Shown here: piece by piece, positions 1 to 64,000 of the stretch
Position numbering within the stretch: the stretch's first letter is position 1
Layout of the letters: every line of letters begins with the position of its first letter
Source: Bactericera cockerelli
Taxonomy: Eukaryota; Arthropoda; Insecta; Hemiptera; Triozidae
Length of the DNA stretch: 64,000 nucleotides
Assembly (NCBI GenBank): GCA_024516035.1
Contig: CM044959.1
Coordinates: 17,938,525-18,002,524, forward strand
Direction of reading: 5' to 3'
Notes under the pieces: generated by a model
The model's input: only the letters and a program-made list of their open reading frames with translations
What the model was told of the DNA's origin: nothing
The model's database searches: none
Program-made: the position numbers and the translations under genes

Positions 1-1493
1 CGATTTTTAAATGGATCGACCTGAATTTTATTTAATAATTTTACTTCTAAATGATTCCTAAGTACTTTTTTAAACAAAAATATTTCATACAGGGTGGTTT
101 TTTTTCGACCAATTTTTTTTCTAAATCTTGAATAACTCAAGTTCGGTTAATTTTTTCGATAACAAGATAAGAATGTGTTTGTGTAATGAATACACGCACT
201 TTATTTTGGCATCAAAATTTTTTATACAGGGTGGTTCACAAGTGAAATAATAACTTGATTTTTTTTAAAACCGAGTTTTTTTAATTTTATATTTAGGATT
301 AATAATTCTCGTCTAATTTTACACATTTTTCGTTAGTCATATCGAAAAACAAAACTAAAGTGTTGTACAGGGTGAGACATAATTTTTTTGTAACACCCTG
401 TATATGGGCAGTCAAAGAGACGCAAAATTAAATACAAAGACTAAATATGCAAGAAAAACTTTGATTTTTAATTAAACTAAAAAGTTATGGTGTTTTAACT
501 AATATTGTCGCATGGACCACCCTGTAGATATTTTCTTAAACCATCATATGGGTAGTCGAAACTGTCTAAAATTCAACGAGGAGTCCAAATCTGAAAGAAA
601 AAAAATTAATTCATAAAGCCATGCTCAATTTTGTGTCTACACCTACCTACTTTTTATTTCAAGTTTTAAAATCATTCAGTGTGGACACCAAATTGAAAAT
701 GGCTTCAAATTCGTGTTTTTTACTTGTTTTTCCCACATGATTCGAAGTGTTCGTTGAATTTTATACAAATTAGAGTACCTACATGATAGTTTAAGAAAAT
801 ATCTACAGGGTGGTCCATGCGACAATATTAGTTAAAAAACCATAACTTCTTAGTTTAATTAAAAATCAAAGTTTTTCTTGCATATTTAGTCTTTATATTT
901 AATTTTGGGTCTCTTTGACTGCCCATATACAGGGTGTTACAAAAAAATTATGTCTCACCCTGTACAACACTTTAGTTTTGTTTTTCGATATGACTAACAA
1001 AAAATGTGTAAAATTAGACGAGAATTATTAATCCTAAATAAAAAAATAAAAAAACTCGGTTTTAAAAAAAATCAAGTCATTATTTCACTTGTGAACCACC
1101 CTGTATAAAAAATTTTGATGCCAATTGAAAGTGCGTGTATTCATTACACAAAAACATTCTATTCTTGTTATCGAAAAAATTAACCGAACTTGAGTTATTC
1201 AAGATTTAGAAAAAAAATTGGTCGAAAAAAAACCACCCTGTATGTAATATTTTTGTTTAAAAAAGTACTCAGGCATCATTTAGAAGTAAAATTATCAAAT
1301 AAAATTCAGGTTGATCCATTTAAAAATCGAAAGTTGACACCTCAATTTCTGACTTTTGAACCACCCTGTATAAAAAAAAATTCATAAATGAAACCGCATA
1401 ATTAGCACATGTACCCTAGATTTTTTTATTTTTCAAAAACTCTTTCAGGGGCCGAGTAATTTGAGGTGTCCAAGTTTGGTGGGACACCCTGTA
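1..1493. mobile_element. Palindromic ACAGGGTG-motif element, copy 1, left end cut by window
   Basis: The two arms are near-perfect reverse complements: the arm entering at base 1 mirrors the arm ending at 1493 (terminus ACACCCTGTA). A unique core of about 240 bp lies near 545-785. Each arm is divided by ACAGGGTG or CACCCTGT motifs roughly every 25-150 bp (near 90, 226, 366, 391, 517 on the left; 805, 930, 955, 1096, 1234, 1360 on the right). A complete copy at 53317-54972 shows that about 160 bp of the left arm lies outside the window. Short open frames inside are low complexity and not conserved as genes. Class unknown; a non-autonomous foldback-type DNA element is the best inference. Confidence 0.85.
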
Positions 1494-2142
1494 TACTTAG
1501 TAAACCTGTTTAGAGAAAAGTAGCGAAATTTCTAGATAGTTCGTCCATGCCAAACATCCTGAAATATTGCTACCGACCCTGAGCTACGGAGCAAACAAAA
1601 AAGATTTTAATTTGAGATTTTAATAAACACCCGTTTTCATCACTGTTTTATAATTACTTACATAAAAATTATTTCAAACTTCTTTTGCCTTTTTCCATAA
1701 TTATTTGCCTGCTTTTTAATAGAAACAAAGCTGCTCCTTCGCTCCCGCCAGGCAAAATTCTTTAAAATAAATTAGTGGATTCGGAATGTTTCAAACGAAG
1801 TAATTTTCTAATGCCTTCATTAATCTTGGACTTCCCACAGTTCACAGTTTGACAGATTTTGAGCTACTTAAAATTCACCAAGAGCAAGAAATTCCGAAGA
1901 CCCAAAAGTCTTGAGGTTATAATCCTGAATGACGCTATTCATGCGATCTCATTATTTCAAATTGTAAGTTTAATAATAATGTGTAACGCTCGGGGCTCGA
2001 ACCCCTACATATGGGTATTAGGAAATCTATCAGCACGCGTGGTGCACCCATCAAGAACTTAGACATATTGTACTAGTATACACATATACAATATTACATA
2101 TTGAATTTTATTCGTAAGGGCAGAACATTGTTTCTAAGGGTC
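1494..2142. other. No gene recognised
   Basis: AT-rich sequence with no convincing exon, RNA gene or recognisable transposon. A 67-codon open frame here has no family features. Confidence 0.5.
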
Positions 2143-2323
2143 ATGGCCCTTGTTCCAGAAAGCACTCTTACTCTCATAATCCCCAAATTGCCCTTTCAAG
2201 CATCACACAACGCAATCTTATTGGCAATTGTGTCCAAATCAACCAATCAGAGCGCATTGTGTGACAGTTGAGAGGTAGATTTGGAGATTATGAGAGTGAG
2301 AGTGCTTTCTGGAACGAGGGCTA
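2143..2323. mobile_element. MITE-like hairpin element
   Basis: The ends form a long imperfect inverted repeat: the left arm (GGCCCTTGTTCCAGAAAGCA) matches the reverse complement of the right arm ending at GAGGGCTA. The middle carries an AACCAATCAGAGCGC segment and a TGTGTGACA motif, shared with the related element at 9683-9843. No coding capacity. Target duplication not clear. Confidence 0.7.
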
Positions 2324-2373
2324 GATGTCCAAAAAGTCCATCAATAATTATTGATGGACTTATAATTATAATA

Positions 2374-2573
2374 TTCTTCAGTGGAAGGTAACAACCAGGC
2401 GAAGTTAATGCTCAAAGCATTTTGTACCACCTAACCCTCAGAGTCTTATTATTAAGTGGTCACAAACTCAAATTAGTGAGGAAATTCATGCATTGGGAGG
2501 GATTCGAACCAACGAACCCCTACGCTACCTGGATTACCAGACTAGCGCGTTAACCACTAGACTACCAGTGCAC
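2374..2573 (-). mobile_element. tRNA-derived SINE, family F
   Basis: On the minus strand a tRNA-like head (TGGTAATCCAGGTAGCGTAG then GGTTCGAATCCCTCCC) is followed by a body ending in AATAATAA-like sequence. Other copies are at 4660-4858 and 7188-7369, so this is a dispersed family and not a tRNA gene. The anticodon region reads like GGT (Thr), an inference from the head only. Confidence 0.75.
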
Positions 2574-4659
2574 GGTGGAAGTCTCCTCCTCCACAGTTAA
2601 CATTAAAAGTGCAGAGAATCAACATGGATTGTCCTTGAGAAAAATAACTCGATGGATGCCCCCAAGCTCCCTAGGGAATATTTCGAGCTCCTTTTCATGT
2701 CCAATTTGTCCATGCATGACCCAGTGTTCCCCCGACCTCGGGTAGCTAACGTCCTGCATGCTGTCTGATGCATGCAGGATGAAGCGTCTAATGACCCGCG
2801 AGTAAGAAAACCATCAGCAGTTAAGTTTTACGACACTGAGCTAGGAGTAGGAGAAGAATCAGAAAAAGCTGCTCGCCCCAATCACTTCAATCAAGCTCGA
2901 TCGATTAATCAAGATCTCTGCATACGAGAGAGGTGATACGTAAGCTACTCTAACAAATTAATTAAGACATTATCAAGTTGTTTTCTTATTATTAAGTCTA
3001 CAAGTGTGAGTCGGGCACCACCCGAAACAGCTTATGAGCGTCCTCATTACACTAAAGCATCGACTTAGTGCGGTTTGATATGCGCTGATGGTGCGGTCTT
3101 TTTGTACTTTTCGAAGCGTTTTACGAGCATTCGTGATGGTATCGTGATGGTATTAAAAAATATATTACAAGTTTATAAGTAATAATATTGCTTCTAAATA
3201 TCTCTATCATCATCGTTTTAACTACAAAGTATGTATAATCGTTTAGAAGACTTATGCATTTGATGTATGCGATAGTATGCGTCAGACATTCATGTGTGTA
3301 CAATCAGTCTATTAAGGTACCAAAGTAACAACTATCTAGCTAGCAACATACTTTACCTTATCAAATGGGAAAGCTTTCATTTACATGTTATTATTGTTAT
3401 TTTACTCAAGACCGGTGTTGGGGTTTTATTCGAAGTGAGGTTTATGAATTAATTCGGACGTTAAAACTAAGGTCCATTAAAATTCTATTTCTATTTGGTC
3501 AGCATAAATAAGGTCTAGTTTTATCGTGAACGACTGCAAGTCTCCAGTCTCGCAAGGTGTTAAGATATCAGCGAGCGTATTACCGAGATGCAATTTACAA
3601 GGCATTGTCTTGTCCTGGGTCTGCCTTAGCCTTGACACTGGGCAGGAGACTTGAGACTGGTGTCTCCTGTAGAAAGGATATGAAGGATTAGCGAGATGAC
3701 CGGTGGAGATTGAGATCAGGGATGGCCGAGGAGATAAGAAATAATAATAATAACACTCTTTAGTGAAAGCTAGAAACGAAAAACAATTTCTAATAATCAT
3801 AAAAGATTTAGTACAGAAAAAAATCTTTTTATAATGTACATGAATAATTTGATAATTTTAAATAATTTAATAACTTAACAAGAAATTTATAACAGATTTT
3901 TCAAATATTTTTTTTTTTTTCTTGATAACTAATTTCTAATTTCTTTAATACTTTTTTTCTAAGGGGTCATTCATAATTATATTTATGTCAAGACCATTTG
4001 TCAAATAAAAAAAAAATAAAAGAAAAAATTAAATTAATACCTACAAAGAAATTTCAGCACCCTTTTAAATTATAGATACGTACCAGAAGGAATTGAGATT
4101 TATAATATGTCAAAGCCATCCCTGATAGGACTCGTACAATACATAGTATTATCCCAAGTTATCCTTTACCTATCCTTAGTGTCCTTATTAAAGTTCATTA
4201 TAATGTGAGGATAAGCGATAAAGCATGGCCACAGCTCTACCTCTATTCTTACAATGGTAGGTAACTACTTTACCTAATGTGATTATTTATCACAATACTT
4301 AATTTTCTATACTAAGTAAGTACTTATTATAATATATTTATCACAATATTATAAAACTTATTTCTATAATATAGAAAATAGGCACCTGAACTCTAATCTT
4401 ATGAGATCTACTTAATCTTATATTGAGGTTTCGTGCATTGAACCTGGATACTGGAAACCCTCTTATTTCAGCGACTACTGTCACCTAGTTGGGCGAAACA
4501 GGCCATAATGAGATTACAAAATGATCTTCGTGCAGATATGCTATCGAGATTTCAAGAAATGTCTAGAAAAGATTACTTTAGAACTACTTATCTATACACT
4601 CTAATTTTTAACACTTTTACTTATTTTGCTATGTGACCGAATTTTAAATTAATAATATC
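2574..4659. other. Intergenic or intronic DNA, no gene recognised
   Basis: Mixed-composition then strongly AT-rich DNA. The open frames at 3121-3303 and 3477-3800 (minus) show no domain or splice context. A fragment of the family F tail lies near 3745-3765. Nothing else recognised. Confidence 0.5.
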
Positions 4660-4858
4660 TAATAATAAAACTCTTTAGTAAGAGGTAACCACCAGGCGAG
4701 GTTAATGCTTAAAGTATTTTCTACCACCTAACCCTCAGAGTCTTATTATTATGCGGTCACAAAGTCAAATTAATGAGGAAAAATTCATGCATTGGGTGGG
4801 ATTCCTACACTACCTGGATTACCAGACTAGCGTCTTAACCAACTGACAACTAATGCAC
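4660..4858 (-). mobile_element. tRNA-derived SINE, family F
   Basis: Same body and head as the copy at 2374-2573, with the head slightly shortened (part of the B-box side is deleted). Oriented with the tRNA-like head at the high-coordinate end. Confidence 0.7.
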
Positions 4859-5770
4859 CAACCAATGACTACCAAAATCAACTAAAGCACAGTCTATAGA
4901 AATGAGTACTACCTAACTACTTTTCGTCTTTAATCAAAAATATTTTAAGGCTCCACTGATACAACTCGGAATAAAAGCAAAAAAAAGTAGTCATATTTGT
5001 GTTGTATGATCATAATAAGATAATTAACTACTCAAACAAAATCGTGATATCAAATTTACTGTAAGTCGCCTTATTAAATTTTGACATACTTGCGGACTCG
5101 AATCACCGACCTCCACCAATAAAGCTTCTGAGGTTGGAATCGTATTATTATTATTATTATTTTTAATGCTACTGTCTACACTGTCTATAGAAATTAGGAC
5201 TCGTATGTGAGGCAATACCTGACAGATATATTATTGAATATGGACCATTTTTCTTTTTTATTATTTTGTACAAATAAAGTAACCAATATTCAATTTAATT
5301 CAAATTCAATTTCATAATAATATGATCGTATCGAAACTGGACCACTTTACTTGATTGAGGAATTTACATAGAAATATCCTGATCAATGGACCCACCACCC
5401 TGATGCTACGCGGAAAACATACCATAGCACCAACATCTAACTGTTCAGGTCATTTACTAAGCCAGACTAGGTGCTCCATTCTGATCTGTCTCAAAGTGTC
5501 ACTACTCTCACAAGTAACACTTAAGTGACTAAAGTGGTTTCTGAGGACGATAGCTACTTGGAAGTGTTATTAAGTCATTAGTCTTCTGATAACTCAATTC
5601 TAAATGAGAGTTTTATATCCTACCTACCTGATATCGGTATATAATTATTATAAAATGTAGCTTTAACTGGTTCAGAATGTATGTTATTTAGGTACATACC
5701 AACATACCTAAGGGTCATATACTGGTAGGTATTACTTCTATAAAACAAATATGTACATCGTAGTTTGTGT
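4859..5770. other. No gene recognised
   Basis: AT-rich sequence with a short ATT run near 5147-5160. No exon or RNA gene seen. Confidence 0.5.
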
Positions 5771-5936
5771 AAGTGTGCCCCGAAACCGCTTTCGCATTAC
5801 TTCAGGGCACTTTACCTTTACATACATGCCATTCCGGAAAATTTCGGTCAGTAATTTCCGCTCCGGTCGGGATTCGAACCTGCAATCTCCGGGTCAGTTA
5901 ACCAATGCTCTTAACCACTGAGCCACCGAGGTCGGC
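5771..5936 (-). mobile_element. tRNA-derived SINE, family A
   Basis: Minus-strand element with a tRNA-like head (B-box like GGTTCGAATCCC near 5875) and a body ending in CCGGAATGGCATG and GCGGTTTCGGGGC. Sister copies lie at 13455-13612 and 58895-59070, with a fragment at 49014-49052. Confidence 0.75.
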
Positions 5937-7187
5937 ATTCATCGTAGTAGGTATATTTTTAACTTTTTTTTTTCTTCTTTTTTTGGCAGCAATGAACATG
6001 CAGAATATCTGGAGGGAAACGACGAACTTTAAGTTCTTCTAGCCCTACCCTCCCTGCTGAAGATATTTATGTGTTTTACTCCCCATTGGAAATTACAATT
6101 CCTACGCGTTAAACATTCTATGCGCTCTGACAAAACAGTACAAGAGACAATGGGCTTGCTGCGTTTGCCAAAGGCTTGCATAAAACTACGTACAACTGCA
6201 ATGAATAACGATTCCGTCCTGGTCTTATGCAATCGACACCGAATCCTGCCCGCCCACCGATGGGGATATAAATAAATAAAGGTAATGTGTTTTCAATAGG
6301 ATTGTGAGTAACCATATCTCCGTGTACAGCCAATTCGTTATAGGTTCACCAAGTTCTCACAACTTCTCAGCTCACGACAGAGCTTTGCAATTGATTTAGA
6401 ACTGAACCAACAATAAAAAAAATCCTTTTCTCGACTGTTGAGTATACAAAGCTGCTGAAATTCCTCGCTCAGAATTTCATGTGGTCCCAGAATTGGTCGT
6501 GGCAATCGACCCAGGCCGAGATAAGTTTAAACTAGATAAACTACACGGGCTGTAGATCGTAAACCTCTATTATGTCACAATGGTTACGAGAGGTGCTGTG
6601 GGATAAAATGGAAAGTGCGAACTTACTCAGAGCTTATTGAAATAATGAGAACGCTGAAGCATATATCACCCTCAGATACACACATGACACATAAATCATA
6701 GCCATATGAGCAGCGAGACGCCAGACCCAGGCCAGACCTCAGCAACTGAAACTCGCATGTATCACCTAGTCCTGGACTCCATTCTTCCAACTAAACATGA
6801 GTATAAAAATTTTTATATTGTACAAAGAGCTCTGATGCTCGTTAAAAAAAAAAAAAAAATGGGCAAAGGTACACTGTAGGGACATCGGTACATACTTTAA
6901 AAAATAACCTCATAATAATGGTACCTAAGACCTATAGTACAGTCAATGGACATATTTACATTATGTATTTTGTCTTATGGCGAAAGAAAAAAAATCAAAT
7001 TCGTCAGTACAGATATTTCAGTACAGGCAGAGCTCTAAAATGCTGTAAATTTAAATATCGAAATTCTAGTCCAGGAATAAGCCATGTCAAAATTTAACAG
7101 AAGGTAGTTCGAAAGAGAGAACGACAATTGTGAGTTGTGTCAATCGTTTAGGTACCAATCTTCAGTGTGTTAGGTATAAGTTAATAA
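5937..7187. other. No gene recognised; possible retroelement remnant near 5975-6290
   Basis: The 5975-6290 stretch is more GC-balanced than its surroundings and shares an ATCTGGAGGGAAA-like phrase with sequence near 10100, so it may be a repeat remnant. The overlapping 60-70-codon frames on both strands have no recognisable domain. The rest is AT-rich with a 16-base A run near 6845. Confidence 0.4.
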
Positions 7188-7369
7188 TAATAACACTCTT
7201 TAGTGGAAGGTAACCACTAGGCGAGGTTGCTCAAAGCATTTTCTATCACCTAACAACTTATTATTATGTGGTTACATACTCAAATTAATGCACTGGGTGG
7301 GATTCGAACCAACGGATCCCTATGCTACCTGGATTACCAGACTAGCGAGTTAACCACTTGACTACCAGT
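7188..7369 (-). mobile_element. tRNA-derived SINE, family F
   Basis: Third copy of the family at 2374 and 4660, with the same CTCTTTAGTGGAAGGTAACC tail side and tRNA-like head on the minus strand. Confidence 0.75.
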
Positions 7370-9446
7370 TAGTCATAAGTTAAATAAAGCTGATTCTAGT
7401 GCACTTTTTTCAATCGGCTAGAATTCTCAAGAACAAAAAGATTTCTGCCAGCCCAACATTTGGCATCGTATACATGGACTCTTTGCGACTCTTACCAATA
7501 TGGACTGTACTGAATTATATATATTTTTTAATAAGTCCCACTAATTCGGCCCTGATTGTTGAGCGAAAAAGCGACATGGAAACGCATAGTTTGCCAAAAC
7601 CAGACCCAAGTTCTACATCTCAGAGTTCATTATGAAACAGAATGATAAATAAATACGTCGTTTCATATCACTTGTCAAAAACATGAGCGCCGGCTTATAA
7701 GGAATTTATTATTTCATACTCATCCAAATGTTAATTAAAGGCAAGGACATGCCTCGTAGAGTTAAAGGATTATAGCATGTGCCTATGCTGGACATACTAG
7801 TTTACCTACTTAATATCATGATTTATGAAATTTCAATCATGTTTATTTACAATAATGCACCCACAGTATAATAGCAATCTATGCAAATAAAACTTGATCA
7901 AGGGTGGTGATTATATCCATGACATTCTATCTCAACCCCAACGTCTGTTAACATTGGAAGGGGTGGAGAATCAGTAAAAAAAATGTTAGTCTCTTGAGTA
8001 TCACAATTTTTTACCTTCTCCTCGGTAAGATAAAATGTGAATCTTGTTGAATAATTTCAAATTTTATTATTTAATTTCCCTCTGTTATCAATATTGATTG
8101 AGGGGTAAAAACAGTACAACTTATGTTCTAGGTACAGAAGCAAAACCATTGCCATTTGAATCGATAATTCTACATACCTAGTTGTGTTGTGTTCGTTTTT
8201 GGAAAAAATAATAATATTGCCCCGATTTCAATTTTTTTCATATTTTTTACGGTGTGATGATTTACAAAATTAGTGGAGATGCCAAAACAACTTTTTTTTC
8301 GCCCGTTTAAGATATGGCTCATTTCTAACAAAATTAGTGGAGATGTCAAAACTACATTTTTCATCCGTTGAAATTATCGCACAATTCAAACAAAATTAGT
8401 GGAGATGCCAAAACTACATTTTTTCACCCGTTTAAGATATGGATTAGAAATGAAAATTGCTGTATTTTACATCCATGCTTGATGTAGCTGAACTTCAGTG
8501 ATGCGTCTGCCATTATTGTTTACAGCATGCGATCTCCTCTGTTTATCTACGTATAGGTCCACCAACTATATCAAATAAATTGGTATGGTCTATCGACACT
8601 TAAAACATATCATCATAGATATATTTTAAAGGGCAGCTGTCTTGTCTTTGCGTAGCTTAGTCAATTGGTTATCTCTTAAGACCTCAATGGGGAGGTCTAC
8701 TGTGGCAAAGTTCCAAACATGCCTTTAGCACTACTATGGTCTAAGTCTTTCTGTATTCAGATCAACTTTGTCAGCAAATCTAGGAAGAAATTTACCCCGG
8801 TCGGGATTTGAGGCCACAACTTGCGGGTTTAGCGACGAACGCGCTTTCTTTTTGGCCACCAAAGCTGGCACCTTGATTTGTTGGAGCCTTCTTATCACAC
8901 CTTGACTTAGAGTTCCTAGCGAGTCATTAGTTCTGAACTTTCAGGTCCTCATTAATGACTAGAGAAAAAGTAGTGTTAAGTTCCAAGTGCTTTGAACTGC
9001 GTCGTGATTGAGAGAAGTTTGAAGTGTTTTCTTTGCACTTTTATCATGACGAGAGTTCTTGGCTGTTGAACTGAGAACTGGAATTTGGCCCAAGTAGTTT
9101 TAAAGAACATATTATTCACCATAAGAGCATCACATTTTATTGAGCGAGTACTTATAGGTTTGAGGATAGGAGGGCGAATCTATTTTCTGTAAATCTATAG
9201 AATAAATCGAACCTTCACTTAGAATACTTGAGAACTTTTTTTAATAAAGCTAATGCAACTTTTTCATCATAATACTATTATTATACTTTTTTTACCAATT
9301 GAGGTTTATTTTATTGAATGCTCTTAAACATAGATTTTACATTTGAAGTGTGATATTTTGCTATTTAATAAGTATTTGGCAAAATTCAACTCTCACAATT
9401 TATTTATTTAACTTTCATATGTTATTCTTCTGTTTCGTGTGTTTCA
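7370..9446. other. No exon recognised upstream of the membrane-protein exons
   Basis: Contains the three-copy tandem repeat at 8263-8455 and a degraded tRNA-like SINE head near 8795-8850. The 78-codon frame at 7399-7635 has no family features. If it is part of the gene starting at 9448, this is intron. Confidence 0.45.
8263..8455. repeat. Short tandem repeat, three units of about 64 bp
   Basis: The phrase ACAAAATTAGTGGAGATG recurs at about 8263, 8328 and 8391, each followed by CAAAAC, a T-rich run and a CCCGTTTAAGATATGG-like segment (diverged in the middle unit). Periods are 65 and 63 bp. Confidence 0.75.
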
Positions 9447-9447
9447 G

Positions 9448-9594
9448 TGAGAGGTCATGGATTGTCCTGGACAATAACTTTAGTCATAGTATCCATAATT
9501 TCAGCTGTGATCGGGGCGATAGTCATGGTGACACTCCTCCATTGTAAACGACGTGTGTCTCCTGCCTCAGGATCTCATAGGAGTAGTAAGACTA
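9448..9594 (+). CDS. Membrane-protein exon A (transmembrane segment)
   Basis: Acceptor TGTTTCAG precedes 9448 and donor GTGAGT follows 9594. The exon enters in phase 2 and leaves in phase 1, matching the next exon. It encodes RGHGLSW, a hydrophobic helix of about 22 residues and the basic stop-transfer KRR. Confidence 0.8.
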
Positions 9595-12500
9595 GTGAGT
9601 ATAGAAATAGTTACCATATTTTTCGACAGTCGTGATGTGACAAAATCACAAGCCAGCGTCGATGGCAAGTTGAATATACCAGTAGCCCATTCCAAAAATA
9701 CTTTCCACTCTAGAAATCCCCCTTTCAACTTTCACACAACCCACTCTGATTGGTTAATTTGAACGCAATAACCAAACTGAGTACATTGTGTGACAATTGA
9801 AACGGAGATTCGGAGATTCGAACGTGTTTCTGGAACGGGGCTACAGTTCTCGTTCTGTCACTGAAGTTAAACATACGGAAGCGAGGTTAGTACTTGGATA
9901 GGTTTCCATCCGAATTCAATCCCTTGTGATCGTGGCTATTGCCGGCCCCACTCAGGCTGTGTGAAGTTAATTTGAGTAGCTGGTTAGTGAGTTTTATTTT
10001 GAAGTGTTAGAGTTGTTTTATTACTCTTATGGTCAAATTATGGATAAAATCGCAATCGCATAGGAACCATTGGCTTAAAAATTAACTCTCAAATAATAAT
10101 AATAACATGGCAAAAATTTGGAGGGAAAATTTTTAAAGCTCGTACAACCTACAACCACATGTACCTAGGTGTGTTTTTTTTTAAGCTTTATTAGGTAGAA
10201 CAAAAAATATATACAGTAGAATACAATGAAATATAAAGAAGAAAAAAAAAGAAGATTAAACAAATATACAAGAAAGAAAAAAAAAAGAGAAATATCCTAC
10301 CTAAAGGGCGGGGTTATTGCCTATGGCAATTGTGTGTTGTCCCCTGAACTAATCCACTCCCTCTCTCTCGTCCCCAGGAAGCTTCTTCTGTCTGGGGCGA
10401 CGGAGACGACGCAGTGTTCCCAGCTCGACCGCCTCCTCCCGACTGAACAACGAGCACAAAACGCTCAACAACCTGGGCCGCCATTGCCCCGCCCACAAAG
10501 CGACGAACGTCGACGTCGAGTCCCGAACGTCTTCGTCGAACAATCTCTGCTTCGTGTTCGCGCCGTGTGCGAAATCTGTGACGTCACCGCACGAGCTTCG
10601 CATGACGTCATTGAAGAAGAGCTCGAACCACTACACCGTGGAGGAGGGGTACCAGCACCCCGTGTACGGGGAGGGGGAGGAGCCGGTGTACACGGAGCTG
10701 GACAAGGTGAGATGCCCCGCCCCCCGCTAGGTATCCGGACTAGCGGTGCTGGTTCATGGTGGATTCATATTATTTCCATTCGATTTGCACCCTAAGACCC
10801 AAATTATGAAACAGGATTAGACTAGTAGTTCTGTAAACTGTAAACTTCACACATCAGATTCTCTTAATGAATTATAAATGTCATATCAAGGTTTAGGATA
10901 TCGAGACCATTCATTCAATACCCCACTCGATGGATTTTTTTTTTTTTTTTTTTTTTTTTTATAAACCCTGCCCCCTTTTGAGGTCCTTTTTTCACTTTTT
11001 GACCACAGTGCGACCCCTTTAGCTTCCAGTCACGAAATTTTATTACTGATTATAAAATATAATGTTGGACCACTCTACAAAATATCAAGAGCCTTGCTTT
11101 ATAAAATAAAATTAAAAAAATGATTTTCTTTTTTCACCAAAACGGCCCCCATGCGGCTCCGAGCGGCCCAAAAACAATAGGGAAAATTCTAGGACCACAA
11201 TAAACATATTAAACTTGAAGAATCCTGCCGACAGTTATCGCGGAACAGAGAGACAAACGAAAGCCAAATCGTCCAGTACTCCAGTACCCAAGATAAAATA
11301 GAACCTCAGTAAGTGAGGTTCTGCTTTAAATAATTCTGCACTATTCTTTAACACATCCTCAGGTGGGACTTTCAACCAATCACAGAGCATTTATATCAGC
11401 TGTGAAATAATAGTGGCTTGGATTAACAAATCCTAGATATTTAATCCTGCTTCATAATTCAGCCCTAAGGGCCACATTATGAAACACGATAAAAGTTGAG
11501 CTAAGCCTGACACGCCTTCAAGTCGGAGTTTTCAACCAATCACATCAGAGTGTCGAATATTGTTTTATTACTTCCGAGAAATTTCTAATATTAGAAATCG
11601 GAAGTATTGTGTTCGTTTTTGTAAAAAAAAAATATTTTTTTGCTCCGATTTCAATTTTTTTCATATTTCTGGACGTTTCATAACCTACTGAGTAAATTTG
11701 GTTTTGTGTCCGTCTGTCGGTCTGTCGATCCGTCGGTCTGTTAAAACTATTCCTTGTAACGCGCAAATCTCAGAAACTACTCGACCGATTTTGTTGAAAT
11801 TTTGCACATATCTAGAACTTTTTACTTAAACGCTTATATCTCGTGAACGGTACACCCGATTTTAATGAAATTTTGTAAGAATATGCATATTACTATTTTA
11901 CTTAAGTTATTTATATTTATTTTTAAATTAATTATAATTTGACTCTGATATATAAGAAAATCCGAAATTTTGGACAAAAAAGTCAAAAAATAAGAACCAC
12001 GACTTGCCGATACAGAATTTTTTGTGGAATCTAGAATTTAGAAAAAACGATTTCTACCATATAAATCAAATTTGAAGAAAATCGGTTCAGTTGTTTTGAA
12101 GATACAATTAATTTTGTATAAAATCTCAAAATTGGCACGTGTTAACAATGTGAAACAATCACGAGGAAGTATTGTGTCCATAATTGGCAGTGTTTTTTTA
12201 TAATATTATTATTCAGTTTTTTAATATTTACAAAAAAAATTCATAAAACTAGATATATTTGATAATAAACCATTTTAATCTGGGACCGAAGTTAATGCTT
12301 AAGATTTATCTGCTATGTAACTCCGGAAATTTGTTTGTGTATCATTTCCGTTCTACGTTAAAGAAATTCCATACTAAATATTTCCTCTCTTCCATTCCAG
12401 GTCTCTCACACCGCCGGCACTCCTGCCTATCAGAACACTGGATTTCTCCAGTGTGACATAGAACATGCCGAACACACATCTTCCAGATTCCATGCGTGCG

Positions 12501-12934
12501 ACACGGAACACACGTCGTCCAGGTTCCATCCGTGTGACACGGAACACACGTCTTCTAGATTCCATGCGTGTGACACGGAACACACGTCTTCTAGATTCCA
12601 TGCGTGCGATACGGAACACACAGGCTCAAGGTTCCATCCGTGCGACACGGAACACACAGCCTCCAAGTTCCATCCGTGCGACACGGAACACGCTTCATCT
12701 CGATACCTTCCGTGCGACACGGAACACAACTCCTCTCGATACATCCCGTGCGACACGGAACACACATCATCGGCCCCCAGTAGTGCCTACTATTCGGATT
12801 TCTCCGAGAGCAACACGAGGCAGTACGAGTGTATAGGGGACCCGGGGCCCCCCGCACCCGCACGCAATGCTACCAAGGCGCCCCTGAGTGTCATCAATGA
12901 GGCACTGCACAATGTTCCCTCCGATTATATTTGA
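9448..12934 (+). CDS. C-terminal part of a single-pass membrane protein with a CDTEH-repeat tail (three exons)
   Basis: Three exons (9448-9594, 10378-10706, 12401-12934) join in consistent phase with AG acceptors and GTGAGT/GTGAGA donors and end at TGA 12932-12934, giving about 337 codons. Exon A encodes a hydrophobic segment (ITLVIVSIISAVIGAIVMVT) followed by HCKRR, a typical stop-transfer, so the tail is inferred to be cytoplasmic. Exon B is Ser/Arg/His-rich and ends with EEPVYTELDK; exon C continues with TPAYQNTGF, then eight CDTEH repeats of 12 residues, an SSAYYSDFSESN segment and the C-terminus PSDYI. The ectodomain must be encoded upstream, outside what I can recognise. Tyrosine motifs such as YTEL, and the hydrophobic C-terminus, could be adaptor or PDZ ligands (inference). 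An adhesion or leucine-rich-repeat/Ig receptor is possible, but I cannot name the family. Confidence 0.8.
9683..9843. mobile_element. MITE-like hairpin element in intron
   Basis: Ends read TAGCCCATTCC and GGAACGGGGCTA, an inverted repeat continuing inward with mismatches. The core has an ACTCTGATTGGTTAATTTG segment like the element at 2143-2323. A TA or CAG duplication at the ends is possible but ambiguous. Confidence 0.65.
9848..9995 (+). mobile_element. 5S-rRNA-derived SINE (family D)
   Basis: Begins with a 5S rRNA-like stretch: TTCTCGTTCTGTCACTGAAG, then GAGGTTAGTACTTGGAT, corresponding to the 5S internal promoter region (box A, intermediate element and box C, known from 5S genes). It continues into a shared body with CCCACTCAGGCTG and TTTGAGTAGCTGGTT. 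Copies with the same head or body occur at 42425, 51785, 52817, 55440, 62815 and 63340. Confidence 0.8.
10183..10335. mobile_element. Dispersed repeat, family H (possible LINE 3' end)
   Basis: A GCTTTATTAGGTAGAACA start, a long A-rich stretch, then CCTACCTAAAGGGCGGGGTT and ATTGCCTATGGCAAT. The same unit recurs at 26350, 53253, 55733, 59225, 62508 and 63541 in both orientations. The tail-like structure suggests a non-LTR retrotransposon 3' end; this is inference. Confidence 0.6.
10378..10706 (+). CDS. Membrane-protein exon B
   Basis: Acceptor CCCCAG precedes 10378; donor GTGAGA follows 10706. The frame completing the split codon from exon A runs open for the whole exon. It encodes an Arg/Ser-rich segment (LGRRRRRSVPSSTASS), NNLCFVFAPCAKSV and ends in GEGEEPVYTELDK. 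A different 189-codon frame overlaps the exon but does not respect the splice phases. Confidence 0.75.
10797..11462. mobile_element. DNA-transposon-like element with 7-bp flanking duplication
   Basis: Left end AAATTATGAAACAGGATTAG is mirrored by the right end AATCCTGCTTCATAATT. CCCTAAG flanks both sides (10790-10796 and 11463-11469), consistent with a target-site duplication. Internal sequence includes a T run of more than 25 bases near 10934. Related ends occur at 11470-11500 and 58365-58395. Confidence 0.55.
11566..12185. mobile_element. Repeat element starting with a TACTTCCG palindrome
   Basis: Starts with a near-perfect 38-bp palindrome (TACTTCCGA...TCGGAAGTA around TTTCTAATATTAGAAA), followed by TTGTGTTCGTTTTTGTAAA, a TCTGTCGG-rich stretch and ACTCGACCGATTTTG. 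Ends near GAGGAAGTATTGTG at about 12170. The same palindrome recurs at 27272 and 55908, and part of it at 56668. Confidence 0.6.
12401..12934 (+). CDS. Membrane-protein terminal exon with CDTEH repeats
   Basis: Acceptor TTCCATTCCAG ends at 12400; the exon starts in phase 0 with VSHTAGTPAYQNTGF and stops with TGA at 12932-12934 after PSDYI. The middle is nine 12-residue units (see repeat entry). Downstream is 3' untranslated sequence. Confidence 0.85.
   Translation, partial: VSHTAGTPAYQNTGFLQCDIEHAEHTSSRFHACDTEHTSSRFHPCDTEHTSSRFHACDTEHTSSRFHACDTEHTGSRFHPCDTEHTASKFHPCDTEHASSRYLPCDTEHNSSRYIPCDTEHTSSAPSSAYYSDFSESNTRQYECIGDPGPPAPARNATKAPLSVINEALHNVPSDYI
12446..12780 (+). repeat. 36-bp in-frame tandem repeat encoding CDTEHTSSRFH[A/P]
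   Basis: Eight CDTEH units preceded by a diverged CDIEH unit, each 36 bp. Variation is concentrated at the A/P position and in the TSS triplet (TGS, TAS, ASS, NSS); RFH becomes KFH, RYL and RYI in later units. Cys, Asp, Glu and His are invariant in the eight CDTEH units. The period is a multiple of three, so copy number can change without loss of frame. Confidence 0.9.
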
Positions 12935-13454
12935 GACTGAGCGAGAATCAGACTGATTTTTGAATTTTTCCGTAGGCGAAATAAGGGAGAAAGCGAAACT
13001 TGTAGGCGAATATTTGGGAGAAACATTGTAATGATACATTATTCAGAAAGTCTAGGCTATCTTACTAGAGTAAAGCTCTTTTATATGGCTACCGTTAGTA
13101 TTTATCTCAATGTATTTTTTAGTATTTAAACTTCCTTAATTGTTTTTTGCATCCCTCTCAAGTTTTATGGTTAAAAAAACTATGTTAATTTGTCAAGGAA
13201 GATTGTAGAACAGTAAACCTTCTTCATAGGAATTTTAATATGTAGAACATGAAATTTATAACATACAGACATGAGTTCGACCCGTCATATTGTTAAAAAC
13301 AATCGAAGGTCTCAAAATTAAATTGAACGACACATGAATTTAAAGGGGTGGCAATTTGATAGAAAATCAATGTTTAACATGAACTTGACATGAACTCACA
13401 GCTGGGTGGAATTTTTAAATTCCACCTATGAACAAGTAAATGCTATGAATTCGT

Positions 13455-13612
13455 AATCTGTTATACGTAGAGCCGACCTCCCGGAGGTTGCAGGTTCGAA
13501 TCCAGGCCGGAGCGAAAAATTCTAACCAAGTTTTCCGTTTCCGGAATGGCATGGATGTAAAGGTAAAGTGAACTGAAGTAATGCGAAAGCGGTTCCGGGG
13601 CACAATTACTTA
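13455..13612 (+). mobile_element. tRNA-derived SINE, family A
   Basis: Plus-strand copy: tRNA-like B-box AGGTTCGAATCCAGG followed by TTTCCGGAATGGCATGGATG and GCGAAAGCGGTTCCGGGGCA. The 5' half of the head is truncated. Confidence 0.7.
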
Positions 13613-14054
13613 CCTTAAAAAATAAATTAAAAAAATACGTAGTGAGCAATCCTATAATAATAGTTACAAAAAATAAAGAGCTGGAAAATTTATATTAGTA
13701 GAAAGTTCAAGTTCTGATCAACACAATCCTCTTGCCCATGATAAAGGATCATGTCCAAGATTAAATACAAATAAAATCCGGCATAGCAACGTGTACTGTT
13801 TTTGTTGCATTATTACATTCCCTCCCAAATGACAATTTGTTTGTTTAATTTTTAAGAGCTTTTTTGTATCCTTACTATCTGTACAACTTTTTCTTTCGCA
13901 GTTGCAATACTAACTTTTGTTCCGTCCAACGTAAATCATAAGAAATCTTTATATTTTAAACAAAATTTATTTATTAGAATTTGTAACATTTTCCTGTACA
14001 TTTTGTAGAAACTATTTGTATAGTTTGTAAAATATTATACATACATGGTAGAAA

Positions 14055-14060
14055 AATAAA
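14055..14060 (+). promoter_or_regulatory. Candidate poly(A) signal AATAAA
   Basis: AATAAA is followed within 40 bases by a T-rich stretch, as expected for a cleavage and polyadenylation region of the plus-strand gene ending at 12934. Position-based inference. Confidence 0.4.
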
Positions 14061-14080
14061 TGAATTTTGAACGTTTATTC

Positions 14081-14711
14081 TAATTTGATTGCTCTTTTTT
14101 TTTCATTTACAATTTCTTCATGGACGAGCTTGGTGTAGTGCTGAGTAAGAGACAACGAATTTATTTCAAAATGGGCAGAGATAACATGGTGACTGTTCTT
14201 ACCCATTGAAATAGGTCAACTTATACATTCAAACCTGGATACAAGAGAATAATTTTCAGGTCGAATTTGGTAAAATTTAGTCCTCTTTAAGGGAAAATGA
14301 TATTTAAAGAAGAGAAACCTGGATATAAAATAAAATAAACCGGTGTGACACCACACAACTTTCAAACCATCATCAAAAAATCCAAAGGAGCGGCCCTTGC
14401 TGCACTTCCGTCGCAGAGTGCGGCCGATTTCAACCAAAAGTACCGTGGTTCGACATACCGTTCTCGAGATACAGGGTCGGACTTACTCGCTAATATCCAC
14501 CTGTTTTGACCTATAACTCGTTTACCGTAAGTGAAAGAAGGATAAATATTGTTGGTATTAACTCCTTCTTGCGAGACTTTTCGAACAAGATATAACTCGT
14601 TTTGTTTTTTCGTTAAAAAAATTCTGGCTGTTTCTTCAGCTGGCTGACGAAACCGACCAGAAATTAACATCAAAAAGTTTTATTCTCCTGGTTTTTAGTT
14701 GGGACCCTTTA
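14081..14711. other. Sequence flanking the minisatellite, no gene recognised
   Basis: A 103-codon minus-strand frame at 14362-14673 lacks recognisable domains. The sequence includes CCGTTCTCGAGATACAGGG and GACCTATAACTCGTTTACCG phrases that look repeat-like. If DCAF13 transcripts run through the array, their 3' end would fall here or inside the array. Confidence 0.4.
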
Positions 14712-17700
14712 TCTTCCTCTCCAGAACACCTACTCCACCTCTTTAACAACACTCTTGTTCCTCTCCTTAACCCTACTCCACCTCTTTAACAACACTCTTG
14801 TTCCTCTCCTTATCCCTACTCCACCTCTTTAACAACACTCTTGTTCCTCTCCTTAACCCTACTCCACCACTTTAACAACACTCTTGTTCCTCTTCTTAAC
14901 CCTACTCCACCTCTTTAACAACACTCTTGTTCCTCTTCTTAACCCTACTCCACCTCTTTAACAACACTCTTGTTCCTCTCCTTAACCCTACTCCACCACT
15001 TTAACAACACTCTTGTTCCTCTCCTTAACCCTACTCCACCTCTTTAACAACACTCTTGTTCCTCTCCTTAACCCTACTCCACCTCTTTAACAACACTCTT
15101 GTTCCTCTCCTTAACCCTACTCCACCTCTTTAACAACACTCTTGTTCCTCTCCTTAACCCTACTCTACCTCTTTAACAACACTCTTGTTTTTATTTATTT
15201 AATACATGACAAGTATATGGTTCAAATATATATAACAATGACAGTTTACATAATTTCATAATATATTTTAAATTGAACTTATGCTAGTTTCTTTTGGCTG
15301 TCGTCATCTCACACTAAGGGCCACACCTATGAAGTATGGTCCTTGTGTCGTGGGATGCAGCCTTTTTCTAGTTTTTGTGTTAATTATAATTACTGTTCCT
15401 CTCCTTAACCCTACTCCACCTCTTTAACAACACTCTTGTTCCTCTTCTTAACCCTACTCCACCTCTTTAACAACACTCTTGTTCCTCTCCTTAACCCTAC
15501 TCCACCTCTTTAACAACACTCTTGTTCCTCTCCTTAACCCTACTCCACCTCTTTAACAACACTCTTGTTCCTCTCCTTAACCCTACTCCACCTCTTTAAC
15601 AACACTCTTGTTCCTCTCCTTAACCCTACTCCACCTCTTTAACAACACTCTTGTTCCTCTCCTTAACCCTACTCCACCTCTTTAACAACACTCTTGTTCC
15701 TCTCCTTAACCCTACTCCACCTCTTTAACAACACTCTTGTTCCTCTCCTTAACCCTACTCCACCTCTTTAACAACACTCTTGTTCCTCTCCTTAACCCTA
15801 CTCCACCTCTTTAACAACACTCTTGTTCCTCTCCTTAACCCTACTCCACCTCTTTAACAACACTCTTGTTCCTCTCCTTAACCCTACTCCACCTCTTTAA
15901 CAACACTCTTGTTCCTCTTCTTAACCCTACTCCACCTCTTTAACAACACTCTTGTTCCTCTCATTAACCCTACTCCACCTCTTTAACAACACCTCTTGTT
16001 CCTCTCATTAACCCTACTCCACCTCTTTAACAACACTCTTGTTCCTCTCCTTAACCCTACTCCACCACTTTAACAACACTCTTGTTCCTCTCCTTAACCC
16101 TACTCCACCTCTTTAACAACACTCTTTGTTCCTCTCCAGAACACCTACTCACCTCTTTAACAACACTCTTGTTCCTACTCCACCTCTTTAACAACATTCT
16201 TGTTCCTCTCCTTAACCCTACTCCACCACTTTAACAACACTCTTGTTCCTCTCCTTAACCCTACTCCACCACTTTAACAACACTCTTGTTCCTCTCCTTA
16301 ACCCTACTCCACCTCTTTAACAACACTCTTGTTCCTCTCCTTAACCCTACTCCACCTCTTTAACAACACTCTTGTTTCCTCTCCTCAAACCCTACTCCAC
16401 CTCTTTAACAACACTCTTGTTCCTCTCCTTAACCCTACTCCACCTCTTTAACAACATTCTTGTTCCTCTCCTTAACCCTACTCCACCACTTTAACAACAC
16501 TCTTGTTCCTCTTCTTAACCCTACTCCACCACTTTAACAACACTCTTGTTCCTCTCCTTAACCCTACTCCACCTCTTAACAACACTCTTATTCCTCTCCT
16601 TAACCCTACTCCACCTCTTTAAACACTCTCTAAACTGTCTTCCTTACCTACCACCCTTACCCTTTCCTCCACTACCCACTTACACACTGTCTTCCTAACC
16701 ACCACCTTTAACAAACCTTGTTCTTCCTTACCTACCCACCTCTACAACACCTGTCTTCCTAACCTCTCACCCTAACACATCTTTCCTCTCTACCTACCCA
16801 CCCTTAACAACATCTGTCCTCTTCTACCCACCCACCTAACAACCTTGTTCCTCTTACTACTCCACTTACAATCTTTCCTCTTAACCCTCCCTCTAACAAC
16901 TCTGTCCTCTTACCTCCACCCTTTAACAACACCTTGTTCTCTCCTTAACCCTCTCACCCTTACACATCTTCCTCCTAACCCTACTCACCTCTTACACACT
17001 CTTTTAACATACTACTTAAAACATCTCTAACTATATTTAAACATCTTTCTTCCTTACACCCTAACCTTTTTTTTTTTTTTAAATCTGTTCTTCTTAACCA
17101 ACTTACAATTTTTTCTCCTTACCCACTCTTAACACACTTGTCCTCTCCAACCCTACCCACCTCTTTAAAACACTTGTTCCTCTCCTTAACCCTACTCCAC
17201 CTCTTTAAAACCTTGTTCTCTTACCTACTTCCACACCTCTTAACAACACTCTTGTTCCTCTCCTTAACCCTACTCCACCTCTTTAACAACACTCTTGTTC
17301 CTCTCCTTAACCCTACTACACCTCTTACAACACTCTTGTTCCTCTCCTTAACCCTACTCCACCTCTTTAACAACACTCTTGTTCCTCCCTTAACCCTCTC
17401 CTCTCTTTAAAACACTCTTGTTCCCTCTCTTAACCCTACTCCACCTCTTTAACAACACCTTTTCCTCCTTAATCCTACTCCACCTCTTTAACAACACTCT
17501 TGTTCCTCTCTTAACCCACTCCACCTCTTTAACATCTTGTTCCTCTCTTAACCCTACTCCACCTCTTTAACAACACTCTTGTTCCTCTCCTTAACCCTAC
17601 CCACCTCTTTAACAACACTCTTGTTCCTCTCCTTAACCCTCTCCACCTCTTTAACAACACTCTTGTTCCTTCCTTCAACCACCTCTCACAACCTCTTTTA

Positions 17701-20700
17701 CTAAACCTTTCTCACCTTACTCACCTCTTTAACTCTTTCCTCTATAACCCACTCCACCTCTTTAACAACACTTTTTCTCCTTAACCCTACTCCACCTACT
17801 TTAACAACTCTTGTTCCTTCTTAACCCTACTCCACCCTTTAACAACACTATTTCCTTCCTTACCCTACTCCACCTCTAACACACTGTTCCTTTAACCTAC
17901 TCCCTTCTTTAACACACTCTTTCTCTCTAACCCTACTCCACCTCTTTAACAAACTCTTGTTCCCTCCTTAACCCTACTCCACCTCTTTAACAACACTCTT
18001 GTTCCTCTCCTTAACCCTACTCCACCTCTAACCACTCTTTTCCTCTCCTTAACCCTACTCCATCTTTAACAACACTTGTTCCTCTCTTAACCCTACTCCA
18101 CCTCTTTAACAAACTCTTGTTCCTCTCTTAACCCTACTCCACCTCTTTAACAAACCTTTTCTCTCTTAACCCTACTCCACCTCTTTAACAACCTTGTTCC
18201 TCTCTTAACCCTACTCCACTTTTAACAACACTCTTGTTCTCTCCTTAACCCTACTCCACCTCTTTAACAAACTCTTGTTCCTCTCTTAACCCACTCCACC
18301 TCTTTAACAACACTCTTGTTCCTCTCTAACCCTACTCCACTCTTTAACAACACTCTTGTTCCTCTCCTTAACCCTACTCCACCTCTTTAACAACACTCTT
18401 TCCTCTTTACCACTCTCCTCTTAACACACTCACCTTTACACTCTGTTCCCTTAACCTCTCCACCTCTTTAACAACACTCTTGTTCCTTCCTCCTTAACCA
18501 CACTCATCCTCTTACAACCCTTTCCTCTCCTTAACCCTACTCCATCCTCTTTAACACCTCTTTTACACTCTTTCTCCTACCATCCACCTCTTTAACACAC
18601 TCGTCTCTGTCCTCTCCACCTCTTACTACACCTTTTAACACACTTTTCCTCTCCTTAACCCTACTCCCTCTTAACACACCTTTTCCTCTCTTCCCTACAC
18701 CACCCTTTAACAAACACTCTTGTTCCTCTCTTAACCCTACTCCACCTCTTTAACAAACATCTTGTTCCTCTCTAACCCTACTCCACCTACACACTCTTTC
18801 TTAACACTACTCTTTTACCCTGTTCCTTAACCCTACTCCACCTCTTTAACAACTCTTGTTCCTCTCCTTAACCCTACTCCACCCTTTAACAACACTCTTT
18901 TCCTTAACCCTACTCCACCTCTTTAACAACACTCTTGTTCCTCTCATTAACACTCCACTCTTAAAACCTCTTTACACACTCTTGTTCCCTCTAAAAAATC
19001 TTTCCTCTACCTACTCACCAACCTCTGCTTCAACCAACTACTTTCTCCTGTTCCTCCCCTTAACCCTCCACCTCTTTAACAACACTCGTTCCTCTCCTTA
19101 ACCCTACACCACTCTTTAACACACTTTTCCCTCTTAACCCACTCCACCTCTTACAACACTCTTCCTCTCTTAACCCTACTCCACCTCTTTAACACACTCT
19201 TCCTTTAACCCTCTCCACCTCCTTAACAACCCTTCCTCTTTAACCACTCCCCTCTTTAAACCCTACTCCTCTTACTAACCCTTCCTCCCTCTTTAACACA
19301 CTCTTTTCAACTCTTACCCTAACCTCCACCCTTTAACAACACTCTTGTTCCTCCTTAACCCTACCCACCTCTTTAACAACACTCTTGTTCCTCTCCTTAA
19401 CCCTACTCCCCTCTTTACAACACTCTTGTTCCTCTCCTTAACCTACTCACTCTACACTCTTTACACATCTTTTCCTACTTCTAACCTACCCCTCTTTAAC
19501 AACACTTTGTTCCTCTCTAACCCTACTCCACCTCTTTAAAACACTCTGTTCCTCTCCTTACCTACCACTCTTTAACTACACCTTTTCTCTCTTAACCACT
19601 ACCTTTTACTAACCCTTTTCCTCTCTTAACAACTCACTCTTTACACTTGTTCCTCCCTTAACCCTACTCCACCTCTTTAACAACACTGTTCTCTCTTACC
19701 CTACTCACTCTTAACAACACTCTTGTCCCTCTTACCCTACTCACCCTTAACAACTCTTGTTCCTCTCTTAACCCTACTCCCTCTTTAACACACTCTTTCC
19801 CTCCAACCCTACTACCTCTTTAACAACACTCTTGTTCCTTCTTAATACTCACCTCTTTAACAACACTCTTTCTCTTCCTATCATTTACACCTTTTACTCT
19901 CTACCCTACACCTAACACCTTGTTTTCCTCTCATCTTTAACCTCTTCTACCTTCTTAATACACTTAACACTTGTTCCTCTCCTTAACCCTACTCCACCTC
20001 TTTAACAACCTCTTGTTCCTCTCTTAACCCTACTCCACCTCTTTAACAACACTCTTGTTCCTCTCCTTAACCCTACTCCACCTCTTTAACAACACTCTTG
20101 TTCCTCTCCTTAACCCTACTCCACCTCTTTAACAACACTCTTGTTCCTCTCTTAACCCTACTCCACCTCTTTAACAACACTCTTGTTCCTCTCCTTAACC
20201 CTACCCACCTCTTTAACAACACTCTTGTTCCTCTCCTTAACCCTACTCCACCTCTTTAACAACACTCTTGTTCCTCTCTTAACCCTACTCCACCTCTTTA
20301 ACAACACTCTTGTTCCTCTCCTTAACCTACTCCACCTCTTAACACTTTCCACTCCACTCTTTAACAACACTCTTGTTCCTCTCTTAACCCTACTCCACCC
20401 TTTAACAACACTCTTGTTCCTCTCATTAACCCTACTCCACCTCTTAACAACACTCTTGTTCCTCTCTTAACCCTACTCCACCTCTTTAACAACACTCTTG
20501 TTCCTCTCCTTAACCCTACTCCACCTCTTTAACAACACTCTGTTCCTCTCTAACCACTCCACCTCTTTAACAACACTTTGTTCCTCTTCTTAACCCTACT
20601 CCACCTCTTAACAACACTCTTGTCCTCTCTTACCCTACTCCACCTCTTAACAACACTCTTGTTCCTCTCCTACCCTACTCCACCTCTTAACACACTCTTT

Positions 20701-23700
20701 TCCTCTCCTTAACCCTACTCCACCTCTTTAACAACACTCTTGTTCCTCTCTTAACCCTACTCCACCCTTAACAACACTCTTGTTCCTCTCTTAACCCTAC
20801 CCACCTCTTTAACAACACTCTTGTTCCTCTCTTAACCCTACTCCACCTCTTTAACAACACTCTTGTTCTCTCCTTAACCCTACTCCACCTCTTTAACACA
20901 CTCTTGTTCTCTCCTTAACCCTACTCCACCTCTTTAACAAATTCTTGTTCCTCTCCTTAACCCTACTCCACCTTTAAAACACCTTGTTCCCTTCTTAACC
21001 CTACTCCACCTCTTAAAAACACTCTTGTTCCTCTCTTAACCTACTCCACCTCTTTAACAACACTCTTGTTCCTCTCCTTAACCCTACTCCACCTCTTTAA
21101 CACTCTTGTTCCTCTCCTTAACCCTACTCCACCTCTTTAACAACACTCTTGTTCCTCTCTTAACCCTACTCCACTCTTAACAACACTCTTTCCTCTCTTA
21201 ACCCTACTCCACCTCTTTAACAACACTCTTGTTCCTCTCTAACCCTACTCCACCTCTTTAACAACACTCTTGTTCCTCTCCTTACCCTACTCACCTCTTT
21301 AACAACACTCTTGTTCCTCTCCTTAACCCTACTCCACCTCTTTAACAACACTCTTGTTCCTCTCATTAACCCTACTCCACCTCTTTAACAACACTCTTGT
21401 TCCTCTCTTAACCCTACTCCACCTCTTTAACAACACTCTTGTTCCTCTACCTACTCACCTCTTTAACAACACTTTGTCCTCTCTTAACCCTACTCACCCT
21501 TACAACATCTGTCCCCTACCCACTCCCTTAACAATCTTGTCCCCCTTAACCCACTCCACTCTTTAACAACCTCTGTTCCTCTCTTACCCTACTCACTCTT
21601 TAAACACTCTGTTCTCTCTTAACCCTATCCACCTCTTTAACAACACCTTGTCCTTCTTAACCACTCCACCTCTTTAACACACTCTTGTCCCTCCTTAACC
21701 CTATCCACTTAAAACACTTTGTTCTCTCTTAACCCTACCCACCTTTAACACACTTTGTTCCCTCTTACCCTACTCCACCTCTTAACAACACCTTTTCTCT
21801 CCTAACCCTACTCCACCTCTTTACAACACTTGTTCCTCTCTACCCTACTCACCTCTTTAACAACACTCTGTTCCTCTTAACCTATCCACCTTTTAACAAC
21901 ACTCTGTTCTCTCTTACCTACTCCACCTCTTTAACAACTCTTGTTCCTCCTTAACCTACTCCACCTCTTAACAACACTCTTGTTCCTTCTTAACCCTATC
22001 CACCTCTTTAAAACACTTGTTCCTCTTCTTACCCTACTCACCTCTTTAACAACACTTTGTTCCTCTCTTAACCCTACTCCACCTCTTTAACAAACTCTTG
22101 TTCTCTCTTAACCTACTCCACCTCTTACAACACTCTTGTTCCTCTTAACCCTACTCCACCTCTTTAACAACACTTTGTTCCTCTCTTAACCCTACTCCAC
22201 CTCTTTAACACACTTTGTTCCTCTCTTAACCTACTCCACTCTTTAACAACACTCTGTTCCTCTCTTAACCTACTCCACCTCTTTAAACACTCTTGTTCCT
22301 CTCTTAACCCTCCACCTCTTTAACAACACTCTTGTTCCTCTCTTAACCTACTCCACCTCTTTAACAACACTTTTTCTCTTCTTAACCCTACTCCACCTTT
22401 TAACAACACTCTTTGTCCTCTCTTAACCTACTCCACTCTTTAACAACACTCTTGTTCCTCCTTACCTACTCCACCTCTTTAACAAACATCTTGTTCCTCT
22501 CTTAACCCTACTCCACCCTTTAACAACACTCTTGTTCCTCTCTTAACCCTACTCCACCTCTTTAACAACACTCTTGTTCCTCTCTTAACCCTACTCCACC
22601 TCTTTAACACACTTTGTTCCTCTCTTAACCCTACTCCACCTCTTAACAACACTTTGTTTCTTCTTAACCTACTCCACCTCTTTAACAACACTCTTGTTCC
22701 TCTCCTTAACCCTACTCCACCTCTTTAACAACACTCTGTTCTCTCTTAACCTACTCCACCTCTTTAACACACTCTTGTTCCTCTCTTAACCTACTCCACC
22801 TCTTAACACACTCTTGTTCCTCTCCTTAACCCTACTCCACCTCTTTAACAACACTCTTGTTCCCTTACCTACCACCTCTTTAACAACATCTTGTTCCTTC
22901 TTAACCCTACTCCACCTCTTTAACACACTCTTGTTCTCTCAACCCTACTCCACCTCTTTAACAACACTCTTGTTCCTCTCTTAACCCTACTCCACCTCTT
23001 TAACAACACTCTTGTTCCTCTCTTAACCCTACTCCACCTCTTTAACAACCTTTGTTCCTCTCCTTAACCCTACTCCACCTCTTTAACAACACTCTTGTTC
23101 TCCCACTTTAACCTACATCCCCTACCTCTTTCCAACCCCACTCTTAACAACTCTTGTTCCTCTCCTTACCCTACTCACCTCTTAACAACACTCTTGTTCC
23201 TCTCTTAACCTACTCCACCTCTTTAACAACACTCTTGTCCTCTCTTAACCCTACTCCACCTCTTTAACAACACTCTTGTTCCTCTCTTAACCTACTCCAC
23301 CTCTTAACAACACTCTTGTTTCCCTCTCCTCTTAACCCCCCTAACCTCCCACCTCTTTAACAACACTCTTGTTCCTCTCCTTAACCCTACTCCACTCTTT
23401 AACAACATTTGTTCCTCTCCTTAACCCTACTCCACCTCTTTAACAACATCTTGTTCCTCTCTTAACCCTACTCCACCTCTTTAACAACACTTTGTTCCTC
23501 TCTTAACCTACTCCACCTCTTTAACAACACTTTGTTCCTCTCTTTCTTAACCCTACTCCACCTCTTTAACAACACTCTTGTTCCTCTCATTAACCCTACT
23601 CCACCTCTTTAACAACACTCTTGTTCCTCTCATTAACCCTACTCCACCTCTTTAACAACACTCTTGTTCCTCTCTTAACCCTACTCCACCTCTTTAACAA

Positions 23701-26090
23701 CACTCTTGTTCCTCTCCTTAACCCTACTCCACCTCTTTAACAACACTCTTGTTCCTCTCTTAACCCTACTCATCTTTAACCACTCTTCCTCTTTAACTAC
23801 ACTCTAACACTTTGTTCCTCCTTAACCCTACTCCACCTCTTTAACAACACTTTGTTCCTTCTTACCTACTCACCTTTAAACACTCTTTTCCTCTCTTAAC
23901 CTATCCACCTTTTAACAACACTCTTGTTTCCTCTCTTAACCCTACTCCACCTCTTTAACAACACTCTTGTTCCTCTCCTTAACCCTACTCCACCTCTTTA
24001 ACAACACTCTTGTTCCTCTCCTTAACCCTACTCCACCTCTTTAACAACACTCTTGTTCCTCTCCTTAACCCTACTCCACCTCTTTAACAACACTCTTGTT
24101 CCTCTCCTTAACCCTACTCCACCTCTTTAACAACACTCTTGTTCCTCTCCTTAACCCTACTCCACCTCTTTAACAACACTCTTGTTCCTCTCCTTAACCC
24201 TACTCCACCCTTTAACAAACACTCTTGTTCCTCTCTTAACCCTACTCCACCTCTTTAACAACACTCTTGTTCCTCTCTTAACCCTACTCCACCTCTTTAA
24301 CAACACTCTTGTTCCTCTCTTAACCCTACTCCACCTCTTTAACAACACTCTTGTTCCTCTCTTAACCCTACTCCACCTCTTTAACAACACTCTTGTTCCT
24401 CTCCTTAACCCTACTCCACCTCTTTAACAACACTCTTGTTCCTTCCTTAACCCTACTCCACCTCTTTAACAACACTCTTGTTCCTCTCTTAACCCTACTC
24501 CACCTCTTTAACAACACTCTTGTTCCTCTCCTTAACCCTACTCCACCTCTTAACAACACTCTTGTTCCTCTCCTTAACCCTACTCCACCTCTTTAACAAC
24601 ACTCTTGTTCCTCTCCTTAACCCTACTCCACCTCTTTAACAACACTCTTGTTCCTCTCCTTAACCCTACTCCACCTCTTTAACAACACTCTTGTTCCTCT
24701 CCTTAACCCTACTCCACCTCTTTAACAACACTCTTGTTCCTCTCCTTAACCCTACTCCACCTCTTTAACAACACTCTTGTTCCTCTCCTTAACCCTACTC
24801 CACCTCTTTAACAACACTCTTGTTCCTCTCCTTAACCCTACTCCACCTCTTTAACAACACTCTTGTTCCTCTCCTTAACCCTACTCCACCTCTTTAACAA
24901 CACTCTTGTTCCTCTCTTAACCTACTCCACCTCTTTAACAACACTTTGTTCCTCTCCTTAACCCTACTCCACCTCTTTAACAAACTCTTGTTCCTCTCTT
25001 AACCTACTCCACCTCTTTAACAACACTCTTGTTCCTCTCTTAACCCTACTCCACCTCTTTAACAACACTCTTGTTCCTCTCTTAACCTACTACCTCTTAA
25101 CACACTCTTGTCTTTTATATCATTTACAAACTCTTGTTCCTCTCCTTAACCCTACTCCACCTCTTTAACAACACTCTTGTTCCTCTCTTAACCCTACTCC
25201 ACCCTTTAACAACACTCTTGTTCCTCTCCTTAACCCTACTCCACTCTTTAACAACACTCTTGTTCCTCTCCTTAACCCTACTCCACCTCTTTAACAACAC
25301 TCTTGTTCTCTCTACCCTACTCCACCTCTTTAACAACACTCTTGTTCCTCTCCTTAACCCTACTCCACCTCTTTAACAACACTCTTGTTCCTCTCCTTAA
25401 CCCTACTCCACCTCTTTAACAACACTCTTGTTCCTCTTCTTAACCCTACTCCACCTCTTTAACAACACTCTTGTTCCTCTCATTAACCCTACTCCACCTC
25501 TTTAACAACACTCTTGTTCCTCTCCTTAACCCTACTCCACCTCTTTAACAACACTCTTGTTCCTCTTCTTAACCCTACTCCACCTCTTTAACAACACTCT
25601 TGTTCCTCTTCTTAACCCTACTCCACCTCTTTAACAACACTCTTGTTCCTCTCATTAACCCTACTCCACCTCTTTAACAACACTCTTGTTCCTCTCATTA
25701 ACCCTACTCCACCTCTTTAACAACACTCTTGTTCCTCTTCTTAACCCTACTCCACCTCTTTAACAACACTCTTGTTCCTCTCCTTAACCCTACTCCACCT
25801 CTTTAACAACACTTTTGTTCCTCTTCTTAACCCTACTCCACCTCTTTAACAACACTCTTGTTCCTCTCATTAACCCTACTCCACCTCTTTAACAACACTC
25901 TTGTTCCTCTCCTTAACCCTACTCCACCTCTTTAACAACACTCTTGTTCCTCTTCTTAACCCTACTCCACCTCTTTAACAACACTCTTGTTCCTCTCCTT
26001 AACCCTACTCCACCTCTTTTACAACACTCTTGTTCCTCTTCTTAACCCTACTCCACCTCTTTAACAACACTCTTGTTCCTCTCCTTAACC
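14712..26090. repeat. 43-bp minisatellite array (about 260 units) seeded by the DCAF13 3' coding end
   Basis: The unit is 43 bp, starting CCTCTCCTTAACCCTACTCC on the plus strand. Clean units occupy 14712-15188, 15393-16620 and about 23930-26090; the middle (16620-23900) is full of small deletions. On the minus strand the unit reads GTTAAGGAGAGGAACAAGAG and ends with a GAGTAGG stretch, and the unit at 26048-26090 is in frame the last 13 codons plus stop of DCAF13 (VKERNKSVVKEVE*). Recurrent variants are CTTCTT or CATTAA for CTCCTTAA, and CCACTT for CCTCTT. The plus-strand unit has 18 C, 15 T, 9 A and only 1 G. Open frames within are by-products of the repeat. Confidence 0.97.
15189..15392. mobile_element. 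Insertion of about 204 bp inside the minisatellite
   Basis: Unique sequence interrupts the array, starting TTTATTTATTTAATACATGA and containing CCACACCTATGAAGTATGG and TGTGTCGTGGGATGCAGCCT. The same two blocks occur at 42779-42895, so this is a dispersed element that entered the array. The following unit resumes mid-period. Confidence 0.75.
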
Positions 26091-26304
26091 AGCGGCACCG
26101 TGCCGGGCTTGCTGTGCGTTCGCTTGTTGTTCTCCTTCCTCTTCTTCTTGTTGTGGATCACCCTGTGTTCCGCCTGGGCGTTGTAGATGTGCCGTGGCAC
26201 CTGGCGGTGGCGGGCGATGCGCCTGATCTGGGGATGATTCGCGTACTTCGCTTTGAGCGCCTCGGCGTAGTCTCGGGCGAGTCGCTGCCTGTTGTTGATG
26301 TAAC
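26048..26304 (-). CDS. DCAF13: DCAF13 exon 6 (C-terminal Sof1 domain and stop)
   Basis: Acceptor CTCTCCAG precedes 26304. The exon completes a Gly codon (G|GT) and reads YINNRQRLARDY...HSKPGTVPL, then VKERNKSVVKEVE and TAG at 26050-26048. The 13-residue tail after VPL has the same length as in human DCAF13 (basic, with paired Val), so I take it as the native C-terminus. Those last 43 bp are reiterated downstream. Confidence 0.93.
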
Positions 26305-29300
26305 CTGGAGAGACGATATAGAACAGGCTCGTTTATTTATTTATTTTATTTATTTATTTATTTAGAAACTTTTTATTAGTAGAACATATACAGACAAATA
26401 ATGGTAAAAATTAAATATAAAATTGACAATATTAATAATATAAACAAGAAAAAAATAAATAAAATATATACATATGTCCTAACTAAACTCGTTAGAAATT
26501 TTCGTGTTACGTATGAAGCTTGAGCACTAGCTGACCTTGCTTAAGGAGGAAAATGCACAGTTAAGAGATAAAGCCTGTTGAAAATGAATAAAAAATGCTT
26601 GAAACGATAATAGAATAAACAGTTGATATTGCCATTGATAAACTTTGGAAAGTATCAAGTTCCCAAATATTCTATTATATTTCTGAGGCGGAACGAGAAA
26701 AAGTCTCTGATATTAAATGGAAAAATGGTGAGTATGAAGATCATAAAGAAATAAGACTTTGTAAAGAAGGTGGACACTTGAGCTGACAGGATGAGACATA
26801 GAATAAAAGTTGACTCTACCTAGGTGGGAAGAGGCAACAAATGTAAATTAATTGTGTCAAACACAAATCTTCTGACTAACACAAATGTTAGTCTCTTCTG
26901 AGACTAGTCAGACTTCTGAGACTAACACAAATGTTTGTCTCAGAAGTTATTCCCCACATACAGGTACTAGAATCTGCTAAATGTTTGACATGACCACAAC
27001 TCGAACCCTAACCTCCGACTCGAGGTCCACTGCACTAAGCACCCACCCACTGGTTGGAATAACATTTTACTATCTCCTTCAGTTTGTCTCTCTTTTTTTA
27101 CCTAAAAGACGAATATAAGCAGTCAAAATTTTAAATGCACAATAGCCACAACATTTGAGCAAGGAAGATCTAATTTTCAAATTATGTGTTCTCGTAGACA
27201 CAAGTTTCACTGGTAACATGTCTGGTTGGGAGAAAAACACTCTTTCTTTAAGATGAGTGTTTCACAGATTTTTACTTCCGAAAAATTTCTAATATTAGAA
27301 ATCGGAAGTATTTTTTTTGAAGGGCGAAATCAATAGTCAAAATCGAGATCTTAAGTCATGACTTAAGCATAAGTTTTCCTAATCTTAGACAATACACAAT
27401 TTCTAGACTTAGCACCACAGAGGTATTACAAATTGTCTATAAATACCACCCTTATGATTCATGGATCAGCAGCTTCTGTAGATGCTTGAGGTCTGTGTTG
27501 TAGCCTGCCCATCCCGTAGTATGCCTCACCTCTGATGGGCAAGTAATAATAATAATAATATCGCCTTATTTATACTGCCCAATTAAGACTATTAAAGTCC
27601 CATTATTCCAGCAGTAAGCCCAAGACATATTATTATGTGGTAAAAATCCCAAATGGGAGGATAACTTGTCATGTCCCGGCTGGGTTTTGAACCCACGAGC
27701 TCTGGAACCTGTGGATTCACAGAGTGCCGCCTTTACCACTGTACACTAGTGACACAGTACTATTTTACCAACTCAATAAATGGAAACTTGTGAGAATAGT
27801 CCCTTACCCAGCTGCTCCGAGGCTTTTGACTTCCACACCCGCAGGTTCATCTCATCACTCGCGCTGATAACAAACTTGTTGTCCAGCGACCACAGTGTGT
27901 GGAGTGACGTGCTGCATCCGCTTCGTGTGGTAGATATCGCGAGAATGACCCTGGTGAGCGAGGTACAACCGGAGACTCTTGTCGTAGCCACCTGCTACAA
28001 ACTCCCTGCCTGAAGACACGATAATTTCAGATTAAACCTAACCAAATTTGGGCAGAAGTAAGTTTTTTTTTATACAACCAAAATTTGAATTAATGATACA
28101 ATGATACATAAATCTTAAATGGATTATAAAGAAAAAGCTCAAGGTCTCATAATGGTTGATCACATATGGACAAATGTGGTTCAGAACAAGCAAACTTTTC
28201 TCATGAGTTACCATCTAGGGACCATCACTCTTGGTTTTATTAAGTACTCAATAGTAAACTATAGTTGTTTCATTACTCTCTTTGAGAGGGAGTATTGGTA
28301 CCATACATATTACTCTCTTTCATTATCTGAATGAAAATCTCCTTACCTGTGGGAGCATAGTCCACACTGGTCACAGCACTTGTCATATCTTTGTGAACAA
28401 ACAGAGGAGAACCTAGCTTTCTTAAATCATATGAGTACAAGTTGAAGTCTTCATTTGCTGCAGTGAAGACAAAGGCTTCCATTGGATTCCAGCTAACCAT
28501 GTTGGATCGAAGAGACATGACCACTTTCCGGATAGGACCTGGGTGAGAAGAGGAAAGAAAATAAGCAATATACATTGAAGTATTCTGTAATATTAAAGAA
28601 ATCTGATCTGGTTATTCAAGTCCCAGTTTACACTTGTATATATATTACTAGCTAAATCCAATTTGTCACCGTTGAGGTTTTTGCCCATGGCTTTGATCTT
28701 TAAAAATTCTTTCTTAGTACAAACCTAAATAGCAAAAGGATTCTTTATGTCAATTTAATAGTGATTTGATCTAGCTCTTTCAGAGTTCTGTTGCTTATAA
28801 ATTAATGAATGTAGACAGATTTTAAATATTAAGAAATTTTCAAATGAGCTTTTTACACTGGGTAGATGGTGTAGTAGTAAATATACTGTAGGATACAAGT
28901 TTGAATCCTGAAGAATGCATAAAATTGAAATGTTGCAACAGTACACAAAGAACTGTTTCATGTGTTGGACTGAGGATTTCAATTATACTCTTTCTTCCTG
29001 TTTATTCTACCCTAGTTCAAATTTATTAAATAATAAATATAAATATATTAAAGAACACATATTTTCAATCTACAAGTCAAAAAGATATTGGAGTTTATAG
29101 CTACCTGTGGCTCTTATATCATACAGTATAATGCTTCTATCACTGGCACAAGCTGACATGATATGCTTGTCTACTGGGTTGAAAGCCACATGGTGCAAGC
29201 TGTCAACATTCCACTTGAAAGTTTGCACTGGTTCGTTTCGACCATGCTCCCACAGTTGACATGTGTCTCCACATGTGGCAAATACTTTGGATTTTCTCTG

Positions 29301-32300
29301 GTGGGAAATGCTTGAGATAACACTCCTAGATACAATGGTGGAGAGAGGAACAGTGAAGTCTGCTTGAGAAGGTGCAGCATCCCAGGTTTTGATTGTGCTA
29401 TCAATGCCAACAGTAATGAATTGAGATCCTGTTAAAAGAAAGAAAAAAATATCTTTATGGATGGGTACACAAAAAAGCATAGAGGAATGAAGCCCAGATT
29501 CATTATAACACTCCAACAGATAGTATGAATATTGGGTGTAAATGTTACCATGAGTTTTGATAATCCTGAGACAGTATGTAATCACCAGAACTAGGTAGGT
29601 ACCTACTTGGTGAGTTCTGATAAGATGGAAAAAATATTTGTACTTGATAATGTAGGTATTAAAATTACCATCTGGAATATAGCACACATCTCGAACATGA
29701 CCATCATGAGCTTGAACTGTTTCAATACATGATTGACTTGTTAGATCCCATATCTTAACTTCTCCATCATAAGCACCACTGATGATTGTAGCCAATTTTG
29801 TAGGGTGTTTGGCCAAGCAGGATATTCCATCTTTGTGACCATCCAAATTTGCTGCAAAGAAGATTATGTTAAATTTAAGTTTCAATTGCTGAAAAAGTTT
29901 GAGGGGTATATGCATCTAGGGTGTTTTAGATTATTATGTTACATGCTTAACATTCAACCATATGATCTTTCTTTGTATTTTACCACATCTTTACAGGGTA
30001 GCTCAGCATTAATTAAATTTATTTAATTAAATAAAATGTGGCAATCAGATCTGTAAACAATTTAGGAAAATAGCCTCCCCTAAGGACTTTACTTGTATAA
30101 ATAAAATCAGGAAAATTGCACCTCCACATTCACATGGGTGTATATTTAAGAATGACCCTAGACAAGACATTTTCTTGTCTCCTACCACAAACTTAGATTT
30201 AGGAGAGGAAATTGTATAGAAAACTATCTAAAATAACAAATGGTAAGTTTGGAGATACTTCAAACAATAAGTGCACTGATCAAATCAAATAAAATGGGGG
30301 ATGAAGTACCTATGTATATTTTAAAAATATTTTAGTTTTAGTTTGACAAATAAACTAGTAAATAAATAATTTGGGAGAGCTTTTCACAAAGTTGTAGGTT
30401 CAATTTATTTGGAAAGGAATGACCATCAAAGAAGTTGGTCGAAAACTAGAATTATAAAATTAACTCAGTTACTGGCTGCATTGCCATCAATCCATCCTAC
30501 TGTAACATCCCCTCTTCAGTAAAAAACATAATCCTTGTATCTAGATGGTAATTTGGTTTGCCTCCTCTGACGTGTTGGACGTTCATCTTCATTATCATTA
30601 GACATGATTCTTGGTGACTGGTTTGGGGGATTCTGAACATTTTCTTTTTCTTCAGTTGGACTAGATTCCACTACATCATCACCTCTTTCTTCATTTTCAC
30701 AAGATGATGTTTCAGGATGAGTTGAATCTGGTTTAATAATTTTTTCATTTCTCCTTAGCATAGCTCCTTCTGAAGTTCTCACGGTATATGATCTATTCCC
30801 ATCTTTGCTCTCAATTTTACCTTTAGACCAAGTTTCGCTTTCAGGCATTTTCTTATACCACACATCTTCATCAACCTCCAGGTCTTGTCTACTAACTGAA
30901 TGTCTATCATAATATATTTTTGCCTGTTTTTATTTTCTTTTATTTTGTCCTGTACACATTGTTGCTCAATGGGTTCAAGATCCTTGTTTATACTTGGTAT
31001 GTGACACCGCAACCATCTGTTCATTAACCTTTTAGCAGGACTGAAGTTTGTCTTATTCGGTGTATTTCTATGAAGCAACAACATTTGGTAAAAGTCTGTG
31101 TTGCTGTCAATGCTTTTCTTTATAAGTGTTTTTACTACTTTGACGGCGGATTCTGCTTTTCCATTAGACTGTGGGTAATGCGGACTTGACATGACATGAT
31201 TAAACTCCCAATCATTACTGAATTTCTGAAACTCCTGTGATGAAAAATTTGTTGCACCGTCTGTTATAACGGTTCGGGGAATACCATGTCGACTGAAGTT
31301 TCTCTTGCAGATGAGAATAACACAAGCTGAACTTAAATCTTTTAATTCGTCAATTTCGAAGTAATCAGAGTAATGATCGATCGTGACAAGGAATCTTCTT
31401 TTTTTTCCTTTAATGTCTACTTCGAAAACATCCATGCTAATTATTTCAAAAGGTTCTTTAGGTACTTCATAAGATTTCATTTCGATTCTCTTTTGATTTG
31501 CAGATAATTTTGCACAAGTTTCACAAGATTGCACAAGATCTTTAATTTCATTGTTCAAATTGGGCCAAAACACAACTTCCTTAGCCAGCTTTTGTGTAGC
31601 TTCTATTCCAAGATGTCCTAAGTGAATTTTTTTTTAAAAATTCTTTTCTGAGTTTGACAGGAATTAATATCTGATTTCCTTTTAGAATTATTCCATCTTC
31701 TATTGTTAAATCGGCTCTGTAATTCCAAAAGCACTTTAACTCATTGGACAGTTTGTGTTTTTCTTCTGGCCATCCTTTGATTATTTGTTGCTTCAGATGC
31801 TGAAGTTGACCATCAGTATTTGTTTCTTCTTTAATTCGTTGAATTGATTCATCTGATATTTTAACTATCTTGTTATCATAGTAATTTATACCAGTATTAA
31901 TTATTCTTAATGTACTGACGGTTTCACACAAATCTATTTCTTGTGAAATTTTATATATGTCATTTTGCTTTTCAATATTCTGCAAACTTTCAGGTGCACG
32001 AGATAATGTATCTGCCAGATACATACTTGTACCATTCTTATATTTTACAAGTAAATTATATCTTTGAAGGGTCAATATCATACTTTGTAAACGTTTTGGA
32101 ATTTTTAACAATGGTTTTTTAAATATTGATACTAATGGACTGTGGTCTGTCTCAATAACAACATTTGGCTGTCCACAAATATACTGGTCAAAGCGTTGAC
32201 ATGCAAACACAATCGCAAGCATTTCTTTTTCAATCTGTGCGTAATTCTTCTGTGTTGATGTTAACATTTTAGAAGCGTAAGCAACAGGTTGATCTTCTTG

Positions 32301-35300
32301 CAAAATGGCACATCCAAGGGCAAAAGAAGACGCATCAGCTTGAATAGTAATAGGTTTCTTTGGGTCAAAATATTTCAATTTTGTTGCATCTGCAATGATA
32401 TTTTTTATATTCAAAAATGCTTTTTCTTCATTATCAGTCCACTGAAATGTTTCTCCATTTCGCGTTATTTTTCTTAGAACTTCTGTTGTATCAGATAATT
32501 TGTTTATATATCTTGACAAATATGTTACCATTCCAAGAAATCTCATCACAGCTTCTTTATTTTCAGGTCTCGGCATATTGACAATTGATGATATCTTGCT
32601 AGGGTCTGGCTTGATTCCCTGAGAAGTCAATATATGACCATAAAATTTTATTTCTTTTTTACAGAGATGTGTTTTATCTGGATTGAGTTTAACATTTCGT
32701 TCTTTCAACCTCTTAAGAAGTGCTTCAAGATTTTTATCGTGATCACATTGAGCATCCTCTTGAGAATCACCATAGCCAACAATGAGAATGTCATCCGCTA
32801 ATACAAACACACCTCTCAAACCATGTACTACTTCTAACATTTTCTTCTGAAAAAATTTCCATGGCTGTTGATAAACCAAATGGAAGTCTAAGGTATCTGT
32901 ATTTTCCGAACGGTGTCCAAAAAGCTGTTAATTTACTGCTTCGTTCAGTTAATTTTACTTGCCAAAATCCTCTTGTCGCATCCATAGTTGAAAATAATTT
33001 TGCGTTATTTAACTCTGGAATTATTTCATCGATTGTAGGTAGTTGCTGTTTGGTATCCTTGATGGCACGATTCAGATGGGTAGGATCAATACATACTCTC
33101 AGTTTATTATTTCTCTTCACAATAGTCACATTACTTGTCCAGTCTGTGTATCCAGGTTCCTCAACGATTATATTATTTTTCAACATATTCTCAATTTCCA
33201 TCTTCAAGTCATCTTTTAAGGCAATTGGAACACGGCGTGGGCTTTGTTTTACTGGTGTTACCTCAGTTGAAAAATCAATATCAACTTCACCTGCTATTTC
33301 ACCTATGCCTTCAAATACATCTTTATACTTTTCAACCATTTTCTTTGTTGAATGAGGTATATTTTTTTCGAGTTGTTTCTCTTGTATGTTCTTGATTTCA
33401 CATATTTTCAAAACTTCACGGCAGTAGGTTATCAGGTTCAAAGTATCACATGCTTTGTATGAAAGTAAAGGTTTGTGATCATAGTCTACCACAATAAATT
33501 CCAAGTGAAAAATATGTTTGCCTTTTCTTATTTTCATAGTGTACTTTCCTTTGACACCCAGTGCTGTTCCGTTGACAGCTCGAAGTACAGCATTAGACAA
33601 ACATAACTGAATATTTTCTACTTCCAATATGTTACATAGTGTTTTTTCGCCAATGATGCTACATGTAGCTCCAGTGTCTAATTGAAATGATGTGGTTTTA
33701 ACCTTGCTATTAGGTAGGATTACATTTAAATTGATAAATACACCTTGATCTTTAAAGTGATTCACTTGTAATATTTTCTGGTCAACATCATCATTGTTTG
33801 GCACATTATGATGAACATACTTTATGTTATTTCTTCTTTGTCTACAAACAGTGGCAAAGTGTCCTTTTTTATCACATTGATAACAAATACTAGTTCTTGC
33901 AGGACATTCCTCAATTTTATTATGCCATTCTCCGCCACAGTATGCACATTTTTTCTGATTTTTCGTATGTCTGAATTTCTTGTTTTTAAATTCCACCTTG
34001 TTGATTTCATTTTGTTTATCTTCTAAAAATTCTAACTGTTTCTTTGTTTCTTCACTTGATTTGCAAATATTTATAGCTTCTGAAAGATCAATATTTTTCT
34101 TTAACCAAAGTTTTTCCCTCAGTTTGACATCTTTGATAGAACAAATAATTTTGTCTAAAAGAAGTTCGTCCTCCATGGTCTTATATTCACACAATTTACT
34201 TTGAGTCTTCAGTTTAAGAAAATAGTCCTGATATGATTCTTCCTCCGTCTGTTTCATGCTATTATAAATATAGCGCTCATATCTGATGTTCACTTCAGGG
34301 GTCAACTTTTTGATCAAAATACTCAAGATTTCTTCCGTTGTTTTGTCTTCTGGTTTTTCTATTAGTTTGTATATCTTCATACTTGCTTCTTCTCCTATTG
34401 CTGTTAACATAGTCGATACTCTCACAACATTTGTTTCTGTTTGGAGGCCACTAGCTGTTTCAAAGTTATTCCACATTCTTCTGAAATGTTCAATGTTAGA
34501 TCGGACATTGCCGTCGAGCTTCAATCCGCTTGGTAGAGGTAAACTGTTGACCTGCTTTACCAGGGTGACACTCTGCTTGACTTTTTCTTCTGATAATTGA
34601 GCTTTCAAAGTTTTGTTCTCTGCTTCATACTCTGCTAACTTCTTCTGCACAATCTGTTGAATTTGTTTTTCCAGTTCTTTGTCCATTATTTGATGTCTCA
34701 GATGTTATTTTATTAAACAAAGAAAAGAATTAAACAGGAACAAAATTTCAACACACCTGACACCATATTTTAGTTTGACAAATAAACTAGTAAATAAATA
34801 ATTTGGGAGAGCTTTTCACAAAGTTGTAGGTTCAATTTATTTGGAAAGGAATGACCATCAAAGAAGTTGGTCAAAAACTAGAATTATAAAATTAACTCAG
34901 TTACTGGCTGCATTGCCATCAATCCATCCTACTGTAACAAAAAACTAAAAAAAAAGAAGTGGTGTGACATTACTAGGAGGAGCTTATAGGAGTTTTTACT
35001 AATACTAGTAACTTCTCATTTTCAGTAAGCCCAAGACATACTATTGTGTGGTCAATATCCCACATGCAAGGATGACTTGTCATCTCCCGGCTGAGTTTTG
35101 AACACATCCTCTCAGAAATAACTCAGGTCCCAGAAATAGATAGTGACTTACCTACAAAGGGCTTGGCAAATACTCTTTCAAGTTTAGTGGCATTTAGAGC
35201 CCGTACGTACTCCCGTGGACCTTCAAAAGGATGTAAGCTAGGATCAATGTTCCTTGGCAATCTATGTAGTGAGTTCTTAGTTTCCCTTAGGTATTGGTCT

Positions 35301-35329
35301 GGATTTCTTGAGAGAACCTTGACCTTCAT
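26048..35329 (-). CDS. DCAF13: DCAF13 / Sof1-like WD40 protein (six exons)
   Basis: Six exons (35329-35152, 29851-29669, 29428-29105, 28538-28347, 28009-27808, 26304-26048) with GT/AG borders and matching phases encode about 444 residues, against 445 in human DCAF13. Landmarks: N-terminus MKVKVLSRNPDQY, NATKLERVFAKPF, WD repeats with WDLTSQSC and LYDIRATG, NPMEAFVFTAANEDFNLYSY, DIYHTKRMQHV, SDEMNLRVW, and the basic Sof1 tail IRRIARHR...HSKPGTVPL. The family acts in the nucleolar small-subunit processome (18S rRNA maturation) and as a CUL4-DDB1 substrate receptor (established for human and yeast homologues). Exon 5 carries a one-base insertion relative to the expected frame near 27890-27905. 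Intron 1 is over 5 kb because of a Gypsy insertion. The last 43 bases, including the stop, are the first unit of the minisatellite. Confidence 0.95.
26333..26365. repeat. (TTTA)n microsatellite
   Basis: TTTATTTATTTATTT-type tetranucleotide run next to a family H repeat in DCAF13 intron 5. Confidence 0.85.
26350..26500. mobile_element. Dispersed repeat, family H
   Basis: CTTTTTATTAGTAGAACATA, then ACAAATAATGGTAAAAATTA, then ATATACATATGTCCTAACTA, closely matching 63541-63660. It lacks the terminal TGGCAATCTCTTCC block. Confidence 0.65.
26501..27543. other. DCAF13 intron 5, no gene recognised
   Basis: AT-rich intron with a small direct repeat (AACACAAATGTTAGTCTC and variants near 26878-26945) and the TACTTCCG palindrome at 27272-27312. 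A degraded tRNA-like SINE end may lie near 26990-27050. Confidence 0.5.
27272..27312. repeat. TACTTCCG palindrome (element end)
   Basis: TACTTCCGAAAAATTTC then TAATATTAGAAATCGGAAGT: a hairpin-forming sequence identical in plan to those at 11569 and 55910. Here the rest of the element is missing or unrecognised. Confidence 0.6.
27544..27755 (-). mobile_element. tRNA-derived SINE, family B, with (AAT)n tail
   Basis: Minus-strand element: degenerate tRNA head near 27665-27755 (GGGTTCAAAACCCAGCCGGG), body GACATGACAAGTTATCCTCC and TATAAATAAGGCGATATT, then an ATT-repeat tail. Sister copies: 35023, 47349, 50198, 58608 and 59879. Confidence 0.8.
27808..28009 (-). CDS. DCAF13: DCAF13 exon 5, with one-base frameshift
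   Basis: Acceptor GTCTTCAG precedes 28009; donor GTAAGG follows 27808. The first half reads REFVAGGYDKSLRLY...DIYHTKRMQHV and the second half, in another frame, LWSLDNKFVISASDEMNLRV and SKASEQLG. Ten bases separate the two conserved blocks where nine are expected, so one extra base lies near 27890-27905. Exon lengths sum to 1336, one more than a multiple of three, which confirms it. Sequencing error or real mutation cannot be told apart here. Confidence 0.9.
28347..28538 (-). CDS. DCAF13: DCAF13 exon 4
   Basis: Acceptor TCACCCAG, donor GTAAGG. Encodes PIRKVVMSLRSNMVSWNPME, then AFVFTAANEDFNLYSYDLRK and VDYAPTG, a WD repeat with the conserved NPMEAF and TAANED signatures of the family. Split Gly codons at both ends match neighbouring exons. 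Confidence 0.95.
29105..29428 (-). CDS. DCAF13: DCAF13 exon 3
   Basis: Acceptor TCTTTTAACAG, donor GTAGCT. Encodes SQFITVGIDSTIKTWD, SKVFATCGDTCQLWEHGRNE, FNPVDKHIMSACASDRSI and ILYDIRATG, spanning the central WD repeats. The last blade ends in the DxR-type YDIR associated with DDB1 binding in this class (family knowledge). Confidence 0.95.
29669..29851 (-). CDS. DCAF13: DCAF13 exon 2
   Basis: Acceptor CTTTGCAG, donor GTAATT. Encodes NLDGHKDGISCLAKHPTKLA, then SGAYDGEVKIWDLTSQSC and QAHDGHVRDVCYIPDG, the first full WD repeat (GH...WD). It joins exon 1 through a split Ala codon. Confidence 0.95.
29852..30335. other. DCAF13 intron 1, downstream of the Gypsy element
   Basis: AT-rich intron sequence between exon 2 and the low-coordinate LTR. 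No feature recognised. Confidence 0.5.
30336..30507 (-). repeat. Gypsy 3' LTR
   Basis: 172 bp, starting TGTTACAGTAGGATGG on the minus strand and preceded there by the purine tract GAAGAGGGGA. It differs from the other LTR by one base (GGTCG against GGTCA on the plus strand). Confidence 0.95.
30516..30900 (-). CDS. Gypsy integrase C-terminal tail (fragment)
   Basis: About 115 codons in a frame shifted from the integrase frame: MWYKKMPESETW, an RSYTVRTSEGAMLRRN segment, an acidic linker and a basic end (TRQRRQTKLPSRYKDY). The R-R-N and basic patterns are typical of the variable Gypsy integrase C-terminus. The frame change near 30890-30910 separates it from the catalytic core. Confidence 0.75.
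30779..31573 (-). CDS. Gypsy integrase core (fragment)
   Basis: Encodes a zinc-binding remnant (CETC), then the catalytic core with Asp in ISMDVF, Asp in ITDGATNF and Glu in NGKAESAVK, the D-D-35-E triad of retroviral-type integrases. The reading frame is separated from the RNase H frame by a one-base shift in a nine-T run (31627-31635, plus strand). The last about 35 residues are out of the native frame. Confidence 0.85.
   Translation of the reverse strand: MFWPNLNNEIKDLVQSCETCAKLSANQKRIEMKSYEVPKEPFEIISMDVFEVDIKGKKRRFLVTIDHYSDYFEIDELKDLSSACVILICKRNFSRHGIPRTVITDGATNFSSQEFQKFSNDWEFNHVMSSPHYPQSNGKAESAVKVVKTLIKKSIDSNTDFYQMLLLHRNTPNKTNFSPAKRLMNRWLRCHIPSINKDLEPIEQQCVQDKIKENKNRQKYIMIDIQLVDKTWRLMKMCGIRKCLKAKLGLKVKLRAKMGIDHIP
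31581..32879 (-). CDS. Gypsy reverse transcriptase C-half and RNase H (fragment)
   Basis: Contains VLADDILIVG (the RT catalytic ADD in place of the more usual IDD), FYGHILTSQGIKPDPSKI, the connection segment with FLGMVTYLSRYI, and RNase H residues in QADASSFALG, EKEMLAIVFA and ETDHSPL. The upstream RT half is in another frame, because of a six-base homopolymer at 32850-32855. Confidence 0.88.
   Translation of the reverse strand: MVYQQPWKFFQKKMLEVVHGLRGVFVLADDILIVGYGDSQEDAQCDHDKNLEALLKRLKERNVKLNPDKTHLCKKEIKFYGHILTSQGIKPDPSKISSIVNMPRPENKEAVMRFLGMVTYLSRYINKLSDTTEVLRKITRNGETFQWTDNEEKAFLNIKNIIADATKLKYFDPKKPITIQADASSFALGCAILQEDQPVAYASKMLTSTQKNYAQIEKEMLAIVFACQRFDQYICGQPNVVIETDHSPLVSIFKKPLLKIPKRLQSMILTLQRYNLLVKYKNGTSMYLADTLSRAPESLQNIEKQNDIYKISQEIDLCETVSTLRIINTGINYYDNKIVKISDESIQRIKEETNTDGQLQHLKQQIIKGWPEEKHKLSNELKCFWNYRADLTIEDGIILKGNQILIPVKLRKEFLKKNSLRTSWNRSYTKAG
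32791..34686 (-). CDS. Gypsy gag, protease and RT N-half (fragment)
   Basis: About 631 codons. Residues 1 to about 240: capsid-like gag with an N-terminal coiled-coil-like stretch. Then a CxxC...C segment and a CCHC knuckle (CYQCDKKGHFATVC, near 33835-33880). Then the protease active site LDTGATCSII (near 33660), and RT fingers/palm with STMDATRGFWQVKL and YRYLRLPFGL. Gag and pol are one frame here. The last about 30 residues follow a frameshift and are not native. Confidence 0.9.
   Translation of the reverse strand: MDKELEKQIQQIVQKKLAEYEAENKTLKAQLSEEKVKQSVTLVKQVNSLPLPSGLKLDGNVRSNIEHFRRMWNNFETASGLQTETNVVRVSTMLTAIGEEASMKIYKLIEKPEDKTTEEILSILIKKLTPEVNIRYERYIYNSMKQTEEESYQDYFLKLKTQSKLCEYKTMEDELLLDKIICSIKDVKLREKLWLKKNIDLSEAINICKSSEETKKQLEFLEDKQNEINKVEFKNKKFRHTKNQKKCAYCGGEWHNKIEECPARTSICYQCDKKGHFATVCRQRRNNIKYVHHNVPNNDDVDQKILQVNHFKDQGVFINLNVILPNSKVKTTSFQLDTGATCSIIGEKTLCNILEVENIQLCLSNAVLRAVNGTALGVKGKYTMKIRKGKHIFHLEFIVVDYDHKPLLSYKACDTLNLITYCREVLKICEIKNIQEKQLEKNIPHSTKKMVEKYKDVFEGIGEIAGEVDIDFSTEVTPVKQSPRRVPIALKDDLKMEIENMLKNNIIVEEPGYTDWTSNVTIVKRNNKLRVCIDPTHLNRAIKDTKQQLPTIDEIIPELNNAKLFSTMDATRGFWQVKLTERSSKLTAFWTPFGKYRYLRLPFGLSTAMEIFSEENVRSSTWFERCVCISG
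34768..34939 (-). repeat. Gypsy 5' LTR
   Basis: 172-bp LTR at the high-coordinate side; the primer-binding site lies just inside at about 34756-34765. One mismatch with its partner implies recent insertion. Confidence 0.95.
35023..35106 (-). mobile_element. SINE family B fragment
   Basis: Part of the family B body: CAGTAAGCCCAAGACATACT, then GATGACTTGTCATCTCCCGG. Head and (AAT)n tail are missing. It lies within 50 bp of the DCAF13 exon 1 donor. Confidence 0.65.
35152..35329 (-). CDS. DCAF13: DCAF13 exon 1 (start codon)
   Basis: ATG at 35329 starts MKVKVLSRNPDQYLRETKNS, closely matching the DCAF13 N-terminus including the length to HPFEGPREYVRALNATKLER. Donor GTAAGT follows 35152. The start is chosen by homology and because no upstream in-frame extension looks coding. 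Confidence 0.95.
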
Positions 35330-35476
35330 GGTAATTATTGTATTCGATGACTAGAATATAATCACTATTTCATGGCATTTAAATGTCTGTTGCGATTGAT
35401 GGATCAATTAACATATCTTACATAATTATCATAAATCTTAAGTCAAATAATCAAAATCACAAGTTTAAATTAAAAT

Positions 35477-36068
35477 CAGTGTTGCCAGATAGTAGACAAA
35501 AAATCCGCTGAGCTCCACGAAAAAAACCTCTGAATTTACAATAAAAACCTCTGACAAATACGGATGAAGTATCTGATTAAATTGAATATAATATGTCTAT
35601 AACAATAACACTATATACTATATAAAACAGGAATTTACAGGAACAGGAAATCAAAAAGAATCATTATATTTTGTTTTGTTAAAATGAATTTGAAATTTGA
35701 ATATTTTTTGTTTTTGTTTTAAATTTAGAAAAGAGAAGTGAGTTTAATCTGGTGTGGTGTCTATTCACCAATGTGAACATAGCAACATCAACTATTTTTT
35801 AAAAAAATCCCTTCTTGAAGGAAAATATCCCTACATATTTAGGTCCCATATTTTTCTCATGATTTTAAGAGATAGGTACTTATTAGAAATTGAAACTTTT
35901 CAACAAAATGGAAAGTATAAATGTTAAATTCTTTAAATATTGCTTCAAACTATTAAAACCTTTGAAAACCTTTGATTTTCAGCCTAAAATTATAAAACCT
36001 CTGATTTTCCCGCTGCGACCTTAAAAACCTTTGAGATCAGCGGAAAACCTTTGAATCTGGCAACACTG
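35477..36068. mobile_element. Non-autonomous hAT-like element, 592 bp
   Basis: Termini CAGTGTTGCCAGAT (35477) and ATCTGGCAACACTG (ending 36068) are perfect inverted repeats, continued inward by TCCGCTGAG and CTCA/GATCAGCGGA blocks. Both sides carry the identical 8-bp sequence ATTAAAAT (35469-35476, 36069-36076), the target-duplication length of hAT elements. The interior is AT-rich, with repeated AAAACCTTTGA phrases and no transposase. It starts about 150 bp upstream of the DCAF13 ATG, so it may lie in or near its promoter. Confidence 0.9.
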
Positions 36069-36076
36069 ATTAAAAT

Positions 36077-37209
36077 TTTATTTTAAAAATGTAAACAAAA
36101 CCACGTTTTTTTAGAATATGAAGATAGCAATCTTTAAATTTTGATGAGCAACTTTTAAATATTCATTGCAACACTGTATTTGATTTTGGCTGGTGTTTTG
36201 ATGGGTGTTTTGGTCATTTTGGTGTTTTCATGTTGAATTTTTATCTAAAGTCATAAAGTGTTTTTAAAGATTTTGATGTGTTTCTAATCACTTGTTTTCT
36301 ATTTTCCTTGAGAACTTTTCCTTGGGATTTAATGAGTATATTAATTACTGTCGAAACGGTCTTTTAAGTGTTTCCTCGTAAGCCCATTTTAGAAAACACA
36401 AAAAGTCACCTACCTGAATGTCAACATAAGAAAAAGTGACAATCTCAAATGTCCATCATGTCCTGCCTCCTTTGAAAACTGGTGAGTAGAGGTACCTACA
36501 CAAACATAGTAATAAGTTGGCATTTCACTTTCCTTAACACCTGCTCTGCTATGTTTTACATCATACATGCTAAAATCAGTTTCATTAATTCTTGAAAGTT
36601 TCTCAACTACCATCTCAGGTATGATGAGAATCAAACTAATTAATTGCAGGACTTACTTCCAAACCTGCTTGAATATTGTTCAAAAATGGGTTCGTAAAGG
36701 GTGTCCTCTTGTTAAATGCAAACTTGAATCAAATATTTGGGTTTTAAGAATCATCATTAAGGAAACAGTTAGAAAATTCCAACACTCTGAATGGCAAGAA
36801 GTAGTGATGATTGTGTATTGTGTAAATAAATACAATAAATAATGACAGATAGTTTGTGTTGACAGTTAAAATCACTTTGAAGTCCTGTTTCTTCTTTTGA
36901 AGAAAGTTGATCATATTTCCAATTACAAATGGTCTGAATGACAAAAGTACAATCTCATTTGAAATTACTATTAGGTCCATTTGAACCAAAATTCATATTT
37001 AATAAAACCTTCAGGCAATGTTGGGAATATTGTAGGTATCTATCTAGGGATGTGGAAGAAACCCCCATGACTGAGAAAAATAAAAAATCTATGATGTTTA
37101 TGTGTAATTGTGAGGGCTAAAAATTCCAATTGAAGAATAATAATAAAAATTATAAGACACACTTATTTTTACTTCCTGACTAATACCCATTATTCTAGCA
37201 GTTGATCAG
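36077..37209. other. Intergenic, no gene recognised
   Basis: AT-rich. Several frames of 60-90 codons lack domain features or codon-like composition. The first coding exon of USP47, if present, may lie between here and 47813, but I could not identify it. Confidence 0.45.
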
Positions 37210-37869
37210 TAGCCTATTCGAATATACTGCCCAGATTCTCCGAATCTCCTTTTCTCCGTTTGAACCGTCAAATATCGTTCAAATATCGATATCACAGAGT
37301 GCAATCGGAAAGTGAAAGAGGGAGTTGAAATAGCTGTTCTGCGCATGACATTACGTCAAATTGCCTATACTTCCAATGCTAACAAATCTCGATTTCTCTT
37401 TCCTTTTCAATTTCTGTTCGAATAATATTTTTTGGGAAAGTTAAACGGGGAGTAGGAAGGGCGCGTGATTTTTAAAAAAATGACTTCGAAACGGAGATTT
37501 AGGGCAGTAAAATGGTCGAAATTCGGGAAGAATAATTTCACTCCCCCAATTGGTTTTAAACAACCCTAATGGTAATTACTCACCATACTTACTTATTATA
37601 ATTATTAAATAAGTAAAAGTATGTCATTTTATTAACATATTATATCATAGAATATTATTGTCCTTCTTTTTTAACGCAATAATTCCTTTAATTGAGAGGT
37701 CGTTGTTTTCGAAGATTTCTAGCCAAACAGCCGTTTCCATAGCTATATTGCTATATTTTACTATTCTTTACAATTATTTTTACCTTCGTAGTCATTACTG
37801 CGCACTCTGAAACGAGAATTATTTTATACTGAACTAGGGGTTTAACGGTACTTAGCAGCGGAATTTTTG

Positions 37870-39035
37870 TTACATCTAACTAGTCGTCTACCCGTACTTC
37901 GTAAAGGGATTTTTTTAAATATAATAATCCGTACTCCTTCAAGATATTATTATATCACGTTTTTTAACTAACTAACCATTTACCCATATTCTGCAACGAA
38001 ATTTCTCTTATATCTAACTGGGTGTCAACCCGTGCTTCGCAATGTCATTCATTTTTAAATTAACTAGAGCTTTACGTGCTTCGTAAGTGAATTTTTTTTA
38101 CATTTTACACCCAACGAGTTATTTACTCGTACACTGCAACGTGGTTTCTTTATTACCGAACTAGTCGTCTACCCGTGCTTCGTAGCAGGTTTATTATTTC
38201 CATTTTTTTAAAATACTTTGTATACCTAACTAGCCGTCTACCTGTACTTTGTAGCAGGATTATTTTTCCGTTTTTTCTTAATACTTCGTATACCTTACTA
38301 GCCGTCTACCCGTCCTTCGTAGTAGGTTTATTAATTCCGTTTTTTTAAATACTTTGTATACCTTACTAGCCGTCTACCTGTACTTCGTAGCAGGATTATT
38401 TTCCCGTTTTTTCTTAATACTTTATATACCTTACTAGCCGTCTACCCGTACTTCGTAGCAGGTTTATTATTTCCGTTTTTTTTAAATACTTTGTATACCT
38501 TACTAGCCGTCTACCCGTACTGTTACAAAGTACGGAATAACATCTACCTAGTTAGGTATAAATCTTATAAAAAATACTACGTTGCAAAGTATGGGTCGAC
38601 AGCTAGTTAGCTATGAAAAAATTCCCGTTGCAAAGTAGAGGGTCACTACTATTAAGAGGCACAATATTTACCAGTATAAAATCAAGAAAAAATTATAAAA
38701 GATAAAGCTTTATAAAAAATACATACATAAATAAATAAGTAAATGATACTAGTGTCCTAACTAAAGGGCGTATAAAAAAGGTATAAAACCCGAAAAAAAA
38801 TCCGTTGCGAAGTACGGGTTGACGGCGAGTATGCTATAAAAAATATGCCGTTGCAAAAAACAGGGTATCACCTAGTTAGGTATGAAGCGTATATAATACT
38901 CCGTTGCGAAGTACGGCTTGATGGCTAGTTAACTATAAAAAATATTCTGTTGCAAAGTACGGGGAAAAATCTAGTTAGGTATAAAACATATAAAAATAAA
39001 TACTCCGTTGCAGACTACGGTTTAGCGGATTGTTG
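37870..39035. repeat. Inverted tandem array of Helitron-3'-end-like units
   Basis: From 37870 to 38520 a unit starting ACTAGCCGTCTACCCGTACT, followed by TCGTAGCAGG and a T-rich spacer, recurs about every 65-70 bp in its regular part (38160-38520). From 38520 to 39035 the same unit occurs in inverted form (TTGCGAAGTACGG, then GACGGCTAGTTAG-like). In inverted form the unit resembles the GCGAAGCACGGGTTAACTGC-TAGT terminus of the Helitron at 57291. Units diverge outward. Confidence 0.75.
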
Positions 39036-39107
39036 GCTTAAATATATAGCAGAATTATAGGATTTTTTTCCTTACCTTTAACATCGTAATATTTTATTTT
39101 ATTTTGC

Positions 39108-39290
39108 TTATAATTCCGCCACTGGTCGCTGCTCACATTGACACAGTTACTCATTTTTCATCACGGAGTATGAGTGGATGCAAGTACAGTGCACAAAAAT
39201 ACTGCGCTGCTGGGGATCGAACCCAGGGCACCATGCGTGCAATGCCTAACGCCTAGCGCGCTAACTCACTCCGCCACGGTGACGTCAGTG
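39108..39290 (-). mobile_element. tRNA-Ala-like SINE, family G
   Basis: Minus-strand head GAGTTAGCGCGCTAGGCGTT then GGGTTCGATCCCCAG resembles tRNA-Ala with a TGC-type anticodon loop (family inference). The body shares CATACTCCGTGATGAAAAAT-type sequence with the copy at 45381-45640. Nested inside the 37210-39410 element. Confidence 0.75.
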
Positions 39291-39410
39291 ACAATACATT
39301 GAAAAGGAGAATCGGGGATTTGGAGAAGTGTATTCGAACAGGAATCACTCCCTTTTTGCGAAACGGAGAATTGGAGAATCGGGGAGTGGGCAGTATATTC
39401 GAACAGGCTA

Positions 39411-42400
39411 CTAGTGTCATTATTAAGTGATCCAAGCCACAAATTATTAAGGAAAAAATCATGTATAAGGTGTGTATAAAACCAAGGACTTCTTGGACTA
39501 ACACCTTGAACATTTGACCATCAGTGATCGGTCTTATAATACAGTGTTAATGTTAATTATAAAAGAAACACCAAACAGTTATTTAATGAAAAATTAGCTT
39601 AAAATAGTGTTTTGAACATGTGAATCTTTTCATGATAATTTATTGGTGTTCCTATAGGTAAATTCAAAATTAGTCTCATAGGAATGTGAACAGTTAAGTA
39701 TACAATTGATAGGTATTAAATATTGGAGATGGGACTGTTAAATCATTTTCAGTTATTATTATTTTTATTTTTTGCCAATTATTCTCAAGTCATAACTTGA
39801 AAATTAATGAAAATTATCAAACATCTATGGAATAATTAATGCATAATTATTACCATTGACATGTAAACACAGTCAAACTCTTTAAATAGGTACTGAAAGA
39901 GTGATTCTATAAATCCCATATTAGTCCTGTTTATGTGGCAGCACCCCTAAAACATTTTTCCACCAGCTGTGCCTGAATAAGATGTGCTTTCCATGGAATG
40001 AAGTTTTAAAGATAGCTAGGTTCAATGAATACTTTTAATTCAATTGTAAAATTCCCAACAGCAAAAAAATTCTTCTGTTGACAAAAATATGAGATAAAAT
40101 GTTTTCTTTTCTAGTTTAGAAGGTCAAACATGAAGGTATCTACCTATAGATCTGACACAAAAATGGATGAAGTGTTTTCAAAATAAAATTATGAAGCCTG
40201 TGTATTAGGATAAAAGGACAAGATGTTATCAAAGATGTGTTCATAGGAAGGTATAAGAAGGCATTGGGTGACATTGAATATCTGCATAAATAACATTGAA
40301 TACCTACATAAATAAGGTGGTTGTCTGGGAGTAAGCAATATCTAATTTACATCATAGTAATATATGTTTATAATTTACACATTTTTATCAAAGTACCTAC
40401 ATATTTACATTTTAATACTCATTTGGGAAATTTGTTCGATATTTATAATATATCTTCTTATATCCAAATAAATATTCACTTTGATGCACCATCAATTTAT
40501 GTACTTAATTCATAATAAGTAGAATTTAGAATATGTCCAATTTTATTACTTTTTAGAATTATTTTCTACAAAAAAAAATACTCCAATTGATATCTAATAG
40601 TATAAGAAAGAGAAAACATGATCATCAAATTCCTGTAAAAAAATCTTTACCTACCTATATTGTATCATACCATTCTTCTTATATCTCATAATGTTTGCAG
40701 CCTAGATACTTGAATCTAGGCTATTGTGATATTAAAAGAAAAAATATTAATATAATAATAATTAAATTAAATACTTTCACATCTTCTCTTTCAATACGTT
40801 TTTTGTATTGAGGTGAAAAGTGGGAAGTTAGGTGTAGGCCAGAGAAAAATTTGCATTGATGTTCAAAAACGGGGTCACGAACCAGGAGTGTGGCTAGGCT
40901 ATATGCCCCCTTGACCAAATTGACAAAAGAAGAGAGAAATAAAAACTCATCATGTCTTGTCTAAAATATTTTATTCTCAGCTACTGACTGTTGAAAGATG
41001 CAAAGTTCACTTACTAATTTAAGGTTTTGAATTTTGACTATCAATTCTTGTTGGCAAAGGAGCTTTAGAAAGAACACTGTAGGTACTTTTTCATTGCCAT
41101 TAATCCAATTGTCTATTCTGAAATAAAGTTAAGAAATCAATATTGATACATAGTCACATGTTCCCGTATTAATTTGTATCCAATAATAATTAATTTAAGA
41201 TTTATTTGTTAAACATAACCGTCAAAACATTGTAAAATAAGCTGCCCTAGTGAAGTTTAGGTAGCTCTGAATGGTTTTTTTTTTTTTTTTTTTCATATTC
41301 AGTAATTTCAGTTGAGAATCATGACAAAAACTTTCTTAAGGTCAAGTCTCTATTTTTAGAACTCCTAGATCAGGGCCTGATATCTTCACCGTGAGAGAAT
41401 GTAAACATCAGTGTTGAATGAAAAGTGATCAACACAGAACACTCTTGTTGTCTGGTACCTATCTACATTGTATGTTTCGTGTGCGTTTTCATTTCTCAAG
41501 TTCGCTTTACGAGGTATAAGGGTACAAAATGAACGTTAGCTCCATTTTCTGTAATTATCTCAGAATAATTACGTCCTAACCAAAAGGCCAAATGTTACTT
41601 CAATCCACAAAGGTAACATTCAAAACTTGACGACCGGAGATCGCGATCTTTTCTAGATTTGATTTTACTTATATATTTTTTTTCTTTTTTGAGGGGAAAC
41701 TAACTTAGAAGTATGCTAGATTTTGAAGATGGAGAAGGACTTATACATATTTATTAATGATATTTTGCTAAATAAAAGAAAAAATAGAAAAAAAGTAGGC
41801 ATTCAAAAAAATGGATTACATACAATATAAACCTTGCGCAGTAATTTAAAAAAAACTTCTATCGAGTTTTCTATTGAGAAAACTTCTACTAACAAGAGCT
41901 ATCCGTCGAAGTGTCAAAAGAAATATACATACCTACGTATATGTAGTCTGCGTTATGGTCTCTTGTCAGGGTCGCAAATATCAGAAAGTTACCTTCAGGT
42001 GAAACTCTATGGTCGTATGTATTTCTTGTCGAAATGTAATTTCACGCCCCCGCCTGATGATGTGTTAATTTTAATATATTTTTCTCAAACTTAAAAACAA
42101 TCCGTTACCTCCCTCATACATACGAAGTGTTTTAAAACACTCAAATCTTAAAAGATACATGAGAACTAAGTGTTTTCAAAGAAGTCATGTGGAAAAACAT
42201 AGAATTCGAATGAATTAATTACCGTTCAAATTATGTGTTTTCTACAGTAATGTTTTTTAGCGAAACACCAGCCTTGTCAGGTTTTTCCCCCCTATATGTA
42301 TGTATATAGTTTTTTTTATTATGTTTTTCCACAAATTAATAAAGCAGTCCAAGTCCTGTTTGACTGCTGAAGTAAAGGGACTTTTCAGTCTTTCTCGGCA

Positions 42401-42424
42401 GTTTGAAGATATTTACTTATTTTA
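39411..42424. other. Intergenic, no gene recognised
   Basis: Long AT-rich stretch. Small frames (39253-39513, 40321-40515, 40721-40918, 41834-42094) show no domain. A T17 run lies near 41277-41294. No RNA gene or clear transposon seen. Confidence 0.5.
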
Positions 42425-42645
42425 ATTTGGGTTTAACGTCGCTTTCAACTGCATGTTCATATTACGACGGGGGCGTTACCCTCCATTCGAAGGAAACTCA
42501 CAAACCTGCTACCCAAATTAACCTCACCCAGCCTGGTTTGGGCCGGAATGTCTTCAACGAAGCCTTCAACCTCGCTGGACGTTGGTGATCCTACGAGAAC
42601 CGATGCATTCAACGCGCCATCAAAACACCTAACACTTTTTTTCTC
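42425..42645 (-). mobile_element. 5S-rRNA-derived SINE, family D
   Basis: Minus strand: head GCGTTGAATGCATCGGTTCT then CGTAGGATCACC (5S-like), a partly deleted middle AACGTCCAGCGAGGTTGAAG, then the shared body CAGGCTGGGTGAGGTTAATT, GTGAGTTTCCTTCGAATGGA and GAAAGCGACGTTAAAC. Confidence 0.8.
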
Positions 42646-42778
42646 TTTAGGTGTTTTCACACACCCATTTCTTTTAAATGTGTTTTCAAAAACCCATTTC
42701 TCTTCTAGGTGTTTTAAATTAATATTTTGATCGTGCTGTTACTGGAATGAAATCCTCACAGATAGTAGGTAATGTGAC

Positions 42779-42895
42779 TTTATTTATTTAATACATGACA
42801 AGATTCCACAATAAGGACCACACCTATGAAGTATGGTACTTGTGTCGTGGGATGCAGCCTTGTTTTGGTTTCGGTGTTAATTTTTATTACTATAT
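42779..42895. mobile_element. Dispersed element shared with the minisatellite insertion
   Basis: TTTATTTATTTAATACATGA, CCACACCTATGAAGTATGG and TGTGTCGTGGGATGCAGCCT match 15189-15392, with a shorter spacer between blocks. Class unknown. Confidence 0.7.
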
Positions 42896-43165
42896 CCTTT
42901 TTTATTGTGTTACTTATTATTGTCTATAAAGAGTTTTTCAATCGGAGAGACTGTAGACATACGCAATTCTGCCTCATTCTCCCATTTTCTCCTATCTCCC
43001 ATTCTCCTCTCGATGCCTCATTTTGAGAACCTCTGGAGTGCGCAGCTGCACAATCGTTCGACTCGATCTCAAAATCTTCAAATAACAAGTTTCTAATTTT
43101 AGCCTGTCCATATTCCCATTCTATTTTCTTACGTTTCCAACTCCGACGGCTCAGTGTATGCTTCA

Positions 43166-43335
43166 GGCGAACTCTTTGGTCCTCAGTAGACCGCTGATGG
43201 TAAGCAACGTCTAGCGTGTTGAGAACTTCGTGGGCGATTAAATCGGACCAACTGTGGCTAGGTGGGTGTCTGGTTTGTGAGTTTCTAGTGAATGGAGGAG
43301 TCTAAACCTCCGCTGCGACCTGCCCTGCCGCATTG
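43166..43335 (+). mobile_element. Diverged 5S-derived SINE, family D
   Basis: GTAAGCAACGTCTAGCGTGT and TTTGTGAGTTTCTAGTGAAT followed by GGAGGAGTCTAAACCTCC keep the order of the 5S head and family body with many changes; an old copy. Confidence 0.55.
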
Positions 43336-44086
43336 AACAAACGTAAAGGGAAAAAAAAGAAGGTAGTTTCTCATCTTTAAAATTCGCCTACGAAAACACA
43401 GCCGAATCAGATTTATTTATTTGATTTTTATTCATCTTTGGACACCACTTGTACCTCAGACGACCAAAGAGGAGTTTCTCGAGTCCATATTTTTCGAATA
43501 TCCAAACGATCCATATTTTTTAACTTCAAAGTCCAAAGTGCAAGGCCAAAGATACGACTCTTACTTAAGGTTTTAAATAATATTTTTTTGGATAGGTACC
43601 AAGAAAAAAAAACGTAGATTTAGTTAGTCCTGATTTTTGTTGATGTTGTTATAATGGTGTTTTTCTCTCAGATCCATTCTCCCTGGTCGTAGTAGATTTT
43701 CTTGAGTAATAAAACATCTGGTTGCGTTGAATTGACCCACCGGGACGCGACAGGCCCTTCTCCTTGGATTTCTGCCCAGTGGATAGCATAGGAGACCCGG
43801 TGCTCATGTGGCCCCCATGTTACACGGGCCCTTTCCCAATTTGACGGTCAACACCTCCATCTCGCAGCGATGGAAATTTCAAAGTTCAGCAAAAGTTGAC
43901 GAATCATAATTCTAAATATTACCAAACGGTGTTTAGTTCAAAGTTCAATGACAAACTGATTTGAAGTGATTTGGTAATTAAACATTTCTAATTCAATGAA
44001 TAATAAAATATGTTATAAAACTTGCTGTAAAATACATCTATAAAAATTGTAAAAAAAACTTAAGGTTTTCAATTTAAAGTTAAAGT
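43336..44086. other. Intergenic, no gene recognised
   Basis: Includes a GC-richer stretch at 43725-43870 (CACCGGGACGCGACAGGCCC and nearby) with no open frame of note; probably an unrecognised repeat. Confidence 0.4.
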
Positions 44087-44221
44087 TATCATATTTGTGT
44101 TCACTTTCGTGATATCATCACAACTACTCAAACTCGCTTTTCTTCATCCACGCTGAAAGCGGGACTTGAACCACCGACCTCCAGGTTACAAGTTCGCCGC
44201 CTTATCGATCAGGCTACTGAA
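44087..44221 (-). mobile_element. tRNA-derived SINE, family C
   Basis: Minus strand: AGTAGCCTGATCGATAAGGC, ACTTGTAACCTGGAGGTCGG and GGTTCAAGTCCCGCTTTC form a tRNA-like head (CTTGTAA loop, Thr-like); the tail ends with ACACAAATATGATAAC. Copies: 46944, 47205, 57598, 59845 and 63027. Confidence 0.75.
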
Positions 44222-45380
44222 GTTTTCAATTTAAAAAAAAACGAAATTTTACAGAAAAAAAATTTAACCTCACACATGTGATAATTAAACATCTTGTGAA
44301 ATTATAAGGCTAAATTTTGATTGTTCGTAGTATCCATGTAATTATTTTGCAAAATAAACTTTTAATTCTTGTTTTTCTTTATTATACCAATTTGTATATG
44401 TTGCTGTTGTTTCAGCACCTTCGTGTTTACCTAACTTTATAGTTTTCCAGGGTACCTCCTTCAAGGTTCTGTGAGGTGATAATAAATTACTCGCAGTACC
44501 TACCTTTTTTTAAATCAGTTCCTCTACGATCTCGAATTCAGTACGGTTGTTTTTCTTAAAAAATAAGTTAATTTTTTTTTTTTTTTTTTTAAATATTACG
44601 TGAATCTTGTAAAATACAATGCCGTTTTGAAGTTTCTTTTAATAAAAAGAGAAGTTCTCATTATTCCAAGCAGAATATTTGCCACAGTGATTGTGACACG
44701 ACTTTAAGTTTAATATTTTCAGTTGAATAGGATTTGAATTCAAAGCTCCATGTACCAAAAATGACCACTACAATTAACTCTCTAAATAGCTTGCTATAAA
44801 CATGGGGAAATTGAATAGTAGAAATAGGTATGGAGGAAAGGGGGTGGCAATTGTAAATATTCCGTTGGTTCGGACTTCAATCTCATAGTTTTGGGTTCTC
44901 AAAGGCCTCTGCCTCCTAAAGTCAGGTCCTGTCATCGACCATTAAAATAATATAAAAAAATTCAAACTAAATAAATTAACCGTTTGTGAGTCGGTAAAGT
45001 CAATAAAGCTGAGATACGGTGTGGACAACCTGTTGGGACACATAGTTAAAGGGCCTTTAAAAAGAAAACAAAAAGAAAGAGATAATTTGAATTTCATTTT
45101 TTTAGCACACAAAAATCAGTGTCAAAATGTAGGGCATTTATTTAAAAATAATTATAGAAAACGGAAAATAGATCTGATCAGCTGCAGTTTACGAGAAGTT
45201 GGAGATTCAGTTTGATTCGTCAGCCATGTGTTTGACAAAGGTAAGAAGTCCACAAGTCAACAATATAGTGAATTACCTACATAATTATATCGTTCTGATA
45301 TACATTAAAGTAGGTACCTTTTAGTTTTTGCTATGCATTAGATTAGCTTTATAAAACTTAACTTTATAAGTTATTAAGTA
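44222..45380. other. Intergenic, no gene recognised
   Basis: AT-rich sequence with T16-T20 tracts near 44573-44590. The 64-codon frame at 45021-45215 is Lys/Asn-rich and lacks features. Confidence 0.45.
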
Positions 45381-45640
45381 GTCACTGTGGCAGAGCGAGT
45401 TAGCGCGCTAGGCATTGCACACATGGTGACCTGGGTTCGATTCCCAGCGGGGGAGGATTTTTTCTGCTCTGTACTTGGATGTTCGGGGTCCACTCATACC
45501 TCGTGAGGAAAAATGAGTAGCTGCTTTAATGTGAAGCAGCGAACAGTGGCAGAATCTTAGGCAAAAAAATAATACAAGATATTGTAAATTAAAGTGGTAA
45601 AGTCCTATGATTCTGCGCTACCCACTAAAATTGTGACATA
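45381..45640 (+). mobile_element. tRNA-Ala-like SINE, family G
   Basis: Head GAGTTAGCGCGCTAGGCATT, GCACACATGG and GGGTTCGATTCCCAGCG, then body CTCATACCTCGTGAGGAAAA and CGAACAGTGGCAGAATC. Same order as 39108-39290 on the opposite strand. Confidence 0.75.
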
Positions 45641-45875
45641 ATAATAAAACTTAACCTGAAATTTTGTAACCATCACACTCCCGTATTATATTAACTAAGT
45701 TCCATAATATATTGGTTAAGATCCGTAAACACAAACCCTTTCTTGTCAATGAATACTATGTACTGATGGTTTTTATGACCCACGTTGTATACTTACTCCT
45801 TTCTCTTTACTTGGATAACAATAATAATAACAGTTTATATACCTAACAATATCTTGTAAACACCTGAAAGGGAAA

Positions 45876-46119
45876 TCTTAATATATAAATGTCAAAGTCA
45901 CTGACTGACTGACCACTGACTGACTGATCATCGCTCTACAGCCCAAATCGTAAGTCCTAGGAAACTGAAATTTGGTAGGTAGCTTTGTCTTATAGTCTAG
46001 ATGTGCAATAAGACGGGATTTTTCGAAATTACCACTACAACACCTGCCATTGGCGAAAAAGGATTTTTTGCTTTCACGACCATGCCTCGGGCCCGCAAAG
46101 CGGGCGACAGCCCGCTAGT
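45876..46119 (+). mobile_element. Non-autonomous Helitron, 244 bp
   Basis: 5' end TCTTAATATATAAATGTCAA preceded by A, ACTGACTGACTGA repeats, and a 3' hairpin GCCCGCAAAGCGGGC eleven bases before the terminal CTAGT (Helitron ends are TC...CTRRT with a short subterminal hairpin, family knowledge). No Rep/helicase frame. Confidence 0.85.
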
Positions 46120-46943
46120 GAGTAATAAAAACACCCATTGAGGAAATGAGTGTTCGGTGTTTACTCACAATAAGATCGGTGTTATGTTACCAATGAAACA
46201 CGAAAAAACACATGATTCAATCAAATTTGAAATGAAACACTAAATAAATGAAATTAAATATCAACATGTCAAATTTAAATTACCTATTGCGTGTTTCGCG
46301 GTAAACTGTTATTTAATTGAAAAACACCAAACCCTTGTTTTCTATTTGGGTGTTTTTTGATCACTCAATTTATTTTAAGGTGTTTTAAAAACAATTTTTG
46401 AATTCTGTGTAGAGATAAGTGATAACTATTAATGAACAATGTTTTGATTCTAAAGTTCATTTCTGTCGCAATTTTTATGCTGTGCTAATTTTCGTTTTAC
46501 TGTTTGTTGAGCATATCACATATTTCTACTGAATTTGTAATAATCAAGTATTTATTTCGGCAACCATTATTTATTTTCCGTTGTTGGTCCTTGATGTTAA
46601 AAAGAAAACACGAAAAAACGAAAGAAAAAAAAAACATTGTTAATGTACCGCTTTCTATTTAAATGTAGGTACACAGTGGGAGTTATAATGCTTTGACACT
46701 TTGGGGTCAAGTAGGGATTATTTAGACGTCTAATGATCAATCAATTATAAGCATTAAAAAATCTAATTATTAATCTATAACATACATAACATAAAGTGGA
46801 ATGATTAGAACCTTCTGCCTTCTGAGGCTTGACCAAAAAAAATATACTTTCGAGTAGAAATAATATAGGTATCGAAATTGAATTTCACAATTTTTATGTG
46901 TGTCTGAACTATAAATGTTGTAATTAACATAGGTTATTATGGT
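46120..46943. other. Intergenic, no gene recognised
   Basis: AT-rich. Repeated AACACC/GGTGTTTT words near 46130-46400 recall similar words at 36190-36250, 42110-42280 and 42640-42720, so an unrecognised repeat may be present. Confidence 0.4.
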
Positions 46944-47068
46944 TACCGACCTCAGTAGCTTGTTCGGACTTGTAACCTGGAGGTCGATGGTTCAAGTCCC
47001 GGGTTCAGCGTAGATCTAGTAAAGCTAGTTTGAATAGTTGTGATATAACGAAAGTGATAACATATAAT
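46944..47068 (+). mobile_element. tRNA-derived SINE, family C
   Basis: Plus strand: ACCGACCTCAGTAGCTTGTT, CGGACTTGTAACCTGGAGGT and GGTTCAAGTCCCGGGTTC, then GTTTGAATAGTTGTGATATA; part of the D-arm is deleted. Confidence 0.7.
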
Positions 47069-47204
47069 TTTTTAATTAACATTGGTTTTTATGGTTATTT
47101 TGAGACAAATGTACCTCCAAGAAGTCTGTAATGTTGTTCTTTTCCATGGTAGAGGAGCTACCAAATAGCTTAACTAAGTTATAATATTTGTGTTATAGCT
47201 TAAA

Positions 47205-47341
47205 TAACTTATCATATTTGTGTTAGTCACGACCTGATATCAAAATTACTCAAACTCTCTTTTTTTAATCTTTGCTGAACTTGGGACTCGAACCACCGAC
47301 CTCTGGTTACGAATCCTTATCGAGCGAGCTATTGAGGTCGA
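47205..47341 (-). mobile_element. tRNA-derived SINE, family C
   Basis: Minus-strand copy with head at 47280-47341 and tail at 47205. Directly abuts the family B copy at 47349. Confidence 0.7.
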
Positions 47342-47348
47342 CTCGCTC

Positions 47349-47455
47349 AAAATCCCAAATGGGAGGATAACTTGTCATGTCCCGGCTGGGTTTCGAACCC
47401 GCGACCTCTGGATTCACCGAGTGCCGCTTTTACTACTGAGCTATCGGGTCAGACT
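47349..47455 (-). mobile_element. tRNA-derived SINE, family B (tail-truncated)
   Basis: Head TAGCTCAGTAGTAAAAGCGG and GCGGGTTCGAAACCCAGCCG, then GACATGACAAGTTATCCTCC; the (AAT)n tail half is missing. Confidence 0.75.
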
Positions 47456-47529
47456 ATAAGACGAAACTTTCTAGAATAAATACCAGAATCAACTTATTGT
47501 AAACAAGATTTTCTTCCTCGTATATGTAG

Positions 47530-47735
47530 ATTAATCTCGTGGGTAGCTGGTACGATTCCCAGCGAATGGAGGGTAAAACCCCCGTCCTAATCTAGGACGT
47601 TAAATCAAATAGAATCGTTGGCGTTAGGAAAGGTATCCAGCCGTAAAAAAAATGTGCCAAAACCAATCAACCTCAACCATGAGGTTGAACAACGTCGACC
47701 CTGCTTAAGCGGGATAAGACAGAGTAAAAGAAGAA
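47530..47735 (+). mobile_element. SINE body, family E
   Basis: GTGGGTAGCTGGTACGATTC, CCAGCGAATGGAGGGTAAAA, AGAATCGTTGGCGTTAGGAA and CATGAGGTTGAACAACG; the same order as 48036-48360. The head is missing. Confidence 0.7.
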
Positions 47736-47813
47736 GATAGAGATTAAACTCGTTGTATCAAGAGCTTCTTATTTGCCCAGGAGTTTGAAATAATTATTAT
47801 TATTGTTTCGTAG

Positions 47814-48023
47814 GATGAGATGGTGTCAAAGATCGACCAGGGGAGTGCGCCAGGGGCCCCCGTCACGGTTCGCATAGTAGGGGGCTCGCATGCCGTCAAC
47901 ATTCAGACCTCTCTCAAGCGCTCTGTGTCCGAGTTTGTGTCGGTCCTGACCACCAAGTACAACTATCCCCCCGAGTCCTTCCGCTCCATCCTGGTGTCCA
48001 GTGCCGCGGGGGCCAATGTAGAG
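47814..48023 (+). CDS. USP47: USP47 exon 1 of this window (N-terminal region)
   Basis: Acceptor TTTCGTAG precedes 47814, donor GTGAGT follows 48023; phase 0 at both ends. Encodes [29 protein letters not shown] and [16 protein letters not shown], matching the ubiquitin-like N-terminal region by position and by the FDEM-like start. The upstream exon is unidentified, so translation could also start at ATG 47820. Confidence 0.8.
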
Positions 48024-51000
48024 GTGAGTGGTGTCGCGCCAGTCTGGTAATCCAGGTAGCGTAGGGATCCGTTAGTTCGAATCCCACCCAGAGCATGAAT
48101 TTTTCCTCATTCATTTGAGCCAAACACGCGAGGCTGGCATTTCCGGCCCTACCCAGGCTGGGTAAGGTTAATGTGGGTAGCTGGTACGATTCCCAGCGAA
48201 TGGAGGGTAACACCCCCGTCCACATCAGGACGTTAAAACCAAATAGAATCGTTGGCGTTAGGAAGGGCATCCAGCCATAAAAAACGTGCTCCACCCTACC
48301 AACCTCAATCATGAGGTTGAACAATGCCGACCCCAAAAGCAACAAAAGCTAATATGGGATAAAGGCAAGGGAGATATATGTTGTACTTTATTTAGACTGT
48401 CAGCGCAAGACCGGAAGTCTCAACATTGAAACAAAGCAACCCTTTATTTATTACACTCTGCAGAATTTATTATAGCATGAAGAAATACAATTCATTTGCT
48501 TTTCACAGTTCCAAGACAAAGTGGTTGACTTCTCGGCGTCGTCCGAAGAAAGCGTCACTATTGAAGATCTGATGGGTGTCGTTACCATGGAAACCAGTTG
48601 CCCCTCCCCCTCCCCTCAGTACACGTTCAAGTTGAACTATGGAGGCGTGGAGACCGTGGGAGAGGCGGAGACAAATGGCGTGTCGACCAATCAGGATGAA
48701 GCGGAGGAGAACCATTTGGAACCCAGCGTCTCGAATCCTGTCAGTAAGTTACTGCCGTAGTGGGTTTTAAACGTTCTATTTCTACACAGCACCTATCTGG
48801 CTGGATGACCAATTTGACCATAAGCACTTCCCAGATCAAAGGTCACTAGGTCACTCATTGTTCAGTTAATCCTCAACCGTTTGATTATCCCGTCAACATT
48901 GACTTTAAGATCTAAGGTTGTCTCCCATTGGTACCTATTGGTATAAGTAGGGCTGTCGGGTACGAAAGCTCTTTGTCACTGCGACCTTTTTTTTTTTTTT
49001 TCTTTTTTGATAAGGTAAGTGTGCCCTGGAACCGCTTTCGCATTACTTCAGGGTCGCAATATGAATAGATCTTTTGTGACATGCCCCTGTAAGTCCTCTA
49101 ACTCTAAAAGACATCCTATTTCATCAACGGTAGGACCCGTGAAATGCTGTTATGAATGGATCTAGTTAGAGACCATCCCCACACCACAGTTGCTACGCCG
49201 CGCCGCGTCGCTCCGTTACAAACACTACTATTCTCATCCAATTGTAGGTATGACGTCATGAAGCTAAACAGGTACTCGAACATGACAAAAACAAGCCCCC
49301 TCAACAGGAAATTGAAAAGCGAGTTGTTGATGAGTGTTGGGCAGTATTGAATTATATCGCATGGAAATAGAAACGCGAAAATTATTCGCTCAAAATACTT
49401 TTGGAAATAAAAAAATGTATATCTGGAAGAAAAAGAAATGTGAAATGTCACCGCACAACACTGTGCGGTGAGTCAAATGTGATGGTGAGATGTAAACATC
49501 TAGTGTCGAATCTACAGCTTCTGTGGTTACAATATGGATTACTGGTTCCAATTGGTCAAGAGATTTCTAGTTTCAATCTCTATCAGGTCAATTTTTTAAC
49601 ACAAGATCTCCACTGCAAGGGCTTTGCCGTGAATTGTTAAAAGTGAGAATAGGTAAATATTTTTTAAAACTTCGGACAAAATTTTCGTAATGAGTTTGAT
49701 TTTGGGTTCTGTTGAAATCATGATCTTAGGAACATGTATTATATCAAAAAGTTAAAATTTGTGACCTTTTTTCACCATAGCGTCAAATCACATACAACAT
49801 AGGTCGAGGAATTTCGAGAAATTTCCAAAAACCAATTTCAAAGAAATATCCAACAGTACTTATCTGACTAGTAATAATAATTAGTACTGTCAACTTGGAA
49901 CTGAGAGTGCCCATAAAATCAAAAAATTAACTTATTGTAAATTAAAAAATTGTCCACAAAATCAAAAACCCACCACACACCACTGTTCAAGTTACAAACA
50001 ATTTGAGAGAAAATTTTAAATTTAAACTCAACTCGCGTCATTGTCTCAGGGTGAAGATTGAACAGATGTACGAACACTGCGTTATCGATGAGGTATGAGC
50101 AGAAGAAATCAGAGAGAGTATCGAATGTCAATTTCAAAGCAACTGGAGATGTTTCACTAAGGGGTTAAACTGTGTGATAGTTTGTACAATTGTACATAGT
50201 CTGACCTGGTAGCTCAGTGGTCAAGGCGTCTGACTGGTAATCCAGAGGTCGCGTGTTCAAAACCCAGCCGGGACATGACAAGTTACCCTCCCATTTGACC
50301 ACGTAATAATAGGTCTTGGCCTTACTGCCGGAATAACGGGAGTCAATAGTCCTAATCGGGCTGTATAAATAAGGCGATATTATTATTATTATTATACTAT
50401 GTCACTATGTAGTCTTTAAAATAGTTTCCCAATGTCTAGCTGGGGGACGTTAAACAGGGAGAAGACTAATTTGTATAGTGTCTCGTCAAAGGAATATAAA
50501 CAGACTACCCAAGCCTAACAAGCTAACTAGGCTAGCAGTTCCCCAAGGATCTAATGGCTTATAAAGAAAAATACAAGTTCTCATGGTGGTTGATCGCACA
50601 AAGAAAAATTCGTTCAGAACGAGCCAACTTTTCAACTAAAGTTTGATAAAGACCATCACTGCCCCAGTTGTATCCAAGAAGGGGCTACAAAAACAACAAC
50701 GTATAGTACGTATCATCATAGGGTGGCGTCATCGTGAACGAAGGTAGCCAGACAGTGGAGAAATGGCTCAGCACTTCTGCCACTGTCTTTACAAGGAGGC
50801 TAATAATTGACAAGGGCCCCCAGTACGTATACCAATGAAATTCTCCATGTTAAGGAAGTCTGTAGGGGGCAGGTTATTTCAGTTTCTAAAAAACCTTTAT
50901 TTTGACTTAATGGTAGTTTCTCAATTTTCATAATTTTTCGACATGCTCAGAATTCGAACCTTAACCTTTTCTGAGGTTAAATCACCCCCCTCCCCCCCTT

Positions 51001-54000
51001 ATTTACGGCACATTACCAAGGCAATAAGTGTTTCTTTCGCGCTGTGAGGTTAACTCATTGCTGTTGTGGTAATCACAAGAACTGTCACAATTATTCAAAA
51101 CAACCTTACTAAAATTTCATCACTCTTAAGCCTCAAACCACCAACTTTCAGGTCACTGTTGCCTTGTCAATTCAGACCTTCATGATACAAGTCTGTGTGT
51201 ATTTGTGCGATATAGCACACCATAGAGAGTTCGAGAAACTTTATCTTGAGAAATCCGTCTAGAAAGTTCTATGAATGAATGAACAAAGTATGGCATAGAG
51301 TTGATATGGAACACCTCTGTTTTATTCTTACCTAAATAAAGTGAGCGTGTGATGATAATTAAAGCCATCGCTCTATCTCTCTCTATCCCTCCTTCCTTTC
51401 TATCCCTCTCTTTATCTCACTTGTTTACATTTTCTTCTGTTTTGGACGCGTTTCAAATTGGCATACTAAACTCTTTCCCTCCCTCCCTCTCTCCCCTCTT
51501 CGCTAATAACACCTAAAGTTTGTATCAATCCACACTTTATACTTTTTTCTCTATCTCTCTCTCTCCCTTCATTGTTTCGAAATATCTTTCGCCTCATTCT
51601 CTGTCGCTCTCATTACGCTCTGTCTAGACTGTTGAATTTCTTGTATGTTTTCCTTATTTTTCTCGTCGTAAAATACACCCGATGACATTTCGAAATATCA
51701 GTTTGAACTTCTGACATCCATCGAAAATGTCAGAGAGTGAGAGAGAAGAAAGAAAGCGAGGAGGAGGGGTATAAGAAGTTCGAGGGTAATCTATTCGCTA
51801 CAAGCCAGCGAAGCTAGGACTTGAGTGGGTGACCATTCAAATTTAAACCCTCGTGATGCTGGCTGGCAATTCCCGGCCCTACTCAGGCTGGGTGAGATTA
51901 ATTTGAGTAGCTGGTTTTTTAAGTTTCCAGCGAATAGAGAGTGAAACCCCCGTCGTGATATGACCATGCAGGTGAAAGCGACGTTAGACCAAAAAAAAAT
52001 ATTACCTACAATGAAAACATTTTTTTTCTTACATAAGTCTAATGTTAAAATTTGTGTATTCTTAAATGCCTGTATGTCCTATGTAATTTTCCTTATGAAT
52101 GTCCTATGTAACTTTCCTTATTCAAATGATATTATATCCTACTTCAGAAACTGTGGGACTGTACTCCATTCCACTTCCTAGTCTCAAGATTATTCTGGTG
52201 TTACATTATCCGCGACATCTTTAACACTTGGACGACTGGGTGTACCACCGGTGGTACACGCATGTACTACGCCTGTGAATAGCCTAAACATCGCCGGTCC
52301 CACGGGAGAACTGACTAAAAACATGCCGGTCGTCTATGTGTTAATAACAATTTAAATAGTGAAGATAAAAATCAAAATTAAACTACTGAAGATGTAAAGC
52401 GCGATAAAAGAGAGTCTGAAAAATAAATAAATAAGTCATTCTTTTTTTTTGTTGGAATTTTTACTTTTTTTAAAACTATTATTTATCCCCTTGAGTAGAT
52501 ATATTTATTTTTGCTATATTTTTGGGAGAAAAAGGGAGAGTAAGACATAAAGACAAAGTGAGGAAGATACCTAAGGGACCCCGCATGCTGACACAATCAT
52601 GGTCAAATAAAGCAATGAGATGAACGGCGTCTGTTCTAATTATTTTCATCGAACAAGGTTAGCGCGAGCCCCCTTCCCACTACCTAGCACGAGCCCCCTC
52701 CATACTACCTGAATGACAATCTAGTGGCGGCTGTTGAACTCTGTACTTGAAAAAATTTAGTTACCAATTTAGTCTGTATAATTACCTACCAATACTGTGC
52801 GATTAGAAGTTGGTAAACCAGTTCTCATTCTCTCACTGAAGTTAAGCAGCGTCCAGCGAGTTTAGGACTTGGATGGTTTGTGATAATGACAATACCCGGA
52901 CCCTACAATTTAAATACAAACAGACGATTTTCGGGACCCCGGGTCATGGTTTGGTTATTGTACGTTCAGTTTTCCTTTTCTCACACATCTTTAAGAAAGT
53001 AAATCGAATCGTCATTCATTTAAATACAAAATTTCTTTCCAACCCGCCAGATTTCGTGGGTCTGGTGAATCAAGCGATGACGTGCTATCTGAACAGCCTG
53101 ATACAAGCCCTGTTCATGACGCCCGAGTTCCGCAATGCCGTCTACACGTGGAAGTACGAGGGGGACGGGGGCATAGCCGAGGAGAAGTCCATTACCTACC
53201 AGCTGCAGAAACTCTTTGTGAACTTACAGGTGAGAAGCATGAGAACTTACAGGGTTGGGTGGAAGAGATTGCCAAAAGCAATAACCCCGCCCTTTAGTTA
53301 GGACTTATATTATGTATACAGGGTGTCCCACCAAACTTGGACACCTCAAATTACTCGGCCCCTGAAAGAGTTTTTGAAAAATAAAAAAATCTAGGGTACA
53401 TGTGCTAATTATGCGGTTTCAGTCATGAAATTTTTTTTATACAGGGTGGTTCAAAAGTCAGAAATTGAGGTGTCAACTTTCGATTTTTAAATGGATCGAC
53501 CTGAATTTTATTTGATAATTTTACTTCTAAATGGTTCTTAAGTACTTTTTTAAACAAAAATATTACATACAGGGTGGTTTTTTTTCGACCAATTTTTTTT
53601 CTAAATCTTGAATAACTCAAGTTCGGTTAATTTTTTCGATAACAAGAATAGAATGTGTTTGTGTAATGAATACACGCTCTTTCAATTGGCATCAAAAATT
53701 TTTATACAGGGTGGTTCTCAAGTGAAATAATGACTTGATTTTTTTTAAAACCGAGTTTTTTTAATTTTTTATTTAGGATTAATAATTCTCGTCTAATTTT
53801 ACACATTTTTCGTTAGTCATATCGAAAAACAAAACTAAAGTGTTGTACAGGGTGAGACATAATTTTTTTGTAACACCCTGCATATGGGCAGTCAAAGAGA
53901 CGCAAAATTCAATATAAAGACTAAATATGCAAGAAAAACTTTGATTTTTAATTAAACAAAAAAGTTATGGTGTTTTAACTAATATTGTCGCATGGACCAC

Positions 54001-57000
54001 CCTGTAGATATTTTCTTAAACTATCATGTAGGTACTCTAAGTTGTATAAAATTCAACGAAGACTTCGAATCATGTGGGAAAAACAAGTAAAAAACACGAA
54101 TTTGAAGCCACTTTCAATTTGGTGTCCACACTGAGTGTTTTAAAACTTGAAAGAAAAAGTAGGTAGGTGTAGACACAAAATTGAGCATGGCTTTTTGGAT
54201 TCATTTTTTTTCTTTCAGATTTGGACTCCTCGTTGAATTTTAGACAGTTTCGACTACCCATATGATGGTTTAAGAAAATATCTACAGGGTGGGCCATGCG
54301 ACAATATTAGTTAAAACACCATAACTTTTTAGTTTAATCAAAAATCAAAGTTTTTCTTGCATATTTAGTCTTTATATTGAATTTTGCGTCTCTTTGACTG
54401 CCCATATACAGGGTGTTACAAAAAAATTATATCTCACCCTGTACAACACTTTAGTTTTGTTTTTCGATATGACTAACGAAAAATGTGTAAAATTAGACGA
54501 GAATTATTAATCTTAAATAAAAAATTAAAAAAACTCGATTTTAAAAATAATTAAGTCATTATTTCACTTGTGAATCACCCTGTATAAAATTTTTTGATGC
54601 CAATTGAAAGAACGTGTATTTATTACACAAACACATTCTATTCTTTTTATCAAAAAAATTAACTGAACTTGAGTTATTCAAGATTTAGAAAAAAAATTGG
54701 TCGAAAAAAAACCACCCTGTATGTAATATTTTTGTTTAAAAAAGTACTTAAGAACCATTTAGAAGTAAAATTATCAAATAAAATTCAGGTCGATCCATTT
54801 AAAAATCGAAAGTTGACACCTCAATTTCTGACTTTTGAACCACCCTGTATAAAAAAAATTTCATGACTGAAACCGCATAATTAGCACATGTACCCTAGAT
54901 TTTTTTATTTTTCAAAAACTCTTTCAGGGGCCGAGTAATTTGAGGTGTCCAAGTTTGGTGGGACACCCTGTATATATATATATATTTTTTTTTTTTTTCT
55001 TTATTTTTTTCTTCTATTATATTGTATTTTAATTTGTAATTATTTGTGTTGTATATAATATGTCCTTTATAAAAGTGTAAATAAATAAAAATAAATGAGA
55101 GGTCGAGGTGGTTCAGGCGCTAGATTTAGTGCAAAATTTATAGACGTTTTTGTAATACCTCTGTGGCGCTAAGTCACGGATTGCGTACTGTGTAAGATAG
55201 GGAAAACCGACACTAAGCAATAACTAAAGTAATCGATGTTGTCTATTAATTTCGACCTTAGAATGGAATCAAGCTAGCGCATTGATTCGTGAATTGGATC
55301 CCACCCTATGCTTGGACTTTTTTTTATCATTTATTTGAGTATGTGACCACATACTCAAATAAACACAGCAAACAGGAATTTCTTCGAAACAAGACCACCA
55401 TAAAATAATGTAATTTATTGTCATCATAGATTGTTGATGTTGTAACCAGCCTGGCCATTGCGGCGGGAGGGTTTTACTCTCCATTCGCAGGAAACTCATA
55501 AACCTGCTACCCACGTTAACCTCAACCAGCCTGGGTTGGGTCGGAATGCCAGCATCACGAAGTCTTCACTGGACTTTGCTCAACTTCGGTGATCCTACGA
55601 GAACCGTTGCATTCAACGCGCCTTCGACGCTGGCTCTATTTGAAAACTTTATAGTGTTTTTTTTTCTTCTGTACTACCTATTTTGTCTGTTTGTAATAAA
55701 GCTAACACTTATGATGTGAATGTTATTATTATTATAGTATGCTTTATTAGGTAAGACAAAAATATATACAGTAAAATACAATGAAATTATAAAGAAAAAA
55801 GTAAATTGATTGAGCAAAGAAACAAGAACAAAAAAGAGAATGAAGCTAATGTCCTACCTAAAGGGCGAGGTTATTGCCTGTGGCAATCTCTTCCACCCAA
55901 TGTTGATTTTTACTTCCGAAAAATTTCGAATATTAGAAATCGGAAGTATATTGTGTTCGTTTTTGTAAAAAAATAAATATTTTTTTGCTCCGATTTTTTT
56001 ATTTTGAAAAATCCTCTCTGTTGATTCCAGACATCCACCCGGCCCGCAGTGGAGACCACAGACCTCACCCGTAGCTTCGGCTGGGAGTCCAGCGATGCCT
56101 GGCAGCAGCATGACATTCAGGAGCTGTGTCGGGTCCTGTTTGACGCCCTGGAGACCCAGTTCAAGGAGAGTCGGACCACGGGGGACCAAGCCGACCTGAT
56201 CAACAATCTCTACCAAGGTGAGGAATCCCAGTCCGACAGCTATGATCTTGGTTTCAATAATATATTTTTTTGTGGGTGCTGCCACATAAACCAGACTAAA
56301 GCTCTTTCAGTATCTAAAGAGTTTGAATTTGTTCAATATGCCATCAATCATAATAATTATTCTAGAACGTGTGATGATTTTCATTCTGTACGAGCCAGGA
56401 CTTGAGAAAATTATCTCTTTTTTTTCTGGGGGTGCTGCAGCTCCTATATTCTTAGGCCTCGCCTTAGACCTAACTTGGCAGGTGGTGAAGGTGTGGATAT
56501 TTTTTGCAATAACTCTGATAAAATATTGCAATTATTAGAATCAGGCGAATTACCCTTTAGCATTTAGTTTGTTTGGCTTTTGAGCTTATAATTAGGCATA
56601 TGGTTAGTTAGTTACTTAGTTAGCCACATAGTTCGTTAACTTATAATTAGGCATCTAATTAGTTAGTTATATTAGAAATCAGAAGTATCGTGTTCGTCTT
56701 TGTAAAAAGAAATATTTTTTCGCTCCAATTTCAATTTGTTTCATATTTCTGGACGTTTTTTTTTATGTGTATTAGTTTTAAGGTTACTGTTGTTGTAACT
56801 CCTGCATTTTGTAAATGGACACACAAATTCGTAAATATTTTTTATTTTTTTAAATTAATGTTCAAACGCAATGTGTTTTACTGCAATTATATGAACTCAA
56901 TAAACTCAATATAAAAATAACTTTACTTTCCCCGGCAGGCAAGATGCGGGACTACGTCAAATGTCTGGACTGTGGCACCGAGAAGTCTCGTGAGGATTCC

Positions 57001-60000
57001 TACCTGGACATCCCCCTCCCTGTGCGACCCTTCGGGGCTAGCACCTCGTACGGAGACATAGGCGAGGCCATGCGAGCCTTCACGAGACCCGAGACCCTGG
57101 CAGGTAACCACTCTAACAGTTGAAAGAAAGTAGAAGTAGAAGTAGTGCTTTATTTAGACTTTCAGCGCAAGACAGGTAGTCCCATTATGCCAACAGTTTA
57201 ACAAAGCACTTCTTTATTTATTTGAGTATAAATACATGTTTATTTGAGTATAATTTTATACTCAAATAAATATGTATTTATTTATAGAAAACTAGCAGTT
57301 AACCCGTGCTTCGCCACGATCTAAAAGTGCACTTTTAGGGCTCTATCTATGGAACGGTTTGGACTATTGCAAAATCTTTTCTTATTACACGTATTCAGTA
57401 TGCAAGGAATGTTGTGTCAAAATTTCAGCTCGCTAGGTATTACGGTTTGGGCTGTAGAGCGATGATCAGTCAGTCAGTGACTTTGACATTTATATATTAA
57501 GATATAAAAAAGTAGTCATATTTATGTTAATCAAACCCTCTTGTGAAAATAAAAAAAAGAAAAATAAGCACCATTAGGGTGAATTAACCGTTGAAAAAAG
57601 TTATCATATTTGTGTTAATCACAATCGTATTATCACACCTATTCGAACTTTCTCTACTAAATTGTTGCTTAACTTAGGACTTTAGCCACCCACCTCCGAT
57701 TACAAGCCCGCCGCCTTACCAATCAAGCCATAACCACTCTAACAGTGTAGAACAATGGTCGCTAAACAGAAAAAAAATATGCATATTGTTGTCTATCTAT
57801 TCAAGGAGGCAAATAATTGACAGGGCTCAGCAGAACTACATAATTATATGTCTCATTTGTATAGTATAGAAATTTTACTCAGCCTAAAATGTAAAACCTA
57901 ATAATAAATCTAGGAAAAAAATTGCTACCTTAACTAAAGAATGTTTATACAACAACAAAAAGTACTGTTTCTTAAAACATTTAAACTGGAAAAATAAAAA
58001 TACTACAAATTGGGCAAATGATAATTTCGTGAATATTTCGCGTTAATGATAGATACGTGTTGAAGATTAATCAACTTTTCAGTATTATATAGATATGGAT
58101 TTCGGAGTTTTTCTTATTAAAATATCTTTTTCGATTAAAGAATTTCGCCGATTCCCTTAAAATTGATAGTATCATTGGTATTATCTACGCCGCTGTGATA
58201 GGTTGAAATTCCCACTAGAAGGCGTGTTAGGGGATAGTGTCCACTTAGATTTTTTTTTATTTAGTTTTATTAAATATAATAAAAACTTGTCCCAGGGACG
58301 TCCTTCCGGAAGGGAACCGAGGATGCAAGAAGCATTTCCTCTTTGAATGGCCACTTAGATTAAATCCAATCCTGTTTCATAATTCGGCCCTTGTTCTTTT
58401 GCCAGGTAACAACCAGTACCACTGCGAGCGGTGTGTGGCAAGCTATGCGACGCGCACAAAGGTCTCAAGTTCGTCTCCTTCCCCTATCTTCTCACCCTGC
58501 ATCTGATGAGGTTTGATTTCGACTATGCCACCATGCGACGCATCAAGCTGAATGACAAGTGAGTGTGACAGCCTTTAGATGATAATCGAATCACTAATTT
58601 GTTGGTACGAATAATAATAATAATATCGCCTTATTTATACTGCCCGATTGAGACTATTAAAGTCCCATTATTCCAGCAGTAAGCCCAAGACATATTATGT
58701 GGTAAAAATCCCAAATGGGAGGATAACTTGTCATGTCCCGGCTGAGTTTCGAACCCACGAACTCTGGAATCTCGGAATTCATAGAGTGCCGCCTTTACCA
58801 CTGAGCTACCGGGAACAAATTAGTGATAATCGAATGTGGTTAAAACTTACAAGATATGATTTTGCAATTGATTTTGCACTTTTAAAGAAAAAGGAAAGTG
58901 TTCCCCGGAACCGCTTTCGCATTACTTCAGGGCATTACTTTACCTTTACATCCATGCCATTCCGGAAACGGAAAATTTCGGTCAGAAATATCCGCTCCGA
59001 CCGGAATTCGAACCCGCAACCTCCGGGTCAGTAACCAATGTTCTTAACCACTGAGCCACGGAGATTGGCTGATGTTGCACTATGTCAAAACCTACCACTG
59101 AACATACAATCTCTTAGGAAATCATTCCTCCTACGTGTCCCGCGGCCACGTCTTGATTTCGCGTTGTCGATTATGCCTGATGAGTTTCTCAGACTTATTG
59201 AATAATAAGGGTAAACAGTCGCATTAAGGGTTGGGTGGGAGAGATTGACACAGGCAATAACTCCGCCCTTTAGGTAGGACATTAGCTTTATTCTCTTTTT
59301 TGTTCTTGTTTCTTTATTCAATCTATTTATTTTTTTCGTTATAATTTCATTGTATTGTACTGTAAATATTGAACTTTGTCTTTACCTAATAATCTATACT
59401 TATATAAGAGAGTTTCACTCACTGACTGACTGACTCACTGATTCATCACTGTTTCTCCGAACTGGTAAGTTCTAGGAAGCTGAAATTTGGTAGGTAGCTT
59501 TGGGATTTTTCGAAATTCCCACTACAACACCTGCCATTGGCGAAAAAGGATTTTTTGCTTTCACGGCCATGCCTCGGCCCGCAAAGCGGGCGACAGCCCG
59601 CTAGTAGCGTAATATAATAAAAATTATTTATTTTTCCAGAGTTAAGTTCCCGAAGATCCTGAATCTGAACGCCTTCAACGCCTCCGAAGGGTCCTGTCTT
59701 CTGGACCCGAAGGATAAGGAAGAGGAGAGCGAGGGGTTCCCGGAGGAGATCCCCATCAAGTGTGACGACTCAAGCACCACAGACTCGGGGTCTGCTCTGG
59801 ATGATGAGAGCTGTCAGGATCAGGACCAGGTAAATAAGCTTTTAAAAAAGGTATCATATCTGTGTTCATCACTTTCATGATAATAATAATATTGCCTTAT
59901 TTATACTGCCCGAATAGGACAGTTAATGTCCCATTATTCCAGCAGTAAGCTCAATACACATTATTATGTGGTAAAAATCCCAAATGGCAGGATAACTTGT

Positions 60001-63000
60001 CATGTCCCGGCTGATATCACAACTACTCAAACTCGCTTTACCAAATCTACGCTGAAACCGGGACTTGAACCATCGACCTCCAGGTTACAAGTCCGGTGCC
60101 TTATCGATCAAGCTACTGAGGTAGCTTATAACCTATTCAATAGTGATTGTAAAATCATTTCTGTTTGTGGACCAGGTAAATACTGATTATTACACATACC
60201 GTGTTGGTGAGTTAGGCACAGATACCTATATTTCCGTAACCTTACACTCTGCTGGGCTGTCTCTTTCGTTGTATAGGCGTTCTTCACACCTCGGCCGAGG
60301 TGTTTGATCACGGTGGTGAGAGGATTAGGACGATAGCAAGTTCCTCCCCCACCTTTTTTTTACTCAGGTAGAGATACCGAGTTCCTCCCCGTACACGAAA
60401 GGTAAAATGTAGAGTTGCTCCCCGATGCAAACACCGAATACATAATGCATAGGCTATCAGCTTTTAATTAATTACCATTTGAGTTTTAGGTGTTCTGTAG
60501 GCGTTCAGTTGAATGTTTGTTTATAATGTAGAATTTCAATAAATACTGAGTATGGTCAAAACCATGACCGGGGGGAGGAACTCGGTTAAAAAAAGGTCGA
60601 TGGGGAGGAACTCCCGAGGATTATGTGAACGCCCAGGTCCAATATCTCTAGTCTCCTTTCATGTCCATTGAGATCCTTTCATGTCCATTGAGGTGGTTAA
60701 TGTCCTCTTTTTGAGTTGTCACACACTGGGAATCATACCAGCTACCGACATTAAACTCACCCAGCCTGAGTTGGGCCGGAAATGCTAGCCTCATGTTTCT
60801 CTTTGCTTCGGAGGAACCAGATTTTTTTGTGAGAAAAATTCGGCCCAACCCAGGTATCGAATTCAGGATCTCCGGACCATGTGGAGCAGTCACAATCGTT
60901 ACACCACTCAGAACCAGGTGAAAACTACGATTTTATAGTCGCACAAAATTTTAGTTTCAGTGGTGATTAAAATTACTCTTGCACATTCCTATTTTTTTTT
61001 TTTTTTTTTTTTATTGTCCACTAGCACGGACCTAGGTTTTTTTTCTGGTACGGTGTTCTGGTGAAGCCGAGGTGTAATCAATTTCAGGACGCCATTTCAG
61101 AAAAAAATGTTCAATGTCGGAAGACTTTGGAAGGTTTTTCAACATAGTTTTCTCTAATTTTCCACCTATCTTTTTTGTAAGAAATTTAAAAGAAGAAATT
61201 AATACTAATTTTAAAAAAAATGAATTTCTAGTATATATTTTTATTTGCATTATTTAATACGAAAAATATTATAACTTTCAAGTTTTATAAAGTGAAAAAA
61301 AGTATAACTCTGAATAAATTTAAAAGATACCTATGTATGTACATATTATATTTACTAAAGTTATTTGAACTAATCATTTTGTCATATTTCTCAAGAATTC
61401 TCAATATGCCGAAAAATATTCTCATTTAAAATTTATTCATTTTTCGATCTTCAAATGAAAAAATCCTAGAAAAAATTTCCTAATCTGCCCCTAACAAAAA
61501 TAATTTTGAACGATAAAAATGTGATCAAGCAGAGAAGGAATATTTCAGGAAGAATGACAGGACAGGGATTCGAACCAAGGAATTGGGATTTGGAGAATTC
61601 ATTTCAAGGACAAAGACAAGGACGGGAGTTGAACCATTGAGCTATGATCACTTTGTGAAGAAGTGCGAAAGAAAGTTTACATTTAAAATTTATAGAGGCC
61701 ATTTGTATTTTGGAAAGATTCTATACTCGCGGGAAATTTTGTAATGACAACAGCAGTCACAAGAGAAAGTGTTTTTCTATTTTTTTTCGTTTGTAACATT
61801 TGCGTACGCACGCAAATGTTGCAAACGGAAAATCAATGCTCATTGGTAAAGTACTCGCTTGCCATGCGGAAGTTCCCGGGTTCGAATCACAGAGCCTACA
61901 AAAAAATTGTCCTCAAAATTTGGTTACAGTTCTTTGTAAGGAATACCTTCCGGTGAGATCGTGTTGATCCAGTACCTAAATGGAAAGTATTGTGTCACGT
62001 CCCGTTCATCAGAGGGGAGGCATACTACGGTATGGGCAAGCTTCTACAGTAGCTGCTGTTTCACAGACCACTAACTTCTACAGTAGCTGCTGTTTCATGG
62101 CTACGAATAAAAAGAGGCTGAAAAGCACTCATCTTTAAAATAGAAGTATATAATAATAATTCCGTGTCCCTGAGTTAGGTATTGATACCTAACTCACGGT
62201 GGTGAGAGGATTATATGGACGCCCAGATTTTAATGCCTAGGCTCCTTTCATGTCCATTGATTCTATTTGGTTTTAACGTCCTGACTTGAGGTAGACAGGA
62301 CGGGGGTTTTACCCTCCATTCGCTGGGAATCGTACCAGCTACCCACATTAACCTCACCCAGCCTGGGTAGGGCCGGAATTGCCAGCCTCACAGGGTCGGA
62401 GGGAACAGAATTTTCTGTGCGAAAAGTCTGCTCCAACCGGGAATCGAACTCAGGATCTCTGGACTACGGGCAGTAGTCACATCCGTTACGCCACGGAGGC
62501 TGGCTAACAATAATGTCCTACCTATAGGGCGGAGTTATTGCCTGTGGCAATCTCTTCCACCCAACTTTTCCTTTCTGTTTGATCGCAGGACGTGGACGAA
62601 GGAATCGACATCAGCAGCCACCCCGACCCCCCCTCAGCCTCCGGCACTAGGGACCCCTCACTCTCTGCCCGCGGGCCCTACATCTACGAGCTGTTCTCAA
62701 TCATGATCCACTCGGGATCCGCGTCTGGAGGCCACTACTATGCCTACATCAAGAACTTCGACACTGACGAGTGGTGAGTTGAAAATTAAAAAGAAGGTAC
62801 AATTATCGTAAGTTAGTTAAGCAACGTCCATCGAGGTTAGGACTTGGATGGGTGACCATTCAAATTCGAACCCTTATTTATTTACACTTTATTTTTTTTA
62901 CAAAACAATCATCATCAAAAAATTAATAACAATAAAAAAAAACTACTATGCCTACATCAAGAACTTCGACACTGACGAGTGGTGAGTGGACAATTGAAAA

Positions 63001-64000
63001 GAAAGTAAAAAAGATTAAAAAAAAGTCATCATATTTGTGTTAATCACTATCGTGATATCACAACTACTCAAACTCACTTTACTAAATCTACGCTGAAACC
63101 GGGACTTGAACCACCCACCTCCAGGTTACAAGTCCGCTGCCTTATCGATCAAGCTACTGAGGTCGGTATTGAAAAGAAACTTTATTTTTTTTTACAAAAC
63201 AATCATCAACAAAAAACTAATAACAATAAATTTAAAAAAAAACTTAGAAGTATGTACAAAAAAATTTAAGATCAAAATTAATTTTAATTACATTTTTTTG
63301 TAATCCGGGGCGAAGTTAATGCCTTAGGCATTCTTTGCCACTTAACCCTCGTGATACTGGCTATCACCAGCCCCACTCAGGCTGGGTGAGGTACATTTGA
63401 GTAGCTGGTTTTTATGTTACCAGCGAATGGAGAGTAAAACCCCCGTTGTAATAGAACATGCAGTTGAAAGCGACGTTAAACCAACAACAAAAAAAAAAAA
63501 TCGGTGCAATGAGAATATTAGTGTAAGTATTTTTATTATTATGAAACGCTTTATTAGAAGAACATATATACAAACAAATAATGGTAAAAATTAAAATACA
63601 AAATTGACAAAATTAATATAAACAGGAAAAAATAAACAAAATATATACATATGTCCTAACTAAAGGGCCGGGTTATTGCCTATGGCAATCTCTTCCACCC
63701 AACCCAAGTAGGTAGTTTACGTAGTTGAAAGCGACGTTAAGTCTATATTTAAAAAAAAATCTACATTATGCTTCCTCGCCATGATTTTCGTCACTTTTAT
63801 TAATTATTGTTATGTATTTAAAAACAATTTCATTGATATTGTAATGTATTTAAAAAGATTAGTCTGAGAGGAGCTATTTAGCTAACGTTTTACAGATTTT
63901 TGTTACTAGTTACCATGTATTTTTGTGCCAACCATTGTAATATTTTTGGTTTAAAAATAAATACAATTATTTTTTATCTATCTATCCTCACCCCCAGGTA
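47814..64000 (+). CDS. USP47: USP47 ubiquitin-specific protease, 5' portion (eight exons plus start of ninth)
   Basis: Exons 47814-48023, 48509-48743, 53051-53229, 56031-56217, 56939-57103, 58406-58558, 59640-59829, 62589-62773 and 63998 onward encode about 500 residues, roughly the N-terminal third of USP47. The Cys box [53 protein letters not shown] and CERC zinc-ligand pairs, [15 protein letters not shown] and the His box [17 protein letters not shown] all match the family. USP47 is a cysteine deubiquitinase acting in base-excision repair (DNA polymerase beta) and signalling (established for homologues). Oddities: a two-base frameshift in exon 6, LMRFDFDY where LKRFDFDY is usual, and a copied exon end in the intron after 62773. 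The start codon exon was not found; ATG 47820 is preceded by in-frame coding-like DE after an acceptor. Confidence 0.95.
48036..48365 (+). mobile_element. Chimeric tRNA-headed SINE, family E
   Basis: Head CAGTCTGGTAATCCAGGTAG and GTTAGTTCGAATCCCACCC resembles family F. The body CCCAGGCTGGGTAAGGTTAA is shared with the 5S-headed family D, followed by GGAAGGGCATCCAGCCATAA. Inserted 13 bp after the exon end, just beyond the splice donor. Confidence 0.8.
48509..48743 (+). CDS. USP47: USP47 exon 2 of this window
   Basis: Acceptor TTTTCACAG, donor GTAAGT, phases 0 to 1. Encodes [31 protein letters not shown] and an acidic linker [14 protein letters not shown]. Weakly conserved, consistent with the linker before the catalytic domain. 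Confidence 0.82.
48744..50197. other. USP47 intron, no gene recognised
   Basis: Contains a family A SINE fragment (49014-49052). The frames at 49116-49451 and 49919-50137 lack features. Confidence 0.5.
50198..50395 (+). mobile_element. tRNA-derived SINE, family B, full length
   Basis: Best full copy on the plus strand: CTGACCTGGTAGCTCAGTGG, GACTGGTAATCCAGAGGTCG and GTTCAAAACCCAGCCGGG, the body, then AAATAAGGCGATATTATTAT and an ATT repeat. Confidence 0.85.
50396..51784. other. USP47 intron with CT-rich tract
   Basis: 51365-51610 is pyrimidine-rich (CTCTATCTCTCTCTATCCC and similar). Otherwise AT-rich, no exon or RNA gene recognised. Confidence 0.5.
51785..51998 (+). mobile_element. 5S-derived SINE, family D (head truncated)
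   Basis: CCAGCGAAGCTAGGACTTGA and GTGGGTGACCATTCAAATTT correspond to the 3' part of 5S, followed by CTACTCAGGCTGGGTGAGAT, CCAGCGAATAGAGAGTGAAA, and GAAAGCGACGTTAGACC before an A tail. Confidence 0.8.
51999..52816. other. USP47 intron, no gene recognised
   Basis: AT-rich. Includes a short CACCGGTGGTAC palindrome-like stretch near 52240. No element or exon recognised. Confidence 0.5.
52817..52912 (+). mobile_element. 5S-rRNA-like SINE head
   Basis: CAGTTCTCATTCTCTCACTG, AAGTTAAGCAGCGTCCAGCG and TAGGACTTGGATGG match the 5S promoter half; the family body is absent after about 52912. Confidence 0.75.
53051..53229 (+). CDS. USP47: USP47 exon 3 of this window (catalytic Cys box)
   Basis: Acceptor CCCGCCAG, donor GTGAGA, phases 1 to 0. 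Encodes [37 protein letters not shown] and [14 protein letters not shown]. The Cys in AMTCYLN is the catalytic nucleophile of the family. The last ten exon bases GAACTTACAG recur at 53243-53252 in the intron. Confidence 0.97.
53253..53305. mobile_element. Family H repeat fragment
   Basis: GGTTGGGTGGAAGAGATTGC, CAAAAGCAATAACCCCGCCC and TTTAGTTAGGACTTA: the terminal block of family H, directly next to the palindromic element. Confidence 0.65.
53317..54972. mobile_element. Palindromic ACAGGGTG-motif element, complete copy
   Basis: Starts TACAGGGTGTCCCACC and ends GGTGGGACACCCTGTA; the arms are about 700 bp, near-perfect inverted repeats, flanked by TA on both sides. The central block is inverted relative to that in the copy at 1-1493, so the two copies lie in opposite orientation. 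ACAGGGTG/CACCCTGT motifs punctuate each arm. Lies in the USP47 intron after the Cys-box exon. Followed by a TA run at 54971-54983. Confidence 0.9.
54984..55439. other. USP47 intron, no gene recognised
   Basis: AT-rich. Contains a short hairpin TATTTGAGTATGTG/CACATACTCAAATA at 55332-55364 and possibly the end of a degenerate SINE near 55100-55160. Confidence 0.45.
55440..55640 (-). mobile_element. 5S-rRNA-derived SINE, family D, near full length
   Basis: Minus strand: GCGTTGAATGCAACGGTTCT, CGTAGGATCACCGAAGTTGA and GCAAAGTCCAGTGAAG (5S-like from its 5' region), then TCGTGATGCTGGCATTCCGA, CCAGGCTGGTTGAGGTTAAC and GCGAATGGAGAGTAAAACCC. Confidence 0.85.
55733..55903. mobile_element. Dispersed repeat, family H
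   Basis: GCTTTATTAGGTAAGACAAA, AATACAATGAAATTATAAAG, CCTACCTAAAGGGCGAGGTT and GCAATCTCTTCCACCCAA: full match to 10183 and 63541. Confidence 0.7.
55908..55995. repeat. TACTTCCG palindrome element, 5' part
   Basis: TACTTCCGAAAAATTTCGAA then TATTAGAAATCGGAAGTA, followed by TTGTGTTCGTTTTTGTAAA as at 11569. Ends about 35 bp before the USP47 exon at 56031. Confidence 0.65.
56031..56217 (+). CDS. USP47: USP47 exon 4 of this window
   Basis: Acceptor TTGATTCCAG, donor GTGAGG, phases 0 to 1. Encodes [40 protein letters not shown] and ADLINNLYQ. The QQHDIQEL motif is the second conserved USP block. Confidence 0.97.
56218..56938. other. USP47 intron
   Basis: AT-rich with a partial TACTTCCG-family copy at 56668-56760 and short GTTAGTTA direct repeats near 56600-56665. 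The antisense and sense frames have no features. Confidence 0.5.
56939..57103 (+). CDS. USP47: USP47 exon 5 of this window (first zinc-ligand pair)
   Basis: Acceptor CCCGGCAG, donor GTAACC, phases 1 to 1. Encodes [32 protein letters not shown] and a [15 protein letters not shown] segment. The CLDC pair with CERC of the next exon forms the USP zinc site (family inference). Confidence 0.96.
57291..57502 (-). mobile_element. Non-autonomous Helitron, 212 bp
   Basis: On the minus strand starts TCTTAATATATAAATGTCAA after A and ends GGGTTAACTGCTAGT before T, with a CGTGGCGAAGCACG hairpin upstream of the end. The A/T flanks fit Helitron insertion between A and T. Confidence 0.85.
57598..57731 (-). 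mobile_element. tRNA-derived SINE, family C
   Basis: Diverged copy: ATGGCTTGATTGGTAAGGCG, GGCTTGTAATCGGAGGTGGG on the minus strand, tail with ACACAAATATGATAAC. Confidence 0.65.
57732..58405. other. USP47 intron
   Basis: AT-rich. A repeat end like that at 10797-11462 (ATCCTGTTTCATAATTCGGC) lies at 58369-58388, directly before the acceptor of the exon at 58406. Confidence 0.5.
58406..58558 (+). CDS. USP47: USP47 exon 6 of this window, with frameshift
   Basis: Acceptor TTTTGCCAG, donor GTGAGT. The first part reads [12 protein letters not shown]; after about 58447 the family sequence continues in another frame as [20 protein letters not shown] and [16 protein letters not shown]. The shift corresponds to two extra bases near 58446-58450. 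The exon length (153) leaves the wrong phase for the next exon, which confirms it. HLMRFDFDY has Met where Lys is typical. Sequencing error or genuine lesion cannot be distinguished. Confidence 0.92.
58608..58812 (-). mobile_element. tRNA-derived SINE, family B
   Basis: Full copy on the minus strand with (AAT)n at 58608-58624 and head CCCGGTAGCTCAGTGGTAAA at the high-coordinate end. Confidence 0.8.
58895..59070 (-). mobile_element. tRNA-derived SINE, family A
   Basis: GCGGTTCCGGGGAACACTTT body end and GGGTTCGAATTCCGGTCGGA B-box side on the minus strand; head near 59020-59070. Confidence 0.75.
59225..59392. mobile_element. Dispersed repeat, family H (inverted)
   Basis: GGTTGGGTGGGAGAGATTGA, CCGCCCTTTAGGTAGGACAT and AATTTCATTGTATTGTACTG: reverse complement of the 55733 copy. 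The Helitron at 59393 follows at once. Confidence 0.7.
59393..59605 (+). mobile_element. Non-autonomous Helitron, 213 bp
   Basis: TCTATACTTATATAAGAGAG start after A, ACTGACTGACTGA run, GCCCGCAAAGCGGGC hairpin and CTAGT end; the last about 90 bases are nearly identical to 46030-46119. Ends 34 bp before a USP47 exon. Confidence 0.85.
59640..59829 (+). CDS. USP47: USP47 exon 7 of this window
   Basis: Acceptor TTTTTCCAG, donor GTAAAT, phases 2 to 0. Encodes [20 protein letters not shown], then an acidic linker [17 protein letters not shown] and [17 protein letters not shown], the variable insert between the USP subdomains. Confidence 0.93.
59845..60125 (-). mobile_element. Nested SINEs: family B inserted into family C
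   Basis: The family C tail (59845-59878) and head (60014-60125) are separated by a family B fragment with AAT tail (59879-60013). A short TGA occurs at both junctions, consistent with target duplication. Confidence 0.75.
60126..60639. other. USP47 intron
   Basis: No exon. Contains inverted phrases CAAGTTCCTCCCCCACC and GGGGAGGAACTCGG/GGGGAGGAACTCCC (60340-60365 against 60575-60615), the edges of an inverted-repeat element of about 300 bp, class unknown. Confidence 0.45.
60640..60918 (-). mobile_element. SINE, family E (tRNA-headed)
   Basis: Minus strand: head near 60850-60918 (GGAGATCCTGAATTCGATAC), body CAGGCTGGGTGAGTTTAATG, tail TCAATGGACATGAAAGGA. The tail phrase is duplicated (60653-60692). 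Confidence 0.7.
60919..61835. other. USP47 intron, very AT-rich
   Basis: A T20 run near 60991-61012. Two short tRNA-B-box-like phrases (GGGATTCGAACC and GGGAGTTGAACC, 61565 and 61624) are fragments only. Confidence 0.5.
61836..61900 (+). repeat. tRNA-Gly-like sequence (probably SINE-derived)
   Basis: GCTCATTGGTAAAGTACTCG, CTTGCCATGCGGAAG and CCGGGTTCGAATCAC look like the D, anticodon (GCC) and T arms of tRNA-Gly, but the acceptor stem does not pair. Not a functional tRNA as far as I can see. Confidence 0.45.
62214..62506 (-). mobile_element. SINE, family E (tRNA-headed), near full length
   Basis: Minus strand: head CGTGGCGTAACGGATGTGAC, GAGATCCTGAGTTCGATTCC, body CCCAGGCTGGGTGAGGTTAA, CCAGCGAATGGAGGGTAAAA, end TCAATGGACATGAAAGGAGC. 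Confidence 0.8.
62508..62565. mobile_element. Family H repeat fragment
   Basis: TGTCCTACCTATAGGGCGGA and GCAATCTCTTCCACCCAA, 24 bp before the His-box exon. Confidence 0.65.
62589..62773 (+). CDS. USP47: USP47 exon 8 of this window (catalytic His box)
   Basis: Acceptor TTGATCGCAG, donor GTGAGT, phases 0 to 2. Encodes [40 protein letters not shown] and [12 protein letters not shown]. The His in [10 protein letters not shown] is the catalytic base. The Trp codon is split TG|G and completed by the exon starting at 63998. Confidence 0.97.
62815..62880 (+). mobile_element. 5S-rRNA-like SINE head fragment
   Basis: GTTAGTTAAGCAACGTCCAT, CGAGGTTAGGACTTGGATGG and GTGACCATTCAAATTC, clearly 5S-like over boxes A to C. 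Confidence 0.75.
62942..62987 (+). repeat. Perfect 46-bp copy of the His-box exon end plus donor
   Basis: Bases 62942-62987 are identical to 62734-62779 (codons for [13 protein letters not shown] plus GTGAGT). Upstream of the copy is A-rich sequence instead of exon, with no acceptor visible, so it is probably not a usable exon. Similar sequence continues about 20 bp into the intron. Confidence 0.93.
63027..63168 (-). mobile_element. tRNA-derived SINE, family C, full length
   Basis: Minus strand: CCGACCTCAGTAGCTTGATC, GGACTTGTAACCTGGAGGTG, GGTTCAAGTCCCGGTTTC, tail AACACAAATATGATGAC. Confidence 0.8.
63340..63495 (+). mobile_element. Family D SINE body (5S head missing)
   Basis: CCCTCGTGATACTGGCTATC, CCCACTCAGGCTGGGTGAGG, CCAGCGAATGGAGAGTAAAA and GAAAGCGACGTTAAACCAAC, then an A-rich tail. 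Confidence 0.75.
63541..63705. mobile_element. Dispersed repeat, family H
   Basis: GAAACGCTTTATTAGAAGAA, ACAAATAATGGTAAAAATTA, AAAGGGCCGGGTTATTGCCT and GCAATCTCTTCCACCCAACC; closest partner is 26350-26500. Confidence 0.7.
63998..64000 (+). CDS. USP47: USP47 exon 9, first bases
   Basis: CCTCACCCCCAG at 63986-63997 is an acceptor; GTA at 63998-64000 completes the split Trp codon and starts a Tyr codon, matching the WYSF that follows the His box in the family. The exon continues past the window. Confidence 0.75.

Follow-up and report, generated by a model that had tools for sequence, protein, structure and literature searches.

An 11-kb minisatellite behind the DCAF13 gene of Bactericera cockerelli and its probable origin from the coding end of the gene

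Results

The DCAF13 locus

The window, which is the whole stretch of 64,000 nucleotides analysed here, carries a DCAF13 gene on its minus strand and a long tandem array immediately behind the stop codon. The features are given below in the order in which they are met on the minus strand.

35147..35329, minus strand: first coding exon of DCAF13, begins MKVKVLSRNP (protein-match limits)
29664..29858, minus strand: DCAF13 exon (protein-match limits)
29094..29444, minus strand: DCAF13 exon (protein-match limits)
28347..28545, minus strand: DCAF13 exon, approximate (low end placed by eye)
27808..28009, minus strand: DCAF13 exon (limits placed by eye); its frame shifts by 1 nt near 27901, probably through an assembly error
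26048..26304, minus strand: coding part of the last DCAF13 exon, with the Sof1 domain (exon start placed by eye from the splice site)
26048..26090, minus strand: unit 1 of the array, made of the closing G of a CTG codon, the final 13 codons and the TAG of DCAF13; the only translated unit
25317..26090, minus strand: clean proximal stretch, the first 18 units, each exactly 43 nt (alignment rows)
14730..26047, minus strand: array of the 43-bp unit, untranslated copies, insert included (TRF, wrap-around alignment and core count)
15190..15393, minus strand: mobile-element-like insert of about 204 bp, with one ATTAAA (15203) and two AATAAA (15199, 15195); non-unit sequence
14674..14729, minus strand: 56 nt after the last unit, of which at least the first 51 are single-copy; candidate remnant of the 3'UTR that DCAF13 had originally
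14679..14684, minus strand: AATAAA, 45 nt beyond the last TAG and the nearest poly(A)-type hexamer past the array
14610..14673, minus strand: start of a dispersed repeat adjoining the remnant (genome matches)

The predicted protein contains WD40 repeats, and a Sof1 domain (PF04158, E 4e-27) covers residues 10-89 of the 94-aa open reading frame of the last exon. Its nearest solved relatives are DCAF13 and Sof1. The search returned 2901 homologues, 120 of them listed, and the best two among those listed are from psyllids. Matches to DCAF13 in the assembly fall into one locus with six exon-level matches (C5:17964575-17973853; 95 of 99 candidates scored).

A 43-bp minisatellite

Wrap-around alignment to the 43-nt unit begins at 26090, and the unit is repeated head to tail on the minus strand down to 14730, a length of 11,361 bp. 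The copy number is about 260-275, with 275 units traversed outside the insert, while TRF gave a period of 43 and 249 copies over 14714-25111, with overlapping rows that extend the array to 26091. A preliminary description had put the array at about 260 tandem copies and about 11.4 kb, which the analysis bears out (11.36 kb, ~260-275 units); of its limits, 14712..26090, the upper edge stands, and the lower one is 14730, which 14712 overshoots by 18 nt. With head-to-tail units in the range of about 10-100 bp, an array on the kilobase scale and a single locus, this is a minisatellite, and the earlier word "satellite" was too strong.

A 35-nt core of the unit had 112 matches in the window at up to 3 mismatches and none in 100 dinucleotide shuffles. 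Perfect 43-mers number 75 when common variants are allowed, 52 of them being the exact consensus, and unit 1 is itself identical to that consensus. Of the 281 alignment rows, 77 have no gaps; outside the insert, the array departs from the unit by 809 deleted, 139 inserted and 228 substituted bases. Both edges of the array lie in one unit phase, as it begins at column 1 and ends after column 43; on its own, such an agreement of phase has by our estimate a chance of about 2-3 in 43. The variants are patchy. Among the 18 proximal units, 11 have an A or T at columns 7-8, versus 20 of the 263 other rows, and a T at column 33 is confined to the distal part of the array.

The sense strand of the array has a GC skew of 0.89 and one C per unit. 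Such a C-poor strand may give rise to R-loops and to further instability of the array. G-quadruplex motifs with runs of three or more G were absent from the array, the unit containing two-tier motifs alone. An ideal three-unit strand folds at -12.0 versus -5.4 +/- 1.8 for 100 mononucleotide shuffles, a comparison in which repetition itself favours pairing.

The first unit is the end of the coding sequence

After the last base of the CTG codon, unit 1 reads GTT AAG GAG AGG AAC AAG AGT GTT GTT AAA GAG GTG GAG TAG. It encodes VKERNKSVVKEVE* and directly continues ...HSKPGTVPL up to the TAG, so the earlier assignment of 26048-26090 to the in-frame end of DCAF13 holds. Among the 120 homologues listed, 117 have zero residues past the last column of the DCAF13 of the window and 116 are ungapped over the last 13 columns. 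The mean identity over these 13 columns was 6.4, compared with 1.96 when their order was shuffled and a maximum of 5.24 in 2000 shuffles. Residues 414-443 of 445 in the human chain 7mq8_LU align with residues 4-33 of 35 in the query, which leaves at most 2 residues to the end on both sides. On the homologue and human alignments the coding end at the array is native, in agreement with the preliminary description. The corresponding tail of D. citri is TKERQRAVVKEME, versus VKERNKSVVKEVE at the array locus. As annotated, the ends vary among psyllids: the C-terminus of the Cacopsylla melanoneura protein P0002 extends 67 residues after VPH. The array is not a translated coding VNTR: unit 1 is closed by the stop codon, and all frames of an ideal array run into stops within 129 nt.

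The DNA behind the array and the possible extent of the 3'UTR

When the array is collapsed in silico, the stop codon meets 56 nt of single-copy DNA with an AATAAA. The junction of array and remnant has one genome match at up to 3 mismatches. With 40 of 57 candidates scored, the first 51 nt past the array are covered by no other scored match, and the dispersed repeat begins at query position 52-58 in 39 other scored places. The poly(A) role of the remnant stays putative because AATAAA is common, being found within 52 nt at about 8% of window positions, and because the dispersed repeat starts from about the 57th nt. A GU-rich stretch after the hexamer at 14684 was dropped as support for polyadenylation since it belongs to the dispersed repeat. 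The remnant also bears some likeness to the unit. Its first 30 nt gave a local score of 11 (p 0.024 against shuffles and 0.005 against random window stretches), and over 60 nt the similarity fades (p 0.092 and 0.032, respectively). This similarity may reflect either the seed of the array or a decayed unit. The 9-bp word GGAGAGGAA is common to unit and remnant at a spacing of 44 bp and could mark a decayed last unit; sharing of this kind is equalled by 15 of 2000 random 56-mers and by 1.8% of mononucleotide shuffles.

The insert in the array, 15393-15190, resembles 42779-42891 of the window and therefore looks like a mobile element. It carries AATAAA and had been considered as the original 3'UTR, a reading rejected on account of that match.

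From 26090 to 15204, past the stop codon and through the array, there is neither an AATAAA nor an ATTAAA, where about 23 AATAAA per 11.1 kb would be expected from the rest of the window. Because of this gap it is plausible, judged from sequence, that the array is the 3'UTR of DCAF13, in which case its transcription would run either to the insert hexamers (15203-15195) or on to that at 14684. It is also quite conceivable that the array stays outside the DCAF13 mRNA, by early cleavage or by being spliced out as a 3'UTR intron, since a 3'UTR of 11 kb would be costly and could provoke nonsense-mediated decay. The absence of both hexamers between the stop codon and 15204 weighs against it, as early cleavage would require another signal.

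Length and quality of the array

The stretches adjoining unique DNA are clean, whereas in the deletion-rich middle of the array indels reach 16% per 500 bp, which makes the exact length of the array uncertain. We attribute the deletions, insertions and substitutions mainly to assembly noise. Homopolymer sequencing errors were considered for the deletions and dropped, because the deletion rate per base is equal in runs and single bases (19.2 and 19.5, respectively) and 131 of the 831 deletions hit the GG at columns 7-8. Nineteen units depart from the consensus solely by the deletion of one G at these columns, and a true 42-bp unit type is possible.

It could be argued that the array is genuine and far shorter, with the assembler having inflated or mis-stitched the repeat. 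The deletions fill the middle, between clean stretches that adjoin unique DNA, and clean ends around a noisy middle are the opposite of what unequal exchange is expected to leave. Against this stand the 18 gap-free proximal units and 23 ungapped distal units, which differ in their variants, the distal ones flanking the unique insert; at least about 2 kb of array is needed to hold them. The lack of homopolymer enrichment, together with the 19 units altered by one G alone, further suggests that some of the variation in length could be genuine. We consider a far shorter array unlikely.

Origin of the array

All 112 matches of the unit core at up to 3 mismatches in the 565-Mb assembly are the 112 of the window, and a reversed-pattern control gave 0. 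Outside the array the unit was found neither at up to 3 mismatches in the 565-Mb assembly nor by BLAST (3 candidates scored), and viral contigs had 0 exact matches. In these searches the unit had no mobile-element match elsewhere in the assembly, so it is not a transposon-derived satellite; nor does it form a satellite DNA family, with the reservation that other loci may be collapsed in or missing from the assembly. As the unit is confined to the DCAF13 locus, the array would have grown there and not been imported, which supports the earlier claim that it arose from the coding end.

A 1-nt frame shift near 27901, located by eye against P0001 in the only DCAF13 copy found, might suggest a decaying copy with the array behind a pseudogene. 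This is very unlikely. The locus is the sole one for DCAF13 found in the assembly (95 of 99 candidates scored), and DCAF13/Sof1 is required for 18S rRNA maturation. Five of the six exon-level matches have no internal stop, and the sixth (67% identity, 5 stops) continues from the exon through the following intron. Small indels are, moreover, common in the array of this assembly. That a minisatellite born elsewhere moved beside DCAF13 and had its unit supplant the last codons of the gene is hardly credible: unit 1 is identical to the consensus, as replacement predicts, but the tail that it encodes matches the aligned DCAF13 tails by homology at the corresponding position, no further copy of the unit turned up in the 565 Mb with up to 3 mismatches allowed, and both array edges share one phase.

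The array is very probably an in-situ amplification of the DCAF13 coding end, as argued by the native C-terminus, the uniqueness of the unit, the equal edge phase, the single-copy stretch with AATAAA and the local patches of variants. An initial 43-bp tandem duplication would have covered the extreme end of the coding sequence, stop codon included, and unequal exchange or replication slippage would then have raised the number of copies on the spot to about 260-275. We infer a pre-expansion state of the locus, with growth having occurred between the coding end and an old, short 3'UTR. Since each unit ends in a stop codon, the first copy would restore the same protein whatever the copy number behind it, and the expansion would be neutral for the protein. 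That the reading frame is closed by the first copy in every case may explain why the array is tolerated.

Discussion

Single-locus minisatellites in or near the 3' ends of genes are known from the human SLC6A3/DAT1 3'UTR and the apoB 3' VNTR. They resemble the DCAF13 array in the unit of tens of bases, the single locus and the position at a gene 3' end, and differ from it in that its unit is a coding end with a stop codon and its length about 11 kb. In coding VNTRs such as CEL and MUC1 the copies are in frame and translated; the unit likewise derives from coding sequence, whereas at DCAF13 the stop of unit 1 terminates translation. The D4Z4/DUX4 macrosatellite has kilobase-scale units containing whole genes. 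There, too, a gene end inside the array may use a poly(A) signal that lies past it, but the unit at DCAF13 is a 43-bp coding tail.

Satellite DNAs are described as arising from transposable elements, rDNA spacers and micro- or minisatellites (PMC12692304, section 4.1). The DCAF13 array shares with them the amplification in tandem of a pre-existing sequence, while that section names no coding end of a protein gene among the sources. The DCAF13 array also differs in lying at one locus with no genome-wide family. A search of open-licence titles and abstracts with a few terms found no report in which a coding end with its stop codon gave rise to an array of this kind. The DCAF13 array is an unusual example of a long repeat that would have grown from the end of a gene and left the protein unchanged.

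A broader proposal, speculative and in our judgment unlikely to hold, is that duplications with their end exactly on a stop codon are a class of their own, self-buffering in that they could grow without limit at gene ends while the protein stays constant. The array would then also be a reservoir of altered C-terminal codons, and an R-loop-prone 3'UTR of 11 kb would control DCAF13 expression. Conversion of unit 1 to the common array variants would replace K by N, E by K and E by V.

For most minisatellites the origin can, to our knowledge, no longer be traced. In the DCAF13 array the seed still serves as coding sequence, the boundaries are exact, and the apparent old gene end is readable on the far side, so that the birth step of the array and its tolerance can be tested in related psyllids. 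How an essential gene tolerates an 11-kb repeat immediately past its stop codon is a concrete question that the finding raises.

Tandem copies of the DCAF13 coding end

On the minus strand, the last exon of DCAF13 reads ...KRTHSKPGTVPLVKERNKSVVKEVE*, and the end of this coding sequence, stop codon included, is repeated downstream as the preliminary description had proposed. The features concerned, in window positions, are as follows.

26090-26048, minus strand: unit 1, the last 43 nt of the coding sequence (the final base of a CTG codon, 13 codons and TAG)
26090-14730, minus strand: the array of head-to-tail units, 11,361 bp including one insert
about 15393-15190: the insert, about 204 bp of non-unit, mobile-element-like sequence
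14729-14674: the remnant, 56 nt just past the last unit, a putative old DCAF13 3'UTR

A second 43-nt copy directly abuts unit 1 and the copies go on to 14730, with 275 units traversed outside the insert. The position of the array is observed directly: the gene-side edge first described (26090) holds, and the far edge, formerly placed at 14712, is corrected to 14730. Perfect 43-mers number 75 when common variants are allowed, and a 35-nt core of the unit, at up to 3 mismatches, matched the window 112 times as compared with 0 in 100 dinucleotide shuffles. Tandem repeats of other units also occur in the window.

12470-12768: a smaller repeat with a unit of 36 bp (8.3 copies, 83% matches); both strands have open frames, which match a histidine-rich family only below the cutoff, probably through composition
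38160-38521: 68-bp unit, 5.3 copies, 86% matches
26332-26364: TTTA/TAAA simple repeat directly upstream of the acceptor of the last DCAF13 exon, like the tail of the insert in kind

The DCAF13 coding end

A Sof1 domain (PF04158, E 4e-27) lies in the last exon, the best solved-structure matches of the WD part were human DCAF13 and then Sof1, and the closest relatives among the best 120 of 2901 homologues were psyllid proteins (Diaphorina citri, 84% identity; Cacopsylla melanoneura, 82%). No residue extended past the last column of the window protein in 117 of the 120 aligned homologues, and the last 13 columns were gap-free in 116. Over these columns the 120 homologues had a mean identity of 6.4 of 13, as compared with 1.96 for shuffled order (maximum of 2000 shuffles, 5.24). 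The D. citri C-terminus, TKERQRAVVKEME, is identical at 8 of 13 positions, and the alignment with the human chain comes within 2 residues of both C-termini. Judged by these alignments, the coding end is native, as first described. An exception is the C. melanoneura protein P0002, whose tail extends 67 residues beyond VPH; it departs from the family pattern after VPHVAERTKA, with dozens of further residues. Either the gene model is wrong, or the same end of the gene has truly changed in a second psyllid.

Other coding-like features were noted in and beyond the gene.

30519-34704, minus strand: ORFs resembling, by eye, an LTR (Gypsy-type) retrotransposon, in the first DCAF13 intron and on the same strand as the gene
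30338-30445 and 34770-34877: near-identical 35-residue readings, suggesting repeated flanks of the putative retrotransposon
56025-56402, plus strand: an ORF best matching ubiquitin carboxyl-terminal hydrolase 47 (PDB 8itn, E 1.1e-14; PF00443), by homology part of another gene on the strand opposite DCAF13

Origin and class of the array

Genome searches covered the 565-Mb assembly (1032 contigs). The unit pattern, at up to 3 mismatches, gave 112 matches on one strand only; the window by itself accounts for 112, and among the matches listed every one lies in this array. DCAF13 gave 6 exon-level matches at this locus only (95 of 99 candidates scored). Since unit and gene were matched only here, no other repeat family in the assembly was the source of the array, and the searches gave no sign of a transposon origin of the unit. 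This uniqueness in the assembly supports the proposal that the array grew from the coding end.

The edges also match. The first base of the array, inside the coding sequence, is unit column 1 and its last is column 43; outside these edges the unit carries on for 0 nt at one side and 1 nt at the other. With the array collapsed to one copy, the coding end meets GTGTTCTGGAGAGGAAG..., and the junction behind the array has one genome match. Among the 40 of 57 candidates scored, none other covers the first 51 nt past the array, and a dispersed repeat found in 39 other places starts at about the 57th nt. An old short 3'UTR truncated by a later insertion would look like this stretch. Its AATAAA at 14684, 45 nt beyond the last TAG, could be chance, as about 8% of window positions have one within 52 nt. 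A 9-bp word, GGAGAGGAA, is common to unit and remnant at a spacing of 44 bp. Slippage may have started from this direct repeat, or the word may be what is left of a last copy that has decayed. Of 2000 random 56-mers, 15 had an equally long word in common with the unit, as did 1.8% of mononucleotide shuffles.

The label "satellite" overstates the case: by the genome search at up to 3 mismatches the unit lies at one locus, which does not fit a satellite DNA family. Nor is the array a translated coding VNTR, as its copies lie behind the stop codon of unit 1. It is a single-locus minisatellite, unusual in origin and size. The satellite sources named in section 4.1 of a 2025 review are transposons, rDNA spacers, micro- and minisatellites and older satellites (PMC12692304); coding ends are absent from that section. 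No matching case was found in the part of the repeat literature covered.

Unit variation and array length

The 18 gene-proximal units are gap-free and differ pairwise by 2.5%; 23 distal units, picked as ungapped, differ by 1.5% among themselves and by 2.1% from the proximal ones. A or T at columns 7-8 of the unit occurs in 11 of 18 proximal units versus 20 of 263 other rows, and T at column 33 is confined to the far end. Such patchy variants are as expected from local exchange among neighbouring units. In mid-array, indels, mostly deletions, reach 16% per 500 bp. Because uniformity should peak in the middle of a real array, we attribute these mainly to a consensus that is poor where unique anchors are distant. 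Two observations count against this: the array deletions show no homopolymer enrichment, and in 19 units, which could be a true 42-bp type, the sole change from the consensus is one deleted G at columns 7-8. The exact array length is therefore uncertain. Comparison with the D. citri protein shows a 1-nt frame shift in DCAF13 near 27901, which may be a similar error to those suspected in mid-array.

Transcription and tolerance

Neither AATAAA nor ATTAAA occurs between the DCAF13 stop codon and 15204, although about 23 AATAAA are expected in an equal length of ordinary window DNA; the first poly(A)-type hexamers lie in the insert (15203-15195) and the next at 14684. With no hexamer before the insert, the DCAF13 mRNA may well include most of the array. 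Each unit contributes a single C to the sense strand, whose GC skew is 0.89 across 11 kb, against a same-strand maximum of 0.36 elsewhere in the window (500-bp windows). If transcribed, this composition would favour R-loops, which could drive further expansion. As the repeated unit carries the stop codon, the first copy would always regenerate the same protein end, and we infer that growth of the array thereby escapes selection on the protein.
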